From Oribacterium sp. NK2B42 (GTDB lineage Bacteria > Bacillota > Clostridia > Lachnospirales > Lachnospiraceae): a stretch of DNA of 64,000 nt. The notes under the pieces are model-generated. The model made no database searches. It saw only the letters and a program-made list of their open reading frames with translations, and was not told the origin of the DNA. Shown piece after piece: positions 1-64,000 of this stretch; the stretch's first letter is position 1; each line of letters opens with the position of its first letter. The DNA lies in assembly GCF_000424445.1 (NCBI RefSeq), contig NZ_KE384187.1, forward strand, positions 94,356 to 158,355, in the 5' to 3' direction. A program made the position numbers and the translations under genes.

Positions 1-2
1 TG

Positions 3-848
3 GGCTACGTACTGACAGGTGCCATCGCCATCGGAGTATTCCTTTCCAAGAATGCCAAGGGTGTTATGGATACACTGGTTAAGATCCTGGGCGGCGTTAT
101 GATCGCAGTTATCTTCATCGTCATCCTGATCGTAAAGCCACCTGTAGGTGATGCGGTTGTCAATACTTTCGCACCTTCAACAGGCTACGCACCGCTTTTC
201 ACTGCGATCCTTACACTTCTCGGCGGAACAGTAGGCGGATATATCACCTTCTCAGGTGCACACAGACTTATCGATGCAGGCATGACAGGTAAGGACAAGC
301 TTTCAGAGGTTACAAAGAGCTCAGTTACAGGTATCCTTATCGCAGCACTTGTAAGAGTATTACTTTTCCTTGCAGTACTTGGTGTAGTAGTAAACGGAGC
401 AACTCTTGACAGCGGTAACCCTGCGGCAGATGCATTCCGCCAGGGAGCAGGTCAGTTAGGATATCGTTTCGCGGGACTGGTTCTTCTCTGTGCAGCGGTT
501 ACATCGGTTATCGGTGCAGCTTATACATCAGTATCTTTCCTTAAGACCTTCAACAAGGGAATTTCAGATCACGAGAATTTATGGGTTATCGGATTCATCA
601 CAGTTTCAACACTGGTAATGCTCATCTCCGGTTCACCGGCGGCTCTCCTTATCATAGCAGGTGCCGTTAACGGACTTATTCTTCCTATATCTCTCGGAAT
701 CTCACTTGTAGCTTCACAGAAGAAGTCCATCATGGGCGCTGATTACAAGCATCCTAAGGTTCTCCTGGTTCTCGGAGTACTGGTAGTTATCATTTCGGCT
801 TATGTAGGTATCACAGCACTCGGAAACTTCAGCAAGCTGTTTGCATGA
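3..848 (+). CDS. NRAMP-like divalent metal/cation transporter, C-terminal part
   Basis: The reading frame is open from the first bases of the window, so the true start lies upstream. What remains is a run of hydrophobic membrane segments ending with a short tail. The layout and local sequence (GGTVGGYITFSGAHRL, then long Ala/Val/Leu helices) fit the NRAMP-like YcsG family, whose genes sit beside 5-oxoprolinase genes in Bacillus (established knowledge). The next gene here is pxpB on the same strand, which supports that reading. It probably imports a cation or substrate for the 5-oxoproline pathway, but the substrate cannot be told from the sequence. Protein family fairly sure, function inferred from neighbours. 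Confidence 0.7.
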   Translation, partial: GYVLTGAIAIGVFLSKNAKGVMDTLVKILGGVMIAVIFIVILIVKPPVGDAVVNTFAPSTGYAPLFTAILTLLGGTVGGYITFSGAHRLIDAGMTGKDKLSEVTKSSVTGILIAALVRVLLFLAVLGVVVNGATLDSGNPAADAFRQGAGQLGYRFAGLVLLCAAVTSVIGAAYTSVSFLKTFNKGISDHENLWVIGFITVSTLVMLISGSPAALLIIAGAVNGLILPISLGISLVASQKKSIMGADYKHPKVLLVLGVLVVIISAYVGITALGNFSKLFA

Positions 849-881
849 TCATTTAATTATTAAAAGTGTTTAAGAGTAAAC

Positions 882-906
882 GCTCATGTGGCTTACCCAC
901 ATGAGC
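882..906 (+). other. Intergenic hairpin before pxpB
   Basis: GCTCATGTGG pairs with CCACATGAGC around a 5-base loop. No T-run follows, so it is more likely an mRNA-processing or stability hairpin between the transporter and pxpB than a terminator. Confidence 0.4.
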
Positions 907-937
907 ATTACTTATATTATTAGGTATAGGAGCATTT

Positions 938-1666
938 ATGCAGAACATCAAAATAGTGCCGGAGGGAGATGCCTCGCTGCTTATACAGTTCGAGCAGGTC
1001 ATAAGTCCGGAGGTCAATCAGAAAATCGCTGCGGCTGCAAAGCTCATCAGGGCACAGCAGATTTCCGGTATCATTGACATGATACCCACCTACTGTTCTC
1101 TTCTTATCAATTACAATCCTCTGGTAATAAGCTATGAGGCTCTCTTTAAGAGAGTGGAGTCCATAGTTCGTATGGAATCCCGCTCGGAGGCAGGGAAAAA
1201 GAAGGTCTGGGAAATCCCGGTGGTTTACGGCGGGACCTATGGCCCTGACCTAGGTGCCATTGCGGAGCATGCGGGAATAAGTGAGGAGGAAGTCATTAAG
1301 ATCCACAGCAGTAAGGATTACCTTATATATATGTTGGGATTTTTGCCAGGTTTTACCTATCTGGGAGGTCTGGATGAAAAGATACATACACCGAGACTTG
1401 CGTCACCGAGAGTCAGGATACCGGCCGGCTCTGTAGGCATCGGCGGATCCCAGACGGGAATTTATCCTATGGACTCTCCCGGAGGATGGCGGCTCATGGG
1501 TATGACACCTGTGAAGACCTACGATCCGGACAGAGAAACACCGATTCTGGTGGAAGCCGGCGATTACATAAGATTTGTGCCTGTAACGGAAGAAAAGTAC
1601 CTTGAGATCAAAGCGGCCGTGGAGGCAGGTACCTACGAAGTCACAGTGCATGAAGGGGAGGACTAA
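938..1666 (+). CDS. pxpB: 5-oxoprolinase subunit PxpB (KipI/allophanate hydrolase subunit 1 family)
   Basis: This 242-aa protein carries the family hallmark block GFLPGFTYLGG, then PRVRIPAGSVGIGG and QTGIYPMDSPGGW in the C-terminal two thirds, as in PxpB/KipI. With PxpC and PxpA it forms an ATP-dependent 5-oxoprolinase that opens 5-oxoproline to glutamate (established for PxpABC). The start is set by a TAGGAG ribosome site just upstream of ATG 938. The stop codon directly abuts the ATG of pxpC, so the two are translationally coupled. Family assignment is firm; the older kinase-inhibitor (KipI) name applies to the Bacillus sporulation homologue only. Confidence 0.92.
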   Translation: MQNIKIVPEGDASLLIQFEQVISPEVNQKIAAAAKLIRAQQISGIIDMIPTYCSLLINYNPLVISYEALFKRVESIVRMESRSEAGKKKVWEIPVVYGGTYGPDLGAIAEHAGISEEEVIKIHSSKDYLIYMLGFLPGFTYLGGLDEKIHTPRLASPRVRIPAGSVGIGGSQTGIYPMDSPGGWRLMGMTPVKTYDPDRETPILVEAGDYIRFVPVTEEKYLEIKAAVEAGTYEVTVHEGED

Positions 1667-2677
1667 ATGGGATTCAGAGTTTTAAAGGGAGGACTGCTTA
1701 CCACGGTTCAGGACTTCGGAAGATATGGATACCAGAGCCAGGGCTTCAATGTAAGCGGCGTTATGGATCCGCGTTCCTTTAGGATCGCAAATCTTCTTTT
1801 GGACAATCCTGAAAATGAGGCAGTTCTCGAATGTACACTTATCGGTCCGACCCTGGAGTTTACGTCAGACCAGATCATAGCAATCACAGGCGGAGATTTC
1901 CGTCCTGAGCTTAATGATGACCCCGTGCCCATGTACACCGCCATCTATGTTAAGAAGGGCGATGTGCTGAAGGTGGGTTCCGCAAGAACCGGAAGAACCT
2001 GCTATATAGCGTTTTCAAATTACCTTCAGGTTCCCGTGGTCATGGGTTCCAGAAGTACGAATCTAAAGTGCGGTATCGGTGGTTTCAAGGGAAGAAAGTT
2101 AAGGGACGGAGACTACATTTCCACCAGAATCAAGAGAAGAAAGTATCTCCCGTATTTCCTTTCGAGAACACTGCCGCTTCATGAGTTTGATGATAATGCT
2201 GTCACCGTGAGGGTTGTGATGGGACCCCAGGCGGAGGCATTCTCGGCGAAGGGACTGGACACTTTTTTGAACAGCGAATTCACCATTTCAAGTAATTTTG
2301 ACAGAATGGGCGTGAGACTGGACGGACCTTTTGTGGAAAGCAAGGCGGGCTCAGACATTATCTCTGACGGTATAGCTCTCGGAGCCATCCAGGTTCCGGC
2401 TCACGGAAAGCCTATCATACTGCTGGCGGATCACCAGACTGCCGGGGGGTATGCGAAGATCGGAACCGTTGCAACCGTGGATCTTCCGAAGGTGGCGCAG
2501 AGACGTATAGATGACAAGATAAGGTTTCAGCAGATATCGGTTGAGGAGGCCCAGCATCTTCTGAAGGTGCAGGAGCATGAGTATCAGGAGTTCAGAAACC
2601 GCATCCATAAGCCTTGCAAGGAGGTTCTGGAGGTGAGGCTCACTGCCAAGAGACTGGAGAGGCTGTTTGAAGAGTGA
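1667..2677 (+). CDS. pxpC: 5-oxoprolinase subunit PxpC (biotin-dependent carboxyltransferase family)
   Basis: The 336-aa protein opens with the diagnostic GLLTTVQDFGRYGYQSQG stretch and has the later ILLADHQTAGGYAKIGTV block, both typical of the CT_A_B domain shared by PxpC/KipA and urea carboxylase. It is the partner of PxpB in the 5-oxoprolinase. The ATG follows the pxpB stop with no gap. The CT_A_B fold comes from biotin-dependent carboxyltransferases. Biotin carrier and biotin carboxylase genes come next here, which makes that ancestry worth noting (see findings). Confidence 0.92.
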   Translation: MGFRVLKGGLLTTVQDFGRYGYQSQGFNVSGVMDPRSFRIANLLLDNPENEAVLECTLIGPTLEFTSDQIIAITGGDFRPELNDDPVPMYTAIYVKKGDVLKVGSARTGRTCYIAFSNYLQVPVVMGSRSTNLKCGIGGFKGRKLRDGDYISTRIKRRKYLPYFLSRTLPLHEFDDNAVTVRVVMGPQAEAFSAKGLDTFLNSEFTISSNFDRMGVRLDGPFVESKAGSDIISDGIALGAIQVPAHGKPIILLADHQTAGGYAKIGTVATVDLPKVAQRRIDDKIRFQQISVEEAQHLLKVQEHEYQEFRNRIHKPCKEVLEVRLTAKRLERLFEE

Positions 2678-2691
2678 GATTCCGGAATTAT

Positions 2692-2793
2692 ATGTTCGAT
2701 CCGGCACGGCTGAGAGATTTTGCGCCGGCGGAGAGTATTGTGATCAGACAGGAATCAGTAGATAGTGGAACGAATGGAAGGGGATACCTATGA
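2692..2793 (+). CDS. Possible 33-codon leader or remnant peptide coupled to accB
   Basis: Between pxpC and accB a 33-residue open frame starts at ATG 2692. Its TGA overlaps the accB start codon (ATGA). The overlap would allow translational coupling, but the ribosome site is weak and the peptide matches nothing I recognise. It could equally be chance. Confidence 0.2.
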
Positions 2794-3284
2794 TTGATTT
2801 AGAGAAGATAGAAGGACTGGTAAAGATACTGGAGGGCTCAACTCTCGATACCATTTCCATAAAGGACGGGGATTTCAAGATCTCCATGAGTAAGACAGGA
2901 ATCAAAGACTGCGGCGCTGCACAGCCGATGCTGTATCAGGGCGCAGTGGGAACACCGGTTGTGGTTTCCGGTAATGCAGCAGGCAGCTCGGCATTTTCGG
3001 CAGGAGGGCAGACTGCAGCTCTCGGAGCAGTGGATGATGAGACGGAGGTAAACATTACCTCTCCTATAGTAGGAACCTTTTACTCCGCAGCAGGCCCGGA
3101 GATTCCGGCCTATGTTAAGGTTGGAGACAAGGTTAAAGCGGGAGAGACCGTCTGCATAGTTGAAGCCATGAAGATGATGAATGAGATCACCGCAGACTAT
3201 GACTGCGAGATCGAGGCAGTGCTGGTTTCCAATGAGCAGAAGGTTGAGTACGGACAGCCGCTTTTCAGAGTTAAGAAGATCTGA
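2790..3284 (+). CDS. accB: Biotin carboxyl carrier protein AccB
   Basis: This 164-aa protein has a flexible Ala/Gly-rich middle and a C-terminal biotinyl domain (about residues 88-164). The biotinylation motif EAMKMMNE places the biotin lysine at K128. It carries biotin between a biotin carboxylase and a carboxyltransferase. The N-terminal sequence ([18 protein letters not shown]) fits acetyl-CoA carboxylase carriers. It lies between pxpC and accC and no carboxyltransferase subunits (accA/accD) are present in the window, so the carrier may serve the PxpB/PxpC-type proteins or act in fatty-acid synthesis with subunits encoded elsewhere. Confidence 0.93.
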
Positions 3285-3363
3285 TCCGGCGGTGGTCCGG
3301 AGGACAGTCGATACTTTCATCACTGTTTGTGCCGCCCGAAAAGGTGGCGGAATGGAGATATAG

Positions 3364-4713
3364 ATGTTTAAAAGAGTTTTGATCGCGAACCGCGGCGAGA
3401 TAGCCGTGCGGGTCATCAGAGCGCTCCGGGACATGGGCATTGCTTCTGTTGCGGTGTACTCAAAGGAAGATAAAAATGCGCTTCATGTGCGTCTGGCGGA
3501 TATGAGGGTGTGTATCGGTGAGGGACCTGCAAGGGATTCCTATTTGAACATTGACGCCATCATTTCTGCCGCGATAAACACGGAGTGCGAGGCGATTCAT
3601 CCGGGTTACGGTTTTCTGTCCGAGAACAGCGAGTTTGCCCGGAAGTGTGCGGAAAACAACATTGTATTTATCGGGCCTGATGCAGACATCATCGACAAAA
3701 TGGGCAACAAATCCGCTGCCAGAAAGATGATGATGGCGGCAGGGGTGCCGGTGGTGCCGGGAACAAAGGAACCGGTTTTTGATGCGGCACTTGCCATGAA
3801 GGAAGCGGAGAAGATAGGCTTTCCGGTGATGATAAAGGCAAGCTCCGGCGGCGGTGGAAGAGGCATGCGTGAATGCTTCACGCCTGAGGATTTCGAGGAT
3901 GCCTTCAATACTGCCCAACGTGAGTCCGCCAATGCCTTCGGTGATGACACCATGTATATCGAGAAGCTGGTGGTTCATCCGCGTCACGTTGAGGTCCAGC
4001 TAATTGGGGATAAGTTCGGTAATGTTGTGACCCTGGGGGAACGTGACTGTTCGGTGCAGCGTAATCACCAGAAGCTTATAGAGGAGTCGCCGTCGCCTGC
4101 CATCAGCGATGAGACCAGGGAACGGATGTACCGGGATGCGGCGCTGGCGGCAAAGACCGTTTCATATAACAGCGCAGGTACCATTGAGTTCATCGTGGAT
4201 CAGAGCGGGGAGTACTATTTCATGGAAATGAATACCCGTATCCAGGTAGAGCACGGGGTTACGGAAATGGAAACCGGAACGGATCTTCTGGTGGAGCAGA
4301 TAAGAGTAGCAGCCGGGGAGAAGCTTAGCTTCAGTCAGGAGGACATCGTGCTCAAGGGTCATACCATAGAGTGCCGTGTCAATGCCGAGATCCCCGAGAA
4401 GCATTTCATGCCGAGCCCCGGAAAGATCACGAATCTGCTGCTTCCCGGAGGAAACGGTGTCAGAGTGGATAGCGCTGTCTATACAGGCTATACCATACCT
4501 TCGGAATACGACTCCATGATCGCAAAGATCATAGTTCATGCTCCCGACAGAGCTTCTGCTATAATGAAGATGAAGGCGGCTCTTGATGAGACCCTCATCA
4601 TGGGGGTTGATACAAATCTTGATTTCCAGTACAAGATCATGAACAATCCCACCTTCTGTGAAGGAAAGGCAGATACAGGGTTCATCGAGCTGTTTGTGAA
4701 GGGAGGTAGATGA
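3364..4713 (+). CDS. accC: Biotin carboxylase AccC
   Basis: 449 aa, the normal length. It has the N-terminal FKRVLIANRGEIAVRVIRA block, the ATP-grasp glycine-rich loop KASSGGGGRGMR (about residues 159-170) and the catalytic EMNTRIQVEH block (about residues 288-297). It carboxylates the biotin of AccB using ATP and bicarbonate. GGAG lies ahead of ATG 3364. The stop is separated from pxpA by one base, so accB, accC and pxpA appear to be one transcript with pxpBC. Confidence 0.95.
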   Translation: MFKRVLIANRGEIAVRVIRALRDMGIASVAVYSKEDKNALHVRLADMRVCIGEGPARDSYLNIDAIISAAINTECEAIHPGYGFLSENSEFARKCAENNIVFIGPDADIIDKMGNKSAARKMMMAAGVPVVPGTKEPVFDAALAMKEAEKIGFPVMIKASSGGGGRGMRECFTPEDFEDAFNTAQRESANAFGDDTMYIEKLVVHPRHVEVQLIGDKFGNVVTLGERDCSVQRNHQKLIEESPSPAISDETRERMYRDAALAAKTVSYNSAGTIEFIVDQSGEYYFMEMNTRIQVEHGVTEMETGTDLLVEQIRVAAGEKLSFSQEDIVLKGHTIECRVNAEIPEKHFMPSPGKITNLLLPGGNGVRVDSAVYTGYTIPSEYDSMIAKIIVHAPDRASAIMKMKAALDETLIMGVDTNLDFQYKIMNNPTFCEGKADTGFIELFVKGGR

Positions 4714-4714
4714 G

Positions 4715-5479
4715 ATGCGGGTAGATTTAAACAGTGATTTAGGAGAGAGCTTCGGGCGCTATACATTGGGGATGGACAGCGAGATAATCCCGCTTATAAC
4801 AAGTGCCAATGTTGCCTGCGGATTTCATGCTTCGGATCCTACGGTTATGCATAAAACTATAGAGGCGGCAAAGGCTGCCGGTATCAGGGTGGGAGCACAT
4901 CCAGGATACCCTGACCTCATGGGCTTCGGGCGCCGCAACATGGTGGTTTCCGATGATGAAGCTTATGATTACACTCTTTACCAGATAGGCGCTCTGGATG
5001 CTTTTCTGAAGGCACAGGGGATGAAGCTTCAGCATGTAAAGCCCCATGGTGCATTTTACAATATGGCAGCAAAGGACCCTGCAATGTCAGAGGCGATCTG
5101 TAAGGCCATAAAGGACTATGATCCGGAGCTTATAGTTATGGCCCTTCCTTCAGGAGAGCTCTGTAAGGCTGCAAAGGCCATGGGACTCCGAGCCGCGGCA
5201 GAGGTATTTGCCGACAGGGCTTATGAAGAGGACGGAACTCTCGTTAACCGTAAAAAGCCCGGGGCAATGATAACGGACGAGAACGAGGCATTAAACCGCG
5301 TGATCCGCATGGTGAAGGAGCAGAAGGTAACCGCCATAACCGGAAAGGACATAGATATTACGGTGGATTCCATCTGTGTACACGGAGACGGGGTGAAGGC
5401 TCTGGAATTTGTCCGGAAGCTCCGTGAAGGACTTACAAAGGATGGCATAGAGATAAAGCCTCTGGCAGAGTTCCTTTGA
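4715..5479 (+). CDS. pxpA: 5-oxoprolinase subunit PxpA (LamB/YcsF family)
   Basis: The 254-aa protein starts with the LamB/YcsF signature VDLNSDLGESFG, followed by SANVACGFHASDP and HVKPHGAFYN, the usual conserved metal/active-site blocks of the family. It completes the PxpA-B-C 5-oxoprolinase encoded in this run. The ATG is one base after the accC stop with GGGAGG ahead, so translation is coupled. Being separated from pxpBC by accBC is a less common arrangement. Confidence 0.94.
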   Translation: MRVDLNSDLGESFGRYTLGMDSEIIPLITSANVACGFHASDPTVMHKTIEAAKAAGIRVGAHPGYPDLMGFGRRNMVVSDDEAYDYTLYQIGALDAFLKAQGMKLQHVKPHGAFYNMAAKDPAMSEAICKAIKDYDPELIVMALPSGELCKAAKAMGLRAAAEVFADRAYEEDGTLVNRKKPGAMITDENEALNRVIRMVKEQKVTAITGKDIDITVDSICVHGDGVKALEFVRKLREGLTKDGIEIKPLAEFL

Positions 5480-5606
5480 TAATGATCCGGTTACCCAAAG
5501 AGGATTTCAAACTCCGGAATAAGCTGAAAGCATATAAAAATCCACGTTAGCCGGGAAGGCTTTGAAACCGGTGTAAATCAGCAAAATAATAGGAAATAAA
5601 ACTCAG

Positions 5607-5652
5607 AACACCTGTCGGAAACAGTCTTCCGGCGGGTGTTAATTGTTTTTTT
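5607..5652 (+). terminator. Terminator of the pxp-acc operon
   Basis: AACACCTGTCGGAA pairs with TTCCGGCGGGTGTT (two G-U pairs) over a short loop, and a T-rich run follows. The remaining bases up to 5860 hold no gene I can see, only AT-rich leader sequence for the next gene. Confidence 0.8.
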
Positions 5653-5860
5653 ATAAGTACGAAAGAAGTTTTGCTGTTAAAAAGGATAAAGTTTTTTAAT
5701 TTTCTGCCGATACAATATTTAGCGAAGAAAAATTGCGGATACCCAAAGGGATGTGGGCGGTAAGTAATCTTTGCAAAGGCTCTTAGGATGAGAGCGGATA
5801 TAATTAAGGATGATTATGTTGTCTGCAAAGGATTGCAGCAGATTATAGGAGAAATCAAGG

Positions 5861-6934
5861 ATGATTGATATATATTTACATGTGCACCCTATAACTTTCG
5901 AGGATTGTGGAGTTTTGGGTGGAAGAACTGCATTTGCGGAAGGTATCGAGATTCACAGCAAGAACGGCAAGCCTTCTTCGGATTTTATCGAGGATGTTCT
6001 CAGGGTTCTTGTCAGGAAGTCAAGACATGGGAAGCTGGTATATCCATTCAAAAGAATCGCAGTCTGCTTCATAGATTTTAACGGCGCCGTCAGCATCGCT
6101 TATACAGGCGATAATGATATAGAGAACAACACTTATTCTTATATATCCAATGACGGAAATACCGGCAAGGTTTTCTATTATTATGATATCGGTCAGATTT
6201 TCAGGCAGAGAAGCATACAGCTCTACGCAATCTTCCAGCAGCAGGAGGATGATACTTACAGAGTTGTAGGAAATAAGATTCATAATGAAAGATTTTATGT
6301 AGATGCTCCGGACAGGGAAGAGGCATTTGTTTCCCGTGAATTAAAGGGATTCAATGAAGGTTTTTCCGGCGGTAAGGATCCGTTCTTTTCCGGCACTTAT
6401 AACAAGCCTTCATCAGGAGATTTCAATCCGGGCTTCGGACAGGTTTCAAGGGATAATGTTTCCGGCGAAACAAGGATGGGCACTCCGGTGATAGAGCCTG
6501 AGGGCGAAACCCTGGACGATGGTGGAGTTCAGGTAAATATCAAAGACCGTAGAGAGGTGTGCGGTTACATTTATGATGTACTGAGATGCCTTGATCTTCG
6601 CGGCTACTGCAGAACCAGAGTGGTTGAAGCTTCGGATTTCCGTAACTATATCAAGTACGATATGGGGCAGGATTTCTATATCGAGGCTTATGATAATTTA
6701 AATACTGATTCCCGGGAGTACTGGGTTGGCAGAGAATATACAAGAGACAAGATGCTCCTGGATTGTTTTTCACTCGATGATCCTGAAAAGGACGAGGTTA
6801 TAGACGCGGACTGGAAGATCATGATCGATGACAGGCTTGCGGAGATTTTGTGCAATCTTACGGATAAGAATGAATATCTGCTTATCGACAATGATTATCG
6901 TCTCAGGATGTATGGCTTAAATCTTGTGAAGTAG
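5861..6934 (+). CDS. Hypothetical protein, 357 aa, unrecognised
   Basis: I do not recognise this protein. It has no signal peptide or membrane segment, so it is probably cytoplasmic. Two acidic, aromatic-rich globular parts (about residues 1-160 and 225-357) are joined by a Gly/Ser/Pro linker (about 165-215), suggesting a two-domain layout. ATG 5861 is preceded by a purine stretch ending in AAGG. It stands alone between two terminators. Gene call is confident, function unknown. Confidence 0.75.
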   Translation: MIDIYLHVHPITFEDCGVLGGRTAFAEGIEIHSKNGKPSSDFIEDVLRVLVRKSRHGKLVYPFKRIAVCFIDFNGAVSIAYTGDNDIENNTYSYISNDGNTGKVFYYYDIGQIFRQRSIQLYAIFQQQEDDTYRVVGNKIHNERFYVDAPDREEAFVSRELKGFNEGFSGGKDPFFSGTYNKPSSGDFNPGFGQVSRDNVSGETRMGTPVIEPEGETLDDGGVQVNIKDRREVCGYIYDVLRCLDLRGYCRTRVVEASDFRNYIKYDMGQDFYIEAYDNLNTDSREYWVGREYTRDKMLLDCFSLDDPEKDEVIDADWKIMIDDRLAEILCNLTDKNEYLLIDNDYRLRMYGLNLVK

Positions 6935-7030
6935 TCAGTTTGAGAATTGTCTGAGGTGGGATGATAAAAAAATAAACCCTTCGGTTGGAGCCAGTAGTAA
7001 CAGTCCGGCCGGGACTTGAGCAGATCAGAC

Positions 7031-7102
7031 CCGGAGAGCAGCCATTTGAATACGAGTCACAACTCAGCTCAAAGTATTCAAATGGATGCTCTCCGGTTTT
7101 TT
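7031..7102 (+). terminator. Long hairpin with T-run, stripped copy of the large palindrome family
   Basis: A stem of about 22 bp begins CCGGAGAGCAGCCATTTGAA and closes with its complement, directly followed by TTTTTT. It can terminate transcription. The core GCCATTTGAA / TTCAAATGGATGC and the loop bases CTCAGCTCAA match the ends of the large palindromes at 19,807 and 29,150, so this looks like a copy without the inner part. Confidence 0.75.
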
Positions 7103-7103
7103 A

Positions 7104-7203
7104 TTGCCATGGCAAGGCTGGACTTTTACAGTAAGTTATAATGTCGGAAAGCTGACAGGCATGACTACTGTTCCGGAGCTTGTAAAGGAGCTCGGTTTCT
7201 AAA
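7104..7203 (+). pseudogene. Short C-terminal gene remnant
   Basis: An open frame ending at TAA 7201-7203 encodes a protein-like tail (SYNVGKLTGMTTVPELVKEL) but has no start and begins right after the hairpin T-run. It looks like the end of a deleted gene. The parent family is not recognised. Confidence 0.3.
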
Positions 7204-7229
7204 CTTTTTATGAACAAATGGCTGATGGA

Positions 7230-7258
7230 TTGACACCGGTTTACGCCGGTGTTATTCT
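7230..7258 (+). promoter_or_regulatory. lon promoter
   Basis: TTGACA (7230-7235), a 17-base spacer and TATTCT (7253-7258) form a good vegetative promoter. The CIRCE element starts 12 bases after the -10 box, where a repressor would block initiation. A small ACACCGG/CCGGTGT hairpin lies inside the spacer. Confidence 0.75.
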
Positions 7259-7269
7259 TTTCTAAATCA

Positions 7270-7296
7270 TTAGCACTCGATTTAATCGATTGCTAA
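7270..7296 (+). promoter_or_regulatory. CIRCE operator (HrcA site) upstream of lon
   Basis: TTAGCACTC, a 9-base spacer and GATTGCTAA match the CIRCE consensus (TTAGCACTC-N9-GAGTGCTAA) with one mismatch in the right arm. CIRCE is bound by the heat-shock repressor HrcA (established). The position just after the promoter fits repression of lon. Confidence 0.88.
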
Positions 7297-7423
7297 CAGG
7301 ACGATGTAAGCGCCTCACGTATGCCATACAAGGCTTGCCACCGATGAGAGACAGCTAAAGCTGCACGGCGGCAAGCAGGCAAGACACTGTGTGTGCTTCA
7401 CATATTCCAGAAAGGTGTAATTT

Positions 7424-9760
7424 ATGAAAGTATTGCCACTTTATAATGTACTGGTTTTACCGAATTCCAATATTTATTTTCAGACTCAGGCTTTCCGTGC
7501 CATTGCCGGTAACAATGTTTATCAGGGGGATGATGTCACACTCCTTATCATGAAGGAGCAGCAGACACGGGAAGAGATTACTGAGGACAGTTTTTATCCC
7601 ATCGGTGTTGAAGGCAAGATCGAGGAGATCAGCGGAGAAGGTTATGTCATCATTAAAACCGGAAGACGTATCAATGTTGATGAAATTGCCATCAATGAGC
7701 AGCATGAGATCTTCGTCGAGACTTCGGTACGCGAGGATATAAAGGATTTGAACATTAACGAAGCAAGACAGAAGCTTTACGAGATAAAGGCGGATCTGAA
7801 GGAGCTTTTGTCCAGATTCCGCTGGGGCTCCATCATGGAGAATTATATCGATCAGTATACTTCCATAGAAGAGGCGGCTTCGGTCCTCAGCTCATGGATT
7901 TCCATCACAAATGAGGAACGCTATGCGGTTCTTGCCATGGATTCCGAAAAGGAAAGATTTGAAGCTCTGGAGAAGATCATCTATGAGTACGCGGAGGTGA
8001 CAAAGGTTACCACGGATGCCCACACTGCCCAGCAGCAGGATTATCAGAAGCTTTACAAGGAGAATGCCCTTAAGAAGCAGATCGATTATCTCCAGAAGGA
8101 GCTGGATGAAATGCATCCGGAGCAGGTATCGGAGGTTCGCAAGTTTGAGCTTAAGATACAGGAATCCGAGATGAATGAGGAAGCCAGACGTGAGGCTACG
8201 AAGGTTCTCAACAGGCTGAAAAACGACGGCGAGCATTCCTCCGAGTCTGGAATGCTTTACGATTATCTTGATTTCGTTACGGGTCTCTCCTGGAAAAAGG
8301 AGCAGCCTGAGCTCATCGACCTTGATGAAGCCGAGAAGGTCCTCAGCGAAGAGCACTTCGGCATGAAGAAGGTAAAGGAAAGAATCATTCAGCAGATCGC
8401 GGTAATGAACCTTAAGAGAAAGCAGTCAGGTTCCATCATTGTGTTTGTGGGTGCGCCGGGTACAGGTAAGACTTCCATCGGAAAGTCCATTGCGAAGGCT
8501 CTCCACAGAAAGTATGTGAGGGTATCTCTCGGAGGCGTTAAGGATGAGGCCGACATCAGAGGCCACAGACGTACCTACATCGGCGCTATGCCGGGACGTA
8601 TTATGGACGGTATCAGTAAGGCGGGAGTTTCAAATCCTGTAATGGTACTTGATGAGATTGATAAGCTTTCAAGCTCCTATAACGGTGATCCCGCAAGTGC
8701 ACTTTTGGAGGTTCTGGATCCGGAGCAGAATAATACTTTCACGGATCACTACATGAATGTGCCTTACGATCTCAGTGATGTGCTTTTCATTTGTACAGCC
8801 AACACTCTGGATACCATTCCGGCACCGCTTCTCAATCGTATGGAGGTTATTCAGTTCCAGGGCTACACACCCCTTGAGAAATTCCAGATCGCGGAGAAGC
8901 ACTTGCTCCCGAAAGCCCTGTCGGCAGTGGGGCTTCAGAAGGGAGATGTCAAGGTTACGGATGAGGCCATGGAGACCATCATTTCCGATTATACCCGTGA
9001 GGGCGGTGTCAGAGGTCTGAAGAAGAGGTTGGATACACTGTGCCGTATAGCTGCGGTGAAGTTTGTCAGGGAGAACGGGGTTCCGGAAGATAATGCTTCG
9101 GAAGAGGAGACTGTGGTTAAACCTGAAGGAGTCGAGCCGAAGATCATTGTAACGAAGGACGAACTGAGAGAATATCTCGACATGCACGCCCTGACCCACA
9201 ACAAGGTAAAGGACGAGGCGAAGCCGGGAGTTGTCACAGGTCTTGCCTGGACCCAGGTGGGCGGCGAGATCCTCTACATCGAGACGCTGTTCACAAAGGG
9301 TGAAGGAAAGCTCAATGTTACGGGACAGCTTGGAGATGTGATGAAGGAGTCGGTTCAGATAGCATTGTCGGTGGTTAAGGCGAGATTCCCTGAGCTTGCT
9401 TCGAAGTTCAAGGATAACGATCTGCACATTCACGTGCCGGATGGCTCAACTCCGAAGGATGGACCTTCTGCGGGTATCACCATGACGACAGCCCTGGCAT
9501 CTCTCGTTACCGGACATCCGGTTTCTCCACACATCGGCATGACCGGCGAGATTTCCCTTGAAGGTACAGTCAATGCCATCGGTGGACTTCCCGAGAAGCT
9601 CATGGCGGCAGAGCGTGCCGGGGTCACCAAGGTGTTTATCCCTAAGGATAATGTTGAAGACCTGAGGGACGTAGCGCCTGAGGTAAAGGACAAGCTGGAG
9701 ATCGTTCCCGTGGAGTATGTTGAGGACGTGCTCAAGGCTGTTGGAATCATGACAGAATAA
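7424..9760 (+). CDS. lon: ATP-dependent protease Lon
   Basis: 778 aa with the full Lon layout: N-terminal substrate-binding domain (VLPLYNVLVLPNS), a coiled region (about residues 190-270), AAA+ module with Walker A GAPGTGKTS (about 343-351) and Walker B VMVLDEID, and a C-terminal Ser-Lys protease domain with DGPSAG (catalytic Ser near 681) and the EGTVNAIGGLPEK region. It degrades misfolded and regulatory proteins in the cytoplasm. An upstream CIRCE site points to heat-shock control by HrcA. AAAGGTG precedes the ATG. A toxin-antitoxin pair follows, whose antitoxin type is a classical Lon substrate. Confidence 0.97.
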   Translation: MKVLPLYNVLVLPNSNIYFQTQAFRAIAGNNVYQGDDVTLLIMKEQQTREEITEDSFYPIGVEGKIEEISGEGYVIIKTGRRINVDEIAINEQHEIFVETSVREDIKDLNINEARQKLYEIKADLKELLSRFRWGSIMENYIDQYTSIEEAASVLSSWISITNEERYAVLAMDSEKERFEALEKIIYEYAEVTKVTTDAHTAQQQDYQKLYKENALKKQIDYLQKELDEMHPEQVSEVRKFELKIQESEMNEEARREATKVLNRLKNDGEHSSESGMLYDYLDFVTGLSWKKEQPELIDLDEAEKVLSEEHFGMKKVKERIIQQIAVMNLKRKQSGSIIVFVGAPGTGKTSIGKSIAKALHRKYVRVSLGGVKDEADIRGHRRTYIGAMPGRIMDGISKAGVSNPVMVLDEIDKLSSSYNGDPASALLEVLDPEQNNTFTDHYMNVPYDLSDVLFICTANTLDTIPAPLLNRMEVIQFQGYTPLEKFQIAEKHLLPKALSAVGLQKGDVKVTDEAMETIISDYTREGGVRGLKKRLDTLCRIAAVKFVRENGVPEDNASEEETVVKPEGVEPKIIVTKDELREYLDMHALTHNKVKDEAKPGVVTGLAWTQVGGEILYIETLFTKGEGKLNVTGQLGDVMKESVQIALSVVKARFPELASKFKDNDLHIHVPDGSTPKDGPSAGITMTTALASLVTGHPVSPHIGMTGEISLEGTVNAIGGLPEKLMAAERAGVTKVFIPKDNVEDLRDVAPEVKDKLEIVPVEYVEDVLKAVGIMTE

Positions 9761-9855
9761 TAAATCGACGAGATACAGGTGGCGATTGCTACCTGTATTT
9801 TTTCTTGAAAAAGCACAAGATGATAATGTAAACTATATTTGCAGGAGGTGCTGAA

Positions 9856-10098
9856 ATGAGTATATTAGAAACAACTATTTCCCTGATGAAGGAGCTTCCG
9901 GAGATTGAGCAGAAGAAAGTGTTGCTATATGTGCAGAATGTTGTATCTTCACAAAAAAATGAAGATTATTATAAACCGGTTTCGAAATCAGAAATTCTAA
10001 ATGATCTGGCTATATCAGATCAGGAGTATCTGGAGGGAAAGGCCCAGGATTTTGAAGAAGCCATAATGCATATGAGAAGAGAACATGGATTTATTTAA
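9856..10098 (+). CDS. Antitoxin of a RelE/ParE-type pair
   Basis: This 80-aa acidic protein has an N-terminal helical part (LETTISLMKELPEIEQKKVLLYVQ) and a charged tail, the usual antitoxin build of DNA-binding head and toxin-wrapping tail. A GGAGG ribosome site precedes ATG 9856. Its last 14 bases overlap the toxin gene, the typical coupling of such pairs. The family of the DNA-binding head is not certain. Confidence 0.72.
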   Translation: MSILETTISLMKELPEIEQKKVLLYVQNVVSSQKNEDYYKPVSKSEILNDLAISDQEYLEGKAQDFEEAIMHMRREHGFI

Positions 10099-10420
10099 TG
10101 TTATTATTACACCACGTGCAAAATCGATGCTTGATCAGCTTGTCTGTTATTTGGAAGTCAAAAAACAAAGCCCTCAATCGGCAGATAATGTTTTTATTGA
10201 TGCCTTGGAAACAGGTGATCAGTTAAAGACACTGGCTGATAGCTTTGGGTATTGCGATGATTCAGATTTGAAGAGAATGGGATTTAGAAAATTAAAGTTT
10301 ATTCATCATGATTATATTTTGATTTATCGAGTTGATGGGATTAATGCAGTAGTAGAAGCATTTTATCATCAGAGTCAAGATTATGAACATGTTTTTTCTA
10401 AAGATATTGGAATAGTTTGA
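10085..10420 (+). CDS. RelE/ParE-type toxin
   Basis: The 111-aa basic protein shows the RelE/ParE pattern: N-terminal FNVIITPRAKSMLDQLVCYL helices, a central RKLKFIHHDYILIYRVDG strand block and the C-terminal VVEAFYHQSQDYEHVF strand. Members either cut mRNA on the ribosome or poison gyrase, and this one cannot be assigned to either. It starts inside the end of the antitoxin gene. RNase or gyrase target is inference. Confidence 0.78.
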   Translation: MDLFNVIITPRAKSMLDQLVCYLEVKKQSPQSADNVFIDALETGDQLKTLADSFGYCDDSDLKRMGFRKLKFIHHDYILIYRVDGINAVVEAFYHQSQDYEHVFSKDIGIV

Positions 10421-10441
10421 AAAAAAGGAGTGGATTATTTG

Positions 10442-11311
10442 ATGAGTAATGGAAGTGTTATCGATAAATTCAGGAAGATCACAAGGGTATCGGCGGTGGC
10501 GTTGGTGGCAGTGATGGTGATGGTGATGGGATGTTCTGTGACGTCTCTGGCGGCAACGAAGGTGGCTTGTATAGGAGATTCTCTCACAAGGGGCTATCTT
10601 CTTAAGAATCCGGAGGAGTCTTATCCTTCACAGCTTCAGAAGCTTCTGGGAGCGGATTATGAGGTGAAGAATTTCGGCTATACTGCGTCTTATGTTATTG
10701 ACGACGGGGCGCTGGAGTATATCGATACACCGATATATCCTGACAGTGTGGCCTATGATGGAGATATCCTCATATTTATGTTTGGTGCCAATGACATCCG
10801 TGCTTACGACTGGACACCTAAGTATTTTGAAAACCAGTATGCGAAGGTTGTTAATACTTATACCAGAAGCAATAAGCAGCACAAGATTTTCTTTGTTATC
10901 CCGCCTGAGTCAAGGGATGAATATTTCAGCCTTCAGAGAAATGCCGTAGAACCTACACTCAAGGTTGCCGCAAGGTTTGGCGCAACTGTCATCGACAGCT
11001 ATAATCTTGCCATCGGTCATCCGGAGTACTACATGGAAGACAAGGTGCACCTGACGGGAGCTTTCTATGAAAAGCTGGCTCAGCTTGCAGCAGCTTCTGT
11101 TAAGGGCGAGATTACAGGAAAGACAATTCGTGGTGCCGAGTATATCTATGCACCGGAAGAGACCGTGTCATCCGAGGTTACGCAGGAGAACAACGTACTT
11201 TATGCAGCGGCACAGGAGGCTAAAGCGCAAAGGGATGAGGCGAACAAGCCATACCTTGAGAAACTCCTGGCAGAGCATCCTGACTATGAAACAACGGGAC
11301 TTTATAATTAA
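10442..11311 (+). CDS. Secreted SGNH/GDSL-family hydrolase
   Basis: An N-terminal signal peptide (positive start, VALVAVMVMVMG core, cut near SLAA) is followed by the SGNH block I CIGDSLTRGY with the nucleophile Ser near residue 47, block III FGANDIR and block V EDKVHLT (catalytic Asp/His). These enzymes cleave esters, often on cell-wall or exported carbohydrates. A short charged C-terminal helix follows. ATG 10442 is 11 bases after AAGGAG; a GTG at 10430 is possible but overlaps that site. Substrate unknown. Confidence 0.88.
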   Translation: MSNGSVIDKFRKITRVSAVALVAVMVMVMGCSVTSLAATKVACIGDSLTRGYLLKNPEESYPSQLQKLLGADYEVKNFGYTASYVIDDGALEYIDTPIYPDSVAYDGDILIFMFGANDIRAYDWTPKYFENQYAKVVNTYTRSNKQHKIFFVIPPESRDEYFSLQRNAVEPTLKVAARFGATVIDSYNLAIGHPEYYMEDKVHLTGAFYEKLAQLAAASVKGEITGKTIRGAEYIYAPEETVSSEVTQENNVLYAAAQEAKAQRDEANKPYLEKLLAEHPDYETTGLYN

Positions 11312-11322
11312 AGTGAAATGAG

Positions 11323-11354
11323 AACGGGAGCGGAGAAATCCGCTCCCGTTTTTT
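11323..11354 (+). terminator. Terminator after the SGNH hydrolase
   Basis: AACGGGAGCGGA, loop GAAA and TCCGCTCCCGTT form a perfect 12-bp stem running into a T-run. Confidence 0.92.
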
Positions 11355-11390
11355 GGTTTGCAGTTGAGCATAAGATTATCTTTAAAGTAT

Positions 11391-11419
11391 TTGATATACC
11401 CTAAATTTTAGGGTATATT
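11391..11419 (+). promoter_or_regulatory. Promoter with embedded palindromic operator
   Basis: TTGATA (11391-11396), 17 bases, then TATATT (11414-11419). The spacer is filled by a near-palindrome, ATATACCCTA / TTAGGGTATAT (11394-11418), overlapping both boxes. This is the usual layout for autorepression, probably by the HTH protein encoded two genes on. Confidence 0.7.
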
Positions 11420-11453
11420 ATTGATATAAAAAAGGTATGGAATGGAGGTTGGT

Positions 11454-12269
11454 ATGATCGAGCTTCTTTCAAAAAATCTTTATATACAGGAACGTCAATC
11501 CTCTAAGGGTAATCAGTTGAAATGGAAACAAGATGGTATCTGGTACAAGGCTGATTATACAGGTTATGAGGGAATTTCTGAATATGTGGTATCCAGGCTG
11601 ATGACACAAAGTAATCTCCATACCGAGGAGTTTGTTTTGTATGAAACTGAGCAAATACATTATAAAAACAAAGATTATCTGGGGTGTAAAAGCCGGGATT
11701 TCCTGGGAGAATCCGGACAGCTGATAACCCTCGAACGATTATATAGGAAACAATATGGTTCAAGTTTTTACGAAGAGGTATATCATCTTTCTTCGGTTGA
11801 AGACAGGGCGAAATTCCTTGTGGATACAGTGGAGAAGCTCACCGGAATTACCGGTTTTGGTGAGTATCTTTGTAAGCTTTTAACAATTGATGTTTTTTTC
11901 CTAAATGAAGATCGGCATCTTCATAACATAGCAGTCGTTCTGGACAAAAACAGACGGTATCGGCTATGTCCATTTTTTGATCAAGGGGCTGCTTTACTGT
12001 CAGATACAAGCCTTGATTATCCCATGGACGGAGACATTTATGAGATGATGGATTCCGTTCATTCTAAAACAATTTCTCAAAGTTTTGAGGAGCAAATGGA
12101 GGCTGTATCAAATCTTTGGGGAGACAAATTAAAGTTTTCATTCAGTAAAAGTGATGTCAGAAATGTTTTGGAAGAGGAAGCTTTTTATCCGGACGTGGTA
12201 AAAAAACGTGTTGAAACTATTATTTATGAACAGATGAGAAAATATGCGTATCTGTTTGAGAAGTCCTAA
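11454..12269 (+). CDS. HipA-like kinase
   Basis: 271 aa. The region FFLNEDRHLHNIAVVLD with the following FFDQGAALL resembles the catalytic D-x-N/DRHxxN and DFG-like blocks of HipA-type serine/threonine kinases. HipA toxins phosphorylate a tRNA synthetase (known for some members); the target here is unknown. GGAGG is 5 bases before ATG 11454 (an ATG at 11442 lies before that site). An HTH gene follows, so the pair recalls HipBA/HipBST systems with reversed order. Family call is moderate. Confidence 0.65.
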   Translation: MIELLSKNLYIQERQSSKGNQLKWKQDGIWYKADYTGYEGISEYVVSRLMTQSNLHTEEFVLYETEQIHYKNKDYLGCKSRDFLGESGQLITLERLYRKQYGSSFYEEVYHLSSVEDRAKFLVDTVEKLTGITGFGEYLCKLLTIDVFFLNEDRHLHNIAVVLDKNRRYRLCPFFDQGAALLSDTSLDYPMDGDIYEMMDSVHSKTISQSFEEQMEAVSNLWGDKLKFSFSKSDVRNVLEEEAFYPDVVKKRVETIIYEQMRKYAYLFEKS

Positions 12270-12316
12270 AATTAAGGCTCAAAAATAGCGTTAATAGATG
12301 AGGAGGGTGATTGACT

Positions 12317-12880
12317 GTGGCTGCGACTCAATATGCATTTGCACCGGAAATGACCGGAGATGAGATAAAGACAGTAAGAAAAATGGTGAATATGACTCAG
12401 CAGGAATTTGCGGATTTCTGCAACGTATCCCGAAAAACGGTTGAACACTGGGAGAGCGGGAAGGTCAATGTGACCGGTCCTATAGTTGTACTGCTCAGGC
12501 TGGTAACGGAGGACACAGGTATTCCGAAGCAATACGAAGTACCACCTCAGACAACACCTTTACGTATTCTATATATGTACAAAAAGGATCTTTGTACTGT
12601 TATAGATGTGGATGACCGTGAAGAAACCGTTAAGATCAAAAATTATACGGATAATAATCAGTTCAGAGCTTTTGGAGTTATCACGGAACCGACCTATAAG
12701 GACTATCAGGATTTTTTGGAAGAAAGATGTTTTCCAAGAACACGGGACAAGATGAAAATCCAGTTGGAGGCATTGGATCTTCCGTTTTATGATCCCATGC
12801 TGATAGTTGAAAAGACACAGGGCAGAATGGCAGAAGATTTTTTTTGGCTGGATATAAGAAGAAAAGACGGACAAGAATAG
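12317..12880 (+). CDS. XRE-family HTH protein with extra C-terminal domain, partner of the HipA-like kinase
   Basis: Residues about 14-60 form a helix-turn-helix (MVNMTQQEFADFCNVSRKTVEHWESG). About 120 further residues follow, an unassigned domain with FGVITEPTYKDYQDF and a motif ERCFPRTRDKM. The GTG at 12317 is 9 bases after AGGAGGG and is preferred over the TTG at 12311. It likely represses the promoter at 11391 by binding its palindrome (inference). The extra domain may contact the kinase, as HipS does in split systems. Confidence 0.75.
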   Translation: MAATQYAFAPEMTGDEIKTVRKMVNMTQQEFADFCNVSRKTVEHWESGKVNVTGPIVVLLRLVTEDTGIPKQYEVPPQTTPLRILYMYKKDLCTVIDVDDREETVKIKNYTDNNQFRAFGVITEPTYKDYQDFLEERCFPRTRDKMKIQLEALDLPFYDPMLIVEKTQGRMAEDFFWLDIRRKDGQE

Positions 12881-13014
12881 GTAGTCTTGCGAGAAAATTC
12901 GCTTTCAAAAATACATAAAATAATGTAAAATTTATATATAAAATCACACTATATGATGTCATTTGCGAAGATATTTAACGTGAAGGCCGTTATACGAAAG
13001 ACGCAGGAGGTTGT

Positions 13015-14310
13015 ATGTACCGAAAAGTAAAGGAAAAACTGAAACAGTGGAAGCAAAATCCCTACAGAAAACCACTTATCCTGCAAGGACCGCGTCAGGT
13101 TGGGAAGACCTATCTTGCACTGGAATTTGGACGGGAAGAATATGAAAATGTAGCATATTTTAATTTTCAGACTGATGGACGGCTGATGGAAACATTTGAG
13201 GAAAATATACAGCCATCATATCTTTTGCCTATATTGTCCAGAATCAGCAAGACCAGCATAATAAAAGAAAAAACATTGATCATTTTTGATGAGGTACAGC
13301 TTTCGGAAAAGGCCCTTGCCTCACTTAAGTACTTCTGTGAAGAGGCACCGGAGTATCATGTGCTTGCGGCGGGAAGTCTTCTTGGAGTGGCTGTTAATCG
13401 TGAGCAGTTTTCATTTCCTGTTGGTAAAGTTGATATGATTGGTATGTATCCGATGGATTTTGAAGAGTATCTTCTCGCAAAAGGAGAGGAAGAGCTGAGA
13501 AACAGGATCAGGTCATCTTTTGACACGAATGAAGCGTTACCTTCGGCTGTACATGAAGACGCATTAAGGTTATATCGGGAGTACCTTGTTGTGGGTGGGA
13601 TGCCTGAGTGTGTGGCGAAATACATTGAAACCGGTGATCACATCCTGATCCGTCAGACGCAGGAAACCATTCTTGCAGGATACATGAGTGATATGAGTAA
13701 GTATAATAAAAATACTGAGATTCCCAAAACCAGACTTACCTATAATTCCATCGTCACTCAACTTTCGAGACAAAATACAAGATTTCAGTATAAACTTGTG
13801 AAAAAGGGTGGAAGAGCTTCTGAACTTGAAAATGCCATAGAATGGCTGGTTTTGTCAGGCATTGTTGACAGGGTATATGGTTTGGAGCAGGCAAAAAAGC
13901 CTTTAGAGAATTATAAGGATATAGACGCGTTTAAGATATATATGTCTGACACCGGTCTCCTTTTGGCAAAGCAGCAGGTTGTCCCGGAAGATGTGCTTTA
14001 TAACACTCATGAGCTTGATGAATTTAAAGGAGGAATGACAGAAAACTATGTTGATGCCCAGCTTAAAACAAGTGGGTATACTACGTATTTTTGGACAGGT
14101 GATAACAATTCGGAGGTCGACTTTGTGATACAGCGAGAGGGGAAGATCATTCCTATCGAAGTAAAGGCTGCCGAAAATGTTCGCGCAAAGAGTCTTAATA
14201 TCTTTATGAAAAAATATGACTCAGATTATGCAATAAGACTTTCAACAAAGAATTTTGGTTTTGAAGAGGGAAAAAAGGCAGTTCCGTTATATGCGGCGTT
14301 TTGTATATGA
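13015..14310 (+). CDS. AAA-family ATPase with C-terminal DUF4143 (nuclease-like) domain
   Basis: 431 aa. Walker A GPRQVGKTYL lies at about residues 24-33 and Walker B LIIFDEVQ at about 90. The C-terminal domain carries an acidic/lysine pattern (NSEVDFV then IPIEVKAAE) that resembles restriction-endonuclease folds. This large, scattered family is common in anaerobes and often called AAA_14/DUF4143. Its role is not established, with mobile or defence roles suspected. GGAGG precedes ATG 13015. A decayed relative lies at 48,600. Confidence 0.88.
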   Translation: MYRKVKEKLKQWKQNPYRKPLILQGPRQVGKTYLALEFGREEYENVAYFNFQTDGRLMETFEENIQPSYLLPILSRISKTSIIKEKTLIIFDEVQLSEKALASLKYFCEEAPEYHVLAAGSLLGVAVNREQFSFPVGKVDMIGMYPMDFEEYLLAKGEEELRNRIRSSFDTNEALPSAVHEDALRLYREYLVVGGMPECVAKYIETGDHILIRQTQETILAGYMSDMSKYNKNTEIPKTRLTYNSIVTQLSRQNTRFQYKLVKKGGRASELENAIEWLVLSGIVDRVYGLEQAKKPLENYKDIDAFKIYMSDTGLLLAKQQVVPEDVLYNTHELDEFKGGMTENYVDAQLKTSGYTTYFWTGDNNSEVDFVIQREGKIIPIEVKAAENVRAKSLNIFMKKYDSDYAIRLSTKNFGFEEGKKAVPLYAAFCI

Positions 14311-14332
14311 AAATGGCTTACATTTCTAAAGG

Positions 14333-14377
14333 ATACCGGGGGACGGTTCTCGCCGGAGAGAACCGTCCCCGATGGTA
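14333..14377. repeat. REP-like palindrome, copy 1
   Basis: ATACC-x-GGGGACGGTTCTC and GAGAACCGTCCCC-xxx-GGTAT pair almost perfectly over a 6-base loop. The same core occurs at 21,968 and 43,077. Bidirectional hairpin downstream of the ATPase. Confidence 0.85.
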
Positions 14378-14402
14378 TGTTGGTGTGTGAAGGGAAATCC
14401 AA

Positions 14403-15569
14403 ATGGCATTAACATATGAGATAAAAACAGAAAAGGGATTGAGCTTTGTGTCTGTTACAGGCTATGAAGGGTCTGTACGGGTGCTTTTTGTGCCGGAATA
14501 TATGGAGGCAAGAGGGGGCTGTGAAGCTTCGGGAGGTATAAATGAACCGGGAGATAAGGATAATGCAGGTGCCGGATCAGAGGATGATGGAAATGGGCCT
14601 CTGATTCCGATTGGGGAAATCAACAACAGAGCCTTTGCATCAAGGGATGATATAGAGTCCGTGACTCTTACGGATAAGGTGAAGAGGCTCCGGCCCTATG
14701 CTTTTCACAACTGCCACCATCTTCACTACATGAAGCTTACTGACAGTGTGGTGGATTATTATGACGGGGCCATACGTCAGTGCCAGGAGCTGCAGGAAAT
14801 TGACATTACCTTTAATCAGATTGGGAGTTTCCGGCTTTTGAAGGAGATAATAGGCGACAGTGATGCCATGATCCCGGTGCTGATTCATTTTCCTGTGGAT
14901 GAAGAGCACCTGAAGGTGGATGAGGTTTTGGATAAGCTGCCGGAGAGAGTTTTAAGGCGGGAGGAGATCGGGAATCCGGACGGGAGCATTAGCCGGAGGA
15001 CCATGGTTACGGCGGCGCTTACGTTTCCGTCCTATGCGGATAATTACGAGGAGGATACCTTCAGCCGGGCGTTTCATGAACATATCGAGGGCTCCGGCTA
15101 CAACACGAGGCAGCTGGTTACGAGAACTGAGATCGATTTTTCGGGCTATGATAGGCAATTTCAGAGGTTTACCTATGACGAACCGGCCAGTGCGGTTAAT
15201 GCTGCCTTCGGAAGACTTATGTATCCCTGGAGACTTTCCGATGATTATAGAGAGCAGTACCGCGAATATCTGAGGAGTCACAGCCCTGAGATTTTGCCGA
15301 GGCTGATTCAGGGGCAGAAAGCGCCCCGCTTCGGACATGAAGGGGAGCTTATCTGGATACCTCAGGACAGCAGGAGAACAGATGAAAGGATCAGGTTTCT
15401 GGTTGAGGAGGAACTAATCTCTGAGGAGGCAATCGCTCCGGCGCTGGAGGCGTCTTCTCGGGAGGGAGCGGTTATTACTTCCGCAATGCTCATGGACTAT
15501 CAGAACCGGAATTTCAGGAGCGGTGCAGCGGGTAAAATGGCCACGGGGCCTGAAACATTTGAGTTATAA
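14403..15569 (+). CDS. Leucine-rich-repeat-type protein of the MoxR/VWA locus
   Basis: 388 aa without signal peptide. Residues about 70-140 contain BspA-like LRR pieces (AFASRDDIESVTLTDKVKRLRPYAFHNCHHLHYMKL). The rest is a mixed charged domain I do not recognise, preceded by an acidic Gly/Asp linker at 38-65. It stands ahead of a VWA protein and a MoxR ATPase on the same strand, where a substrate-recognising adaptor would make sense (inference). It is the least known part of that locus. Confidence 0.65.
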   Translation: MALTYEIKTEKGLSFVSVTGYEGSVRVLFVPEYMEARGGCEASGGINEPGDKDNAGAGSEDDGNGPLIPIGEINNRAFASRDDIESVTLTDKVKRLRPYAFHNCHHLHYMKLTDSVVDYYDGAIRQCQELQEIDITFNQIGSFRLLKEIIGDSDAMIPVLIHFPVDEEHLKVDEVLDKLPERVLRREEIGNPDGSISRRTMVTAALTFPSYADNYEEDTFSRAFHEHIEGSGYNTRQLVTRTEIDFSGYDRQFQRFTYDEPASAVNAAFGRLMYPWRLSDDYREQYREYLRSHSPEILPRLIQGQKAPRFGHEGELIWIPQDSRRTDERIRFLVEEELISEEAIAPALEASSREGAVITSAMLMDYQNRNFRSGAAGKMATGPETFEL

Positions 15570-15782
15570 AATACCGGAATTCTAAAATGATATTAGGATG
15601 TTTTTTCTGTTTAAAACTGAACTTTAGTATATTTGAAATATGTTATTTGATCTCGCAGGTGCTTTAATATAATTAAATTTGAAGTTATGTACCTTGATCA
15701 AGTTGAGGAACAAACAGCTTTGGGAAGTTTGTATTTTGTTAGACTCAAAGAGTAATGAACAATTAATATACATGGTGAATTT

Positions 15783-17420
15783 ATGGCAGATCAGAAATTA
15801 ATGAAGTCCCATCGGGATCTTATGGATTTTGGAAACAGAATACTTGCGGAATCAAGAACCGAGCTGTATCTCGCCATGAGATTTATGGGGAGGGCGCTGG
15901 ACAGCCTGGGGTATACATTGGACCTTAATACCCAGAGGATGGGGACGGATGCAAGGACTATACATTATAATCCGAGCTTCGTGTTCCATCTTTTTATAGA
16001 GAGTCCCCAGAAGCTTTGCAGGCTGTACCTTCATATCGTGCTTCACTGCATCTTCAGGCATATGTTTACGTCGGACCAGTATGAAGATAAGGAACTTTGG
16101 GACCTGGCGTCGGATATACAGGTGGAGTCGGTGCTGGATTCCATGGATTATGACATCATTAACCGCCCGGCGTATCCCTTCAGAGAGGAGTGGTACGAGA
16201 AGCTTAAGGCTGAGTGCAAGGTGCTGACGGCGGAGAGGATTTATCATTATCTTAAGAGCATCAATCTCGATATAGATACGAAGCTGAAGCTTCAGCAGGA
16301 GTTTTACAGGTGCGACCATCAGTTCTGGAAGAGGCTGGAGGATGACAGCAAAGATTCTGAAGCCTGGCAGCCTCCGGAGATTCCGGATGATATGATGCCG
16401 CCTGCAGGTGTCGCAGGTGATAATGCTGACGACGGGGACTCGGATGACTCACATCAGTCAGATGACGGCTCCGGTTCGGAAAAACCGGATGGTAATGACA
16501 ATTCCGGGGAGGATCAGGCTGACACAGGCAGTGGGATGAAGCAGGATGACAAAAACGGTCAGCCACGGTCGGGTGATTCAGGGTACGATGGAAATTCCGA
16601 CTGGGGGAATGGTTCTCCTCTCGGCGAAGACATTGAAGAGCGAAACCGGGAGGATGCCGGCGGAAGTGCGCCGCTTCAGCAGATTCCGATGGAGGAGCTT
16701 GACGAGAACTGGAAGGATACCGCCGAAAGGCTAAAGACAGAGCTTGAGACTTTTGGAGCTGAAGAAGGGGACGAGACGGGAAGTCTCGCCTGGGTGCTTT
16801 CTGCGCAGTACAGAAAGGAAACGGATTTCAGAGAGTTCCTAAGAAAGCTCACGGTTGTGAGGGAGGAAACCAGAGTCGATCCCGAGAGCTTTGATTACGG
16901 TTATTACAATTACGGCATGGAGGTCTACGGAAACATGCCGCTTATAGAGGAAAACGAATTCTGCGAGGACAGAAGGATTTCCGATCTGGTCGTCGTCATC
17001 GATACCTCGGCTTCCACCAAGCAGGAGCAGGTCCAGAAGTTTCTCAATGAAACGGCGGCGCTCCTCAGGAACAGGCAAAGCTTCTTCAAGCAGATAAGAG
17101 TCCATATAGTAGAATGCGACGATCAGGTTCAAAAGGATGTGACTCTCCTGAAGCCTGAAGAGATTGAGGAGTATGCGGAGGGCTTCCAGATCCGGGGTGG
17201 CTATGGCACGGATTTCAGGCCGGCCTTTAACTACGTAGAAGAGCTTCGGAAAAGGAGAGAGCTTCCGGATATGAAGGGAATGCTTTATTTTACCGATGGT
17301 TACGGAGAGTTTCCGGAGAAGGCACCGGACTATGATACGGCATTTGTATTTGATCCGTTGGCGGATATCAATGACAAAGACGTGCCAGACTGGGCGATGA
17401 AATTGTATTTGAAAGAATAA
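15783..17420 (+). CDS. VWA-domain protein with degenerate metallopeptidase-like N-terminus (DUF2201-like)
   Basis: 545 aa. The N-terminal part (1-190) has an HIVLHCIFRH helix in the place where DUF2201-type putative metallopeptidases have HExxH, so the catalytic Glu is Ile here. A Asp/Gly/Ser-rich linker (about 200-290) leads to a C-terminal VWA fold with a complete MIDAS (DTSAS near residue 405, GTDF, FTDG). Such proteins work with MoxR AAA+ ATPases in cofactor insertion or complex remodelling. The MoxR gene follows 22 bases later or, by its likely start, 85 bases later. Confidence 0.85.
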   Translation: MADQKLMKSHRDLMDFGNRILAESRTELYLAMRFMGRALDSLGYTLDLNTQRMGTDARTIHYNPSFVFHLFIESPQKLCRLYLHIVLHCIFRHMFTSDQYEDKELWDLASDIQVESVLDSMDYDIINRPAYPFREEWYEKLKAECKVLTAERIYHYLKSINLDIDTKLKLQQEFYRCDHQFWKRLEDDSKDSEAWQPPEIPDDMMPPAGVAGDNADDGDSDDSHQSDDGSGSEKPDGNDNSGEDQADTGSGMKQDDKNGQPRSGDSGYDGNSDWGNGSPLGEDIEERNREDAGGSAPLQQIPMEELDENWKDTAERLKTELETFGAEEGDETGSLAWVLSAQYRKETDFREFLRKLTVVREETRVDPESFDYGYYNYGMEVYGNMPLIEENEFCEDRRISDLVVVIDTSASTKQEQVQKFLNETAALLRNRQSFFKQIRVHIVECDDQVQKDVTLLKPEEIEEYAEGFQIRGGYGTDFRPAFNYVEELRKRRELPDMKGMLYFTDGYGEFPEKAPDYDTAFVFDPLADINDKDVPDWAMKLYLKE

Positions 17421-17505
17421 AGCCCTTTGTTTTTGGTAGAAAATGACGACACGCAGAAGAGCGAATGAAGACCAGGTGCGTGTAAAAAATCTTACAGAGG
17501 TTGTT

Positions 17506-19086
17506 ATGAACATCAAAGAAGCGAAACAGGAAGTTGTAAATACAGTAAAGGCTTATCTTATGAAGGATGAGACCGGAGCCTACAGGATTCCGGTGGAAAA
17601 ACAGAGACCGGTGCTCCTCATGGGACCTCCCGGAATAGGAAAAACTGCCATCATGGAGCAGATTGCGGAGGAGCTCAACATTAACCTGGTGTCCTATACC
17701 ATCACGCATCATACCAGGCAGTCTGCCATCGGACTTCCTTATATAAGTAAGAAGAGCTATGGCGGGGAGGAGTATTCGGTTACCGAGTACACCATGTCCG
17801 AGATCATTGCGTCGATCTATGATCAGATTGAGCGTTCCGGGGTGAAGGAGGGAATACTGTTCCTGGATGAGATAAACTGCGTGTCGGAGACATTGGCACC
17901 CACCATGCTGCAGTTCTTGCAGTACAAGACCTTTGGTTCCCATCGTGTGCCGGAGGGCTTTGTCATCGTGACTGCGGGAAATCCGCCGGAGTACAACAAG
18001 TCGGTCAGGGATTTTGATATCGTAACTCTGGACCGCGTAAAGCGGATCGACATCCTGGAGGACTTCAAGGTTTGGAAGGAATATGCCTACAGGATGGATG
18101 TTTGCGGCGCGATCCTTGCATATCTTGAGATAAAGAAGGACAAGTTCTATTCTGTGAAGGCCGGGATAGAAGGGAAGCATTTCGTCACAGCCAGAGGCTG
18201 GGAGGATCTCAGCCGTATCATCAAGGTTTATGAGGATATGGAACTCAAGGTCACGAGAGATCTGGTGGCAGAGTACATTGGAGACCCGGAGATAGCAAGA
18301 GATTTTGCAACATATTATGAACTTTACAATAAGTATCGTGTGACCTATCAGGTTCCTTCCATACTTGCCGGTGAATTCCCGAAGGAGGTGTGCGCAATCG
18401 TGACGGCACCTTTTGATGAGAAGCTGTCACTGCTTGGGCTTATGATAGAGGCACTGAACCGGGAGTTCAGGAAGTATGCGGAGAATCTCGACATCCAGAG
18501 AGAAGTGTTTGCGGAGGTGAAGAAGCTGAAGGAGGCTGTGGCGGATACTGCGGCAGCCGGCTCGTCAGGAAGTGCGGGAGAGTCGGGTAAAGCAAGCACT
18601 GCGGGAGCTTCGGTTCATGGTAATGAGGACCTTCTTGACATCCTTAAAACCGATCATGATTTCCTGAAGCTTCAGATGGAAAGAAATATCAAGGCCCATA
18701 TGCTCAGCCGTTACCAGGAGAGGATTCAGAAAAAGATTCTGCTGGCTCTTGAGGAGCTGGAGGAGAAGCTGACTCTTTCGGAAGGCGACGATGCAGAGCT
18801 TTTCGCTGTGGCAAAACAGTGGTTTACAGAGAGGGAAGCGGCCAGAACCGGAGCTATCAGGACTACAGGTGATCACCTGACCAATGCCTTTGAATTTATC
18901 AATAAGACCTTCGGTGAAGGACAGGAGCTTGTCATTTTCCTTAGTGATCTTAATGCTGGCTTCTATTCTCTTAAGTTCATCTCAGAGTGCGGAAATGAAG
19001 CCTACTACAAGTACAATCAGTATCTGCTTTTAAAGGATCAGAGGGCGAAGCTAAGAGATGAGGTCATGAAGGTGATGGAGCTTTAG
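17506..19086 (+). CDS. MoxR-type AAA+ ATPase
   Basis: 526 aa from ATG 17506, which has AGAGG before it; an earlier ATG at 17443 lacks a good site. Walker A is GPPGIGKTAI (about residues 43-52), Walker B is GILFLDEIN and sensor-like TAGNPPEYN follows, as in MoxR proteins. After the ATPase core comes a lid and an Ala/Gly/Ser linker with a helical C-terminal extension of about 170 residues that is unusual in length. It pairs with the VWA protein upstream; the client is unknown. Confidence 0.88.
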   Translation: MNIKEAKQEVVNTVKAYLMKDETGAYRIPVEKQRPVLLMGPPGIGKTAIMEQIAEELNINLVSYTITHHTRQSAIGLPYISKKSYGGEEYSVTEYTMSEIIASIYDQIERSGVKEGILFLDEINCVSETLAPTMLQFLQYKTFGSHRVPEGFVIVTAGNPPEYNKSVRDFDIVTLDRVKRIDILEDFKVWKEYAYRMDVCGAILAYLEIKKDKFYSVKAGIEGKHFVTARGWEDLSRIIKVYEDMELKVTRDLVAEYIGDPEIARDFATYYELYNKYRVTYQVPSILAGEFPKEVCAIVTAPFDEKLSLLGLMIEALNREFRKYAENLDIQREVFAEVKKLKEAVADTAAAGSSGSAGESGKASTAGASVHGNEDLLDILKTDHDFLKLQMERNIKAHMLSRYQERIQKKILLALEELEEKLTLSEGDDAELFAVAKQWFTEREAARTGAIRTTGDHLTNAFEFINKTFGEGQELVIFLSDLNAGFYSLKFISECGNEAYYKYNQYLLLKDQRAKLRDEVMKVMEL

Positions 19087-19179
19087 AACAGGGTTTTACA
19101 GCAAAGCTGACATATGAGAACAGCTCCTTTAAAGCTTATTAAAAAGGGGCTGACATTCCCGGAGGTGAGGGTAACAGTA

Positions 19180-19797
19180 ATGAGTAATATTCGACAGAGG
19201 CAGGTTAGGGACAGGGAGAGATTCCTGCCTGCAGTCCTTGCGATAGAGGAACTTATCAGGACAGGCGATGACTGTCTCATCATTGCCATTGACGGGCGCA
19301 CCGGAGCCGGAAAAACAACAATTGCAAAATACCTTCACGGGAAGTTTGGCGGGAATCTTTTTCACATGGATGATTTCTATCTGCAGAGTCATCAGCGGAC
19401 TAAGGAGCGTTTGCTGGAGGTTGGCGGTAATGTTGACTACGAGCGTTTCAAGCGGGAAGTGCTGGATGTGATCGAGAGGCGTGAGGTGGTGCATTACAGA
19501 CCTTTCAACTATCATACGATGGATTTTGATGCGAAGTATGCGAGGGATATGGTGCCGAAGCGGCTCAATATCGTTGAGGGGACGTACTGTATGAATCCGT
19601 ATTTCGGGGAGCCATATGATCTTAAGATTTTCATGGATGTGGAGCATCAACAGCAGATTGAGAATGTTATCGACCGGGAGGGCACTTCCGAGCTTGATGA
19701 CTACATCGACAAGTGGATTCCGAAGACGGATATCTACATCGAGCGCATGGGCATCGAAAAGAGGTGCGATCTCCGGATCATGTACTCGAAGGATTGA
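19180..19797 (+). CDS. Uridine-kinase-like P-loop kinase
   Basis: 205 aa. Walker A IDGRTGAGKTTIA, then HMDDFYLQ (nucleoside/acceptor site Asp pair), RPFNYHTMDF and VEGTYCMNPYF match the uridine kinase/phosphoribulokinase family. It should phosphorylate a nucleoside or similar small molecule in the cytoplasm; the acceptor is not certain. GGAGGTGAG precedes ATG 19180 by 10 bases, so this start is preferred over ATG 19114. Confidence 0.8.
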   Translation: MSNIRQRQVRDRERFLPAVLAIEELIRTGDDCLIIAIDGRTGAGKTTIAKYLHGKFGGNLFHMDDFYLQSHQRTKERLLEVGGNVDYERFKREVLDVIERREVVHYRPFNYHTMDFDAKYARDMVPKRLNIVEGTYCMNPYFGEPYDLKIFMDVEHQQQIENVIDREGTSELDDYIDKWIPKTDIYIERMGIEKRCDLRIMYSKD

Positions 19798-19806
19798 AAG
19801 ACGGAC

Positions 19807-20091
19807 GTGACAGTTCAGCCTGGGCATAGGTAGTCCAGAGTCGGAGGGCATCCATTTAAAATCGAGGCGCCTCGTCGGAAAAATCTAGAATCGGACCCCT
19901 AAGAACCACTAGGCCCTCGCCAATGTAGGAGATTTTCTTGATGAAAACTCCTACTTGGCGAGGGGGCTAAGGAAAAAGGAAACCAAGTGGTTCTAAGGGG
20001 TCCGATTCTGATTTTTCACGACTCGGCTTAACGATTTTAAATGGATGCCCTCCGACTCTTACCTGCCTATACCCAGGCTGAACTGTCACTG
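19807..20091. repeat. Large palindromic repeat, copy 1 (285 bp)
   Basis: The outer 58 bases (starting GTGACAGTTCAGCCTGGG) pair with the last 58 with few mismatches. The inner part pairs again (ATCGGACCCCTAAGAACCAC with GTGGTTCTAAGGGGTCCGAT, then CCCTCGCCAA with TTGGCGAGGG). The tip is GTAGGAG/CTCCTAC. Its right end contains the stop codon of the minus-strand ABC gene. It separates two convergent genes and could fold into a very long RNA hairpin. Confidence 0.93.
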
Positions 20092-21936
20092 ATTTATTTC
20101 AGATAGTTCATTCATCAACGAAACCAGGTGCGGCGGAGCTAAGGCAGCTTTTTCGAGGATGTCGCTGCGGGTGAAGATTTCTTCGGGGGTGCCATCAAGG
20201 AGGACTTCGCCGTGGGCCATGGCGATGACACGGTCGAAGGTGCCTGCTACAAAGTCCATGTCATGGAGTATGGCAATGATGAGTTTGCCTTTTGAGGCTT
20301 CGGAATGAATGATTTCTTTTATTTTTTCTTTGCCACGGTGGTCCTGGGCTATGGTGGGTTCATCCAGGATCAGGACGTCAGGGTTCATGGCAAGAACCGA
20401 AGCGATGGCAACCAGTTTTCTGTCGGACAGCTCAAGGTCGTAGGGGTTCTTTTGACAAATGTCATCAAGTCTTACAATCTTTAGGGCGTCATGAGCATGG
20501 GCTTCTGCGGTTTCCTCTGACATCCCTATGTTCCTGGGTCCGAACATGACTTCTTCAAGGACGGAGTGATTGAAGATCTGGTCATCTGGATTCTGGAAGA
20601 CATAGCCTACCTGCTTTGCAAGCTCTGCTACTGTTTTGGTGCCCAGATCCTGTCCGCGGAAGGTGAGGGATCCGCTGTCGGGTTTTAAAAGCCCTTTTAG
20701 TATACGTACAAGGGTTGTCTTTCCGGCACCGTTCTGACCGATGATGGCTGTGGACCTCATGTCAAAATCGAGATTCAGGCCTTTAAAAACTTCCGTTCCT
20801 GCAACATAAGAGAAGTGAAGGTCAGAAACGGAGAAGGTCTGCAGGCTGCCTTCGGGTTTTCCGGCAGTTGAAACTGCAGATGTCATTTTATTATCCTGGG
20901 AATAGGAACTGTCATCCTTTACACCGTCGGATGTCAGGGACATGCGGGAGATTCCCGGGGCAGTTCTGTTATTTTCGGCATCCTGAGAAGGATCGTTTGG
21001 TTCCCGATTGGTTGTTGTCGTGTCCTTTGATGATTCAGCAGCGCCCGGGTTGCCGTAGCTCATGTCCTTTAGTGACTTGAGAAGCTCCTCTTTGTCAGGT
21101 TTTCGTTCCTTTATAAGTGCCAGGGTCTCCGCCTTTGTCACCGGATAAGCTCCGTCGGCATTTCCGAGACCGTTCTTTTTTGCAAATTCCGTAAAGGCGG
21201 GAGCGCACATTCCGTAGTCCGAAAGATCCTCTCTTGAAAAAATCCTGCCCGGGGTATCAAAAGCCACAAGGGTTCCTTCGTGAAGGAGGGCGATTCTGTC
21301 ACAGTATTCCGCAAGCTTTTCCGGCTTCTGCTCGATCATGATGATGGTAACGCCGGATTCGGTCAGCTCGTCGACTGTCCTGAATACTTCTTTGGAGCCT
21401 GCGGGATCCAGCTGGGAGGTGGGTTCGTCAAGGATCAGTACCTCCGGTTCCATGGCAAGGACAGAGGCGATGGCCACGCGCTGAAGCTGTCCTCCTGAAA
21501 GGTCGAAGGGATTTCTTTCCCGGAATTCCCATATTCCGAAGCGTCGGAGCACATTTTCGATGCGTGAGCGGATCAGATCCGGCTCGATGCCGAGATTCTG
21601 AAGTCCGTAGCCCACTTCATCATAAACCGTATCCTTGGCGCCGCTTAACTGATTGAAGGGATTCTGGAATACCAGGCCTACTTTCCGGCAAAGCTCTGCG
21701 GTTCCGGTTGTCTTTGCGTTCATTCCGTCAATGTTTACGGAACCTCCGTAGGCGCCTTTATAAAACTGAGGTATGAGTCCGAGAAGTGCCTGGGAGAGGG
21801 TGCTCTTTCCGGCACCGTTTTCGCCCGCAATTCCGATGAATTCTCCCTTTTCGATATTTAAACTGATATCCTTAAGAGCTAGTTCTGTTGCTCCCGGATA
21901 ACGATATTTCAGATTTTTGATTTCGATATATGACAT
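20086..21936 (-). CDS. Energy-coupling-factor ABC ATPase, fused A-A' (EcfA1-EcfA2 type)
   Basis: 616 aa with two ABC ATPase halves. The first has GENGAGKST, LSGGQLQRVA and VLILDEPTSQLD; the second has GQNGAGKTT and VLILDEPTIAQD. A charged linker (about residues 265-375) joins them. In the second half the ABC signature reads ELSDRKLVA, not LSGGQ. It energises uptake by the EcfT and S component encoded just upstream on the same strand. The C-terminal end and stop fall inside the large palindrome at 19,807. Confidence 0.93.
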   Translation of the reverse strand: MSYIEIKNLKYRYPGATELALKDISLNIEKGEFIGIAGENGAGKSTLSQALLGLIPQFYKGAYGGSVNIDGMNAKTTGTAELCRKVGLVFQNPFNQLSGAKDTVYDEVGYGLQNLGIEPDLIRSRIENVLRRFGIWEFRERNPFDLSGGQLQRVAIASVLAMEPEVLILDEPTSQLDPAGSKEVFRTVDELTESGVTIIMIEQKPEKLAEYCDRIALLHEGTLVAFDTPGRIFSREDLSDYGMCAPAFTEFAKKNGLGNADGAYPVTKAETLALIKERKPDKEELLKSLKDMSYGNPGAAESSKDTTTTNREPNDPSQDAENNRTAPGISRMSLTSDGVKDDSSYSQDNKMTSAVSTAGKPEGSLQTFSVSDLHFSYVAGTEVFKGLNLDFDMRSTAIIGQNGAGKTTLVRILKGLLKPDSGSLTFRGQDLGTKTVAELAKQVGYVFQNPDDQIFNHSVLEEVMFGPRNIGMSEETAEAHAHDALKIVRLDDICQKNPYDLELSDRKLVAIASVLAMNPDVLILDEPTIAQDHRGKEKIKEIIHSEASKGKLIIAILHDMDFVAGTFDRVIAMAHGEVLLDGTPEEIFTRSDILEKAALAPPHLVSLMNELSEINQ

Positions 21937-21967
21937 GATAGATTCTTAAATGTAATGATGATTTAAT

Positions 21968-22009
21968 CCACCGGGGATAGTTCTCGCCGGCGAGAAGCGT
22001 CCCCGGTGG
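21968..22009. repeat. REP-like palindrome, copy 2
   Basis: CCACCGGGGATAGTTCTCGCC faces GGCGAGAAGCGTCCCCGGTGG with three central mismatches. Located between the ecfT and ecfA genes, so it may act as an intra-operon hairpin. Confidence 0.85.
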
Positions 22010-22065
22010 AAGTCTGCTTATTTTGTTCTTTTTGTATCGGACATACAGATGCCTGTCCGGTCGGT

Positions 22066-22842
22066 TCAGTTAAAAAGATTAAGGATCTTCCAAACGATTA
22101 CTCCGATAAGGCTCAGTATACTCACCCATTTTATGATTTTATCCGGTGTTCTGTAAGGGTGGCTGTAAAGGTAGGTCTTTTTTGAAGTGCATCCGAAGCC
22201 TCTTACTTCCAGGGCTATGGCGCGCTCTCTTGTGGAAGTCAGGGCAGACATGACTACCGGAGAAATGAGAGGCAGGAATGCCTTTATTCTTGTCAGAAGA
22301 TTTCCCTCTGTCTCCATACCGCGGCTTCTCTGGGCATCGGATATGGTTTCCATGGTGCCCATCATCTCCGGCACGATCTGAAATACGGAATTGATAACAT
22401 ATCCAAGCTTCGGACTGAAGCCTTTCTTTTCAAACTCTTCCACAAGCTCCGAAGGCTTTGTGGTGAGGACAAGAACGGAAAAGCTAAGCAGCATATTGAG
22501 GATATTAAGTCCGATGCGGGAGGAGTACAGCAGTCCTTCCCTGTAAAACTTCAGGGGACCGAGGGTGAAGAGGACGGAAGCATTATCCTTATAGAAAAGT
22601 CCCTGAATGATGAAGATAGTCAGCAGGATACTGAAGGAAAATGTTATAAGCGGCAGTGCTTTCCGAAACACCCTTGTACTTAAGAGCCCGATAATGCTTA
22701 ATGCGGCGGTCATGATGTATACCATAAGATGACCGGAAATGACAGGTATGAGTATGACTGACACAAGGTAAAACAGCTTGGTGAAAGGATGAAGCTTTGT
22801 CATCCATGAGTTATTGTCTGTATATAAAGAAATTGATTTCAT
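22066..22842 (-). CDS. ecfT: ECF transporter transmembrane subunit EcfT
   Basis: 258 aa with several membrane segments and the two EcfT coupling motifs near the middle (SDAQRSRGME and ALEVRGFG, both of the A-R-G type) that contact the ATPases. EcfT links the substrate-binding S subunit to the A-A' ATPase. It follows the S component gene and precedes the fused ATPase gene in one minus-strand operon. Confidence 0.9.
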   Translation of the reverse strand: MKSISLYTDNNSWMTKLHPFTKLFYLVSVILIPVISGHLMVYIMTAALSIIGLLSTRVFRKALPLITFSFSILLTIFIIQGLFYKDNASVLFTLGPLKFYREGLLYSSRIGLNILNMLLSFSVLVLTTKPSELVEEFEKKGFSPKLGYVINSVFQIVPEMMGTMETISDAQRSRGMETEGNLLTRIKAFLPLISPVVMSALTSTRERAIALEVRGFGCTSKKTYLYSHPYRTPDKIIKWVSILSLIGVIVWKILNLFN

Positions 22843-22994
22843 GATTGCCTCTCAGGAAATACATCGTCACGTGAAGGGGTAAAATTCGTGCTCCGTCTAT
22901 GTGATTATGCGTCATTATGCAATGAAAGGCGGCCATGAATCCCATGACCGCCTCAGTTTCCAAAGTCCTGTTTAATCTTAGCAAAAAAATATGA

Positions 22995-23597
22995 TCAATC
23001 AAGGGACTCCAGCATTTCGTTTTCATCAAAAAGTGCAGTGAGCTTTTTCGGAAGCCTGCTTATGATGAGGTATACGATGAGTCCGGTGATGAGTTTGTCA
23101 GGAATATCAACAACGATCTCGTCGAGGAGTGAACCGATAAATACCGGCAGACCCTGAGCCTGAGTTGCTGCGAAAACCGCATCGCCCCAGACATTACTGG
23201 TGGTGCCGCCCCAGAAAAGTATGTTAAGTGGAGTTGAAACGATAACTGCGGCAATTCCACCCACACAGGCTGTCATCATTGCCTTAGTAAATGTTGTCAT
23301 GAAGCCAAGCCTTGCCATTATGCCCACAGCGATTCCGATGGCCACTGAAGTGAGAGCATAGATAAGGGTAATGTTGTCGCCGGTTGTGAAACCATAGATC
23401 AGGTTGTTGGAGGCTCCGCAGATAGCGCCGATGATCGGGCCGCCGAGGATGGCTCCGAGGCAGGTTCCGATGGAATCAAGCCACAGTGGAAGCTTCAAGG
23501 CCTGGGCAAAAAGTCTTCCGATATAATTGATACCGATGCATGCAGGAATCAGAACGATCACCGGTGTTGAAAAAGTTGTTTTAAATATTTTTCCCAT
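22995..23597 (-). CDS. ECF transporter substrate-binding (S) component
   Basis: 200 aa with about six hydrophobic helices and the S-component-like LDSIGTCLGAILGGPIIGAICG block. It would capture a vitamin or similar micronutrient and pass it to the EcfT/EcfA module encoded next. The short leader upstream (23,598-23,700 minus strand) shows no riboswitch I recognise, so the substrate is open. Start is ATG with GGGG upstream. Confidence 0.85.
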   Translation of the reverse strand: MGKIFKTTFSTPVIVLIPACIGINYIGRLFAQALKLPLWLDSIGTCLGAILGGPIIGAICGASNNLIYGFTTGDNITLIYALTSVAIGIAVGIMARLGFMTTFTKAMMTACVGGIAAVIVSTPLNILFWGGTTSNVWGDAVFAATQAQGLPVFIGSLLDEIVVDIPDKLITGLIVYLIISRLPKKLTALFDENEMLESLD

Positions 23598-23940
23598 AGT
23601 ATTACGCCCCTTTGAATTTGATTTTTAGAGCTAATGCTCAGCCCTCCAGGCAAATGAATCAACCTGATGCGGCAATGCCGTTTTTTATTTGGATGAAAAT
23701 CCTCATTATTATACACCTTTTTTTCCTGATTGAAGATATTTTGTTAAAAAAACTACTATCTGTGGATGAAAGTATCATAAATGAAAATTCTGTGAAAGAA
23801 AGTGCAAGGCATCCGGGAGTGAAAAGCGGAAAACCTTTGGTCCGGAATAGATATAACAGAACTGATCTGATACTATGATATAGGTGTGAGTGCAGAGCGC
23901 GAAGTGGTCCGGTATCGATTTTTACTCACATATATTTTTG

Positions 23941-24058
23941 GAGCCGGTTAGATATGTATCTGTTTGTCAGATATAAACGGTAAAAAAGTTACGTTTATAG
24001 AGCCGGTTAGATTGACATCTGTGTGTCAGATATAAACGGTGGAAAACATGCATTTATA
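23941..24058. repeat. Two tandem 59-bp direct repeats upstream of the cysteine hydrolase
   Basis: Units 23941-23999 and 24000-24058 both begin GAGCCGGTTAGAT and end TTTATA, with a conserved small hairpin ATCTG-TxTGT-CAGAT followed by ATAAACGGT. The second unit ends 16 bases before the ATG of the next gene. This may be a doubled operator or structured leader. The rest of the gap 23,598-23,940 holds no gene I can support. Confidence 0.85.
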
Positions 24059-24074
24059 GATGAGGAGATGCGAT

Positions 24075-24770
24075 ATGAAGAAAGAGGATTTGGTTCTGGT
24101 TGTAGATATGCAGAAGGTGTATCTGAAGGGGAATCCCTGGGCCTGTGAGAACGTGGGGAAGGCAGCGGAGAACATTTCAAAGCTTCTGGACAGGATCATT
24201 GAGCTGAAGGAAAAGTCGGAGACACCGGACAAAACCGGATCGGGTGATGATATCGGGAATAATGCCTCAGTCGATCTGAGCTCACGGACAATTAACGGAG
24301 CAGAAGTTCCGGAGGTTATGCTGACCCGCTTTATCGCACCTCCGGAGGAGGACGCAATCGGTGTCTGGCATGACTATAACAATGTAAATAAGGAAATAAA
24401 TGATGATCACGTGATGGAAGAGTTTATTCCGGAGATCGCAGGATATGTTGAGGACTTTCCTTATTATGATAAGAGTACCTACAGCTGTTTTTCCCATCCT
24501 TATATCAGGGCGGCGGCTGACAGAGCTATGGTTCACGGGGGAGACATCGTCCTTATGGGGGTTGTGAGCGAGTGCTGTGTTCTTTCGACTTTCTTCCAGG
24601 GGGCGGATCTTGGGTATCGCTTTGTGTATCTCAGGGATGCCTGCGCGGGGCTTAATGATGAGACCGAGAAGGCGACGCTGAAAATCCTGGAGGGGCTGGC
24701 ACCGCTGCATGTCAGGATCATGACGGCGGAGGAGTATTATAGCGGGACGAGCAGGATGGCATCCATTTAA
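24075..24770 (+). CDS. Cysteine hydrolase (isochorismatase-like family)
   Basis: 231 aa. The family triad is visible: Asp in LVLVVDMQK (about residue 13), Lys in YYDKSTYSCF and Cys in VVSECCVLST. These enzymes hydrolyse amides or isochorismate-type ethers, e.g. nicotinamidase; the substrate here is not evident. An insertion (about residues 45-100) is rich in charged residues. GAGGAG precedes ATG 24075. The last codons and stop lie in the hairpin at 24,749, so the repeat has supplied the C-terminus (MASI). Confidence 0.85.
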   Translation: MKKEDLVLVVDMQKVYLKGNPWACENVGKAAENISKLLDRIIELKEKSETPDKTGSGDDIGNNASVDLSSRTINGAEVPEVMLTRFIAPPEEDAIGVWHDYNNVNKEINDDHVMEEFIPEIAGYVEDFPYYDKSTYSCFSHPYIRAAADRAMVHGGDIVLMGVVSECCVLSTFFQGADLGYRFVYLRDACAGLNDETEKATLKILEGLAPLHVRIMTAEEYYSGTSRMASI

Positions 24771-24806
24771 AGGCGAGTCGCTTCGATGGATGCCCTCCTG
24801 CTCTTT
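24749..24806 (+). terminator. Terminator-like hairpin, stripped copy of the large palindrome family
   Basis: GAGCAGGATGGCATCCAT pairs with ATGGATGCCCTCCTGCTC and a T-run of three follows. The core GGCATCCATTTAAA and loop GGCGAGTCGCTTCG match the outer part of the palindromes at 19,807 and 29,150. It starts inside the preceding gene. Confidence 0.8.
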
Positions 24807-24946
24807 CATACTATATGTAGCGGTTAAACTGTTAAAATATGGAAAATATTACTATTTAGCCGTAGCAAAAAATATAGAAAAGAGGTATGCTTGTGGTGTT
24901 GCGCTACACTATATTACGGCGCGATTTCAGAGGGGTAGAGAAGGTT

Positions 24947-25987
24947 ATGATTAAACATATTTTTCGTTCGGCGGTTCTGGCACTTTCAATTAGTGCCTTA
25001 ATGAGTGTTTCCGCTTTTGCGGATACCGATAACTATGTTACTGCGACTGTTCCGGCGGGGGTGGAGGCACCCAATTCGTCAGTTTATACACCGGCAGATA
25101 TCAGTGCCATGCAGGCGGCTCAGGCGCAGCAGGCGATCAATACCGCAAATGGAGTTAACTCACCTATAGATATGGCAGCGGTTAATGCTTCAGCTTCGTC
25201 ACCTTTTGAAGCTATGGTCAAGGGTCAGAAGCTTGCTTCGGTTAATGGCATGTCAGTTACATATCAGATGGCAACGGGAGAAACCGTTGTGCTTGACGGA
25301 CTTACCATTGCATCCTGGGTTACGGGAAATGACGGTTCATCCATTTATGTTGATCAGAATCAGGTTGCGGCTTATGTTCAGGGCCTGAAGGATACCTATG
25401 ATACAAAGGGTGTACAGACCTGGCTTAGTGCGGACGGAACCCAGAAGTCCCTTGCTACAAGCTACGGTTATTATATTGACCTTGCAGGAGAGACGGCAGC
25501 TCTTACTGCCAATATCCAGGCACTTCAGTCCGTGGTAAGACAGCCGGTTTATTCCTCTGTAGCAGCCCGTGGAGCCATGCCTCAGTGGGGAGATACCTTT
25601 GTGGAGGTTTCTATTGCCTCCCAGCATGCTTACTACTATCAGGGCGGCAACTGTGTTTGGGAAAGTCCTATAGTTTCAGGTACTCAGACAAATCCTGATA
25701 GAGCCACACCCAAGGGTGTATTTTCGGTTTATTCCAAGGAAACGAACAGAGTTTTGAGGGGACCTATAAGCTCCAGTACAGGAAAGCCTACTTATGAGTC
25801 ACATGTAGATTACTGGATGCCTTTCAATGGAGGTATCGGACTTCATGATGCAAGCTGGAGATCCTCTTTCGGCGGAAACATTTACCTTTCAAACGGAAGC
25901 CATGGCTGTATCAATCTTCCGAGGGACAGGGCGCAGTCTCTGTACGGTCTCATCGGTAAGGGAACCGTAGTGGTTGTGTGCGATTAA
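24947..25987 (+). CDS. Secreted L,D-transpeptidase (YkuD family)
   Basis: 346 aa. A signal peptide (KHIFRSAVLALSISALMS, cut near AFA) is followed by a long spacer domain and a C-terminal YkuD catalytic domain with the motif SHGCINLP, nucleophile Cys321, and the upstream GIGLHD histidine. Such enzymes form 3-3 crosslinks or attach proteins in peptidoglycan outside the membrane. ATG 24947 has a GAGAAGG site; the earlier ATG 24887 does not suit the signal peptide. Confidence 0.92.
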   Translation: MIKHIFRSAVLALSISALMSVSAFADTDNYVTATVPAGVEAPNSSVYTPADISAMQAAQAQQAINTANGVNSPIDMAAVNASASSPFEAMVKGQKLASVNGMSVTYQMATGETVVLDGLTIASWVTGNDGSSIYVDQNQVAAYVQGLKDTYDTKGVQTWLSADGTQKSLATSYGYYIDLAGETAALTANIQALQSVVRQPVYSSVAARGAMPQWGDTFVEVSIASQHAYYYQGGNCVWESPIVSGTQTNPDRATPKGVFSVYSKETNRVLRGPISSSTGKPTYESHVDYWMPFNGGIGLHDASWRSSFGGNIYLSNGSHGCINLPRDRAQSLYGLIGKGTVVVVCD

Positions 25988-26157
25988 GAAAACTATTAAT
26001 ATGGAAATAATTTTTGTAAAAACAGAAAATGCAATATTAAAAATGAAATATTTTATAAAATTTTTATGATTTAGTAACTACGTTCATAAGAATTTGCTCG
26101 AAAATGGTAAGTATTGTTTATTGGTTTTTCACCTTGAGTTCATATTTGATATTTAGA

Positions 26158-26191
26158 ATAGCCTCCGTTGTGTGAAAACGGAGGTTATTTT
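26158..26191 (+). terminator. Hairpin with T-run ahead of the NlpC/P60 gene
   Basis: ATAGCCTCCGTT pairs with AACGGAGGTTAT (G-U allowed) and a T-run follows. It probably ends the transpeptidase transcript, or acts as an attenuator for the next gene. The AT-rich stretch 25,988-26,157 shows nothing else. Confidence 0.75.
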
Positions 26192-26241
26192 TGAATTTAA
26201 AAAACAGATTATTTGGTAGTAGCGAAGCAAAGACTAAAGAG

Positions 26242-26991
26242 ATGGACATGATTGAAAGCATCTCTGTATCCAATTTCATGGATACCAAAAAGCTCATGAT
26301 CTCTACTATCGCAGTTATGACAATTTTGACAATGTTTACAGTGCCGGCTTTTGCGGATACTAAAACCAGAGACAATACAGCACTTGAGGAAACTGTAAAC
26401 GCAGAGTACGAAAAGAAACTTAAGGAAGCAGAAGAGGCGGCTTCATCATCTATTCAGGAAGCGGCAGTTTCTTCGGAAAGCTCGGATTCAAGCAGCAACA
26501 GCACAGTTAAGACAAAAACATCAACCATAGCAGAAGGTGTTTCATCAACAGAAGGAAACACAGGTGAGACAGATGATGCTGCTCTAAGCATTCCCGATGC
26601 GGAATCTGTAGCAGCAGATGTTCTGAACTATGCAGCGGGAGAGGACTCCCTGGGAGATAAGGTAGTACAGTTTGCCAGCCAGTTTATAGGTAATCCCTAC
26701 AGATATGGTGGCAGCAGCCTTACTTCAGGAACAGATTGTTCGGGATTTGTAATGAGTGTTTACGGGAACTTCGGTATTTCCCTGCCTCACTCCTCATCAG
26801 CGATGAGATCTGTGGGTGTGGCGGTAGGAAGTCTCTATGAGGCTCAGCCCGGCGATATCATTTGTTATTCAGGACACGTTGGCATATATCTGGGAGAGGG
26901 CAGACTGTTATCGGCTCTCGGAAGCAGATATGGAATTACTATAAACAGCGCAACATACAAAAGAATATTGGCTATAAGACGACTGGTGTAA
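26242..26991 (+). CDS. Secreted NlpC/P60 (C40) peptidase
   Basis: The N-terminal part has a signal peptide (LMISTIAVMTILTMFTVPAFA), then a short coiled and Ser/Thr-rich linker, and a C-terminal C40 domain with GTDCSGFV (catalytic Cys166) and the later GHVGIYLG histidine. It cuts peptidoglycan stem peptides outside the cell. The exact start is unclear: an upstream TTG at 26191 lies in the terminator T-run, and ATG 26248 or 26278 are also possible. The signal peptide is intact in all. Confidence 0.87.
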   Translation: MDMIESISVSNFMDTKKLMISTIAVMTILTMFTVPAFADTKTRDNTALEETVNAEYEKKLKEAEEAASSSIQEAAVSSESSDSSSNSTVKTKTSTIAEGVSSTEGNTGETDDAALSIPDAESVAADVLNYAAGEDSLGDKVVQFASQFIGNPYRYGGSSLTSGTDCSGFVMSVYGNFGISLPHSSSAMRSVGVAVGSLYEAQPGDIICYSGHVGIYLGEGRLLSALGSRYGITINSATYKRILAIRRLV

Positions 26992-27002
26992 TAAGGCAGG
27001 TC

Positions 27003-27032
27003 AGAGCCGGAGGGTTGCCCTCCGGCTCTTTT
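27003..27032. terminator. Bidirectional terminator between convergent genes
   Basis: AGAGCCGGAGGG, loop TTG and CCCTCCGGCTCT form a perfect 12-bp stem followed by TTTT on the plus strand. It sits between the convergent NlpC/P60 and ArsR genes, just touching the ArsR stop codon. Confidence 0.9.
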
Positions 27033-27361
27033 CATACTTCGTTTTTTAAGTATTTCACCAGCTTTTTCAGCGCTTTATCATTACGGCGGAAGTAGCTGTA
27101 CCTTCCTTCGTATTTTACTTCAAGGAAACCGGCCTTTACTAAAAGGTCAAGGTCATGTGACGTGGTGGATTGGGCCTTGCCGGCTTTTTTCTGAATGTCA
27201 GCGACTGAGACCCCTCCTGTAAAGTCAATGTCTTCTAAATTTTGTTCCTTGCGGTCCGGAAAATACTTGTCCGGATTCGAAAGCCATTTCAGAATATTAA
27301 GCCGGGTTTCGTTAGCCAGTGCCTTAAGCATTATAAGCAAGTTGTCTCTTTTTTTACCCAT
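27032..27361 (-). CDS. ArsR-family transcriptional regulator
   Basis: 109 aa winged-helix protein: MLKALANETRLNILKWL, then QKKAGKAQSTTSHDLDLLVKAGFL (recognition helix) and the wing VKYEGRYSYFRR. ArsR proteins are small repressors that often sense metals, but no Cys/His sensor cluster is visible here. No obvious target gene is adjacent. Start is ATG 27361 on the minus strand. Confidence 0.88.
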   Translation of the reverse strand: MGKKRDNLLIMLKALANETRLNILKWLSNPDKYFPDRKEQNLEDIDFTGGVSVADIQKKAGKAQSTTSHDLDLLVKAGFLEVKYEGRYSYFRRNDKALKKLVKYLKNEV

Positions 27362-27428
27362 AGTTCAATTATATGTTTACATCATTAAAAGTCAAAAAAT
27401 TTTTTCTCTGATGTGGAATTCGAAAAAG

Positions 27429-27556
27429 TTATCAACATGATTTATGCACTATTTAAAAAAATTTATACTTATACACAGACTTATCCATATTTTGTGGACA
27501 AATTTAATTGATTTCATAAGTATTTCAAGGGGAATAGTGGATATTACTGTGGATTA
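27429..27556. other. Cluster of DnaA-box-like sites in AT-rich DNA
   Basis: TTATCAACA (27429), TTATACACA (27469), TTATCCATA (27481), TGTGGACAA (27493) and TGTGGATTA (27548), the last two in reverse orientation, each differ by one or two bases from the DnaA box TTATCCACA. Five near-matches lie in 130 bp in a gene-free stretch. No perfect box. See findings. Confidence 0.4.
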
Positions 27557-27697
27557 TATTTCTCCCCTCCAGATATAAAAAATAGGAAATTGCAACTGAG
27601 GGATTAAATGTCTATATTTTTTAATTGTGTAATTTAAAGTGTAAAAGTGTTGAAGTGTGTTGTCCTGTAGTTGCGTATTGAATCAAAAGATCAGTTT

Positions 27698-27725
27698 CCC
27701 GGGAGTCAATGCTCCCGGGTTCTTT
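27698..27725 (+). terminator. Leader hairpin before the SNF symporter
   Basis: CCCGGGAG, loop TCAATG and CTCCCGGG form a perfect stem followed by TTCTTT. It lies about 20 bases ahead of the ribosome site of the symporter, so it may be an attenuator or the end of an upstream short transcript. Confidence 0.55.
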
Positions 27726-27757
27726 ACGTTAAAGGGGACGGGCATGGGAGGTTCAAA

Positions 27758-29131
27758 ATGGAAAAAAAGAAAAGAGGCAGTTTTACCGGTAAGCTTGGAT
27801 ATGTACTTTCGGCGGCCGGTGCATCGGTCGGACTTGGAAATATCTGGAGATTTCCGTATCTGGCAGCAAAATACGGCGGAGGAATCTTTCTTCTGGTTTA
27901 TATCATTCTGGCGGTGACCTTTGGCTATACCATGATCATGGCGGAAACCGCCCTTGGCAGAATGACGAAAAAATCCCCGGTCGGAGCATTTAACAAATTC
28001 GGCCATGGCTGGCAGTTCAGTCTGAGCGGCTGGATCAATGCTGTCATACCGATTCTTATCGTTCCTTATTACAGTGTTATCGGTGGCTGGGTAATCCGCT
28101 ATCTGGTTGAATATCTAATGCCGGGAGGAACAGTAAAGCTTGCGGAGGATGGTTTTTTCACAGACTTTATCACAAACGGATCGCAGGTTGAGATATGTTT
28201 TATTGTCTTCTCTGTTATGACGCTCCTTGTTATCTATTTTGGAGTTGAGAACGGTATAGAGAGAGTTTCGAAGTTCATGATGCCCGTACTTGTGGTGCTT
28301 GCAGTCATCATTGCAGGCTATTCAATGACCAGACCCGGTGCCGTAAGCGGTATTCTGTATTTCCTGGTACCTAATCCGGACAATTTCTCCTGGATGACAG
28401 TGGTTTCTGCCATGGGACAGATGTTCTATTCACTGTCTATTGCCATGGGTATACTTGTGACCTTCGGTTCTTATATGAAGAAGGATGTTTCCATCGAAGA
28501 GGCTACCGAGCAGGTGGAGATATTCGATACAGGCATTGCGATCATGGCAGGTTTAATGATCATTCCTGCAGTATTTTCCTTCTCAGGGGACTCTGCGGCA
28601 GAGAATCTTAAAGCCGGTCCATCACTTATGTTCATCACCATGCCGAAGATTTTTTCAAGTATGGGCTTTGGTACACCGATGGGGATTCTTTTCTTTGTAC
28701 TGGTGCTTTTTGCGGCGCTTACTTCAGCTATCGCCCTTAGTGAGTCAGCGGTTTCAACCTTTGAGGATGAGCTTCACTGGAGCCGCAGAAGAGCAACGGT
28801 ATTCACAGGTGTCATCATGGTGGTGCTTGGTACTCTTTCGGCCCTTGGTTACGGACCTCTTGCCGCGGTTACGGTTATCGGAATGCAGTTCCTGGATTTC
28901 TTTGATTTCCTCACCAACTCTGTAATGATGCCGATCGCTGCTATGTGTACCTGTCTCCTTATCGTGAGAGTTGTTGACGTTGATAAGATCGCTGAGGAGG
29001 TAATGCTTAACGGGAAGCGATTCCGCCGTAAGCCGGTATTCGACTTTATGATAAAGTATCTGTGCCCGTTCTTCGTAGTGATAATCCTGTTCTCGTCAGT
29101 GGCCAGTGTTTTTGGACTTATAAGCATGTAA
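27758..29131 (+). CDS. Sodium-dependent transporter (SNF/NSS family)
   Basis: 457 aa with about 11-12 hydrophobic segments and the NSS signature AGASVGLGNIWRFPYLAAKYGGG near the N-terminus. It would import an amino acid or related compound with sodium through the cell membrane; the substrate is unknown. GGGAGG precedes ATG 27758; the upstream open frame lies within the leader hairpin and is rejected. A leader hairpin at 27,698 may control it. A large palindromic repeat follows. Confidence 0.93.
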   Translation: MEKKKRGSFTGKLGYVLSAAGASVGLGNIWRFPYLAAKYGGGIFLLVYIILAVTFGYTMIMAETALGRMTKKSPVGAFNKFGHGWQFSLSGWINAVIPILIVPYYSVIGGWVIRYLVEYLMPGGTVKLAEDGFFTDFITNGSQVEICFIVFSVMTLLVIYFGVENGIERVSKFMMPVLVVLAVIIAGYSMTRPGAVSGILYFLVPNPDNFSWMTVVSAMGQMFYSLSIAMGILVTFGSYMKKDVSIEEATEQVEIFDTGIAIMAGLMIIPAVFSFSGDSAAENLKAGPSLMFITMPKIFSSMGFGTPMGILFFVLVLFAALTSAIALSESAVSTFEDELHWSRRRATVFTGVIMVVLGTLSALGYGPLAAVTVIGMQFLDFFDFLTNSVMMPIAAMCTCLLIVRVVDVDKIAEEVMLNGKRFRRKPVFDFMIKYLCPFFVVIILFSSVASVFGLISM

Positions 29132-29149
29132 GCGTCGTCCCGGAAGGTC

Positions 29150-29379
29150 GGCCGGAGCCGGTGGGCATCCATCTAAAGCCGAGGCGCTTCGTCGGAAAAA
29201 TCTAAAATCGGACCCCTAAGAACCACTAGGCCCTCGCCAATGTCAGAGTTTTCTTTATGACAACATCTGACTTGGCGAGGGGGCTAAGGAAAATAGAGCC
29301 AAGTGGTTCTAAGGGGTCCGATTTTGATTTTTCTCGACTCAGCTTAACGGCTTTAGATGGATGCCCACCGGCTCCGGCC
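29150..29379. repeat. Large palindromic repeat, copy 2 (230 bp)
   Basis: Outer arms GGCCGGAGCCGGTGGGCATC and its complement at 29,360-29,379 pair, then ATCGGACCCCTAAGAACCAC pairs with GTGGTTCTAAGGGGTCCGAT and CCCTCGCCAA with TTGGCGAGGG. The inner sequence is nearly the same as copy 1, while the outer arms and tip differ in both strands together (compensatory). The remaining 29,380-29,507 is promoter-type DNA for the next gene. Confidence 0.93.
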
Positions 29380-29507
29380 TTTCTGTATACGGGTAATGGG
29401 TTGCTTTCAAAATTCTGTCATTTTTTTAAGCTTCCATCACATCTATTGATATGATTTGAGTCTGCTGTTATCCTAAGTCTACGACAACATATTAGAAAGG
29501 TTATTAT

Positions 29508-30770
29508 ATGAGATCACTTAGATACAGAAAAACTATAGCGGCGGCGCTTACGGCTGCGATGGTGGCCATGGGAGCTTTTGGAGGAAGCATTAGCGCACTT
29601 GCAGAAGGGACAACAGGTGCAGCCGCAATTACGGGGGATACAAGTACCGACTGGTGGCATGGTTTTGTCAATGAAGACGGTTCAACATTTATGTATATTG
29701 AGAAGGGTACCGAGGTTTCCAAGTTCCAGAATATGGACGGAGACATTGACTGGCAGGCGGCTAAGGCTGACGGTCTTGACTTTGTTATGATCCGTATCGC
29801 TTACGGTACTACTATGGATCCTTATGCCTATGTTAATATTCAGGGCGCTCAGGCTGCCGGTATCAAGGTGGGAGTTTATCTTTGTTCCACAGCACAGAAT
29901 CTTGAGGATACAAAGGAGGAGACTGAGCTGACGCTTCAGATGCTTCAGGGAATCACTTTGCAGTATCCTGTGGCTTATGACGTAGAGGTAAATAAGATGC
30001 TTGAGGGTGGTGCCACAGCCGATGATATGACGGCTATGATCAACTATTACTGTCAGGCTATGACCCAGTCGGGATTTACTCCGATAGTTTATGCCAACAA
30101 GACCTGGCTTACAAAGCATATGAATCTGTCACAGCTTCCTTATGATGTGTGGTATGCATCCTACCCTTCGGATAAGGTTTACAGGCCGGTTCAAGGTGCC
30201 GTTACCACTATCTGGCAGTCCAGTGAAAAGGGAACCGTTAATGGTATCAAGGGCTATGTCACAACAGAATTTTCCGTAAAGCCCTATGGCGGATCCAACG
30301 GAGCTGCCCATGGCAATATGTATGATACGGCTGCATCCGGAAACATATATGAGACAGCTGCAGCTGAGGGAATCACCGGTACAGCCCAAGGTCTTCAGAT
30401 TCCGGCTGTAACAGAAACCACCGCTGATGGTGCTCCTGTCTCTGCCACGGTGCCGACAGCAGGTGTTTCGGCTTCGGTTTCTTCCGATGGCACAACAACA
30501 GCTTCCGGAACTGCTGCGGCATTTTCCGGTACCGAGATAACCACCAACGGACCTTTGAGAGGCACCGAATCAGTTGAGAATACTGTTATCGGATCCACTG
30601 AAACTCCGGTTACCACCGGAAATACTGTTATCGGATCCACCGAAAACCCGGTTACAACCGGAAACACCGTTACCGGCTCTGCCGGAAATACTGTTATCGG
30701 CACCACCGGAAATTCCGGTACGGGTGAAAATGCTGTGACGCAGATTGTTGAAGCTGCAGAAACCGCATAA
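29508..30770 (+). CDS. Secreted GH25 lysozyme-like muramidase
   Basis: 420 aa: signal peptide (AAALTAAMVAMGAFGGSISALA), then a GH25 domain (about residues 60-260) and a Thr/Gly/Val-rich repetitive tail (about 280-420, GNTVIGSTE units). The catalytic DxE pair is present in PVAYDVEV (D158, E160). The first family motif, usually DVSxxQG-IDW, reads EVSKFQNMDGDIDW, so the first Asp is Glu. It would hydrolyse peptidoglycan glycan strands outside the cell, possibly anchored or spaced by its tail. Confidence 0.9.
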   Translation: MRSLRYRKTIAAALTAAMVAMGAFGGSISALAEGTTGAAAITGDTSTDWWHGFVNEDGSTFMYIEKGTEVSKFQNMDGDIDWQAAKADGLDFVMIRIAYGTTMDPYAYVNIQGAQAAGIKVGVYLCSTAQNLEDTKEETELTLQMLQGITLQYPVAYDVEVNKMLEGGATADDMTAMINYYCQAMTQSGFTPIVYANKTWLTKHMNLSQLPYDVWYASYPSDKVYRPVQGAVTTIWQSSEKGTVNGIKGYVTTEFSVKPYGGSNGAAHGNMYDTAASGNIYETAAAEGITGTAQGLQIPAVTETTADGAPVSATVPTAGVSASVSSDGTTTASGTAAAFSGTEITTNGPLRGTESVENTVIGSTETPVTTGNTVIGSTENPVTTGNTVTGSAGNTVIGTTGNSGTGENAVTQIVEAAETA

Positions 30771-30783
30771 GGCTAGAATTAAG

Positions 30784-30819
30784 AAGCTCTATGGATTTAA
30801 GAAATCCGTAGGGCTTTTT
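30784..30819 (+). terminator. Terminator after the GH25 gene
   Basis: AAGCTCTATGGATTT pairs with AAATCCGTAGGGCTT (G-U pairs) and continues into TTTTTC. Confidence 0.85.
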
Positions 30820-30921
30820 CTTGTTTTTGACATTATGACTGCGGTTATGTGGTCGATATAAATTGAAGAATAGAAAAAATATGTTAAAATATAAGATGCT
30901 TTTCGAAAGGAGCGAACATAG

Positions 30922-32082
30922 ATGAAGCTACGTAGTATTTTTTTGACCACAACGGCTTTTGTTACTGCATTTGCATTATCATCACTGGCAGCGGAGATCA
31001 GTACTGTGCGACTGAGTCTGGAACCGGATAATGAAAGCTCCATGGGGGCCGGTGAGCTGTCAAGCGGTGGGGAACCGGGAACCTATGACAGCACATACTT
31101 TATTTATGATTACAGTATGTCCGGAACCAGGGATAAACCGAAAACCGCCTATACCTATACCATTGATGTCCATCCTTCGGAGGGGAATACCTTTTCTGAC
31201 GGCTGTGCTGTGGAAGTAAGTGCTGCTACCTCTGTGAGTATCCTTTCGAGAACAAACCAGAGCATACGTGTCAAGGCGACAACCTTCCCGTTCTATGTAT
31301 TGAAAAATCCGAAAAATATCCAGCAGAGCGGGAACAATATAACCTGGGACAAGGTGGATTACGCCGACAAGTATTCTGTCTATATTTACTGGTCAGACAG
31401 TAATGGAGACGACCATGAAACCCATACAACGGTTAACAATAACAAGCATAAGGTGAGTATTTCAAGCTATGAAACCGGCGATCGTTCCCTTCAGTATATT
31501 TCGGTTCAGGCACAGGCCAGCGGGGATGGGGGAAAATTTGTCGCGAATTCGCAATACGTGAGAAGTGACGATGGCGGAATAGATGATGACAAGAGCGATG
31601 CGTATTATAATTTTAATATCCCCATTGCAAGGTCCAATTCCCTGGTCACCTCATCTTCTACCGCAACTGTGAAAAACAGTGCGGAGAAAGTATTCGGACC
31701 CGGATTCAATCTTCAGAACAAACCCGGAACAGTCAACTCCCCGGAGGGAACCTGGATGAAGTATCAGAATGACTGGTACTATCTCAAGGACGGACAGTTC
31801 CTTACAGGATGGATATGCCCGGATGGAGTCAACAGATACCTTCTCGGATCCAACGGTGCGATGCTGTCGGGACTTCAGAGAGCGAACGGCAAGTGGTATC
31901 TTCTGAATACCGACCAGTCGTCTGCCACTTACGGAGCAATGCTCCATGGCTGGTGGAAGATAAATGATAAGTGGTATTATTTCAATGAGCAGGTGGGCGA
32001 TGACTATGGTGCAATGCTTACAGACACCACTACACCTGATGGTCTTCATGTGGGTTCCGACGGAGCCTGGCTTGGATTCTAA
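30922..32082 (+). CDS. Secreted protein with C-terminal YG-type cell-wall-binding repeats
   Basis: 386 aa. A signal peptide (IFLTTTAFVTAFALSSLAA) is followed by an unassigned beta-rich region with a fibronectin-like block (about 125-210), and about 110 C-terminal residues of choline-binding/glucan-binding style repeats: DWYYLKDGQFLTGW, GKWYLLN, MLHGWWKINDKWYYFN. These repeats bind choline or polysaccharide at the cell surface in related proteins. No catalytic domain is recognised; it may be a surface adhesin or binding protein. Confidence 0.8.
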   Translation: MKLRSIFLTTTAFVTAFALSSLAAEISTVRLSLEPDNESSMGAGELSSGGEPGTYDSTYFIYDYSMSGTRDKPKTAYTYTIDVHPSEGNTFSDGCAVEVSAATSVSILSRTNQSIRVKATTFPFYVLKNPKNIQQSGNNITWDKVDYADKYSVYIYWSDSNGDDHETHTTVNNNKHKVSISSYETGDRSLQYISVQAQASGDGGKFVANSQYVRSDDGGIDDDKSDAYYNFNIPIARSNSLVTSSSTATVKNSAEKVFGPGFNLQNKPGTVNSPEGTWMKYQNDWYYLKDGQFLTGWICPDGVNRYLLGSNGAMLSGLQRANGKWYLLNTDQSSATYGAMLHGWWKINDKWYYFNEQVGDDYGAMLTDTTTPDGLHVGSDGAWLGF

Positions 32083-32190
32083 AAGCATCCGGAAATATGT
32101 ATTCCGGAAACAACATTATAAAAACTCGAAAAGCTTTCCGGAAAAATACCGGTCAGCATTTCCTGAATAAAACGTAAGTGAGGATAGATA

Positions 32191-33111
32191 ATGAAGAAAA
32201 CAGCACTTGTAATTATGGCGGCAGGACTTGGTTCACGTTTTGGCGGAGGTATCAAACAGCTGGCAAAGCTGGGACCAAGCGGAGAGATAATCATGGATTA
32301 TTCGATTCATGATGCTATTGAAGCAGGATTTGACAAGATAGTTTTCATTATAAGAAAAGATATCGAGAAGGATTTCAGGGAGATAATCGGAAATCGTATC
32401 GAAAAGGTGGCAAAATGTGAGTACGCTTTTCAGGAGATAGACAAGCTCCCTGAGGGATATTCGGTTCCTGAGGGTCGTACAAAGCCCTGGGGAACAGCCC
32501 ATGCCCTTATCCAGGTTCGTGATCTCATCGATTGCCCGTTTGCGGTTATCAATGCCGATGATTTTTATGGTAAGGAAGGCTTTAAGCTCATCCATGATTA
32601 TCTTGTAAATCAGATGGATGAGGATGCTTCTGCATTTGATATCTGTATGGCAGGCTACATCGTTGGAAATACTCTTTCAGACAACGGAACTGTTAACCGT
32701 GGTGTCTGCAGAATGGGTGAAAATGATTATCTCAAGGAGATCAATGAAACCTATGATATCGAGAAGCGTGCTGACGGAAGCCTCGTAGGAAGTGATGCAA
32801 ACGGAAATGAAGTAAGAGTTGACGGTGATGCCATTGTGTCCATGAATATGTTCGGCCTTCCGGAGAAGTTCCTGGATACTCTCATTGAAAATTTCCCTGC
32901 ATGGCTTGATAAGAATGGTAAGGAGATGAAGTCAGAGTATCTGCTTCCTCAGGAGATAAGCGGTCTTATGCAGGAAGGAAAGGCAACAGTAAGAGTCCTT
33001 AAGGACCGCGACAAGTGGTTTGGCGTTACTTATGCAGAGGATAAGGAAGCGGTTCAGAAATCCCTTAAGGAGCTTGTGGACAAGGGAGTTTATCCTGCCA
33101 GTCTTTTCTGA
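32191..33111 (+). CDS. Sugar-phosphate nucleotidyltransferase family protein
   Basis: 306 aa beginning with the nucleotide-binding motif LVIMAAGLGSRFGGGIKQL and a metal/nucleotide site NADDFYG at about residue 117. It belongs to the NTP-transferase family that makes NDP-sugars. The exact sugar is not evident. The C-terminal part (210-306) is family-typical in length. It stands ahead of the DUF5711-type gene. Confidence 0.85.
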   Translation: MKKTALVIMAAGLGSRFGGGIKQLAKLGPSGEIIMDYSIHDAIEAGFDKIVFIIRKDIEKDFREIIGNRIEKVAKCEYAFQEIDKLPEGYSVPEGRTKPWGTAHALIQVRDLIDCPFAVINADDFYGKEGFKLIHDYLVNQMDEDASAFDICMAGYIVGNTLSDNGTVNRGVCRMGENDYLKEINETYDIEKRADGSLVGSDANGNEVRVDGDAIVSMNMFGLPEKFLDTLIENFPAWLDKNGKEMKSEYLLPQEISGLMQEGKATVRVLKDRDKWFGVTYAEDKEAVQKSLKELVDKGVYPASLF

Positions 33112-33223
33112 GGAGACAGAATGATCGGTGTTTCTGTCAGAAGGAAACATTGATCCCATGAGGTCGCCCAAAATATAGTGCCTGAAGAGGCACTAAAAAA
33201 AGTGAAACGGAACATAGGTTTTA

Positions 33224-34501
33224 ATGGCTGATTCATATAGAGAAAACAGAAAAAATGAGCTCAGGAGGAGAGTCGTTGATACAGAGACTCTCCGTGAGCG
33301 TGAACATAGGAAACACGAAGAGCGACAGGGCAAAAGGCCCCGTCGTTTCTTGGTGTTTTTGCTTATTATGATAACTGTCATGGTGATAGCTGCCGGAGGG
33401 TTTTATCTTGCTCACCGGCAATTCAGTGATTACAGTGTGAACTGGACAGTGGAATTTACGGCTCAGGAAGGCGCCATTGATTCGGATTATGAGGAATACT
33501 ACATTTATGCAGATGGTTTACTGAAGGTGACACGTGACGGAGCTTCCTACATCAATTCGGCAGGAAAGACCATTTGGAATCAGGCTTATGAAATGAGCCA
33601 TCCCTATGCCACTGTCAACGGAGAGTACTGTGCTATCGGAGACCAGGGTAAGACGGCTATCTTTATCATGAATTCTTCCGGTACTACAGGACAGGCAGAG
33701 ACTACTCTTCCCATAAGCAAACTTTCGGTTTCCGGAACCGGAGTTGTATATGCACTTATGGAGGATTCGGCATCAAGTCACATAGCTGTATTTACAAGAG
33801 AGGGTGCAGCCCTTGACATCAGCATTAAATCCATCCTTTCGGGAGATGGGTATCCTGTAGATATCAGTGTCTCACCGGATGGTACAGAGCTTATAGTCTC
33901 CTTCGTTGCTCTTGAAGGCGGAACAATTCAGAATAAGATTATTTTCTACAACCTTGATGAGATAGGACAAAATGCCGGAAATAATCGTGTTGTAGGTGGT
34001 TTTACAGAAGATTTTGCGGGACATCTCACAGGAAGAGTTCATTTCTCTGACAATACCTATGCCCAGGCATTTTATGACGGCGGTATAGCGTTTTTCAGCA
34101 CAAAGGTGCTTACAAGTCCTGAGCTTATCAATAACGTTGTCATATCTGAGGCCATGCGTGCCATAGCCTATTCCAAAGACTACGTCGGCGTTGTGACATT
34201 GAACTCCGATGACAGTGTTCAGGAGGCTTACAGGCTGACGGTTTACAGGACAAACGGGCAGACAGTATTCAGTACAGCTTTTTCCTTCAATATGTCAGGA
34301 TTTGATATAGACGGAGATAAAGTATTTTTATACAATGACAAGAGTTTGAGAATTTACGATATGAGTGGAAATATCAAGTTCGATGAGGATCTGGATATTC
34401 CGGTTTCGAAGGCCAGAGGAACCGCTAAACTCACAACCCCGCTTGGAATGGATGTTCTTGTGGGAAGCACCAGTCTGGTGGAATCCGTCAAACTTAAGTA
34501 A
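33224..34501 (+). CDS. DUF5711-type membrane-anchored protein with beta-propeller-like domain
   Basis: 425 aa: basic N-terminus (RKNELRRRVVDTETL...), one membrane helix (FLVFLLIMITVMVIAAGGFYL, about residues 43-63) and a repetitive beta-strand extracytoplasmic domain resembling a propeller. I recall the layout as DUF5711, function unknown. It sits between a nucleotidyltransferase and glucokinase gene. Family recall is moderate, membrane topology is clear. Confidence 0.72.
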   Translation: MADSYRENRKNELRRRVVDTETLREREHRKHEERQGKRPRRFLVFLLIMITVMVIAAGGFYLAHRQFSDYSVNWTVEFTAQEGAIDSDYEEYYIYADGLLKVTRDGASYINSAGKTIWNQAYEMSHPYATVNGEYCAIGDQGKTAIFIMNSSGTTGQAETTLPISKLSVSGTGVVYALMEDSASSHIAVFTREGAALDISIKSILSGDGYPVDISVSPDGTELIVSFVALEGGTIQNKIIFYNLDEIGQNAGNNRVVGGFTEDFAGHLTGRVHFSDNTYAQAFYDGGIAFFSTKVLTSPELINNVVISEAMRAIAYSKDYVGVVTLNSDDSVQEAYRLTVYRTNGQTVFSTAFSFNMSGFDIDGDKVFLYNDKSLRIYDMSGNIKFDEDLDIPVSKARGTAKLTTPLGMDVLVGSTSLVESVKLK

Positions 34502-34627
34502 GCAGACAATCCGGCTAAAACAAAGAATGTCGGATAAAGATAAAGAAGTCTGAACAGAGCCGATCGGATCTGCATGAAGTGTCAGATATTAAGGCTCAGG
34601 AAAAGGGTTAAAAGAGGAGGGTATGCT

Positions 34628-35581
34628 ATGAATCAGTATGTTGTTGGTGTAGATGTCGGAGGTACCACAGTAAAATGCGGTATTTTTGCTATCAATGGTG
34701 TTCTTATCGATAATTGGGAAGTACCAACAAGAAAAGAAGAGGAAGGCAAGTATATTCTTCCGGATGTGGCGGATTCCATAAAGGCTCATATGGCTGAGAA
34801 AAAGCTGGAGCTTGATGATATCGAAGGCATCGGCATCGGAGTTCCGGGTCCTGTACAGCCTGACGGTTACGTTCATGTATGTGTGAACCTTGGCTGGCAT
34901 GGACACTGGCCCGCAAAGGAAATGAGAGAGCTTATGGGCGGAAACATCAGATGTGCGGCAGGAAATGATGCCAATGTTGCGGCCCTTGGCGAAATGTGGC
35001 AGGGCGGTGGAAAAGGTCACAGCAATCTGCTTATGGTGACGCTGGGAACCGGTGTCGGCGGAGGTCTCATCATTGACGGACACATCATCCCGGGTGTTCA
35101 CGGAGCAGGAGCTGAAATAGGACATATACATGTCAGAGACGGTGAGCCGGAGAGCTGCAACTGCGGCGGTCACGGATGCCTTGAGCAGGTTGCCAGTGCC
35201 ACAGGAATAGTTCGTGAGGCAAAGCGTACTCTTGCGGTTTCAGAAGAGCCTTCTTCCATGAGAGATTTCGGAGATGCTCTCACAGCAAAGGATGTTTGCG
35301 ACTGTGCCAAGGCCGGGGATGCGCTCGCAGTTAAGAGCCTCGGAACAAGTCTTAGGTATCTTGCTCTTGTTATGGCACATGTATCTATGATATCCGATCC
35401 CGAGCTTTTCGTTATAGGCGGAGGAGTTTCAAAGGCAGGTCAGTATCTTGTGGATGTGACCAGAAAGTATTATGAAGAATTTACACCGCTCTTAAACAAA
35501 AAGGCAGATATCACTCTGGCAACCCTTGGAAATGATGCGGGAATTTACGGAAGTGCAAGACTTGTGCTTGGTAATGAATAA
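34628..35581 (+). CDS. glk: ROK-family glucokinase
   Basis: 317 aa. The ATP-binding DVGGTTVKCGIF, sugar-site EIGHIHVRDGEPE and zinc-binding CNCGGHGCLEQ motifs are all present, the last placing it in the ROK family with glucokinases. It phosphorylates glucose in the cytoplasm. AGAGGAGGG precedes ATG 34628, so the upstream in-frame ATG at 34574 is not used. A histidine kinase starts 9 bases after its stop. Confidence 0.92.
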   Translation: MNQYVVGVDVGGTTVKCGIFAINGVLIDNWEVPTRKEEEGKYILPDVADSIKAHMAEKKLELDDIEGIGIGVPGPVQPDGYVHVCVNLGWHGHWPAKEMRELMGGNIRCAAGNDANVAALGEMWQGGGKGHSNLLMVTLGTGVGGGLIIDGHIIPGVHGAGAEIGHIHVRDGEPESCNCGGHGCLEQVASATGIVREAKRTLAVSEEPSSMRDFGDALTAKDVCDCAKAGDALAVKSLGTSLRYLALVMAHVSMISDPELFVIGGGVSKAGQYLVDVTRKYYEEFTPLLNKKADITLATLGNDAGIYGSARLVLGNE

Positions 35582-35590
35582 TACGAAACA

Positions 35591-37000
35591 TTGAAGAAAT
35601 CATTATTTTTGAAATTTATAGCGGCATATATCATATTTGGTGTGCTGGGCTTCTCTGTTGTGGCCATTCTGTCCTCCAGGCTGACATACAGGTATCTGGT
35701 TCAGGAGAGGGCCAACAGCCTTTACAGTGAGGCAACCCTTATCGCCACAACGTACTCTGAAACAAAGGATACAAGTCTCAGTGAGGCGGTGGTTACCGAA
35801 CAGATGAATGCAGTTTCCACCTTCCTGGACGCAGACATCTGGATCGTGGATCGTAGCGGAGTGATCCTAAGTGATGCAGGTAAGGAGGGATACAAGGGAC
35901 AGCAGATAGAGGCCTTTGATACTACCCGTACCGGTACCAGGTATGAGGTCGGAACCTATCATGACATGTTTCAGTCGGAAGTGCTTACGGTCATGGCACC
36001 CGTGACCAGGGACTATGTGACCAATGGCTATGTAATCATTCACAATTCCGTAGACAATATCCTTTCATCACAGTATGAGATATTGAATATTGTTTACATA
36101 ACAGCACTCATCATATTTATATTGTCTCTGTTCATCCTGGTGGTGTTCTATGTCATTGTATACAAACCCCTCAACAAGATAACCGTCGGAGCCACTAAGT
36201 ATGCAGCCGGAGACTACAGCTATAAGATAGAAACAAAGTCCGGAGACGAAATGGGATATCTTGCAGAGACCCTTAATTTCATGTCGGATGAGATTTCAAA
36301 GGCAGATGACTATCAGAGACAGTTCATTGCCAATGTAAGTCATGATTTCAGATCTCCCCTGACCTCCATAAAAGGATATCTTGAGGCCATACTTGACGGA
36401 ACAGTTCCAAAGGAGCTTGAGGAAAAGTATCTAAAGAGACTTATCTCCGAGACAGAGAGACTCACAAAGCTTACCCAGTCAATGCTCAATCTCGGTACTC
36501 TTGATAAAAAGGGCTTTCTCAGCAGGACAAACTTTGACATTAACAGAGTCATAAGAGATGTCTGTGCCAGCTTTGAAATGACCTGCCAGCAAAAAGAAAT
36601 AGTCTTTGAACTTACCTTTGCGGAAAAGAAAGAAATGGTCTATGGTGATTACCCGAAGATACAGCAGGTACTCTACAACCTTATAGATAATGCTTTGAAG
36701 TTCAGTAATCCGAAGTCCTCCATCAAGATCACTACCGGATCAAGAGCAAGCAAAGTATTTATCTCAGTAAAGGATACCGGTATCGGTATTCCTAAAAAAG
36801 ACGTACAGAAAATCTGGGACAGATTCTACAAAGCAGACCAGTCCCGAGGCAAGGACAAACACGGCACCGGCCTCGGCCTCAGCATAGTGAAATCAATCAT
36901 CAACGCCCATGGCGAAAATATTGATTGCATTTCAACAGAGGGTGTAGGTACAGAGTTTGTTTTTACTTTACCCGTCGCGTATTATCCGGAGCAGGAATAA
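35591..37000 (+). CDS. Sensor histidine kinase (HAMP, HisKA, HATPase)
   Basis: 469 aa with two membrane helices (about 8-28 and 168-192) flanking an extracellular sensor, a HAMP linker, H-box NVSHDFRSPLTSIKGYL with phospho-acceptor His251, N-box NLIDNALKF and G-boxes DTGIGIP and GTGLGLSI. The start is a TTG at 35591 nine bases after glk without a clear ribosome site. It ends 44 bases from the stop of a response regulator on the other strand, its likely partner. Confidence 0.9.
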   Translation: MKKSLFLKFIAAYIIFGVLGFSVVAILSSRLTYRYLVQERANSLYSEATLIATTYSETKDTSLSEAVVTEQMNAVSTFLDADIWIVDRSGVILSDAGKEGYKGQQIEAFDTTRTGTRYEVGTYHDMFQSEVLTVMAPVTRDYVTNGYVIIHNSVDNILSSQYEILNIVYITALIIFILSLFILVVFYVIVYKPLNKITVGATKYAAGDYSYKIETKSGDEMGYLAETLNFMSDEISKADDYQRQFIANVSHDFRSPLTSIKGYLEAILDGTVPKELEEKYLKRLISETERLTKLTQSMLNLGTLDKKGFLSRTNFDINRVIRDVCASFEMTCQQKEIVFELTFAEKKEMVYGDYPKIQQVLYNLIDNALKFSNPKSSIKITTGSRASKVFISVKDTGIGIPKKDVQKIWDRFYKADQSRGKDKHGTGLGLSIVKSIINAHGENIDCISTEGVGTEFVFTLPVAYYPEQE

Positions 37001-37044
37001 GCCCACCCCTTGCATTTTCTGTCCCATTTCATAACTATCCGGTT

Positions 37045-37794
37045 TCAACCAACTCTGAACTTATACCCGATGCCCCAAACTGTCGAAATCTCCCACTCGG
37101 TGTTGCCGGAGATCTTTTCGCGAAGCCTCTTGATGTGAACATCCACGGTGCGGCTGTCTCCTGCGAACTCGTAGCCCCAGATATGATCAAGAAGCTGTTC
37201 GCGGGTGAAAACCTGATTCGGAGATGAAGCCAGGAAGAACAGGAGCTCCAGCTCCTTTGGCGGCATCTCGATGGCGTGGCCTTTGAAGAACACGGAATAG
37301 TTTGTTTTATTGATGATGAGATCCGTATACTCGATGTAGTTACCGCTTCGAAGAGCTTCTTCGCCTTCGCTTACGGCATGGCTTCGTACAGAATCCGTTG
37401 AAGCCGTTGTCTGCTCCTGCTTGTGCTGGTATCTTCTGAGAACAGCCTTAACACGAGCCACAAGCTCTTTGGATTCGAAAGGCTTTATCATGTAATCGTC
37501 GGCTCCAAGCTCAAGACCAAGTACCTTGTCAAAGGTTTCGCCCTTTGCGGAAAGCATGATCACCGGAACCTGACTTGCGGTGCGAAGTCTTCTGCACACT
37601 TCATAACCGTCGATGCCCGGAAGCATGAGGTCGAGAATCACAAGATTCGGTTTGTATTCAGGAAAAAGCCTGAGAGCTTCCTCGCCGTCTTCGGCACACA
37701 TGGTGTCGAACATTTCCTTTTCTAGATATAAGGAGATGAGCTCCGATATATTAGAGTCATCATCTACAATCATAATTCTTTGTTTTTCAGCCAT
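37045..37794 (-). CDS. OmpR/PhoB-family response regulator
   Basis: 249 aa. Receiver domain with acidic pocket VDDDSN and phosphorylated Asp55 in NLVILDLMLPG, then a winged-helix DNA-binding domain (LELLFFLASSPNQVFTREQLLDHIWGY and VDVHIKRLREKI). A charged linker (about 125-150) carries a poly-Glu/Ser/Gln stretch. It is convergent with the histidine kinase gene at 35,591, an arrangement less usual than a same-strand pair. Starts at ATG 37794 with AGGGGAGG upstream. Confidence 0.92.
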   Translation of the reverse strand: MAEKQRIMIVDDDSNISELISLYLEKEMFDTMCAEDGEEALRLFPEYKPNLVILDLMLPGIDGYEVCRRLRTASQVPVIMLSAKGETFDKVLGLELGADDYMIKPFESKELVARVKAVLRRYQHKQEQTTASTDSVRSHAVSEGEEALRSGNYIEYTDLIINKTNYSVFFKGHAIEMPPKELELLFFLASSPNQVFTREQLLDHIWGYEFAGDSRTVDVHIKRLREKISGNTEWEISTVWGIGYKFRVG

Positions 37795-37900
37795 TTTCCC
37801 TCCCCTGAGTCAGACCTGATAAGATTTTTTCCTTACTATTTTGTGACAGCTTTCATGAAACGGCAATTATTTGCTCTTAAGAGCATAACCAGAGACCGGC

Positions 37901-40393
37901 TCACTTTTTAAAAACTACAATGGTAACACCATCCTGGCCTTCGCCGAACTCTCCCAGACGGAAAGACTCAACGTACTTCAGCTTTTTAAGCTGCTGGTGA
38001 ACTGCCTTCCTGAGGGCGCCGGTTCCTCTCCCGTGGACCACACGGGCCTGCGGAATATGAGAAAGGTAGGCGTCGTCCAGATATTTCTGGAGTTCGGGAA
38101 TGGCTTCGGCTGTGGTCATGCCGATGAGATTGATCTCGGGAGATATGCCCATGGTCTTCTGCATGCGGATATCACCGCCGGAGGTGCTGCCTTTCTTTTT
38201 TCTGCCCATATTTTCAAGTCCGGGACCTGTTACCTTGCCGGAGTCCACAAGTTCTATATCCCTTACGGATACCTTGGTGCGAATGATTCCGGCGGTTACA
38301 TAAAGCTCTCCTTTATGATCCGGAAGCGTGGATACTGTAGCATTGATATCCATTGATGCAACATGAACGGTATCGCCGATGCGAAGACTCTTGGCGGAAA
38401 CTGGCTTTGACGGCCCCTTGATCTTCTGGGATACTGACATGCTTGCCTGGGTATCCTTCAGCTTTTTGTTCAGGGCTGAACGTGTCTTCTCGGCTTCAAG
38501 AGTGGCGGCTCCGTTCTGCTCCTGACGTCTCAGTTCTTTAACTATGCTGTCTGCGGTTTCCTTTGCGTCCTGGAGTATCTGAGAGGCTTCCTCGCGGGCC
38601 TTCTGGAGTATCTTGTCACGACCCTTTTCGACGCCCTTGGAGTTCTCTCTTGCACGTCTCTTGTATTCCTCGATCTCTGCTTTATAGCGTTCGATCTCCT
38701 GTTTTTCACGTTCTATGGTTACGCGGCTTTCTTCAAGACTCGCGATAACATCTTCAAACTTAACATCCTCCTTCTCGAGGCGGCTCTTTGCATCATCGAT
38801 GATGTAACCCGGAAGGCCCAGCTTCTGTGATATGGCGAAGGCATTGGACTTGCCCGGGATACCTATGAGCAGTCGATAGGTGGGGCTTAATGTTGTCACA
38901 TCAAACTCGCAGGAAGCATTTTCAACACCGGGAGTTGAGAGGGCATAAACCTTTATTTCTGCATAATGAGTGGTGGCAACAGTCCTGGTCTTCATGTTGT
39001 GAAGGAAATTAAGTATTGCCATGGCAAGGGCGGCACCTTCCGTGGGGTCGGTTCCGGCACCAAGCTCGTCGAAGAGACAAAGGCTGTGACTGTCTGCCTT
39101 TTCAAGTATCTTAACCGTGTTTGTCATGTGCGCAGAGAAGGTGGACAGGCTCTGTTCGATAGACTGTTCGTCACCGATATCTGCGAAAATTTCCTCGAAA
39201 ACAGAAAGCTCGGAGCCCTCGGAGGCCGGAATGAAAAGTCCGGACTGTCCCATGAGCTGGAAAAGACCAATGGTCTTAAGGCAAACGGTTTTACCGCCGG
39301 TATTTGGACCCGTGATGACCAGCATGTCGAAATCCTTACCGAGATAAACGGTAGTGGGAACCACCTTCTTTGGATCGATAAGCGGATGCCGTCCGTTAAG
39401 GATGGAAATGTAGTACTTATTGTTAAGCTTCGGCATGGTGGCATGCATGGACTCTGCAAATTTTGCCTTTGCAAATACAAAATCCAGATGTGCCAGAATT
39501 GCGATATCGTTCCTTATGGTTTCTGTATGAGGCATGAGGGATCCGGATAATGCTTCCAGAACCTTCTCAATCTCTTTCTTTTCTTCTGCCTCCAGTTCCT
39601 TTATGTCATTGTTAAGCTTCACGATGCTCATGGGCTCTATGAATAATGTTGACCCCGTTGAGCTCTGGTCGTGAACCATGCCCTGAAAGCTTGATTTATA
39701 TTCTGCCTTTACCGGAAGACAGTAACGTCCGTCGCGCATGGTAATGACTGCGTCCTGAAGCATTGATCTCGAGCTGTTGAGAATGCTGTTGAGAGAAGTG
39801 TGGATGCGCTCCTCGAAAACGTGCTTCTTTTTACGCACGGAAAAAAGACCGGCACTGGCATCGTCAGCAACGGTGTCCTCGGAAAGGATACATCTGGTTA
39901 TCTCTTTATTCACCTGAGACAGGGGTTCAATGTCTCTGAAGTAGCCGGATAAACTATCGTCAGCTACAGTGTCCTTCAGCTTCTCCGGATCCTGCTGATT
40001 TTTCGTGTAGTGAGCATTAAGCCGGACAGCTCTCGGTACAGGCTTCTTTTCCTCCGGTGCCTTCTCGGAGTCTCTTGCATAGGCTTTTGCACGACCCGCG
40101 GCAGTGAGCACTCCGCTTATCTGAAGGAGCTCCGGTATGGAAAGAGATGCAGCTATATCGAGTCGCTTGAGACTGTCATTTACATCCCTGACTCCCGAGA
40201 AGGAGATATTGCCATGAAGCCCCAGACGAAGCAGGGCGGCATCTGTTTCCAGAAGGTTCTGCTCAATCTCGTTAATGTCTACAGAGGGTAAAAGCTCCTT
40301 AACCAGCTGCTTACCCATGGGAGAGTTTGCATATCCCTCCAGGCGTTCTTTTATTTTATTAAATTCCAATGTATTTAAAGCTTTATCATTCAT
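37901..40393 (-). CDS. mutS2: Endonuclease MutS2
   Basis: 830 aa. The MutS-like ATPase has Walker A GPNTGGKTVCLKT and the usual LFDELGAGTDPTEGAALA; a coiled arm follows (about 515-640), and a C-terminal Smr domain has the VHGRGTGALRKAV motif. MutS2 proteins limit recombination and rescue collided ribosomes (known in Bacillus). The start ATG at 40393 (MNDKALNTLEF) matches family starts but has no ribosome site; TATACT lies 8 bases ahead, so its mRNA may be leaderless. Confidence 0.95.
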   Translation of the reverse strand: MNDKALNTLEFNKIKERLEGYANSPMGKQLVKELLPSVDINEIEQNLLETDAALLRLGLHGNISFSGVRDVNDSLKRLDIAASLSIPELLQISGVLTAAGRAKAYARDSEKAPEEKKPVPRAVRLNAHYTKNQQDPEKLKDTVADDSLSGYFRDIEPLSQVNKEITRCILSEDTVADDASAGLFSVRKKKHVFEERIHTSLNSILNSSRSMLQDAVITMRDGRYCLPVKAEYKSSFQGMVHDQSSTGSTLFIEPMSIVKLNNDIKELEAEEKKEIEKVLEALSGSLMPHTETIRNDIAILAHLDFVFAKAKFAESMHATMPKLNNKYYISILNGRHPLIDPKKVVPTTVYLGKDFDMLVITGPNTGGKTVCLKTIGLFQLMGQSGLFIPASEGSELSVFEEIFADIGDEQSIEQSLSTFSAHMTNTVKILEKADSHSLCLFDELGAGTDPTEGAALAMAILNFLHNMKTRTVATTHYAEIKVYALSTPGVENASCEFDVTTLSPTYRLLIGIPGKSNAFAISQKLGLPGYIIDDAKSRLEKEDVKFEDVIASLEESRVTIEREKQEIERYKAEIEEYKRRARENSKGVEKGRDKILQKAREEASQILQDAKETADSIVKELRRQEQNGAATLEAEKTRSALNKKLKDTQASMSVSQKIKGPSKPVSAKSLRIGDTVHVASMDINATVSTLPDHKGELYVTAGIIRTKVSVRDIELVDSGKVTGPGLENMGRKKKGSTSGGDIRMQKTMGISPEINLIGMTTAEAIPELQKYLDDAYLSHIPQARVVHGRGTGALRKAVHQQLKKLKYVESFRLGEFGEGQDGVTIVVFKK

Positions 40394-40448
40394 AAAATTC
40401 AGTATATCAAATGAGAAAGGCTTTTGCCACTTGCTAAACGCGGAATTC

Positions 40449-40475
40449 TATCGGGGACGGTTCTGACCGGAATTC
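40449..40475. repeat. Half copy of the REP-like palindrome
   Basis: ATCGGGGACGGTTCTGACCGG matches one arm of the REP-like palindromes at 14,333 and 43,077 but the second arm is missing. It lies in the divergent region between mutS2 and the HtrA-like gene. Confidence 0.6.
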
Positions 40476-40488
40476 CGTTTTCACTTTC

Positions 40489-40517
40489 TTGCGTGTATAA
40501 GACAGGTTGTATATAAT
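40489..40517 (+). promoter_or_regulatory. Promoter of the HtrA-like gene
   Basis: TTGCGT (40489-40494), 17 bases, then TATAAT (40512-40517). The first base after the usual start distance is about 40524-40525, which is the ATG of the gene, so translation may be leaderless. Confidence 0.7.
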
Positions 40518-40524
40518 AGGTGCT

Positions 40525-41856
40525 ATGGGAGAAAACGACTTTATAAAAGAGAATATCGTGGGACGGAAAGAGGGCTGGAAAAAGACCACCAGACACTATA
40601 TCAGGGTCGCTTTTTCGGCACTTTTATTTGGTGTACTCAGTGCAGGAACCTTTGCGGCTACGAGACCTTTGTTTTCCGACTTTTTCCATAATGAAGAGCA
40701 GGAAACCGTGAAATTCGAGACGGAACCGGTAACGGAGGAGACAGAATCGGAAACCGAAACTGAGCCGGAAACCCAGACTGAGACTACAGAAGAGGTTACG
40801 GAACCGCCTGAGACAGAAACCACCGCAGAGACGGTACCTATAGAAGAAGTAGTAAGGGACGAGGTTCGTAAATACGAGTACAATATCGAAGATTACAAGC
40901 GCCTGAACAACACTTTAAAACAGGTGGCCCTCAGCGCTGACTATGCTCTTACTGAGGTCAGAAGCCGTGTTACGGATACGGATCTTTTCGGAGAGCATGT
41001 AAAATCCGGCAGCAGTGCCTCCGGTGTGATCATTGCCAGAACCTCGGGAGAGATTCTCATACTGACAACGGACTCGGTTCTTAAGGATGCCGGTGATATA
41101 GAGGTTGTATTCTACGGCGGCAGAACCTACAGCGCTTCGGTCAAGGCTGTTGATGAAACGGATGGAATAGCGGTAGTCACAGTTCCGTTATCAACCATCA
41201 CCTTCAGGGACAGTCAGGTTATCAAAAACATCGATATCGGTGATTCGTCAATGCTTCAGAGAGGAGATATGATCCTTGCGGTGGGAGCTCCTGCCGGAAC
41301 CTATGGATCATCCACCGTGGGGTCGGTAGCTTCGGTTTCCTACGATGAGATCCAGGTAGACGGCTATTTTAAGGATATGATCGCAGATGTAGACATTGAC
41401 CCGAAGTATGGAAGCTTTGTTATAAATACAGCCGGAGAGCTGGTGGGATGGTTCGGTTCGAATGAAGGCGATGCAGAGGGCTATCACCGGATAAAGGGTA
41501 TTTCGGATTATCTTGACGAGATTGAAACCATCTCCAATGGTACCAGATATCCGTTCCTGGGTATCAGGGCTCAGGAGCTCACATCGGATATTACCGATGC
41601 AATTCCTGAGGCGGATTTTCCGAAGAAGGGGCTGTATATCCAGTCCTGCATCAAGAATTCCCCTTCCTATAATGCCGGCATTCAGAATGGGGATGTCCTT
41701 GTGAAGATCAATGATGAAGAGATCGGCAGCATGGCTGACTATGAGACTGCATTAAGAAAACTCACAGGGGAAGAGCAGGCTGTGATCACCATCATGAGAC
41801 AAAACGGGTCCGGATACCAGGAGGCTGATTTCAGGGTGACCGTTGCGGGAAGATAA
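40525..41856 (+). CDS. Membrane-anchored HtrA-like protein with PDZ domain, catalytic residues lost
   Basis: 443 aa: one membrane helix (about residues 25-45), a Glu/Thr-rich stalk, a trypsin-like domain and a PDZ domain (about 335-440). The usual catalytic sites are changed: the His of the NNHV motif is Ser (TTDSVLKD), the GNSGG serine block reads KYGSF, while the Asp in ETDGIAVV stays. It should be non-proteolytic and act by binding peptides. A GTG at 40558 with AAAGAG ahead is an alternative start. See findings. Confidence 0.82.
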   Translation: MGENDFIKENIVGRKEGWKKTTRHYIRVAFSALLFGVLSAGTFAATRPLFSDFFHNEEQETVKFETEPVTEETESETETEPETQTETTEEVTEPPETETTAETVPIEEVVRDEVRKYEYNIEDYKRLNNTLKQVALSADYALTEVRSRVTDTDLFGEHVKSGSSASGVIIARTSGEILILTTDSVLKDAGDIEVVFYGGRTYSASVKAVDETDGIAVVTVPLSTITFRDSQVIKNIDIGDSSMLQRGDMILAVGAPAGTYGSSTVGSVASVSYDEIQVDGYFKDMIADVDIDPKYGSFVINTAGELVGWFGSNEGDAEGYHRIKGISDYLDEIETISNGTRYPFLGIRAQELTSDITDAIPEADFPKKGLYIQSCIKNSPSYNAGIQNGDVLVKINDEEIGSMADYETALRKLTGEEQAVITIMRQNGSGYQEADFRVTVAGR

Positions 41857-41989
41857 AAAACATGGTAGTATGAGCACCGTGCCAACGCCGGGGGCAGATG
41901 TAATACCCGCGGGTAAGAGAATAAGTTTCCTGTGCGGTAGCGGCTCTTAAACAAAATGATCAACCAAACTAATTAGAAAGACAGAATCT

Positions 41990-43015
41990 ATGGAAATAAA
42001 CGAATTTTTTAAAGAAATGAATGGGGATTCCGCAGGAGCGGCGGGAATGAGATTTATCGAAAATTTTTATGACGGAGCAAGGGTTTCGGATGTATATCTC
42101 GTAAAGACAAAGAATGCTGCTCTTACAAAAAACGGTAAAGAGTATCTCAATGTAATACTTCAGGACAGAACAGGTCAGGTGGATGCCAAGGTCTGGGAGC
42201 CCAATTCTCCGGGAATCAGCGATTTTGATGTGCTGGATTATGTTTATGTAGAGGGTAATGTTACTGTTTACAACGGCAGCAACCAGTTAAGCATTCAGAG
42301 ACTGAGAGTTGCAAAGGAAGGCTCCTATGATCCGAAGAATTACCTTCCGGTGTCATCAAGACCTGCAGAGGAGATGGAAGCATCCCTCAGTCAGTTAATA
42401 AAATCTGTTAAGAATCCGTATCTCAGCAGACTGTTAAATATCATATTTATGGAGGATGCGGATTTTCATAAGAAATTCATGCTTCACAGTGCGGCGAAGT
42501 CGGTACATCATGGTTACGTGGGAGGCCTTGCGGAGCATACATTATCAGTGGCAGGCATATGCGATGATTTTGCCAGACGCTATCCCGATCTTCACAGGGA
42601 TCTGTTAGTTACTGCGGCTCTCTGCCATGATATCGGCAAGGTAAGGGAGCTTACAGCATTTCCGAGAAATGATTACAGTGATGAGGGTCAGCTTATCGGG
42701 CATATCGTTATCGGATACCAGAGGATAACGGAGGTTGCAGGCAGCATCGAAGGATTCCCTCCAACTCTTGCTGCGGAGCTTGGGCACTGTATCCTCGCTC
42801 ATCACGGGGAGCTTGAGTTTGGTTCACCAAAGAAGCCGGCACTTATGGAGGCCATGGCTCTGTCCTTTGCGGACAATGTTGATGCCAAGCTTGAGACCAT
42901 GAGAGAGGCTCTTGACGCTGCGGATAAGAACGGAAAGTCAACAGAAGGAGACGGATGGATAGGATTTAACCGTCTTATCGATTCAAATATGAGAAGAACA
43001 AGCAGCGAGTCCTGA
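41990..43015 (+). CDS. yhaM: 3'-5' exoribonuclease YhaM family (OB fold plus HD domain)
   Basis: 341 aa. An N-terminal OB-fold (about residues 25-110, VILQDRTGQVDAKVWEP) is followed by an HD phosphohydrolase domain with HHGYVGGLAEHTLSV and CHDIGKVREL. This combination is that of YhaM, a cytoplasmic 3'-5' exonuclease that trims RNA (and DNA) in Bacillus. The ribosome site upstream is weak (AGAAAG). Family assignment is strong. Confidence 0.92.
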   Translation: MEINEFFKEMNGDSAGAAGMRFIENFYDGARVSDVYLVKTKNAALTKNGKEYLNVILQDRTGQVDAKVWEPNSPGISDFDVLDYVYVEGNVTVYNGSNQLSIQRLRVAKEGSYDPKNYLPVSSRPAEEMEASLSQLIKSVKNPYLSRLLNIIFMEDADFHKKFMLHSAAKSVHHGYVGGLAEHTLSVAGICDDFARRYPDLHRDLLVTAALCHDIGKVRELTAFPRNDYSDEGQLIGHIVIGYQRITEVAGSIEGFPPTLAAELGHCILAHHGELEFGSPKKPALMEAMALSFADNVDAKLETMREALDAADKNGKSTEGDGWIGFNRLIDSNMRRTSSES

Positions 43016-43076
43016 AAAAGGGCTCGTTTTTTTGTACTCCTGACGGTGCACGTTTCTGACTGGTTCAGGTCCTGAA

Positions 43077-43120
43077 TCCATCGGGGAATGTTCTCGCCGG
43101 CGAGAACATTCCCCGATGGA
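43077..43120. repeat. REP-like palindrome, copy 3 (perfect)
   Basis: TCCATCGGGGAATGTTCTCG plus CC and its exact complement form a 44-bp perfect palindrome. Compared with copy 1 the stem differs by GAATG/CATTC in place of GACGG/CCGTC, a compensatory change. It follows the YhaM gene and could act as a transcript end. Confidence 0.92.
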
Positions 43121-43304
43121 TTCTGTAAGAATTCTATTCTATTTTTGTAATATTTATTTTCATGTAATTTCTTAATATATGTATCTTTTCATGCCGATGT
43201 TACCTGTAGGTTTATTGAGGGCACATGTCTGCCCGTAATTTGAGTGGTTCGGAAAAATCCGTAAGGATTCTTTCATGGTGGGATTTTATATAAAGAGGGA
43301 TAGT

Positions 43305-44954
43305 ATGGATTTATCAAAGTACAGTCAGGATATAATCAAGAAGATAGATAGCCTTGAAGAAACCAAAAAAGAGGCGCTGGAGTCAACCTTACGGGTGTGC
43401 AATGAGCTTCTGCAGGTTGCAAGAAGGAGAAGCGATAAGTCGCTTTCAAGCCTGTGTAATTATTATATTGCAAGATATTACTACAACAGGGGCAACTGCA
43501 GTGAGTGCGTGAGATATCTGAAAAAAACCATCAAAGATGCCACAGAGTCTGATTCAAAGCTCGAGTTGTGCCGTGCCGTAACACTTCTTGCCAGCGCATT
43601 CACAAGACAGGGCAATAAGTCCAATGCCATGCAGTGTCTGGCCACTGCCATAAGAATTTCCGAAGAAAACATTGAAAAACATAAGGAGTTTGCACATATA
43701 CTGATCCGTTCTTATATGGATCTTTCCGATATTTGCTATAACATAGGCAACTACAATGAGGGTGTCAAGTTTCAGATTGCCACGGAGAGGTTTTTCTATC
43801 TGATAAACAGGGAAAATTTTTACCCGCTTTACTATGTGCGCCATCTTTGCTCTCTGGTGAGATGCTATGTGCTTTTGGGTGATACCACAAACGCCGGAGA
43901 CATTATCACACAGATGGATAATTACATTCAGGAGAATAAGAATATCTCCTTTGAACCTTATGTTTCCGTTGCACATATTGTGTGGAATGAATTCACAGGG
44001 GATCATAAGTGGGACGATGCTTACATCGGCAAGCTTAACAGCTATTTTTCTTCAAAGAATTTCAAGGGAGATTACGTTTCGGAGTATTTCTTTATACTGA
44101 ATATTCTTGCGGAAAACGAGAGTTATGTGGATTATTTCAAAAATCTTTCCGTAAAAATGGAGAATTTTCTGAATTATACCGATCTTTACGGCTTCAAGCA
44201 GGAGCTTAGTAATGTAAAGCTGTATTTCTATGAGAACAGCCAGAACAACAGCAGAAAGTTCGAGGAACTTGAGAAGTTCCGCGAGTATTCCAATGCTGCC
44301 TTCCATGCTCAGAATCGTGCCATGAGTCTGTTGATTGAAGTTGATGTTATGGACTTTTTGGATTATGATTTCAGAGCGGCTTTAGAGAAACGTACAGTGG
44401 AAGATGACCTTACAGGCCTGCCAAACCGTAAATCCTTTAATGATATGGCGGACAGATTCTTTGAAAGATGCTTGGCCAAGCAGATGACTTTCGGAATAGC
44501 CATGCTGGATATCGACAATGTGAAGCGTATAAACGATATGTATGGTTATGCCATAGGTGATCGCTGCCTGGTTGAGTTTTCCAATGTCCTTAAGAGGTAT
44601 GTATCGGAACATCTTTATGCTGCCAGATACGATGGCTCTGAGTTTGTACTGCTTTTTGAAGACTATAGTGATGATGAAGTTATAGATCGTCTGAGAAGCA
44701 TAAATGATGATATCCTGAAGGCTATACGTGTACAGCAGCTTCCGGAGTTTACATTGTCCCAGGGCATATGTACCCATAAACCGGAGGATTACAACAGGAT
44801 ATGGGACTATACCTCCTGCGCAAATCTTGCTCTGGACAAGGCCAGACTGACCGGTACAGGTCAGGCGGTTCTGGTTCACAACAATCAGGAACTGGGCACT
44901 GCAAAGAGTGTTACGCTCAATGTTGCCGGAAAGGTATTCATTGACCGGAGGTAA
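43305..44954 (+). CDS. TPR-like protein with C-terminal GGDEF-type domain, active-site motif changed
   Basis: 549 aa. The N-terminal two thirds are helical repeats (TPR-like, about 1-320), a sensor or partner-binding module. The C-terminal domain has the GGDEF fold (DDLTGLPNRKSF, AMLDIDNVKRIND) but its signature reads YDGSEF where an active diguanylate cyclase has GGDEF. It is thus likely a c-di-GMP or GTP-binding receptor, or inactive. GAGGG lies before ATG 43305; the ATG at 43275 is less likely. Not membrane-bound. Confidence 0.85.
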   Translation: MDLSKYSQDIIKKIDSLEETKKEALESTLRVCNELLQVARRRSDKSLSSLCNYYIARYYYNRGNCSECVRYLKKTIKDATESDSKLELCRAVTLLASAFTRQGNKSNAMQCLATAIRISEENIEKHKEFAHILIRSYMDLSDICYNIGNYNEGVKFQIATERFFYLINRENFYPLYYVRHLCSLVRCYVLLGDTTNAGDIITQMDNYIQENKNISFEPYVSVAHIVWNEFTGDHKWDDAYIGKLNSYFSSKNFKGDYVSEYFFILNILAENESYVDYFKNLSVKMENFLNYTDLYGFKQELSNVKLYFYENSQNNSRKFEELEKFREYSNAAFHAQNRAMSLLIEVDVMDFLDYDFRAALEKRTVEDDLTGLPNRKSFNDMADRFFERCLAKQMTFGIAMLDIDNVKRINDMYGYAIGDRCLVEFSNVLKRYVSEHLYAARYDGSEFVLLFEDYSDDEVIDRLRSINDDILKAIRVQQLPEFTLSQGICTHKPEDYNRIWDYTSCANLALDKARLTGTGQAVLVHNNQELGTAKSVTLNVAGKVFIDRR

Positions 44955-45029
44955 CGGGATACTTGTTCAGACGACAACTTCATCCGGAGATAGACTTGGA
45001 GACTAATGCTTCCGCCGGGAGATTTTCAG

Positions 45030-46643
45030 ATGAAAAAGAATGAACAGTTTACAGTTACAATAGAAGATTTTTCAAGTGAAGGACTCGGCATCGGTAAAAC
45101 CGATGCCGGGTTTGTGTGGTTTATAAAGGATACTGTTATCGGGGATACGGTGCTGGCAGCAGCCACAAAGGTTAAAAAGAATTATGGCTTTGCGAGACTT
45201 ATAAAGGTTCTGGAAAAAAGTGAGTTCCGTGCAGAGCCGCCATGTCCCATTGCGGGAAAGTGCGGAGGCTGTCAGCTGCAGCAGATGAGTTATGAGGCTC
45301 AGTTGAAGTTTAAACAGGATAAGGTCTATAATGATCTGCTTCGCATAGGGGAGGTGGAGAAGGAGGTTCTGGACGAGACATTTGAACCTGTAGTCGGTAT
45401 GACTGATCCTTTCAGATACCGTAACAAAGCCCAGTTCCCCATAGCCAGAAATAAAGAGGGCAGGATCATCGCAGGCTTCTATGCCGGCCGGACCCACAGT
45501 GTTATAGAGTGTGAGGACTGTCTCCTGGGAGTAAAGGAAAATAAGATCATACTTGATAAGATCATCGCATGGATGGAGTGCTATGACATTGACCCTTATG
45601 ATGAAGCTTCAGGTAAGGGGCTGGTTCGTCATGTGCTCATCAGAAAGGGCTTTAAGTCAGGGGAACTGATGGTGTGCCTGGTGATAAACGGAAGGTCGCT
45701 GCCGTGTAAGGAAGAGCTGGTAAAGGAGCTGTGCGGTGGAGAACAGGAAAGGAATAAAGGTATCACCCCGGAGATGAATGAGGCTGTCATAGAAAGCTGT
45801 GAGAATTATGGGGAGCATCCTGATGATTTTTCCGGGATAAAGAAGCCGGAAGTGAGTTCCGGGGAGATTTCTAAGGACAGGCTTTCAAATATGATCACTG
45901 TTGACTCATTAAGCTTCAGTGTCAACACTGAAAGAACCAATGTCATCATGGGCACCACGATTGTTGATATCTACGGTCCGGGATACATTGAGGATTCCAT
46001 CGGAAATATAAAGTTCCGGATATCGCCACTGAGTTTCTACCAGGTAAATCCTGTTCAGACAGAGCAGATGTACGGTGCTGCACTTGAGTTTGCAGACCTT
46101 AATGGAACAGAAAACGTCTGGGATCTTTACTGCGGAATCGGCACCATTTCGCTTTTTATGTCACAGAAAGCGAAAAAGGTTTACGGAGTTGAGATAATTC
46201 CGGAGGCCATCAGAGACGCAAAACAGAACGCTGAGCTTAACGGCATTAATAATGCTGAGTTCTATGTTGGAGCCGCAGAGGAGGTGCTTCCCGAGTGGTA
46301 CAAACAGCACCCGGAAGAGCGCATAGATGTGGTGTGCGTAGATCCGCCACGGAAGGGCTGCGATGAGAGAGCATTGGCAACCATAGTGGAGATGGCACCG
46401 GAGAAGCTTGTGTACGTAAGCTGCGACCCGGCAACCCTGGCCAGGGACGTAAAGTATCTGAGAAACAACGGGTATGAGCTAAGGAGAGTGAGACCGGTGG
46501 ATAATTTTTCGCAAACGGTTCACATCGAGACGGTTGTTCTCATGGGTAAAACAGTTACAAGGTCGAAATCTCATGTGGATCTTGGCTTAGATGTAGAGGA
46601 TTACTTTAGGATAAAGGATTCTGAGAAGAAACAGGATGAGTAA
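45030..46643 (+). CDS. rlmD: 23S rRNA (uracil-5-)-methyltransferase RlmD-type
   Basis: 537 aa: TRAM domain at the N-terminus (FTVTIEDFSSEGLGIGKTDAGF), a four-iron cluster site with CPIAGKCGGCQL, and the SAM-dependent methyltransferase domain with VCVDPPRKGCDER and the catalytic VSCDPATLARD. It methylates a uridine of 23S rRNA (or tRNA). An insert of about 60 residues (245-305), acidic and Ser-rich, interrupts the usual layout. GGGAG precedes ATG 45030. The exact target uridine is not certain. Confidence 0.9.
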   Translation: MKKNEQFTVTIEDFSSEGLGIGKTDAGFVWFIKDTVIGDTVLAAATKVKKNYGFARLIKVLEKSEFRAEPPCPIAGKCGGCQLQQMSYEAQLKFKQDKVYNDLLRIGEVEKEVLDETFEPVVGMTDPFRYRNKAQFPIARNKEGRIIAGFYAGRTHSVIECEDCLLGVKENKIILDKIIAWMECYDIDPYDEASGKGLVRHVLIRKGFKSGELMVCLVINGRSLPCKEELVKELCGGEQERNKGITPEMNEAVIESCENYGEHPDDFSGIKKPEVSSGEISKDRLSNMITVDSLSFSVNTERTNVIMGTTIVDIYGPGYIEDSIGNIKFRISPLSFYQVNPVQTEQMYGAALEFADLNGTENVWDLYCGIGTISLFMSQKAKKVYGVEIIPEAIRDAKQNAELNGINNAEFYVGAAEEVLPEWYKQHPEERIDVVCVDPPRKGCDERALATIVEMAPEKLVYVSCDPATLARDVKYLRNNGYELRRVRPVDNFSQTVHIETVVLMGKTVTRSKSHVDLGLDVEDYFRIKDSEKKQDE

Positions 46644-46669
46644 GCAACAGGTCCATTATATTATGTCCA

Positions 46670-46724
46670 CGCATTGCGAGCGACTGTTGATCGTGATATA
46701 CTTAAACCATAAACACGCAATGCG
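46670..46724 (+). promoter_or_regulatory. Promoter and inverted-repeat operator of the HTH cassette, copy A
   Basis: CGCATTGCG (46670-46678) and CGCAATGCG (46716-46724) are perfect inverted arms 46 bp apart. TTGCGA (46674-46679) within the left arm, 17 bases, then TATACT (46697-46702) forms the promoter. The arms flank the promoter, as for autorepression by the HTH protein that follows. Confidence 0.7.
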
Positions 46725-46734
46725 AGGTGACGAT

Positions 46735-46944
46735 ATGGATATAGCAAAATCAGTAAAAGAGCTGAGAGAAAGCACAGGGATGTCACGTAAGGAGTTTTCA
46801 GAACATACAGGCATCCCTGTTCGTACATTGGAAGACTGGGAAGCAGGGCGCAGAACTCCTCCGGAATATATCCCGAGGATGTTGGCATATCAGATAAAAT
46901 CTGAGGGGATTTTTGCTGGAAAAAAAAGCAAAAAAAAAGATTGA
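46735..46944 (+). CDS. Small HTH (XRE-like) regulator, copy A
   Basis: 69 aa: AKSVKELRESTGMSRKEFSEHTGIP then VRTLEDWEAGRRTPPEYIPRMLAYQI, a complete helix-turn-helix with a Lys-rich tail. GAGGTGA precedes ATG 46735. The 3' end runs through A8 and A9 tracts and overlaps the start of the following gene by 32 bases in another frame. A close relative with the same promoter layout lies at 62,976. Likely antitoxin or autorepressor of its cassette. Confidence 0.82.
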   Translation: MDIAKSVKELRESTGMSRKEFSEHTGIPVRTLEDWEAGRRTPPEYIPRMLAYQIKSEGIFAGKKSKKKD

Positions 46945-47449
46945 CATTGTTACTGATCCGGACGGGAACAAAATAGTCTTGATTAATGATATTTTATTTA
47001 AGTCAAGAAGATCGATTAATTGGGATGACATAGAACAGATATTAATGCACTATATCGGGGAATACTATGAGATTGCCGAAACTGCAGAAAAGGTATATAT
47101 AGGATCAGATTTTCCGGATGAGTTTACACATTCAAAATATACAAAAGCTATTAGAGGTGCAAATGAGAAGGCAAAGGCTAATGTGATAACTGCAATTGGT
47201 GAATTAATCCAAATTTCAGATAAGAAGGCAGAATTTCCGGACTATGGCAACCGTCATGGTAATAAAGCAAAAAACGGATGGTATCGATATGATACAAGGT
47301 TTGGAATTCCGGTTTATAGTGAAGTTGGTGAAATTGAGAGATACAATATTTTCAGAGCAAGAATGCTGGTTCGATGTGATGCGAATGGTAAATTATTTCT
47401 GTATGATATTGTGCAAATAAAAAAAGAAACGAGCACGCCGCTTGAGTAA
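46913..47449 (+). CDS. LPD3/barnase-like mobile-element protein downstream of the HTH gene
   Basis: 178 aa starting with TTG 46913 inside the HTH gene. The C-terminal half (HSKYTKAIRGANEKAKANVITAI, KNGWYRYDTRFGIPV and LYDIVQIKKETS) resembles domains found in large polyvalent proteins of phages and conjugative elements, related to nuclease-type LPD3/PBECR folds by my recall. A relative remains at 59,220-59,473. A possible toxin with the HTH protein as antitoxin. If one base were deleted from the A tracts the two would fuse. Function not established. Confidence 0.6.
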   Translation: MLEKKAKKKIDIVTDPDGNKIVLINDILFKSRRSINWDDIEQILMHYIGEYYEIAETAEKVYIGSDFPDEFTHSKYTKAIRGANEKAKANVITAIGELIQISDKKAEFPDYGNRHGNKAKNGWYRYDTRFGIPVYSEVGEIERYNIFRARMLVRCDANGKLFLYDIVQIKKETSTPLE

Positions 47450-47565
47450 AAACTGTACGGTAGAAAACTTCGCTTCTTTGAATGTATGTTACTACGTAAT
47501 CTTTAGAATGTCAACGCAGAAATGATTTTTTGTTGTTCATAGAAAACGACATCGAGACTGTTGCT

Positions 47566-47606
47566 CTCTTAACGAAAACGACAGAGAAAGAAGTTTTCGT
47601 TAAGAG
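47566..47606. other. Inverted repeat between the LPD3-like gene and the PAP2 gene
   Basis: CTCTTAACGAAAAC pairs exactly with GTTTTCGTTAAGAG. A GC-rich hairpin TCTGGCG-AGCCCC-GCCAGA is nearby at about 47,618-47,637. Together they may end transcripts from both sides. Confidence 0.5.
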
Positions 47607-47637
47607 AACGCTGTTGTTCTGGCGAGCCCCGCCAGAT

Positions 47638-48531
47638 CTATTCTCTCTGGCTACTCAGAAATGCGGTGCTGATGATCGAGTAGATCAGATATGTTATCAA
47701 TACTCCAAAACAAACATCTGACAAAAAATGATTGGTCATATGGATCCGGTTATAGCCGTAGATAACCACAAACACACAGGATAGCGAAAACGCTATCTTG
47801 TTTTTTCTAATGCTTCTCTTTTTCATAACATCCGTTAACATTGGCAGTGCAAACATCATGCTTGCAATGGTCATATTACCACTGGGCCAACTCTTAAAGC
47901 TGTCATCGCTGCCTGCCAGATTTGGAACCATCTGCCACCAGTTGCGGAATTCCGCCCTTGGATCATCTAGGGTGATAAGATACTTGTACCGCGGGCGGGA
48001 AGCCACCTGTTTAAGCCAAAGGTTTATATTATCTGCGGCAATTCCTGCAATCAGGATAGATGCGCCCACCGCAATCAGCTTATCTGGATTATTGTCATCA
48101 ACCAATCGGATCACAACAAATGGAACCCAGCTATACAGAACCGCCCAGAAAAACCAGCTTATAACAGACAGTGCTGCAGATGACTCCCCGGCTGTGTATC
48201 CAAACAGAGAGCGGACATCCTTTCCGTTATAATTGTTGGAATAATATACCGCCATAAACCAGCCAAGGACAAGAAGAGTCCGGGACAGCAGACGATATCG
48301 TTCCCCTTTTTTTCTAAACCCTGAGTATAGGCAGGCTCCTGCTGCAGGATATAGACAGTAAGAGAAGTAAGAACCATAGGTGGCAAAAAAAGAGCCCAGC
48401 TCGGTTTTATTAGCCAAAGCGACATTGATTTCAAAATCACGAAAAGAACCTATTACAATTCCCAAAAAACATGTGGCGATGACTGCCCAGAAGCAGGTTA
48501 TTGGCATAGACATTATAGTTTTTTTGTTCAT
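47638..48531 (-). CDS. PAP2-family phosphatase-like membrane protein
   Basis: 297 aa with about six membrane helices. The PAP2 motifs are visible: LKQVASRPRYKYL, SWPSGNMTIA and RIHMTNHFLSDVC. The middle motif usually reads PSGH; here the His is Asn, so the acid-base His is missing. GGAGGA precedes ATG 48531. Family members dephosphorylate lipid phosphates such as undecaprenyl-PP; activity of this one is uncertain. Confidence 0.78.
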   Translation of the reverse strand: MNKKTIMSMPITCFWAVIATCFLGIVIGSFRDFEINVALANKTELGSFFATYGSYFSYCLYPAAGACLYSGFRKKGERYRLLSRTLLVLGWFMAVYYSNNYNGKDVRSLFGYTAGESSAALSVISWFFWAVLYSWVPFVVIRLVDDNNPDKLIAVGASILIAGIAADNINLWLKQVASRPRYKYLITLDDPRAEFRNWWQMVPNLAGSDDSFKSWPSGNMTIASMMFALPMLTDVMKKRSIRKNKIAFSLSCVFVVIYGYNRIHMTNHFLSDVCFGVLITYLIYSIISTAFLSSQRE

Positions 48532-48599
48532 GACTGATTCCTCCATATATACTGTAACATATTTGAGTGAAAAAGTGCCTGATAAAGTCACTCTGGAGT

Positions 48600-49132
48600 C
48601 AAAAACAAAGTGCTTTCGACAAATGATATGAATGTTGTACTGAAAGAACAGAGAGATATTCTGGAAGAATTCAAGGACGATTTCGGTAAACACCTGGATG
48701 AAAATGAAAAAGAAGAAACGGATTTTACTTTGCTTGGGAGAATAAATCGCGTTTTTGACTCAATACCGGCTTGTTTGTTACCATGCTCGAGGAGGGTATA
48801 GTGCGGGCAGGATCCTTAGCGGAGAACTTGGGATGTATAAAGGCGCTATATATGAAAATATTGTAGCGGATGCTTTTTCAAAAAGCGGAAGGTCACTGTT
48901 CTATTTTCATAAAGAAAGTGGACTGGAAATTGATTTTATAACACCCTTAGATGCGGAAGTTACGCTTGTAGAAATAAAAGCGACAAACGGAAATGCAAAA
49001 TCAGCCAATACGGTTTTAAAGAACAAGGATCAGTATGGCGTTAATAGGCGTATTAAGTTGAGTGCAAACAATGTCGGACAGGTGGGCGAGAAATTGACAT
49101 TGCCATATTATATGGTTTTCCTGCTCAAATAG
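48600..49132 (+). pseudogene. Decayed AAA/DUF4143 ATPase
   Basis: Two pieces in different frames. The first (48,610-48,780) ends with the family segment GRINRVFDSIPA. The second (about 48,800-49,132) resumes with LGMYKGAIYENIVADAF, LEIDFI and VEIKATNGNAKS of the C-terminal nuclease-like part. The ATPase core is missing and a frameshift lies between the pieces. It is related in type to the intact gene at 13,015. Pseudogene by deletion plus frameshift. Confidence 0.8.
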
Positions 49133-49139
49133 TTGATTT

Positions 49140-49476
49140 TACCCCAAGGAAACGACGTCGAGACGTGTGTCCTGCTGTGTCGGGAAAAAATCGAGGGCAG
49201 GAAGATGGTCAGCGTGACGTATGAACCAACGGATGAGGAAATCGTTCCGCACCTGTCACCGTCGGCGACATACGCAGAACTGAAGCAATGGATAGAGGAA
49301 AATATCACACAAAGGTTTCATCCCTGTATATTGCCCAGGTGAAAGGCAAACATGGATTGGACAAGCGTGAGAACTACAATAAGCCTAAATCCCCAAATGC
49401 CAAACAGCCAGTTGTACCTGTCGAGAAAGAGAAGATGATTGAAGAGGCGTTGAGACAATTTAGGATGATAGAATAA
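49140..49476 (+). pseudogene. Remnant of an RlmD-type methyltransferase C-terminus
   Basis: The first frame opens DVETCVLLCREKI, like the HIETVVLM of RlmD, then the family C-terminal extension (ATYAELKQWIEENI). The second, one frame off at about 49,300, continues SSLYIAQVKGKHG. The extension is known from clostridial RlmD relatives (my recall). A 5' part is absent, so it is a broken fragment. The following 49,477-49,690 shows no gene. Confidence 0.55.
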
Positions 49477-49690
49477 GTAAATTGCTCCGATGGGATTTCC
49501 TGTCGGAGCGTTTATTTTGTTCAAATTGAATTTAAGGGTACAGGACTGCCTGTTGAGGCTCTAAAATGCAATAGCGTAAACGAGAGACACATGAAATGGG
49601 TATTCTGGATGTCAGGGTTACAGGTAATGGAGAGAGGGGGTGGTGGGTGGTTTTGGTTTATAAAAAATTAAAAATAGACGCATTGATTTT

Positions 49691-49736
49691 CCTGTGTATC
49701 TGTGTTATAACTTACACATGCACACAAGTACACAGG
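49691..49736 (+). promoter_or_regulatory. Operator comb with promoter upstream of the RHH gene
   Basis: TGTGT at 49693 and 49701, then ACACA at 49714, 49722 and 49730 are all separated by exactly 8 bases within each orientation. TTGATT (49683), 17 bases, and TATAAC (49706) provide a promoter that the sites overlap. Ribbon-helix-helix proteins bind such spaced half-sites, and the next gene encodes one. Confidence 0.65.
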
Positions 49737-49754
49737 TGAATGTGAGGTATAATT

Positions 49755-49916
49755 ATGGCAGAAGAAAGAAATATGGTTAATTTAACTCTTACGGTAACAA
49801 GAGAGGAACGGAAAGCATTAAAACAGTTGGCACTTGATAAGGATACAACTGTATCTGCTCTTTTACGTGAGTGGTTAAAAGAGCATTTGGAGCAGGAAAA
49901 GCCTGCGAAGAATTGA
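49755..49916 (+). CDS. Ribbon-helix-helix (CopG/Arc-like) regulator
   Basis: A 53-aa protein with a beta strand NMVNLTLTVTREE, then helices KALKQLALDKDTTVSALLRE and WLKEHLEQEKP, the RHH fold. ATG 49755 has a GAGG stretch 8 bases ahead. It lies directly upstream of the methyltransferase gene on the same strand, with periodic operator half-sites in front of it. The likely role is control of the restriction-modification genes that follow (inference). Confidence 0.82.
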   Translation: MAEERNMVNLTLTVTREERKALKQLALDKDTTVSALLREWLKEHLEQEKPAKN

Positions 49917-49998
49917 CTGTCCATAATGATTGTGTGAATGTCGGCGGCATTCTCCGCTGTGAACGTTGGGAACACGTATAAGCCAAGGAGGAAATGTA

Positions 49999-51066
49999 AT
50001 GTCAAAAGAAGTATTTAGACTGGGTGAACTGTTTTGTGGCCCAGGCGGAATTGCGTGCGGAGCACACAATGCAGTTAGCGATGATGGAGAAAAATCCATT
50101 GTCCATGTGTGGGCAAATGATTTTGACCCAGACACTTGTGAAACGTACACGAAAAACATCTGTCATGGCGATGGATCTTCCGTTTATTGCAGCGATGTCC
50201 GTGAGTTGGATATACCATCTCTTGGACCGATAGATGCTTTTGCTTATGGCTTTCCCTGCAATAGTTTCTCCAATGTTGGAGAACATCAGGGCTTAGAAAA
50301 CGATAAGTTCGGCCAGCTCTACACATATGGTGTAGAAGTGCTGAAATACTATCAGCCTAAGTGGTTCCTTGCCGAGAACGTGTCTGGTATTCGTTCTGCT
50401 GGTGACGGTAGTCACTTTAAGATTATTCTGGATGACCTTGCGAACGCAGGTTATACGCTGGTGACGAACATGTACAAGTTCGAGGAATACGGAGTACCGC
50501 AGACAAGACATAGGATAATCATTGTCGGTATCCGTAATGACCTGGATGCTCAGGGTATAAAATTCAAGGTTCCGTCGCCAGAACCTTATAAGAACTGTGA
50601 TATTTCTGCGGGTACTGCTCTTGCAAACATTCCCGCTGATGCTCCGAATAATGAGATTCGCAAGTTGCAGGACAAGGTGAGGCTCCGCCTCTCTTACATC
50701 AAGCCAGGACAGAATATCTGGCAGGTAGAGAATCTTCCGCCAGAGTTGATGATAAAGACGAGGACGAAGATTAGTCAGATATATAGGAAACTTGACCCCT
50801 CAAAGCCGTCTTACACGGTGACAGCTGCTGGCGGTGGAGGCACATTTATGTATCACTGGTCAGATGAACAGCGTGAATTGACAAATAGAGAGCGTGCGAG
50901 GATTCAGACCTTCCCAGATGACTTCGAGTTTATCGGGAAGTATTCATCTGTCAGAAAGCAGATTGGAATGGCGGTTCCTCCAAAGGGGGCTGAGATTATC
51001 TTCAGAGCCATTCTGAATACCTTTGCTGGGATTGAATATCCGTCTGTGGAGCCGAGCATGTCATAA
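49999..51066 (+). CDS. DNA (cytosine-5-)-methyltransferase
   Basis: 355 aa with C5-methylase motifs in order: LGELFCGPGGIACG (I), GFPCNSFSNVG (IV, catalytic Cys87), AENVSG (VI), QTRHRIIIVG (VIII) and KQIGMAVPP (X). It methylates cytosine in a recognition sequence that cannot be read from the protein. AAGGAGG precedes ATG 49999. Next genes encode a FokI-like nuclease and Vsr, so it is the modification half of a restriction system. Confidence 0.95.
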   Translation: MSKEVFRLGELFCGPGGIACGAHNAVSDDGEKSIVHVWANDFDPDTCETYTKNICHGDGSSVYCSDVRELDIPSLGPIDAFAYGFPCNSFSNVGEHQGLENDKFGQLYTYGVEVLKYYQPKWFLAENVSGIRSAGDGSHFKIILDDLANAGYTLVTNMYKFEEYGVPQTRHRIIIVGIRNDLDAQGIKFKVPSPEPYKNCDISAGTALANIPADAPNNEIRKLQDKVRLRLSYIKPGQNIWQVENLPPELMIKTRTKISQIYRKLDPSKPSYTVTAAGGGGTFMYHWSDEQRELTNRERARIQTFPDDFEFIGKYSSVRKQIGMAVPPKGAEIIFRAILNTFAGIEYPSVEPSMS

Positions 51067-51093
51067 AAAGCAATATGATTGGAGGAGACAATC

Positions 51094-52707
51094 ATGGCAT
51101 ATATGCACTGGTTCGTATCGAGACAGAAACGGCAACTGACAACGATACTTCAGGCACTTGTTGCCTATAGTGATGTCTGTGTCGGTAGAGTATGGAATCA
51201 CGAACTCCAACTTGATTTTGAAGATATTCTTGGTGGTAGAGAAATTACCGAGCACGGTTCTCTTCGAGCGAGACGTGCTGGCCAAGGTGGTGGCGGGACA
51301 AGGACGCTGTTTAAGCAGATGAAAGACCTTGGCCTTGTATTTCTTGAGGATGAGAACAAGAAATGTCGTTTGACACTAATTGGCGAAGAACTGGTAAAGG
51401 GAAATATTTCTTTTGTGGATGCGATGCGTCTGCAACTGCAGAGGTATCAGTATCCATCAGCGGCTGTATGGTCAGGTTCCGGTAGTGTTGACCATAGCAT
51501 AAAGGTTCATCCTTTCCAGTTCATGTTCCGTCTACTCCGAGATGAGCGTTTGGAAAACACACTGAGTATGGAAGAAATGTACGGTATCGTGATACACAGA
51601 GCCGTTTCAGATTCTGATGCTGTGTTTGAGGATATCGTTTTACGTATAATCCGATACAGGCAGAATGTTACCGATGATTTTGTTTACGATACGGACACGA
51701 AAACCTATAGCAATATAGCCAATACGTTCTTCAATTATATCAACCTTACTCAATATATTGATAGAGGCTTTAAGACTATCAGTGTGCGTCAAGGCAAGGA
51801 AGCCGAGGTAGATGCTTTTATAGAAGCCTCTCCTACTTTTATTCCTCATCCTGAACTGACCGAGAACTATCAGCGTAAATACGGCAGGGGCAAAGTAGCG
51901 AAGGATTTGCGTAACTTTGACCGTGAGAATGCTCTTTCGCAGAAAGAGTTGAATGAAGCGCGTATCAGGCGTGAATATGTTCTGTTGGCATTGAAAACAC
52001 CGATTACAGGCATTACTCCTGATATTGTGGAGCATGTGTCTCACAATACAGGTGTGGATGAAAAGACGGTGGAACGGTTCCTTATTCAGAACTATCCGCA
52101 TGGAAATATCGACGATTTCTTCTTATGTTACAAGGAACTTGCTCATATGGGCACAGCAGGGGCCAGGGATTTTGAGACTGCCACTTGTGAGATGTTCCGA
52201 AAGATATTCCGAATGAGGGCTGAACATGTCGGTCCGATTGGGAACACACCGGATGTGTTTGTAGAATCGACAGATGCTGGCTATTGCGGGATTATTGATA
52301 ATAAGGCATACAAGAATGGATACAGCATCAGTGGCGACCACAAACGGGTCATGGAAGATGTTTATATCCCGAATTATAAGACCTATGGTCAGACTGAACA
52401 GCCACTGGCTTTCTTTACGTATATTGCAGGTTCCTTTGGAAGCAATATCAATAGTCAGTTGGCAACAATCACGAGGGATACGGGAGTGAGTGGTTCTGCT
52501 ATGCCTGTTGATATTTTTATCAATCTGGCTCAGGATTATGCGGATAAAGGCTATGACCATAAATTCTTGAAAGATATATTCAGCGTGAATCGTGAGATTC
52601 AATTGTCTGACTTACAGCCGAAGAGCAAGGCGTTCCAATATGATTTCCAGTCTCAGAGCCTTGGGATGGTTGCAGAGCCTACAGTTCCGTATGGCAAAAA
52701 GGACTGA
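51094..52707 (+). CDS. FokI-like restriction endonuclease
   Basis: 537 aa. The C-terminal nuclease domain has the PD-D/ExK pattern: PDVF (D387) followed by GIIDNKAYKNGY (D402, K404), closely like the FokI cleavage domain (PDG... VIVDTKAY). The N-terminal part has winged-helix-like segments (about 1-330) that should read the DNA site. Cuts DNA not protected by the methyltransferase upstream (inference from context). GGAGGAG precedes ATG 51094. Type IIS-like cutting is likely, not proven. Confidence 0.85.
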   Translation: MAYMHWFVSRQKRQLTTILQALVAYSDVCVGRVWNHELQLDFEDILGGREITEHGSLRARRAGQGGGGTRTLFKQMKDLGLVFLEDENKKCRLTLIGEELVKGNISFVDAMRLQLQRYQYPSAAVWSGSGSVDHSIKVHPFQFMFRLLRDERLENTLSMEEMYGIVIHRAVSDSDAVFEDIVLRIIRYRQNVTDDFVYDTDTKTYSNIANTFFNYINLTQYIDRGFKTISVRQGKEAEVDAFIEASPTFIPHPELTENYQRKYGRGKVAKDLRNFDRENALSQKELNEARIRREYVLLALKTPITGITPDIVEHVSHNTGVDEKTVERFLIQNYPHGNIDDFFLCYKELAHMGTAGARDFETATCEMFRKIFRMRAEHVGPIGNTPDVFVESTDAGYCGIIDNKAYKNGYSISGDHKRVMEDVYIPNYKTYGQTEQPLAFFTYIAGSFGSNINSQLATITRDTGVSGSAMPVDIFINLAQDYADKGYDHKFLKDIFSVNREIQLSDLQPKSKAFQYDFQSQSLGMVAEPTVPYGKKD

Positions 52708-52710
52708 CAT

Positions 52711-53139
52711 ATGGCTGATGATATGATTCCTGAACAGCGCAGAAGAAACATGCAGCATATCAGGTCGAAGGATACGTCTATTGAAGTGAAACTGAGAACG
52801 GCACTCTGGCATGAGGGTATCCGCTATCGGAAGAACTATAAGAAGTTGGTCGGAAAACCTGATATAGTTATCACGAAATATCGGATTGCTGTGTTCTGTG
52901 ACGGTTCGTTCTGGCATGGAAGAAACTTCGATACGAAGAAGCCTGTGGATACCAATCATGAGTATTGGGATACGAAGATCAGACGTAATATGGCTCGTGA
53001 TGACGAAGTTGATAAACAACTGAAAGCCGAGGGCTGGACTGTACTGCGGTTCTGGGATGCGGAGATAAATAAGCATCTGGAAGACTGTGTGAAGACGATT
53101 AAGGAAGCAGTACTGGATGCGAAGAATCACAATAATTGA
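52711..53139 (+). CDS. vsr: Very-short-patch (Vsr) mismatch endonuclease
   Basis: 142 aa beginning RRRNMQHIRSKDTSIEVKLR, then GKPDIVITKYRIAVFCDGSFWHGRNF and RRNMARDDEVDKQLKAEGWTVLRFW, the Vsr pattern. It nicks T:G mismatches from deaminated methylcytosine, correcting damage created by the C5-methylase. The zinc cysteines of the E. coli type (FWHGCP) are replaced by Arg-Asn, as in some Firmicute homologues. It starts four bases after the nuclease stop. Confidence 0.92.
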   Translation: MADDMIPEQRRRNMQHIRSKDTSIEVKLRTALWHEGIRYRKNYKKLVGKPDIVITKYRIAVFCDGSFWHGRNFDTKKPVDTNHEYWDTKIRRNMARDDEVDKQLKAEGWTVLRFWDAEINKHLEDCVKTIKEAVLDAKNHNN

Positions 53140-53159
53140 AAAATATTTTTAAAATATTA

Positions 53160-53206
53160 CACGCTTTGATTTCAACTAAGGTTGTATCAAGGCGTGCTTT
53201 TATTTT
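53160..53206 (+). terminator. Terminator after vsr
   Basis: CACGCTTTGAT pairs with ATCAAGGCGTG (one G-U) and a T-rich run follows. It ends the RHH-methylase-nuclease-vsr transcript. Confidence 0.85.
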
Positions 53207-53289
53207 TCTCATATTCGTAACATGTGCCTTTTCAAAGAAATATTTAATATAATATTTGAAAAATGTGACGCAATATATGGCGTATATTA

Positions 53290-53318
53290 TTGACAGAACA
53301 CGATTGAACTGCTATATT
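53290..53318 (+). promoter_or_regulatory. Promoter of the GHKL-ATPase operon
   Basis: TTGACA (53290-53295), 17 bases, TATATT (53313-53318). A strong separate promoter after the terminator, starting the second defence operon. Confidence 0.8.
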
Positions 53319-53352
53319 ATTCTCAGAATATTAGCAAAAGGAGGCCGATGTC

Positions 53353-53589
53353 ATGGCGAAAGAACAAGAGACAAAACGTGAGAGGTTCGTAAGATTGGCA
53401 GAAGCCAGGACGAACAAGATTATCGATATGCTTCAATTATTGGGCAATTGCTCTAATTCGAGTGCGTATGATTACACACAACAGGATGTTGATAAGATTT
53501 TTTCTGCGATTGAGGCAGAGGTCAGGGAGGCAAAAAAGAAATTCAGTAAATCGGAGACAAGAAAAAGTACTCGGTTTACTCTTGAATAA
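53353..53589 (+). CDS. Small helical protein heading the GHKL operon
   Basis: A 78-aa helical, charged protein I do not recognise (TKRERFVRLAEARTNKIIDML then a Tyr/Asp part and a KKFSKSETRKS tail). AAGGAGG precedes ATG 53353. It is 15 bases ahead of the ATPase gene and may be its partner or regulator. Confidence 0.68.
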   Translation: MAKEQETKRERFVRLAEARTNKIIDMLQLLGNCSNSSAYDYTQQDVDKIFSAIEAEVREAKKKFSKSETRKSTRFTLE

Positions 53590-53604
53590 AGGAGGCAGAG
53601 CAAT

Positions 53605-55896
53605 ATGAATATGATGCCGATACCGCAGAATTATAAGAATAGTGTTGACTGGATTCTCGGGGCTTATACGGATGCTGGTGTAACCTTTACGAACGGCTTC
53701 CAAAAGGATGCTATACAGAATGCTGTTGGTGCAAGAAAGACCAACAAGTGGAAGAATTGGCGGTGTGACATTTCTTACAAGCAGAATGCTTGTGGCAATT
53801 TTGTAGTAGTCGAAGATTCTGGAACTGTTGGTCTGACAGGAAATAATATCCCAGGTACAGTGGTTAATCAGATGATGGCTGATGGCAAAGTGCTTCCGCC
53901 AGAGGAACGCCTTGCACGTTTTACATCGCTTTTCAATTCAGGTGGAAACACAACTGGTGGTGGTCTGTATGGTGCAGGAAAAAGCGTTTATTCTGTTGCA
54001 TCAGAAGATTACACTTATTATTTTGATTCTTTGCGTGAAGACGGAAAATATGTCGCTAATGTGAATAATAAGGGCCAGGTCATGGAGATAGCGTTGGAGG
54101 GCGATGAAGCCCGACAGTTTATCTTCGAAAAGACTGGAATGCCTGCAAAGAATACCGTAGGTACGAGGGTGATTATAATATCACCGAAAGCAGAATTGTC
54201 AGATTCTATTCAGGATGGAAGCATCATTCCGTTCATTCAAGAGTCATGGTGGCTTATTATTCAGCGGTTAACAGATGATTCTGCAATTACTGTGAACGGT
54301 GTTTCCGTTACAATACCAACTGATATCAAAACTACGCCAAGAGCATTTGAATTACAGAATCCAGAAGTCTATTCAGCAGGGCATAAAGTGAAGCATTTTG
54401 GCCTGTATGTCTTTGAAGATGGTTCCAATAGGTGGTCAGGGATTTCGTACTATCGTAAGGGAATGAAGATTGGTGAGATTGACATCAAAGACGTTCCCAA
54501 GAAGGTTGAAGGAAAGTATTGGGGCTATATCGAAGTAGACGAACTCTGGGAAGATGAACTTTCTGATATTGAGGATAAGGTTCACTTTGGTGTAAGCAAA
54601 GGAAAGAAGAAGACTATCACTTATCAGAACATGAAGAATTACTGTAATAGTAAATTCCATGCGAATATGGTCGAATGGGACTTCATAAAAGATAAGGAAA
54701 GCGAAGACAAAAAACTGAAAGATGAACTGAAGTCTATTGCTGAGGAACTTCAGGATTTGTTTGATAAACTGCATTTTGAAGACCTTGGTAAAGGTCCCCA
54801 AAAGGCTGATTTCGATATTCGATGGCAGGATATTCGCTATCCTGAACAGGATACAGAGAGAGTAACTGCAGGTGATGAGATTTCGTTTTCTGTTCGAATT
54901 AAGAGTTCATATGCAGCAGATAAGAGATTCGATTACAAACTTTCTGTAGTAGATCCGGAGAATGGTTCAGTTCTTTCTCAGATTGATGCTGGCAAAGTGA
55001 CGGTTCATTCTAATACTGTACACCGCATGGATTTTGTCCATAAGGTGACGAAGGACAATTCACGACAGTTTGCAGAGAACCGGATTGTGCTTTCTGTAAA
55101 GGTTGTCGGCAGTGGGAAAGAAAAGACAAAGATACTGCCGTATTTCTTTGATATTGATAAACCTGATAATACACGTGAAACGGTTGGACTGACGTTGCAT
55201 GAGTGCCTCTTCCCTGTTCAGGGAAGTCGCCGTGTAAACTTTGGTGAAGCAGTTCGAAAGGTTTGCTGGAAGATTGAGAACAAACGGAATCACACGTTGA
55301 ATTATCGGCTGAATGTGAGTGTTCATAACGCAAGTGATAAGACCTGTCCTAAGATTGTAGATGTAGTTTCGCTTACGGGAGAGATTCCTCCGTTTGAAGA
55401 CGTGATAACGCCGTATGTTGAAGAGATTGTTTTTGACCAGGCAACATATGAACCATATCTTTCTGAAGGTACAGTAGAACTGAGAGCAAGACTAATTGCA
55501 AACGAAGATGATCCGATTTATGAAAAGGGTGATAAGATTACTTTTTATTACTTTAAGATTTTCCTGAATACGGATGAGAAAAACGGCAAGAGTGATTCGT
55601 TTGATATTGAACTTGCTAATGCTGCCGATAGATATGAGCGTGCATGGCGGACGCCAGGAAACGGTAGGACAATTACGCTTAACATAGGACATGCGGCGTA
55701 TTTGAATCTGTCTGACTATCCAGACGTTCAGCATGATTATCTACGTGAACAGATGATGAAGCAGTATGTTCTGCTTTATCTTGACGAAGGCAAGTATGAT
55801 GTGTTCGGAGACGGGTTTGCAGACCTTGAGCCACAGGAAGCAACTGATAAGGTATTGCAAAAGATCGAGAGTGTCTACTACGAGAGCCTGAAGTAA
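53605..55896 (+). CDS. GHKL (MORC/Hsp90-like) ATPase of the defence island
   Basis: 763 aa. The Bergerat fold shows in order: DAIQNAVGA (Asn motif, about residues 35-43), VVEDSGTVGLTG (D-x-G-x-G, about 69-80) and the glycine lid GGGLYGAGKSV. A coiled part (about 345-400) and a long beta-rich C-terminal region with repeated Ig-like strands follow. GHKL ATPases of MORC type are known partners of restriction-modification systems in bacteria. GGAGG precedes ATG 53605. The role of the C-terminal domains is unknown. Confidence 0.82.
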   Translation: MNMMPIPQNYKNSVDWILGAYTDAGVTFTNGFQKDAIQNAVGARKTNKWKNWRCDISYKQNACGNFVVVEDSGTVGLTGNNIPGTVVNQMMADGKVLPPEERLARFTSLFNSGGNTTGGGLYGAGKSVYSVASEDYTYYFDSLREDGKYVANVNNKGQVMEIALEGDEARQFIFEKTGMPAKNTVGTRVIIISPKAELSDSIQDGSIIPFIQESWWLIIQRLTDDSAITVNGVSVTIPTDIKTTPRAFELQNPEVYSAGHKVKHFGLYVFEDGSNRWSGISYYRKGMKIGEIDIKDVPKKVEGKYWGYIEVDELWEDELSDIEDKVHFGVSKGKKKTITYQNMKNYCNSKFHANMVEWDFIKDKESEDKKLKDELKSIAEELQDLFDKLHFEDLGKGPQKADFDIRWQDIRYPEQDTERVTAGDEISFSVRIKSSYAADKRFDYKLSVVDPENGSVLSQIDAGKVTVHSNTVHRMDFVHKVTKDNSRQFAENRIVLSVKVVGSGKEKTKILPYFFDIDKPDNTRETVGLTLHECLFPVQGSRRVNFGEAVRKVCWKIENKRNHTLNYRLNVSVHNASDKTCPKIVDVVSLTGEIPPFEDVITPYVEEIVFDQATYEPYLSEGTVELRARLIANEDDPIYEKGDKITFYYFKIFLNTDEKNGKSDSFDIELANAADRYERAWRTPGNGRTITLNIGHAAYLNLSDYPDVQHDYLREQMMKQYVLLYLDEGKYDVFGDGFADLEPQEATDKVLQKIESVYYESLK

Positions 55897-55909
55897 GGGA
55901 GGGCTGGAT

Positions 55910-56674
55910 ATGAATCATGTGGTATCACTGGATAAGGATGGTCATCTTATATATAAGGGTCTTCTTACTGCAAAAGAAATTGCTACGATTGATGAAATCC
56001 TAAATGCTCTGAAAGAAGAGATTCCTCAGATAGAGTCTGACCTTGAAGAAACCTATGGGAAGACTGTGTTGTATAGGTATTATCTTGGGAAGTTCCTTGG
56101 TGAACTTCTGATGAAATATAATATTTCCGTCGCAGAGCGTAGACGTTTTTGGGATGAAATCAAAACGTTTGCAACACAGGAAACACGAATTCGTGATGAA
56201 GGTGCAAATTCTGTTACACGTAGTTTTTATGAACAATGTTATGTGTTGTCACAACAGGACTTAAACGTTGTACAGAAATTGTCAGCAAGACAATGGCAGG
56301 ACTTGCTCGATAGAGTTGGAAATCGAGAGGATGAGCGTATCTTCCAATGGATAAAAAACAAGAGTGAAAAAATCCGTGAGGATGACTGGCGTGAGTTTGA
56401 AAAAGGTTTACATCTTTATTTAAAGAACAAAGATACGTCTGTTTTTACAGATGAAGAGTTGTTTGAGGTGTATGATTCCATCTTTGAAATGAGCAAATAT
56501 TGGAGGATTGCGTTTAAACAGTTTTCAAAGGATTTTCCAAAGAGCGATAAGATAAAAAGTAAAGCACGTCGGTCAAAGAAATACCAGGAAACATGTTTTA
56601 AGTTGAAGAAAGAAAGGCGTGTGCCGCTTGATGATGATGTTTTCTCTGAGGCATTTGAAATGGCAATGAAATAG
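55910..56674 (+). CDS. Unrecognised helical partner of the GHKL ATPase
   Basis: 254 aa, wholly helical and charged, no signal peptide or membrane helix. GGGAGG precedes ATG 55910, 13 bases after the ATPase stop, so it is in the same operon. I do not recognise a domain. By position it is likely an effector or adaptor of the ATPase. The end (KSKARRSKKYQETCFKL) is Lys/Arg-rich and may touch nucleic acid (inference). Confidence 0.65.
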   Translation: MNHVVSLDKDGHLIYKGLLTAKEIATIDEILNALKEEIPQIESDLEETYGKTVLYRYYLGKFLGELLMKYNISVAERRRFWDEIKTFATQETRIRDEGANSVTRSFYEQCYVLSQQDLNVVQKLSARQWQDLLDRVGNREDERIFQWIKNKSEKIREDDWREFEKGLHLYLKNKDTSVFTDEELFEVYDSIFEMSKYWRIAFKQFSKDFPKSDKIKSKARRSKKYQETCFKLKKERRVPLDDDVFSEAFEMAMK

Positions 56675-56780
56675 TTTGTAGTTAGGTGTAGAGAAAAAGG
56701 CAAAAGACGTCAGTGAAGAGAGATGCGCTGCTCTTGCAGCTGCATCTCAATCGGAACGGAGACGGGTTTTGCCAAATAAT

Positions 56781-56822
56781 AAAAAAAGATACCCCGATAC
56801 AGAATTTATTTCTGTACCGAGG
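56781..56822 (-). terminator. Terminator of the small minus-strand genes
   Basis: On the minus strand CCTCGGTACAGAA pairs with TTCTGTATCGGGG and seven T follow. The stem contains the stop codon of the gene ending at 56,806. Confidence 0.8.
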
Positions 56823-57045
56823 CATAATCATGGATGTTGAAGCCAGTAGGTTCAATCATATAGTCTTCGACAACGGAAGTGGGCTGAAATGTCATATTTT
56901 CCATGTTAATGGTTTGAATGAGCCATCTGGTCATTTGATTGGTTACGGGATTAAGGCGGTTTTCTTTAACCACATGCAAATACTTGCGTTCACCAGGGGA
57001 ACACCATTCAGATGAGTATCTAACAATCATACCTTCTGTTATCAT
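56806..57045 (-). CDS. Small mobile-element protein, 79 aa
   Basis: Begins MITEGMIVRYSSEW and continues with a KYLHVVKENRLNP strand block and an acidic tail, unrecognised. The minus-strand ATG at 57045 has an AAGGAAA site. Its 5' end overlaps the gene at 57,020-57,235. The size and pairing suggest phage or integrative-element cargo. Confidence 0.5.
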   Translation of the reverse strand: MITEGMIVRYSSEWCSPGERKYLHVVKENRLNPVTNQMTRWLIQTINMENMTFQPTSVVEDYMIEPTGFNIHDYASVQK

Positions 57046-57235
57046 GATGGATTTCCTTTCCGTTGTGTTCGTCAAGATTTTTAATGGTGGCATAGATGTT
57101 GCCCCAGCGTTTGTTTTGAAGAATTGCTTTGCAATCGGCAGTCCATCCGATAAGGACGCCACAACTCTGTTTGTTGTGTCCTGCTCTGGGATTAGATGCC
57201 CAATAGGTTTCTCCGATTCTGTATCTGCACTGCAT
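57020..57235 (-). CDS. Small mobile-element protein, 71 aa
   Basis: Reads MQCRYRIGETYWASNPRAG and later CGVLIGWTADCKAILQN. AAAGGAGG lies ahead of ATG 57235, which is convincing. It overlaps the next minus-strand gene by 26 bases. No family recognised; Cys residues (4) could bind metal but no motif is clear. Confidence 0.5.
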   Translation of the reverse strand: MQCRYRIGETYWASNPRAGHNKQSCGVLIGWTADCKAILQNKRWGNIYATIKNLDEHNGKEIHHDNRRYDC

Positions 57236-57334
57236 GATGGAATGCCTCCTTTATGATTTTGTTGTTACACCCGTACGTTTCGAAGAAACGATTATCATAT
57301 GGTTGAGGAAGAGATGTAGATGAGGGAGTAGCAC

Positions 57335-58249
57335 GTGTGTTCCTTCCCTGTATATTCCCCGCTTTGTATCATACAAACCCGAACGGAACAACAGATGAAA
57401 TATACCCATAATCTTTATCCAGAAAAGGAAACGCTTATAAATATCCTGAAGAAATTTGGCCATATATCTTCTAATGGACTGATTAGCATACCGAAGTTCG
57501 GTGCTGACGCACAGGCTATAGATAATAAGAAGAAAGGACTGCTTGGAACACTTTTTTCGGCTTCTTGGTATACAAAGCATTATGAAAAATCCTTAGTGGC
57601 ATCTTTGGATGATGACAAGGCACGGCTATGGCTTCATGATAGCCGCTTTGGAAACGAAAGAGCTGATCTTATTGGATTAAGGTATGATCTTCTTCTATAT
57701 GATTCCGCTGTAAGAGTAAGTGAACTCACCGGATTGCGGATCAATGACGTGGATTTAAAAACGCTATCGATCCACATCCATGGGAAAGGGAACAAAGAAC
57801 GTTCCGTTGCAATCAGCGAAAAAACCGCAGCGCATTTGAAACGGTATATGTCCATTTATCATGCTGACGGATGCCGCCCCGAAGATTACCTGTTCTATAC
57901 TGTGATCAAAGGCAAAGTTGGTTCCGTTTCTATGAGCACAGTAGAAAGGATTCTCCAGAAATATGCCGATGAAGCCAGAAAAGAATGCCCTGACATTCCT
58001 AAACATGTATAACCGCACCTGTTTCGCGCCGAGAGAGCCACACATTTATACAGAGATGGTGTAGATTCCATCATGATTTCCAAGATACTCGGTCACTCCA
58101 GTATTGAAACCACCAAAATCTACGCACTCCCGTCTATGGATCAGATGCGCGAGGCAATGAATAAGGTTGATATGCCGACCGATGCAGCTGAAAAACCCTT
58201 ATGGGAAGGCGATGAAGATGAAATGGCGCGGCTCTGTGGTCTGAAGTAG
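57335..58249 (+). pseudogene. Tyrosine recombinase (integrase), broken
   Basis: The core RVSELTGLRIND (catalytic Arg), GKGNKERSVAIS (Lys) and, after an in-frame TAA at 58010-58012, PHLFRAERATHLY, ILGHSSIETTKIYA (His and Tyr) are present. The stop sits where relatives have Tyr (GTA TAC), a one-base change. The N-terminal arm-binding part is shortened. Thus both nonsense mutation and truncation disable it, and the family's second His of the HxxR-H triad is Ala. Former integrase of this island. Confidence 0.82.
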
Positions 58250-58256
58250 CATTAAG

Positions 58257-58320
58257 ATTACCCCCAACTTTTGCATGGTAGTTCTTTGTATTCAACGGTT
58301 ACCGTAGAGGTTGGGGATAA
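58257..58320. repeat. Imperfect inverted repeat after the integrase
   Basis: ATTACCCCCAAC and GTTGGGGATAAT pair exactly at 11 of 12 positions across 40 bases. Such a palindrome directly after a recombinase gene could be its recombination or terminator site. Confidence 0.45.
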
Positions 58321-58424
58321 TATTTTCTTTCGGAACTGATCGTATTCCCGACGATAATCTCATTTGTTTTGCTTTGTGCCTTAAGATACTCTTTCAATAT
58401 AGGAATTCTCCTTAGTGTTATAGG

Positions 58425-58588
58425 AAAAAAATAAGGGTACGGCGCTAACCATACCCTACTCTGGCTAACCAGAGTGACCTCGTCGGTCAAATTATCCTTT
58501 CTTATATGGCCTCGTCGACCAAAAAACACTTTTGCAAGTGCGAAAGAACATTTCAGTTGAGAGACCTCATGTTCCTCTATCTATATTA
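58425..58588 (-). ncRNA. Candidate multi-hairpin small RNA
   Basis: Minus strand: TATAAT box at 58588-58583, then a hairpin CACTT-GCAA-AAGTG with six T, GGTC-GACGA-GGCC, GACC-GACGA-GGTC, ACTCTGG-TTAG-CCAGAGT and a final GGGTAxGG-TTAGCG-CCGTACCC ending in seven T. Four stems in series with two identical GACGA loops and a good terminator suggest a stable RNA. It does not match a family I know. No -35 box is clear. Confidence 0.5.
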
Positions 58589-58720
58589 TACACAATTCTG
58601 CTGAAAAACCCAGCATTTTTTCATCCTTTTCGGCGCTTCTGTAAAGACGTATTATAGTGCCGCTATAGTTTAAAGTCAAGGGAAAAATAGAAATTAAAAA
58701 AAGAAATCCGGGGGGAAAAA

Positions 58721-59473
58721 CAACGAGATATCCTGGGAGGATTTCTGCAAGAGGGTAAGCACCACGCAGTACACCACGGAGACCGTGGAAGAGTACAGGA
58801 AGATGACGAAGGCAAGGCGTGATGCCATTAAGGACGTGGGCGGTTATGTCGCAGGCCATCTGAAAGATGGGAGGCGGAAGGTCGGCCATGTTATTTGTCG
58901 TTCCATGCTGACGCTGGATATGGACAACGGTATGCCGATGATGCTCAGCTGATCTGTTATGTGGATGAGAAGTACGGAACATTTTCACAGAGGAATTACA
59001 GTATCGCCGTTGCGAAGGTCGTGGATGACCGTTCATACCATACGATCAGGGATTTCTTTAAGAACCTGCCGGAATGGGACGGGGCAAATACAAGGCGTGG
59101 GAGCTGGATGATGATATCGTGGCTCAGATATGGGCGGAGGCCAAGGTTATTGCCAGAGCCGGGGAAAAGCTTTATCTTCCGCCGGAGCTTGAGGAATTTG
59201 CCAAGGATGAGCAGCGGGCGGCGATGGATTGAGATTGCTACAAACGGTATTTTTGAGAATAACCGAAAGGCTATGCACGGCAGAGATGCAAAGAATGGTT
59301 GGTACCGATATGAGACTAGATTTGCTGTTCCGATATTTAATGAGGATGGGGAAGTGGTTCGATACAATATATTTAAAGGTCGTTTGCTTATAAGACATGC
59401 TTCAAGTGGGAAGAAATACCTATATGGTGTTTTAGAAATAAAAAAAGAAACGAGCAAGTCCTGTCAGGCATAA
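58721..59473 (+). pseudogene. Remnants of a VapE-type primase-associated protein and an LPD3-like protein
   Basis: 58,721-58,951 reads SWEDFCKRVSTTQYT and DVGGYVAGHLKDGRRK, then an out-of-frame DEKYGTFSQRNYSIAVAKVV and, in a third frame, WELDDDIVAQIWAEAKVIA and LPPELEEFAKDEQR, all pieces of VapE proteins. At about 59,226 the frame joins EIATNGIFENNRKAMHGRDA and NGWYRYETRFAVPIF, which match the protein at 46,913. It is a chimera of decayed phage or ICE genes. Not functional as written. Confidence 0.72.
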
Positions 59474-59557
59474 GCCCTACCCGGTGAAAACCCATTTCCT
59501 TATTAAGGATAATAAAGGGATTTTTCTGATCAGTCAAGAAAAATTGAAAGGAATATT

Positions 59558-59818
59558 ATGAAGAAGACTAAATGCTATATTTATACTCGCGTATCTACGG
59601 CCATGCAGGTAGATGGATACAGCCTGGATGCTCAAAAGGATAAACTGAAGCGTTATGCAGCCTATGAGGAAATGCAGATTGTAGGAGAGTATTCTGATGA
59701 GGGACACTCCGGTAAGAATATTGCCGGCCGACCTGACTTCCTAAGGATGCTTGAGGATATTGAAGATGGCAAGGACGAGGTTAAGGTCGTCACCAGAACA
59801 TTCGCTTCTATAGAATAA
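59558..59818 (+). pseudogene. Truncated serine recombinase
   Basis: 86 aa holding only the first part of a resolvase/invertase catalytic domain: YIYTRVSTAMQVDGYSLDAQ (with nucleophile Ser in the VST) and EYSDEGHSGKNIAGRPDF. It diverges after KDEVKVV and stops, lacking the rest of the catalytic domain and the DNA-binding part. Remnant of a second recombinase in the island. Confidence 0.82.
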
Positions 59819-60036
59819 AGTATGATTCTTTTAACCATTGTTATTTTTACCGTTGTGCAAGATCCGGAAGTTTTGCCTTCCTACTCTTCTAATCAGAGGA
59901 ATGAGGTGTTTTGCGATGGGAGGCCATTTTTTATTCAGTAGAATGTATGTTTGTTCTTGGGCTAATAGCAAAAAATGAGAATATTAGTTGAAAGGAAGTG
60001 TGGTAATAGTGGGTGATTTAAAATCATTCTTTAAAA

Positions 60037-60058
60037 ATCTCAAAATATGAGATATAAT
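60037..60058 (+). promoter_or_regulatory. Promoter with overlapping inverted repeat ahead of the XRE operon
   Basis: ATCTC (60037-60041), 7 bases, GAGAT (60049-60053) overlap the -10 box TATAAT (60053-60058). A likely operator for the XRE protein that follows. The stretch 59,819-60,036 shows no gene. Confidence 0.5.
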
Positions 60059-60144
60059 ACTTGCGCTATTTTTGCGGAGGAGTATAATTTTAATTGAGGA
60101 CAGTACGATTCATGATTTGATACAGACCGAAAGGAGCGAGTGTC

Positions 60145-60510
60145 ATGACTAAGTTTATCAATAATGTAAATAAATATTTGTCAGAGATGAAGATTAAGCA
60201 GACATACCTTAGCATGATTACAGGGATTGATAAGAATAAAATATCACGCATATTAACCGGTGCTCAGGAGGAAAGCGGCACAGATATGGAAAAAATTGCT
60301 CGTGGTTTAGGAAAAACCGTTGAGTTCTTTTTGGTAGACACAATCTATATCCCGCAAATAGGAACTGTATCAGCGAATAAAATTGCGTTCTATGCCGGAG
60401 AACCATCTGAAAAGCAGGAACAAATTGCTAATCAGCTAATGGAACTGATGGAGAATATTGATGAAGTGTTGAGCGCCAAAAGCCGGTTTGAGCACATAGC
60501 AAGAGGATAA
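60145..60510 (+). CDS. XRE-family HTH regulator of the ImmA/IrrE-PIN operon
   Basis: 121 aa. The helix-turn-helix reads MKIKQTYLSMITGIDKNKISRILTGAQ (about residues 14-40); the rest is a helical dimerisation-type tail. AAAGGAGCGAG precedes the ATG. It heads a run of three tightly packed genes: HTH, metallopeptidase, PIN-like protein. Probably represses its own promoter, and is the likely substrate of the protease that follows, by analogy with ImmR/ImmA. Confidence 0.83.
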   Translation: MTKFINNVNKYLSEMKIKQTYLSMITGIDKNKISRILTGAQEESGTDMEKIARGLGKTVEFFLVDTIYIPQIGTVSANKIAFYAGEPSEKQEQIANQLMELMENIDEVLSAKSRFEHIARG

Positions 60511-60513
60511 GGT

Positions 60514-61317
60514 ATGAATGTTGAACGTTTGCGAAAGATAATTTCATACAGTGAATCGGATCGTGAAGAAATTGATTCTAAGGTGAAGCGGTTCTGCTCT
60601 TTTGCCGGGATCGAATATGATAGTGACCTGCTTAATATCTTGCAGATTGTCAGATCTTCATTTCAGAAAAAAGGATACCTTGTTTTTGAAATACCTTTTG
60701 CTGATGATGAAATAGGGGCTTTGTGTTATAGAGGAGATGGGCTGGGGTATGTTGTACTTAATACATCATTGCCAAAAGTGAACGTTAACTTCGCTATAGC
60801 ACATGAGATTTATCATGTCTTTTTTGGATCTGAGGAGTTTGTCTCAAAAGTCGAATTTGTTGATGACCATTACTACGAGCATGAGGGAGAATATGCTGCA
60901 AATCTCTTTGCCGGAATGCTCCTGATGCCTGAAGTTAGTTTCAGAAGAATGTATTCTAAATTCAAAGACGAATCAGGGGGAGATGAAATCGGTACAATCG
61001 TTAGATTAATGTCTTACTATCAGGTACCGTATATGGCGGTATTGATAAGATGCCTGGAATTGGGCCTGATTAAGGGAAATGCAGAACTGGATGTATTGTT
61101 TAGCATTGATAGAGCAGGGGTAAAGCAGCAATTAACAGAATTGTGGTTGGATGAAAGTATTATGGAGCCCTCTTTGCGTGATGATTATATTCATATTGAA
61201 GCTCTTGTTGGCAGGTTTGGAAGGGAATTCATTGAAGATAAATATATTAATGAGAGAACAGTCTGTAAAGCGCTTAAAAACATGCGAGAACTATATGCAA
61301 AGATTAAGGGGGAGTAG
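60514..61317 (+). CDS. ImmA/IrrE-family metallopeptidase
   Basis: 267 aa. The zinc site HEIYH in the helix FAIAHEIYHVFFG lies at about residues 97-103 and the third ligand region EGEYAANLFAGMLLMP follows, the ImmA/IrrE pattern. Such proteases cut XRE-type repressors to switch on mobile or stress genes (known for ImmA, IrrE). It begins 3 bases after the XRE stop, with AGGATAAGG ahead. It ends with a charged helical tail. Confidence 0.9.
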   Translation: MNVERLRKIISYSESDREEIDSKVKRFCSFAGIEYDSDLLNILQIVRSSFQKKGYLVFEIPFADDEIGALCYRGDGLGYVVLNTSLPKVNVNFAIAHEIYHVFFGSEEFVSKVEFVDDHYYEHEGEYAANLFAGMLLMPEVSFRRMYSKFKDESGGDEIGTIVRLMSYYQVPYMAVLIRCLELGLIKGNAELDVLFSIDRAGVKQQLTELWLDESIMEPSLRDDYIHIEALVGRFGREFIEDKYINERTVCKALKNMRELYAKIKGE

Positions 61318-61320
61318 AAT

Positions 61321-62259
61321 ATGGCATCAACATATGCGGAAACCCCTGACAACTATAGTGAAATAAAAGAATCTGTTGTTGCAGATATAGATGAGATTAA
61401 AAGTGTATTCTTCAAAGCTGAAAAGGTGCTTTTTTATGATGCATGTTCGTTTCAAAGGCATTCGAACTTGAGGGAAAATGAAAAGAGTATATTGATCCGG
61501 TATTTTGAGAACCGGGGAATAGCAATCTTTTTGACAAGATGTATACTGATGGAACTATCCGGAGACAACAACGTCTTGAATCGGCAGTTTATTGAATATA
61601 TAAACAAACTGAAAAACTCCGGAGTGAGTGTAGTTATCTTCGACGAGGAATATTCATACAGCATCCTTTCGGATTGTTTTTCTACGATTGAAAGAGTAAA
61701 TGAGTATCTAATGTGGGCAGTACGTATGGCGAAAAGCCCTACAAGCACTATTACGGAAACTCTTAAAATGAATGATAAACTCAATTCCGAGGTAGTCGAG
61801 GGGAAAAATCTCAAAGCTTCTGATTTATATCAAAGATTCTTTTCTGCGGTGAGAAGCAATAAAGAGCATGAAGATAATCTCGGAGAGGAACTAATTTCAA
61901 TATGTGCGCACATTTTATCCTATTTGCCGGGAGTACCGGACGGAAAGCTGTGTGTGCTTACTGATGATAAGGGTGCAGCCAGTAAAATAGATTCTGTAAT
62001 GAGAAGAACTAATCAAGAATATCGAGGCTCAAGAATTATCCTATTCAGCACTCCAAAGCTCATACAACATATGTTCCAAGAAGGTGTAGGGTTATCAGAA
62101 GATGAAATTGTAAATCTTCTTTCCCAAGGTATATCTGAAAATATCGTGATAATGGGGATTACAGATTATGATTTTAGAGTAAATGATAAAATTCCGATTT
62201 TATGTAGAGAACTCGCTCAAAAAATCATTGAGCCGAATGGAATCAAGATTGTTTTTTAA
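61321..62259 (+). CDS. PIN-like nuclease candidate, third gene of the XRE operon
   Basis: 312 aa. Asp40 in FYDACSFQRH, Glu near MELSG (about 80) and Asp-Asp in LTDDKGAASKID (about 220) match the spaced acidic residues of PIN-like nucleases, but the fold is only inferred. GGGGGAG precedes ATG 61321, 4 bases after the protease stop. As the last gene of a repressor-protease-effector run it may be the effector (toxin or RNase). Confidence 0.5.
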   Translation: MASTYAETPDNYSEIKESVVADIDEIKSVFFKAEKVLFYDACSFQRHSNLRENEKSILIRYFENRGIAIFLTRCILMELSGDNNVLNRQFIEYINKLKNSGVSVVIFDEEYSYSILSDCFSTIERVNEYLMWAVRMAKSPTSTITETLKMNDKLNSEVVEGKNLKASDLYQRFFSAVRSNKEHEDNLGEELISICAHILSYLPGVPDGKLCVLTDDKGAASKIDSVMRRTNQEYRGSRIILFSTPKLIQHMFQEGVGLSEDEIVNLLSQGISENIVIMGITDYDFRVNDKIPILCRELAQKIIEPNGIKIVF

Positions 62260-62267
62260 AATATCAG

Positions 62268-62538
62268 ATAGGTATATGAATTCTGGTATGCAAGAGAGTT
62301 GATGGAACTGCTTGAATATGCTCAATGGAGAAATTTTGAGAAGACCATAGAAAAGGCAAAGACTTCTTGTGAAAACAATGGGATAACTGTAATGGATCAT
62401 TTTGCTGATGTCAGCAAAATGATAAAAATCGGTAAAGGCGGTAATCGAGAAGTTGATGATTATATGCTCACTCGGTATGCCTGCTATCTCATTGCTGAGA
62501 ATGGAGATCTCCGTACAGGAACAGAATTCCAAAAGTAA
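62268..62538 (+). pseudogene. DinD-like antirepressor fragment
   Basis: Reads YEFWYARELMELLEYAQW and GITVMDHFADVSKMIKIGKGG, the N-terminal part of DinD/DNA-damage-inducible proteins common in phages. A stop lies right before it and the frame ends at 62,538. The C-terminal part is absent. Confidence 0.7.
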
Positions 62539-62947
62539 GGAACGCTTAAGATTCGAAGAGCAGAGAGCCAAATATGAGCAGAAACTCCGGGAGCAGATCA
62601 AGAAAGATGAAAGGCAGCAGCGTGAAAGGGAGAAGTCATTAAAACTGCTGATAGGTGAGCTTTTTACGAAGAACCTTCCCGATTATATGCTTTATGAGGA
62701 AGCCGAGATGGAGAGAATCATTGCTGCGGCGATGGGATCCGATGCTTGCAGGGATGCTATAGAGAGCATCAAGGCAGAAGCCGGAAACGCTACAGGAACA
62801 TCATCGGATGGAACACAGAAGCCGAGAAGGTCAGGTACTTCCAAATCGGATGACGAAGTAAAGAGGCGAATGATACGACGGTTTCATGAAAAATATGCAG
62901 ATTTTTATCTTCCACGCATTGCCGAGAGAGGAAATGTGATATATTAG
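62453..62947 (+). pseudogene. Coiled-coil remnant after the DinD fragment
   Basis: From about 62,530 the frame has RFEEQRAKYEQKLREQIKKD and SLKLLIGELFTKNLPDYMLYEE, a Lys/Glu-rich coiled coil with a following helical part of mobile-element style. No family recognised. The upstream part of the frame overlaps the DinD fragment, so the true start is unclear. Could also be an intact small gene. Confidence 0.4.
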
Positions 62948-62965
62948 CACTATGGCAGTGCGTGG
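62912..62965 (+). promoter_or_regulatory. Promoter and inverted-repeat operator of the HTH cassette, copy B
   Basis: CCACGCATTGCC (62912-62923) faces GGCAGTGCGTGG (62954-62965), one mismatch. TTGCCG (62919), 17 bases, TATTAG (62942) gives the promoter. Same layout as at 46,670. Confidence 0.68.
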
Positions 62966-62975
62966 AGGTGAAATC

Positions 62976-63176
62976 ATGGATATAGCAAAAAGAATAAGGG
63001 AATTTCGTGAGAGTGTCGGTGAGAATAGAACAGAGTTTTCAAAGCATACCGGTATCCCGGTTCGTACAATAGAGGACTGGGAATCGGGACGGCGTACTCC
63101 ACCGGAATACATCCCCCGGTTGATTGCATATCAGATGGAGTATGAAAAACTGGTAAAGAAAAGTAAGAAGGGTTAA
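62976..63176 (+). CDS. Small HTH (XRE-like) regulator, copy B
   Basis: 66 aa, closely similar to the gene at 46,735 (NRTEFSKHTGIP, then VRTIEDWESGRRTPPEYIPRL). GGAGGTGAAATC precedes ATG 62976. The tail is KKSKKG. Unlike copy A no LPD3-like gene follows. It probably represses its own inverted-repeat promoter. Confidence 0.83.
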   Translation: MDIAKRIREFRESVGENRTEFSKHTGIPVRTIEDWESGRRTPPEYIPRLIAYQMEYEKLVKKSKKG

Positions 63177-63264
63177 ACCCCTCGAATTCGATGGGTTTAA
63201 CTGAAGATCATTTGAGACGGATTAGGATGTAAAAACTTGAGGTCAAAAACTTTGACATCAAGTT

Positions 63265-63546
63265 TTGCGGACGAAATTTTCGACCGCAAATATAAGTTCA
63301 AAGAGCAGGTACAACCCACATGTATTCACCGAACAGGGTTTATATATGCTTATGACCGTTCTAAAAGGTGAGTTGGCTACAAAACAAAGTAAGGCGCTTA
63401 TACGCACTTTTAAGAAGATGAAGGACTATATCATTGGCAACCAAGGTCTTATTGGGCAAGGCTTGTATCCGAGCTGGGATGCCCAGAATATGATCTCGGT
63501 TCATCTGGCGGAAAAGCTGAAGTTACCGGAACAGATACCGGGATAG
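63265..63546 (+). pseudogene. ORF6N-type antirepressor fragment
   Basis: Contains SRYNPHVFTEQGLYMLM and KGELATKQSKALIRTFKKMKDYI, typical of the middle of ORF6N-domain phage antirepressors. The preceding bases (63,200-63,265) carry no matching N-terminus in frame. It continues to a stop at 63,546. Truncated at the N-terminus. Confidence 0.65.
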
Positions 63547-63556
63547 GAGAACTGCA

Positions 63557-64000
63557 ATGGAATACATCAGAGTAACAAAGGATAATCTGGAAAAGGAACA
63601 CATTTGCTGTGCGATTTCCAACAATAAGGATGTGCAGGTATCTTCAAAGAAGGCATGGCTGGCTGACCGGTTTGATGAAGGACTTGTTTTCCTGAAGAGC
63701 GTGGAGCGCGGCAAGTGCTTTATTGAATATATCCCTGCGGAAAACGCATGGGTTCCGATTGAAGCGGATGGATATATGTACATTGACTGTCTGTGGGTGT
63801 CCGGGTCTTTCAAAGGACATGGATATTCTTCAGATTTGTTAAATGCTTGCATAGAGGATAGCAAAGAAAAGGGGAGAAATGGGCTGTGCATATTGTGTGC
63901 TGCAAAGAAAAAGCCGTTCCTGGCTGATCCGAAGTTTCTGAAATATAAGGGCTTTTCCGTTGCGGATGAAGCTGATAATGGTATCCAGCTTTGGTATTTG
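63557..64000 (+). CDS. GNAT-type N-acetyltransferase, C-terminus outside the window
   Basis: MEYIRVTKDNLEKEHICCAIS begins after an AGGAGA site 6-8 bases ahead. The acetyl-CoA site appears in LWVSGSFKGHGYSSDLLNACIEDSKEKGR. The frame is open at the window edge (148 codons), so the gene continues. It resembles GNAT proteins with a YoaP-like C-terminal domain. Substrate unknown. Confidence 0.8.
   Translation, partial: MEYIRVTKDNLEKEHICCAISNNKDVQVSSKKAWLADRFDEGLVFLKSVERGKCFIEYIPAENAWVPIEADGYMYIDCLWVSGSFKGHGYSSDLLNACIEDSKEKGRNGLCILCAAKKKPFLADPKFLKYKGFSVADEADNGIQLWYL

Follow-up and report, generated by a model that had tools for sequence, protein, structure and literature searches.

We analyze a seven-gene locus in a 64,000-nucleotide stretch of the Oribacterium sp. 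NK2B42 genome (hereafter, the window). Our favored reading, held with moderate confidence, is that the locus provides a modular, methylation-guided defense in which a FokI-type restriction-modification (R-M) system is joined by an exchangeable GHKL module that uses the same mark. By this mark the module probably tells host DNA apart from that of phages, whether or not a recognizable DNA-cutting enzyme is present. The module, which comprises a small protein (p78), a 763-aa ATPase (GHKL763), and a helical protein (p254), is syntenic in all five loci found (the window, L008, L009, L010, and L011), with gaps of 1-17 bp or a 1-bp overlap, and a C5-methylase gene lies upstream of it in each of the five, with other R-M genes intervening in L008. 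The gene neighborhoods described in PMC2292703 include MORC/paraMORC GHKL genes in R-M settings with cytosine methylases and Vsr. An earlier sequence-only reading is supported in part, namely in its view of a defense-type locus that links a MORC-like GHKL ATPase to a methylase.

Locus layout and control signals

All seven genes are intact open reading frames on the plus strand, arranged in two operons (Table 1), and the gene list drawn up from sequence stands, with families matched for the methylase, the FokI domain, and Vsr. The residues named for the nuclease (D387 and D402-N-K404) are in place as well, the protein carrying the PD...DxK signature as PD386-387 and D402-N403-K404; its N-terminal half scores 7.6e-05 against RE_AlwI, just under that model's cut-off. 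Between the operons lie, as had been proposed, a terminator and then a promoter. Folding of the region after vsr (53140-53215) gives a z of -7.4, and the hairpin is absent from the output of a simple terminator scan. The promoter is the top-scoring one of the 8-kb region, with a TG preceding its -10 element; as promoter-like sites number 19 in this region versus 18.4 in shuffles, only the quality of TTGACA-17-TATATT stands out, not the count of such sites.

Table 1. Genes and control signals of the two operons (positions in the window)
Feature	Position	Strand	Basis
Probable RHH operator	49686..49741	.	20-nt inverted repeat, 80% complementary, just 5' of RHH gene; putative operator role
RHH (CopG/RelB-like) regulator, 53 aa	49755..49916	+	Scores just under Pfam / curated cut-offs
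C5-cytosine DNA methyltransferase, 355 aa from ATG	49999..51066	+	PF00145 DNA_methylase 1.1e-68; PDLC03378 1.3e-101
Restriction endonuclease, FokI-type cleavage domain, AlwI-like N-terminal half	51094..52707	+	PF09254 FokI_cleav_dom 3.9e-15
Vsr very-short-patch endonuclease, 142 aa	52711..53139	+	PF03852 9.8e-29; TIGR00632 9.1e-42
Intrinsic terminator hairpin, inter-operon	53159..53198	+	Folding energy -22.5 kcal/mol
Second-operon promoter TTGACA-17-TATATT	53290..53318	+	11/12 consensus match
p78, small protein, 78 aa, head of GHKL modules	53353..53589	+	Synteny 5/5 loci; profile searches
GHKL763, divergent GHKL-type ATPase, 763 aa	53605..55896	+	Motifs
p254, helical protein, 254 aa	55910..56674	+	Synteny 5/5 loci; fold not matched

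GHKL763 as a divergent ATPase

The designation of the 763-aa protein as a GHKL ATPase survives in part: its motifs occur in the GHKL order, but no GHKL profile in Pfam, PADLOC, NCBIfam, or PHROGs matches it and its N-box holds an Asp. The putative "GHKL" label thus rests on motifs, namely D35..QN39, D71..T.G76L, GG..G.GK (119-126), GTR (186), GMKI (286), and E323...H327, among which the ATP-lid series (N-box, DxGxG-type, G-rich lid, GT) is present with the variants D..QN and D..T.GL. A strict pattern, composed after the motifs had been seen, fits four of the five GHKL763 sequences (in L009 one G is changed), 3/11 M33A-type proteins, and none of 200,000 shuffles. The catalytic residue in the GHKL N-box is usually Glu; because Asp35 takes its place in all five GHKL763 sequences, ATP hydrolysis may be slow or absent. 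Much of the ATPase region, where a Bergerat ATP-binding fold would be expected, is modeled at pLDDT < 50, and the ATPase domain is not confidently folded.

The MORC S5 motif GhXhhpXXRhl is missing, an alignment inspected by eye having no Arg at the expected place after G286-M-K-I. A paraMORC2-type ExxxH, E323...H327, is found in 5/5 GHKL763 sequences and in 11/11 M33A-type proteins, its assignment to S5 being presumed from position; the motif description in Iyer et al. 2008 (PMC2292703) places ExxxH of paraMORC2 in the C-terminal part of S5.

The C-terminal part consists of a beta-rich region (about 403-654) followed by helices, with no nuclease family match in Pfam. Foldseek relates the GHKL763 model to transglutaminases, RbmA, and others at low TM-scores (among the first 50 matches, 0.10-0.13 to the query and at most 0.38 to the target); we infer that these matches concern the beta-rich part, because model confidence is better there. 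A fusion of M33A and M33B was ruled out, M33B not being matched, and no kinship was found to the 794-aa ATPase of L028.

The two partner proteins

Across the five syntenic loci, p254 is 65-75% identical, and its predicted model has a pLDDT of 85. The earlier description of it as unrecognized continues to apply: the model matches nothing among PDB and viral structures at E <= 0.001, and the sequence has no credible match in four family libraries. Three candidate identities were set aside, namely a HEPN nuclease (the R161...H168 pair is broken, with N in L008), a form of PDC-M33C (the profiles do not match), and a PRESAN match in Pfam that lies below the cut-off and was taken as chance.

The 78-aa protein, also without a credible match in four family libraries, is no novelty of this locus: p78 turns up in numerous GHKL loci and has homologues elsewhere too. 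Profile searches gave 13 matches at E <= 0.001 and 24 at E <= 1e-6, in 36 distinct places. At fifteen of these the locus also has a GHKL gene (two places fall within one locus, L062), counting L028, whose ATPase was called GHKL by eye only, and L072, whose M33A is split into two ORFs; a C5-methylase is in the fetched stretch at 12 of the 15 and at none of the other three (G498, G525, G398). The 21 places with no GHKL gene in view, five of them never fetched, are of several kinds. Ten lie inside frames of 620-644 aa (L066, the one scanned, is an AMP-binding fusion by Pfam; four more were fetched only and five never fetched), five share a neighborhood with a probable DNA ligase gene in four (by eye), four are of a longer type with 93-128-aa frames, three of them in conjugative-element-like stretches (by eye), and two are of other kinds, one weak. 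L026 and several of the non-GHKL p78 frames are known from the genome search and are missing from the ORF table. Since 21 of 36 places have no GHKL gene in view, p78 by itself is no proof of defense.

Distribution and exchange of partners

GHKL763 is rare: a search of 391 class genomes turned up one other relative of full length, and a pattern-seeded scan covering a single genome for each species yielded four GHKL763 loci, the class relative included. Plasmids, phages, and viral contigs contained no GHKL763 relatives, and plasmids and viral contigs no relatives of p254. Weak GHKL763 matches in three class genomes (L003-L005, short, E 6.5e-4 to 6.6e-3) and one from the phylum search (L007) were treated as chance.

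The partner sets of GHKL763 differ between loci: a methylase and a FokI-like nuclease in the window; a methylase, two NgoFVII-type nucleases, Z1, and Vsr in L008; and a larger methylase, in a cassette without nuclease, in L009, L010, and L011. Each set is also carried by PDC-M33, a PADLOC candidate and second p78-linked GHKL module (FokI-like in L027, NgoFVII in L062, large nuclease-free methylase in L012 and L026). The pattern suggests a methylase-coupled slot for interchangeable GHKL modules; such a slot near C5-methylases would hold differing GHKL modules plus one small marker protein, p78. PDC-M33 is composed of the GHKL-like PDC-M33A, M33B, and M33C/DUF6339, and it has the p78 family and C5-methylase classes in common with the GHKL763 module; GHKL763 and the M33A group also share motifs in the same linear order, D..T.GL and ExxxH among them. 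Unlike PDC-M33, however, GHKL763 and p254 match no PADLOC model (M33A, M33B, and M33C included), p254 is not followed by a third protein in the window, and the beta-rich region is inside GHKL763. Profile comparison of GHKL763 with M33A is weak (probability 8 to 13; score 31.1, against 30.4 for the best among 60 shuffles). The methylase link is not absolute across the p78/GHKL group at large, as no C5-methylase occurs in the 16 kb read at three PDC-M33 loci (L064, L070, L071).

Seen from the nuclease side, the methylase adjoins the FokI-like nuclease in all five full-length nuclease loci, the window included, and in two of the five the sequence read includes a GHKL module (GHKL763 in the window, PDC-M33 in L027). 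Two of the three others end at contig ends. Of the pairs found, that in L085 most resembles the pair in the window (methylase 79%, nuclease 67%); no GHKL module is in view there, where the nuclease side extends for only 0.9 kb. L086, an intact locus, holds the methylase-FokI pair without a GHKL module in 17 kb read.

Proposed mechanism and competing explanations

In the reading we favor, the C5-methylase would mark the host chromosome, the RHH-controlled FokI-type nuclease would cut unmarked DNA in a conventional type II-like manner, and Vsr would repair T:G mismatches arising from 5-methylcytosine deamination. The exchangeable p78-GHKL763-p254 module would sense methylation state and act on DNA without the local methylase's methylation, with a presumed anti-phage effect: the paraMORC-like GHKL763 probably shuts on DNA as a dimeric, ATP-driven clamp, and p254 and p78 would serve as adaptor and/or effector.

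The sequence-only reading had left two options, methylation marks for the ATPase or two stacked systems, and had made operon co-occurrence the deciding count. That count divides: the exact pair of FokI-like nuclease and GHKL763 is joined in the window only, among the loci found, so that one fixed system is not supported, whereas methylase and ATPase occur together in 5/5 loci, which favors marks for the ATPase over unrelated stacking. The strongest rival, which we judge rather unlikely, is nonetheless that a full FokI-type R-M operon and an unrelated abortive-infection-like GHKL module are chance neighbors in a defense hotspot. It would account for the inter-operon terminator and separate promoter, the R-M pair standing alone in L086, the Thoeris-type genes that come after the module in L010 as further stacked defenses, and the window-only pairing, but it sits poorly with an upstream C5-methylase in every GHKL763 locus when the genomes have just one or two such genes apiece, and with the recurrence of PDC-M33 alongside the same methylase classes.

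A bolder form of the methylation-guided reading, which we hold to be unlikely, is that L009-L011 encode a nuclease-free, four-gene restriction in which incoming unmethylated DNA is recognized, then topologically clamped, looped, or compacted by a MORC-like ATPase and silenced instead of cut, silencing in the window backing up cutting through one mark. If true, methylase/p78/GHKL763/p254 silencing would be a bacterial counterpart of eukaryotic MORC silencing. The three methylase cassettes without a recognizable nuclease make cutting versus clamping addressable with four genes, and the locus would give a handle on the role of MORC-like ATPases in R-M, which the 2008 passages on these genes (PMC2292703) infer from gene neighborhoods only.

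Quite improbable, in our estimate, is a module that regulates or stabilizes the methylase or nuclease and takes no action on foreign DNA; a constant methylase link beside varying nucleases would suit it, but a regulator made of a 763-aa ATPase and a 254-aa protein would be large, the methylase already has RHH or HTH genes 5' of it (window, L008, L009, L011), and PDC-M33 occurs also without a C5-methylase in view. Least probable of all is GHKL763 as a MutL-like partner of Vsr in repairing 5-methylcytosine deamination rather than a defense effector, an idea encouraged by Vsr in the window, L008, L012, L026, and L034 and by the joint treatment of MutL and Vsr repair in the relevant portion of the 2008 paper (PMC2292703), but opposed by the absence of vsr from the 22 kb read in each of L009 and L010 and by its position in L011, ~3.8 kb downstream of the module and outside its operon.

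Relation to known systems

As paraMORC2 is portrayed in the pertinent sections of PMC2292703, GHKL763 resembles it in GHKL motif order, in an ExxxH after the presumed S5 lysine, in a Bacillota-type host (class of a Clostridia MAG), and in linkage to a cytosine methylase and Vsr, a likeness at the level of published motifs; it differs in its N-box Asp for Glu, in GA for DA, and in a module without an SF2 helicase. With CglI/NgoAVII-type R-M, as outlined in PMC4267653, the resemblance is that of L008 (NgoFVII-type nucleases, Z1, methylase, Vsr), likened by gene families only, whereas the window has a FokI-type nuclease and no Z1. VcSduA, the paraMORC3 protein combining GHKL and Shedu nuclease, has a GHKL ATPase and a role in anti-phage defense in the account of PMC12137116; it has its own PD-(D/E)xK nuclease domain, where the C-terminal part of GHKL763 is beta-rich and helical instead.

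Results

A conserved three-gene module beside a C5-methylase

ORF calls, Pfam and an 11/12 promoter match bore out the genes, coordinates, promoter and catalytic residues proposed in the sequence-only reading. That promoter, the top match within 8 kb, lies between the two operons together with a hairpin 3' of vsr (z -7.4). A 20-nt inverted repeat 5' of the RHH gene is likely its operator. The three proteins of operon 2, namely a 78-aa protein (p78), a 763-aa GHKL-type ATPase (GHKL763) and a 254-aa protein (p254), have no credible match in Pfam, PADLOC, NCBIfam or PHROGs.

Genes of the two adjacent operons, in window coordinates
Gene	Position	Operon	Pfam evidence
RHH regulator	49755-49916	1	scores just under cut-offs
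C5-methylase	49999-51066	1	confirmed
Nuclease	51094-52707	1	FokI cleavage domain, confirmed
Vsr	52711-53139	1	confirmed
p78	53353-53589	2	
GHKL763 ATPase	53605-55896	2	
p254	55910-56674	2	

In all five loci with GHKL763 (the window and L008-L011, from other genomes), p78, GHKL763 and p254 are consecutive, separated by 1-17 bp or overlapping by 1 bp; identities to the window's proteins are 73-89%, 64-73% and 65-75%, respectively. Every one of these loci also has a C5-methylase upstream on the same strand. The methylase of L009, L010 and L011 is large (533-536 aa, covered by two separate matches to the methylase model) and lies 180-214 bp 5' of p78 with no intervening restriction gene. That of L008 (350 aa, 57% identical to the window's) is 5.4 kb 5' of p78, and the interval holds Vsr, two NgoFVII-type nucleases and a Z1 protein on the opposite strand. 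Because each of the five genomes carries one or two C5-methylase genes (same-frame pieces counted as one), a methylase beside the module in every locus is unlikely to be due to chance; L009-L011, having one methylase type in common, are only partly independent. L011 also has, 5' of its intact cassette, a 107-residue fragment (7221-7541, minus strand) that is 64% identical to p254 and likely the remnant of a second copy.

The predicted p254 model (pLDDT 85) is mostly helical. Searches of PDB and viral structures gave nothing at E <= 0.001, profile comparison did not link it to M33C of the PADLOC candidate system PDC-M33, and no nuclease motif was seen by eye; an adaptor or effector role is our guess.

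GHKL763 is rare. Among 200 family genomes, only that of the window has it; full-length matches number 2 in 391 class genomes (one being the window; 3 weak short matches set aside) and 1 in 398 phylum genomes (the window; 1 weak match set aside). A scan of 84,980 species, one genome each, seeded by two short peptide patterns and thus detecting close relatives only, gave four loci: one from Oliverpabstia intestinalis (L008), two from Erysipelotrichaceae MAGs (L009, L011) and one from a Clostridia MAG (L010, the class-search match G390 again). There were no relatives in plasmids, phages or viral contigs.

The link between the operons is one-sided

A search of 200 family genomes with the nuclease of the window gave four further full-length relatives and one weak match; 206 class genomes gave none besides the window, and one weak match. 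All five full-length nuclease loci pair it with a methylase, and two, the window and L027, have a GHKL module. L086 has none within 17 kb. At L085 and L087 the short sequence past the nuclease gene shows no GHKL module; one may lie beyond, since the contigs end after 0.9 and 0.4 kb. As the methylase accompanies every known GHKL763 module and the restriction-modification pair can occur without one, the link is one-sided. The suggestion that the operons belong together is therefore supported for methylase and module (5/5 loci) and not for the nuclease pair (2/5 with any GHKL module).

Partner exchange with PDC-M33

The p78 profile matched 36 distinct places, 15 within loci having a GHKL gene and 21 elsewhere. 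The ATPases of the three scanned p78 neighbours (L026, L027, L034) match PADLOC's PDC-M33A; the remaining M33-type neighbours, including L012, a viral contig detected through its p78, were placed in that group through blast or a profile made for this analysis. Three kinds of partner set each occur with both GHKL763 and PDC-M33 modules. The 355-aa-type methylase with a FokI-like nuclease occurs with GHKL763 in the window and with M33 in L027 (methylase 60%, nuclease 36% identical to the window's). The same methylase type with an NgoFVII nuclease occurs with GHKL763 in L008 and with M33 in L062, where both are fused into one protein (methylase 68% identical to L027's) on the opposite strand, about 3.4 kb past the M33C gene. 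The large methylase without an adjoining nuclease occurs with GHKL763 in L009-L011 and with M33 in L012 and L026 (50% and 53% identical to L010's enzyme); in both M33 loci Vsr follows, and L026 additionally has an HNH_2 gene (small genes of L012 by blast comparison only). M33 loci L064, L070 and L071 have no C5-methylase within the 16 kb read.

Several other observations concern these families. An unexpected second setting of p78 is the N-terminus of a 616-aa protein bearing a Pfam AMP-binding enzyme domain (L066:7868-9718); the p78 profile also matches 615-625-aa ORFs in L067, L069, L075 and L076, the AMP-binding evidence being from L066 only. Large, at least partly related proteins recur in PDC-M33 loci (L027:1-2274, L062:9226-12516, L063:1427-4219, L070:7986-10796), with a Sigma70_r4-like helix-turn-helix in both of those scanned (L063, L070), and are a candidate for a partner of M33 not described before. 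L028 (5521-8052) and L065 (5094-7616) encode 843- and 840-aa proteins, 68% identical to each other, the former joining a C5-methylase domain to an Eco57I/N6-type methylase domain; downstream of each lie p78 and a third protein, GHKL-like by eye, 794-804 aa long and lacking Pfam matches.

Assignment of the ATPase

GHKL763, itself without a family profile match, has six motifs in GHKL-like order: D35..QN39, D71..T.G76L, GG..G.GK (119-126), GTR (186), GMKI (286) and E323...H327. An alignment of 11 M33A-type proteins shows invariant counterparts: E..QN..DA, D..T.G, G..G.GK, GTD, the M of GMKI and E...H. A strict ordered pattern fits 4/5 GHKL763 proteins (L009 is off by one G) and 3/11 of M33A type; within a set of 341 ORFs of >=200 aa it fits no others, and it fits none of 200,000 shuffles, a count that overstates the proof because the pattern was composed after viewing both families. 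Whole-protein profile comparison with M33A was weak (probability 8), and N-terminal profiles scored 31.1 versus 30.4 for the best of 60 column shuffles. In the N-box, all five GHKL763 proteins carry Asp where those of M33A type have Glu, so ATP hydrolysis may be slow. The predicted model is poor, with a mean pLDDT of 55 and the lowest values over large stretches of the ATPase region; a strand-rich segment at about residues 403-654 is predicted better and resembles two beta-sandwiches. The model's best Foldseek matches, at low TM-score, are to proteins with beta-sandwich domains.

The ExxxH after the S5 lysine is a reported mark of paraMORC2 (PMC2292703), and GHKL763 has it after its presumed S5 lysine. 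The MORC motif is missing (by eye).

Proposed mechanism and defence context

The methylase would most likely mark self DNA, with the nuclease and the ATPase module each acting on unmarked DNA. We propose a clamp role for GHKL763 by analogy, because MORC2 is reported to be a DNA clamp that compacts DNA with ATP hydrolysis (PMC12216690). VcSduA, a GHKL-nuclease protein, has reported anti-phage action (PMC12137116); both studies concern systems other than the window locus.

GHKL genes alongside methylases, Vsr and nucleases are already known: they were described in 2008, with a minority of loci lacking a helicase (PMC2292703), and another GHKL group linked to C5-methylase and Vsr was reported in 2021 (PMC8011034). 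No paper in the literature searched mentions PDC-M33 or DUF6339 by name, and the portions covered of the literature on GHKL, methyltransferase, anti-phage and paraMORC systems gave no description of the p78-GHKL763-p254 set. New here are the module itself, its association with a methylase at each locus detected, and the exchange with PDC-M33 under a common p78.

Downstream of p254 in L010 come ThsA_Macro and two ThsB_TIR genes (13045-15127, with a 35-bp ORF overlap), a neighbourhood that supports a putative defence role for the module; this Thoeris-type stretch additionally has a terminase-like ORF (by eye).

The window's defence region lies between two ORFs (46913-47449 and 58895-59473) with related C-terminal segments, near recombinase-like fragments (57335-58012, 59558-59818; all by eye), and the flanks are possibly a mobile-element graveyard. 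At 60145-62259, an HTH regulator and IrrE/M78 peptidase pair precedes a 312-aa protein that has no Pfam match.
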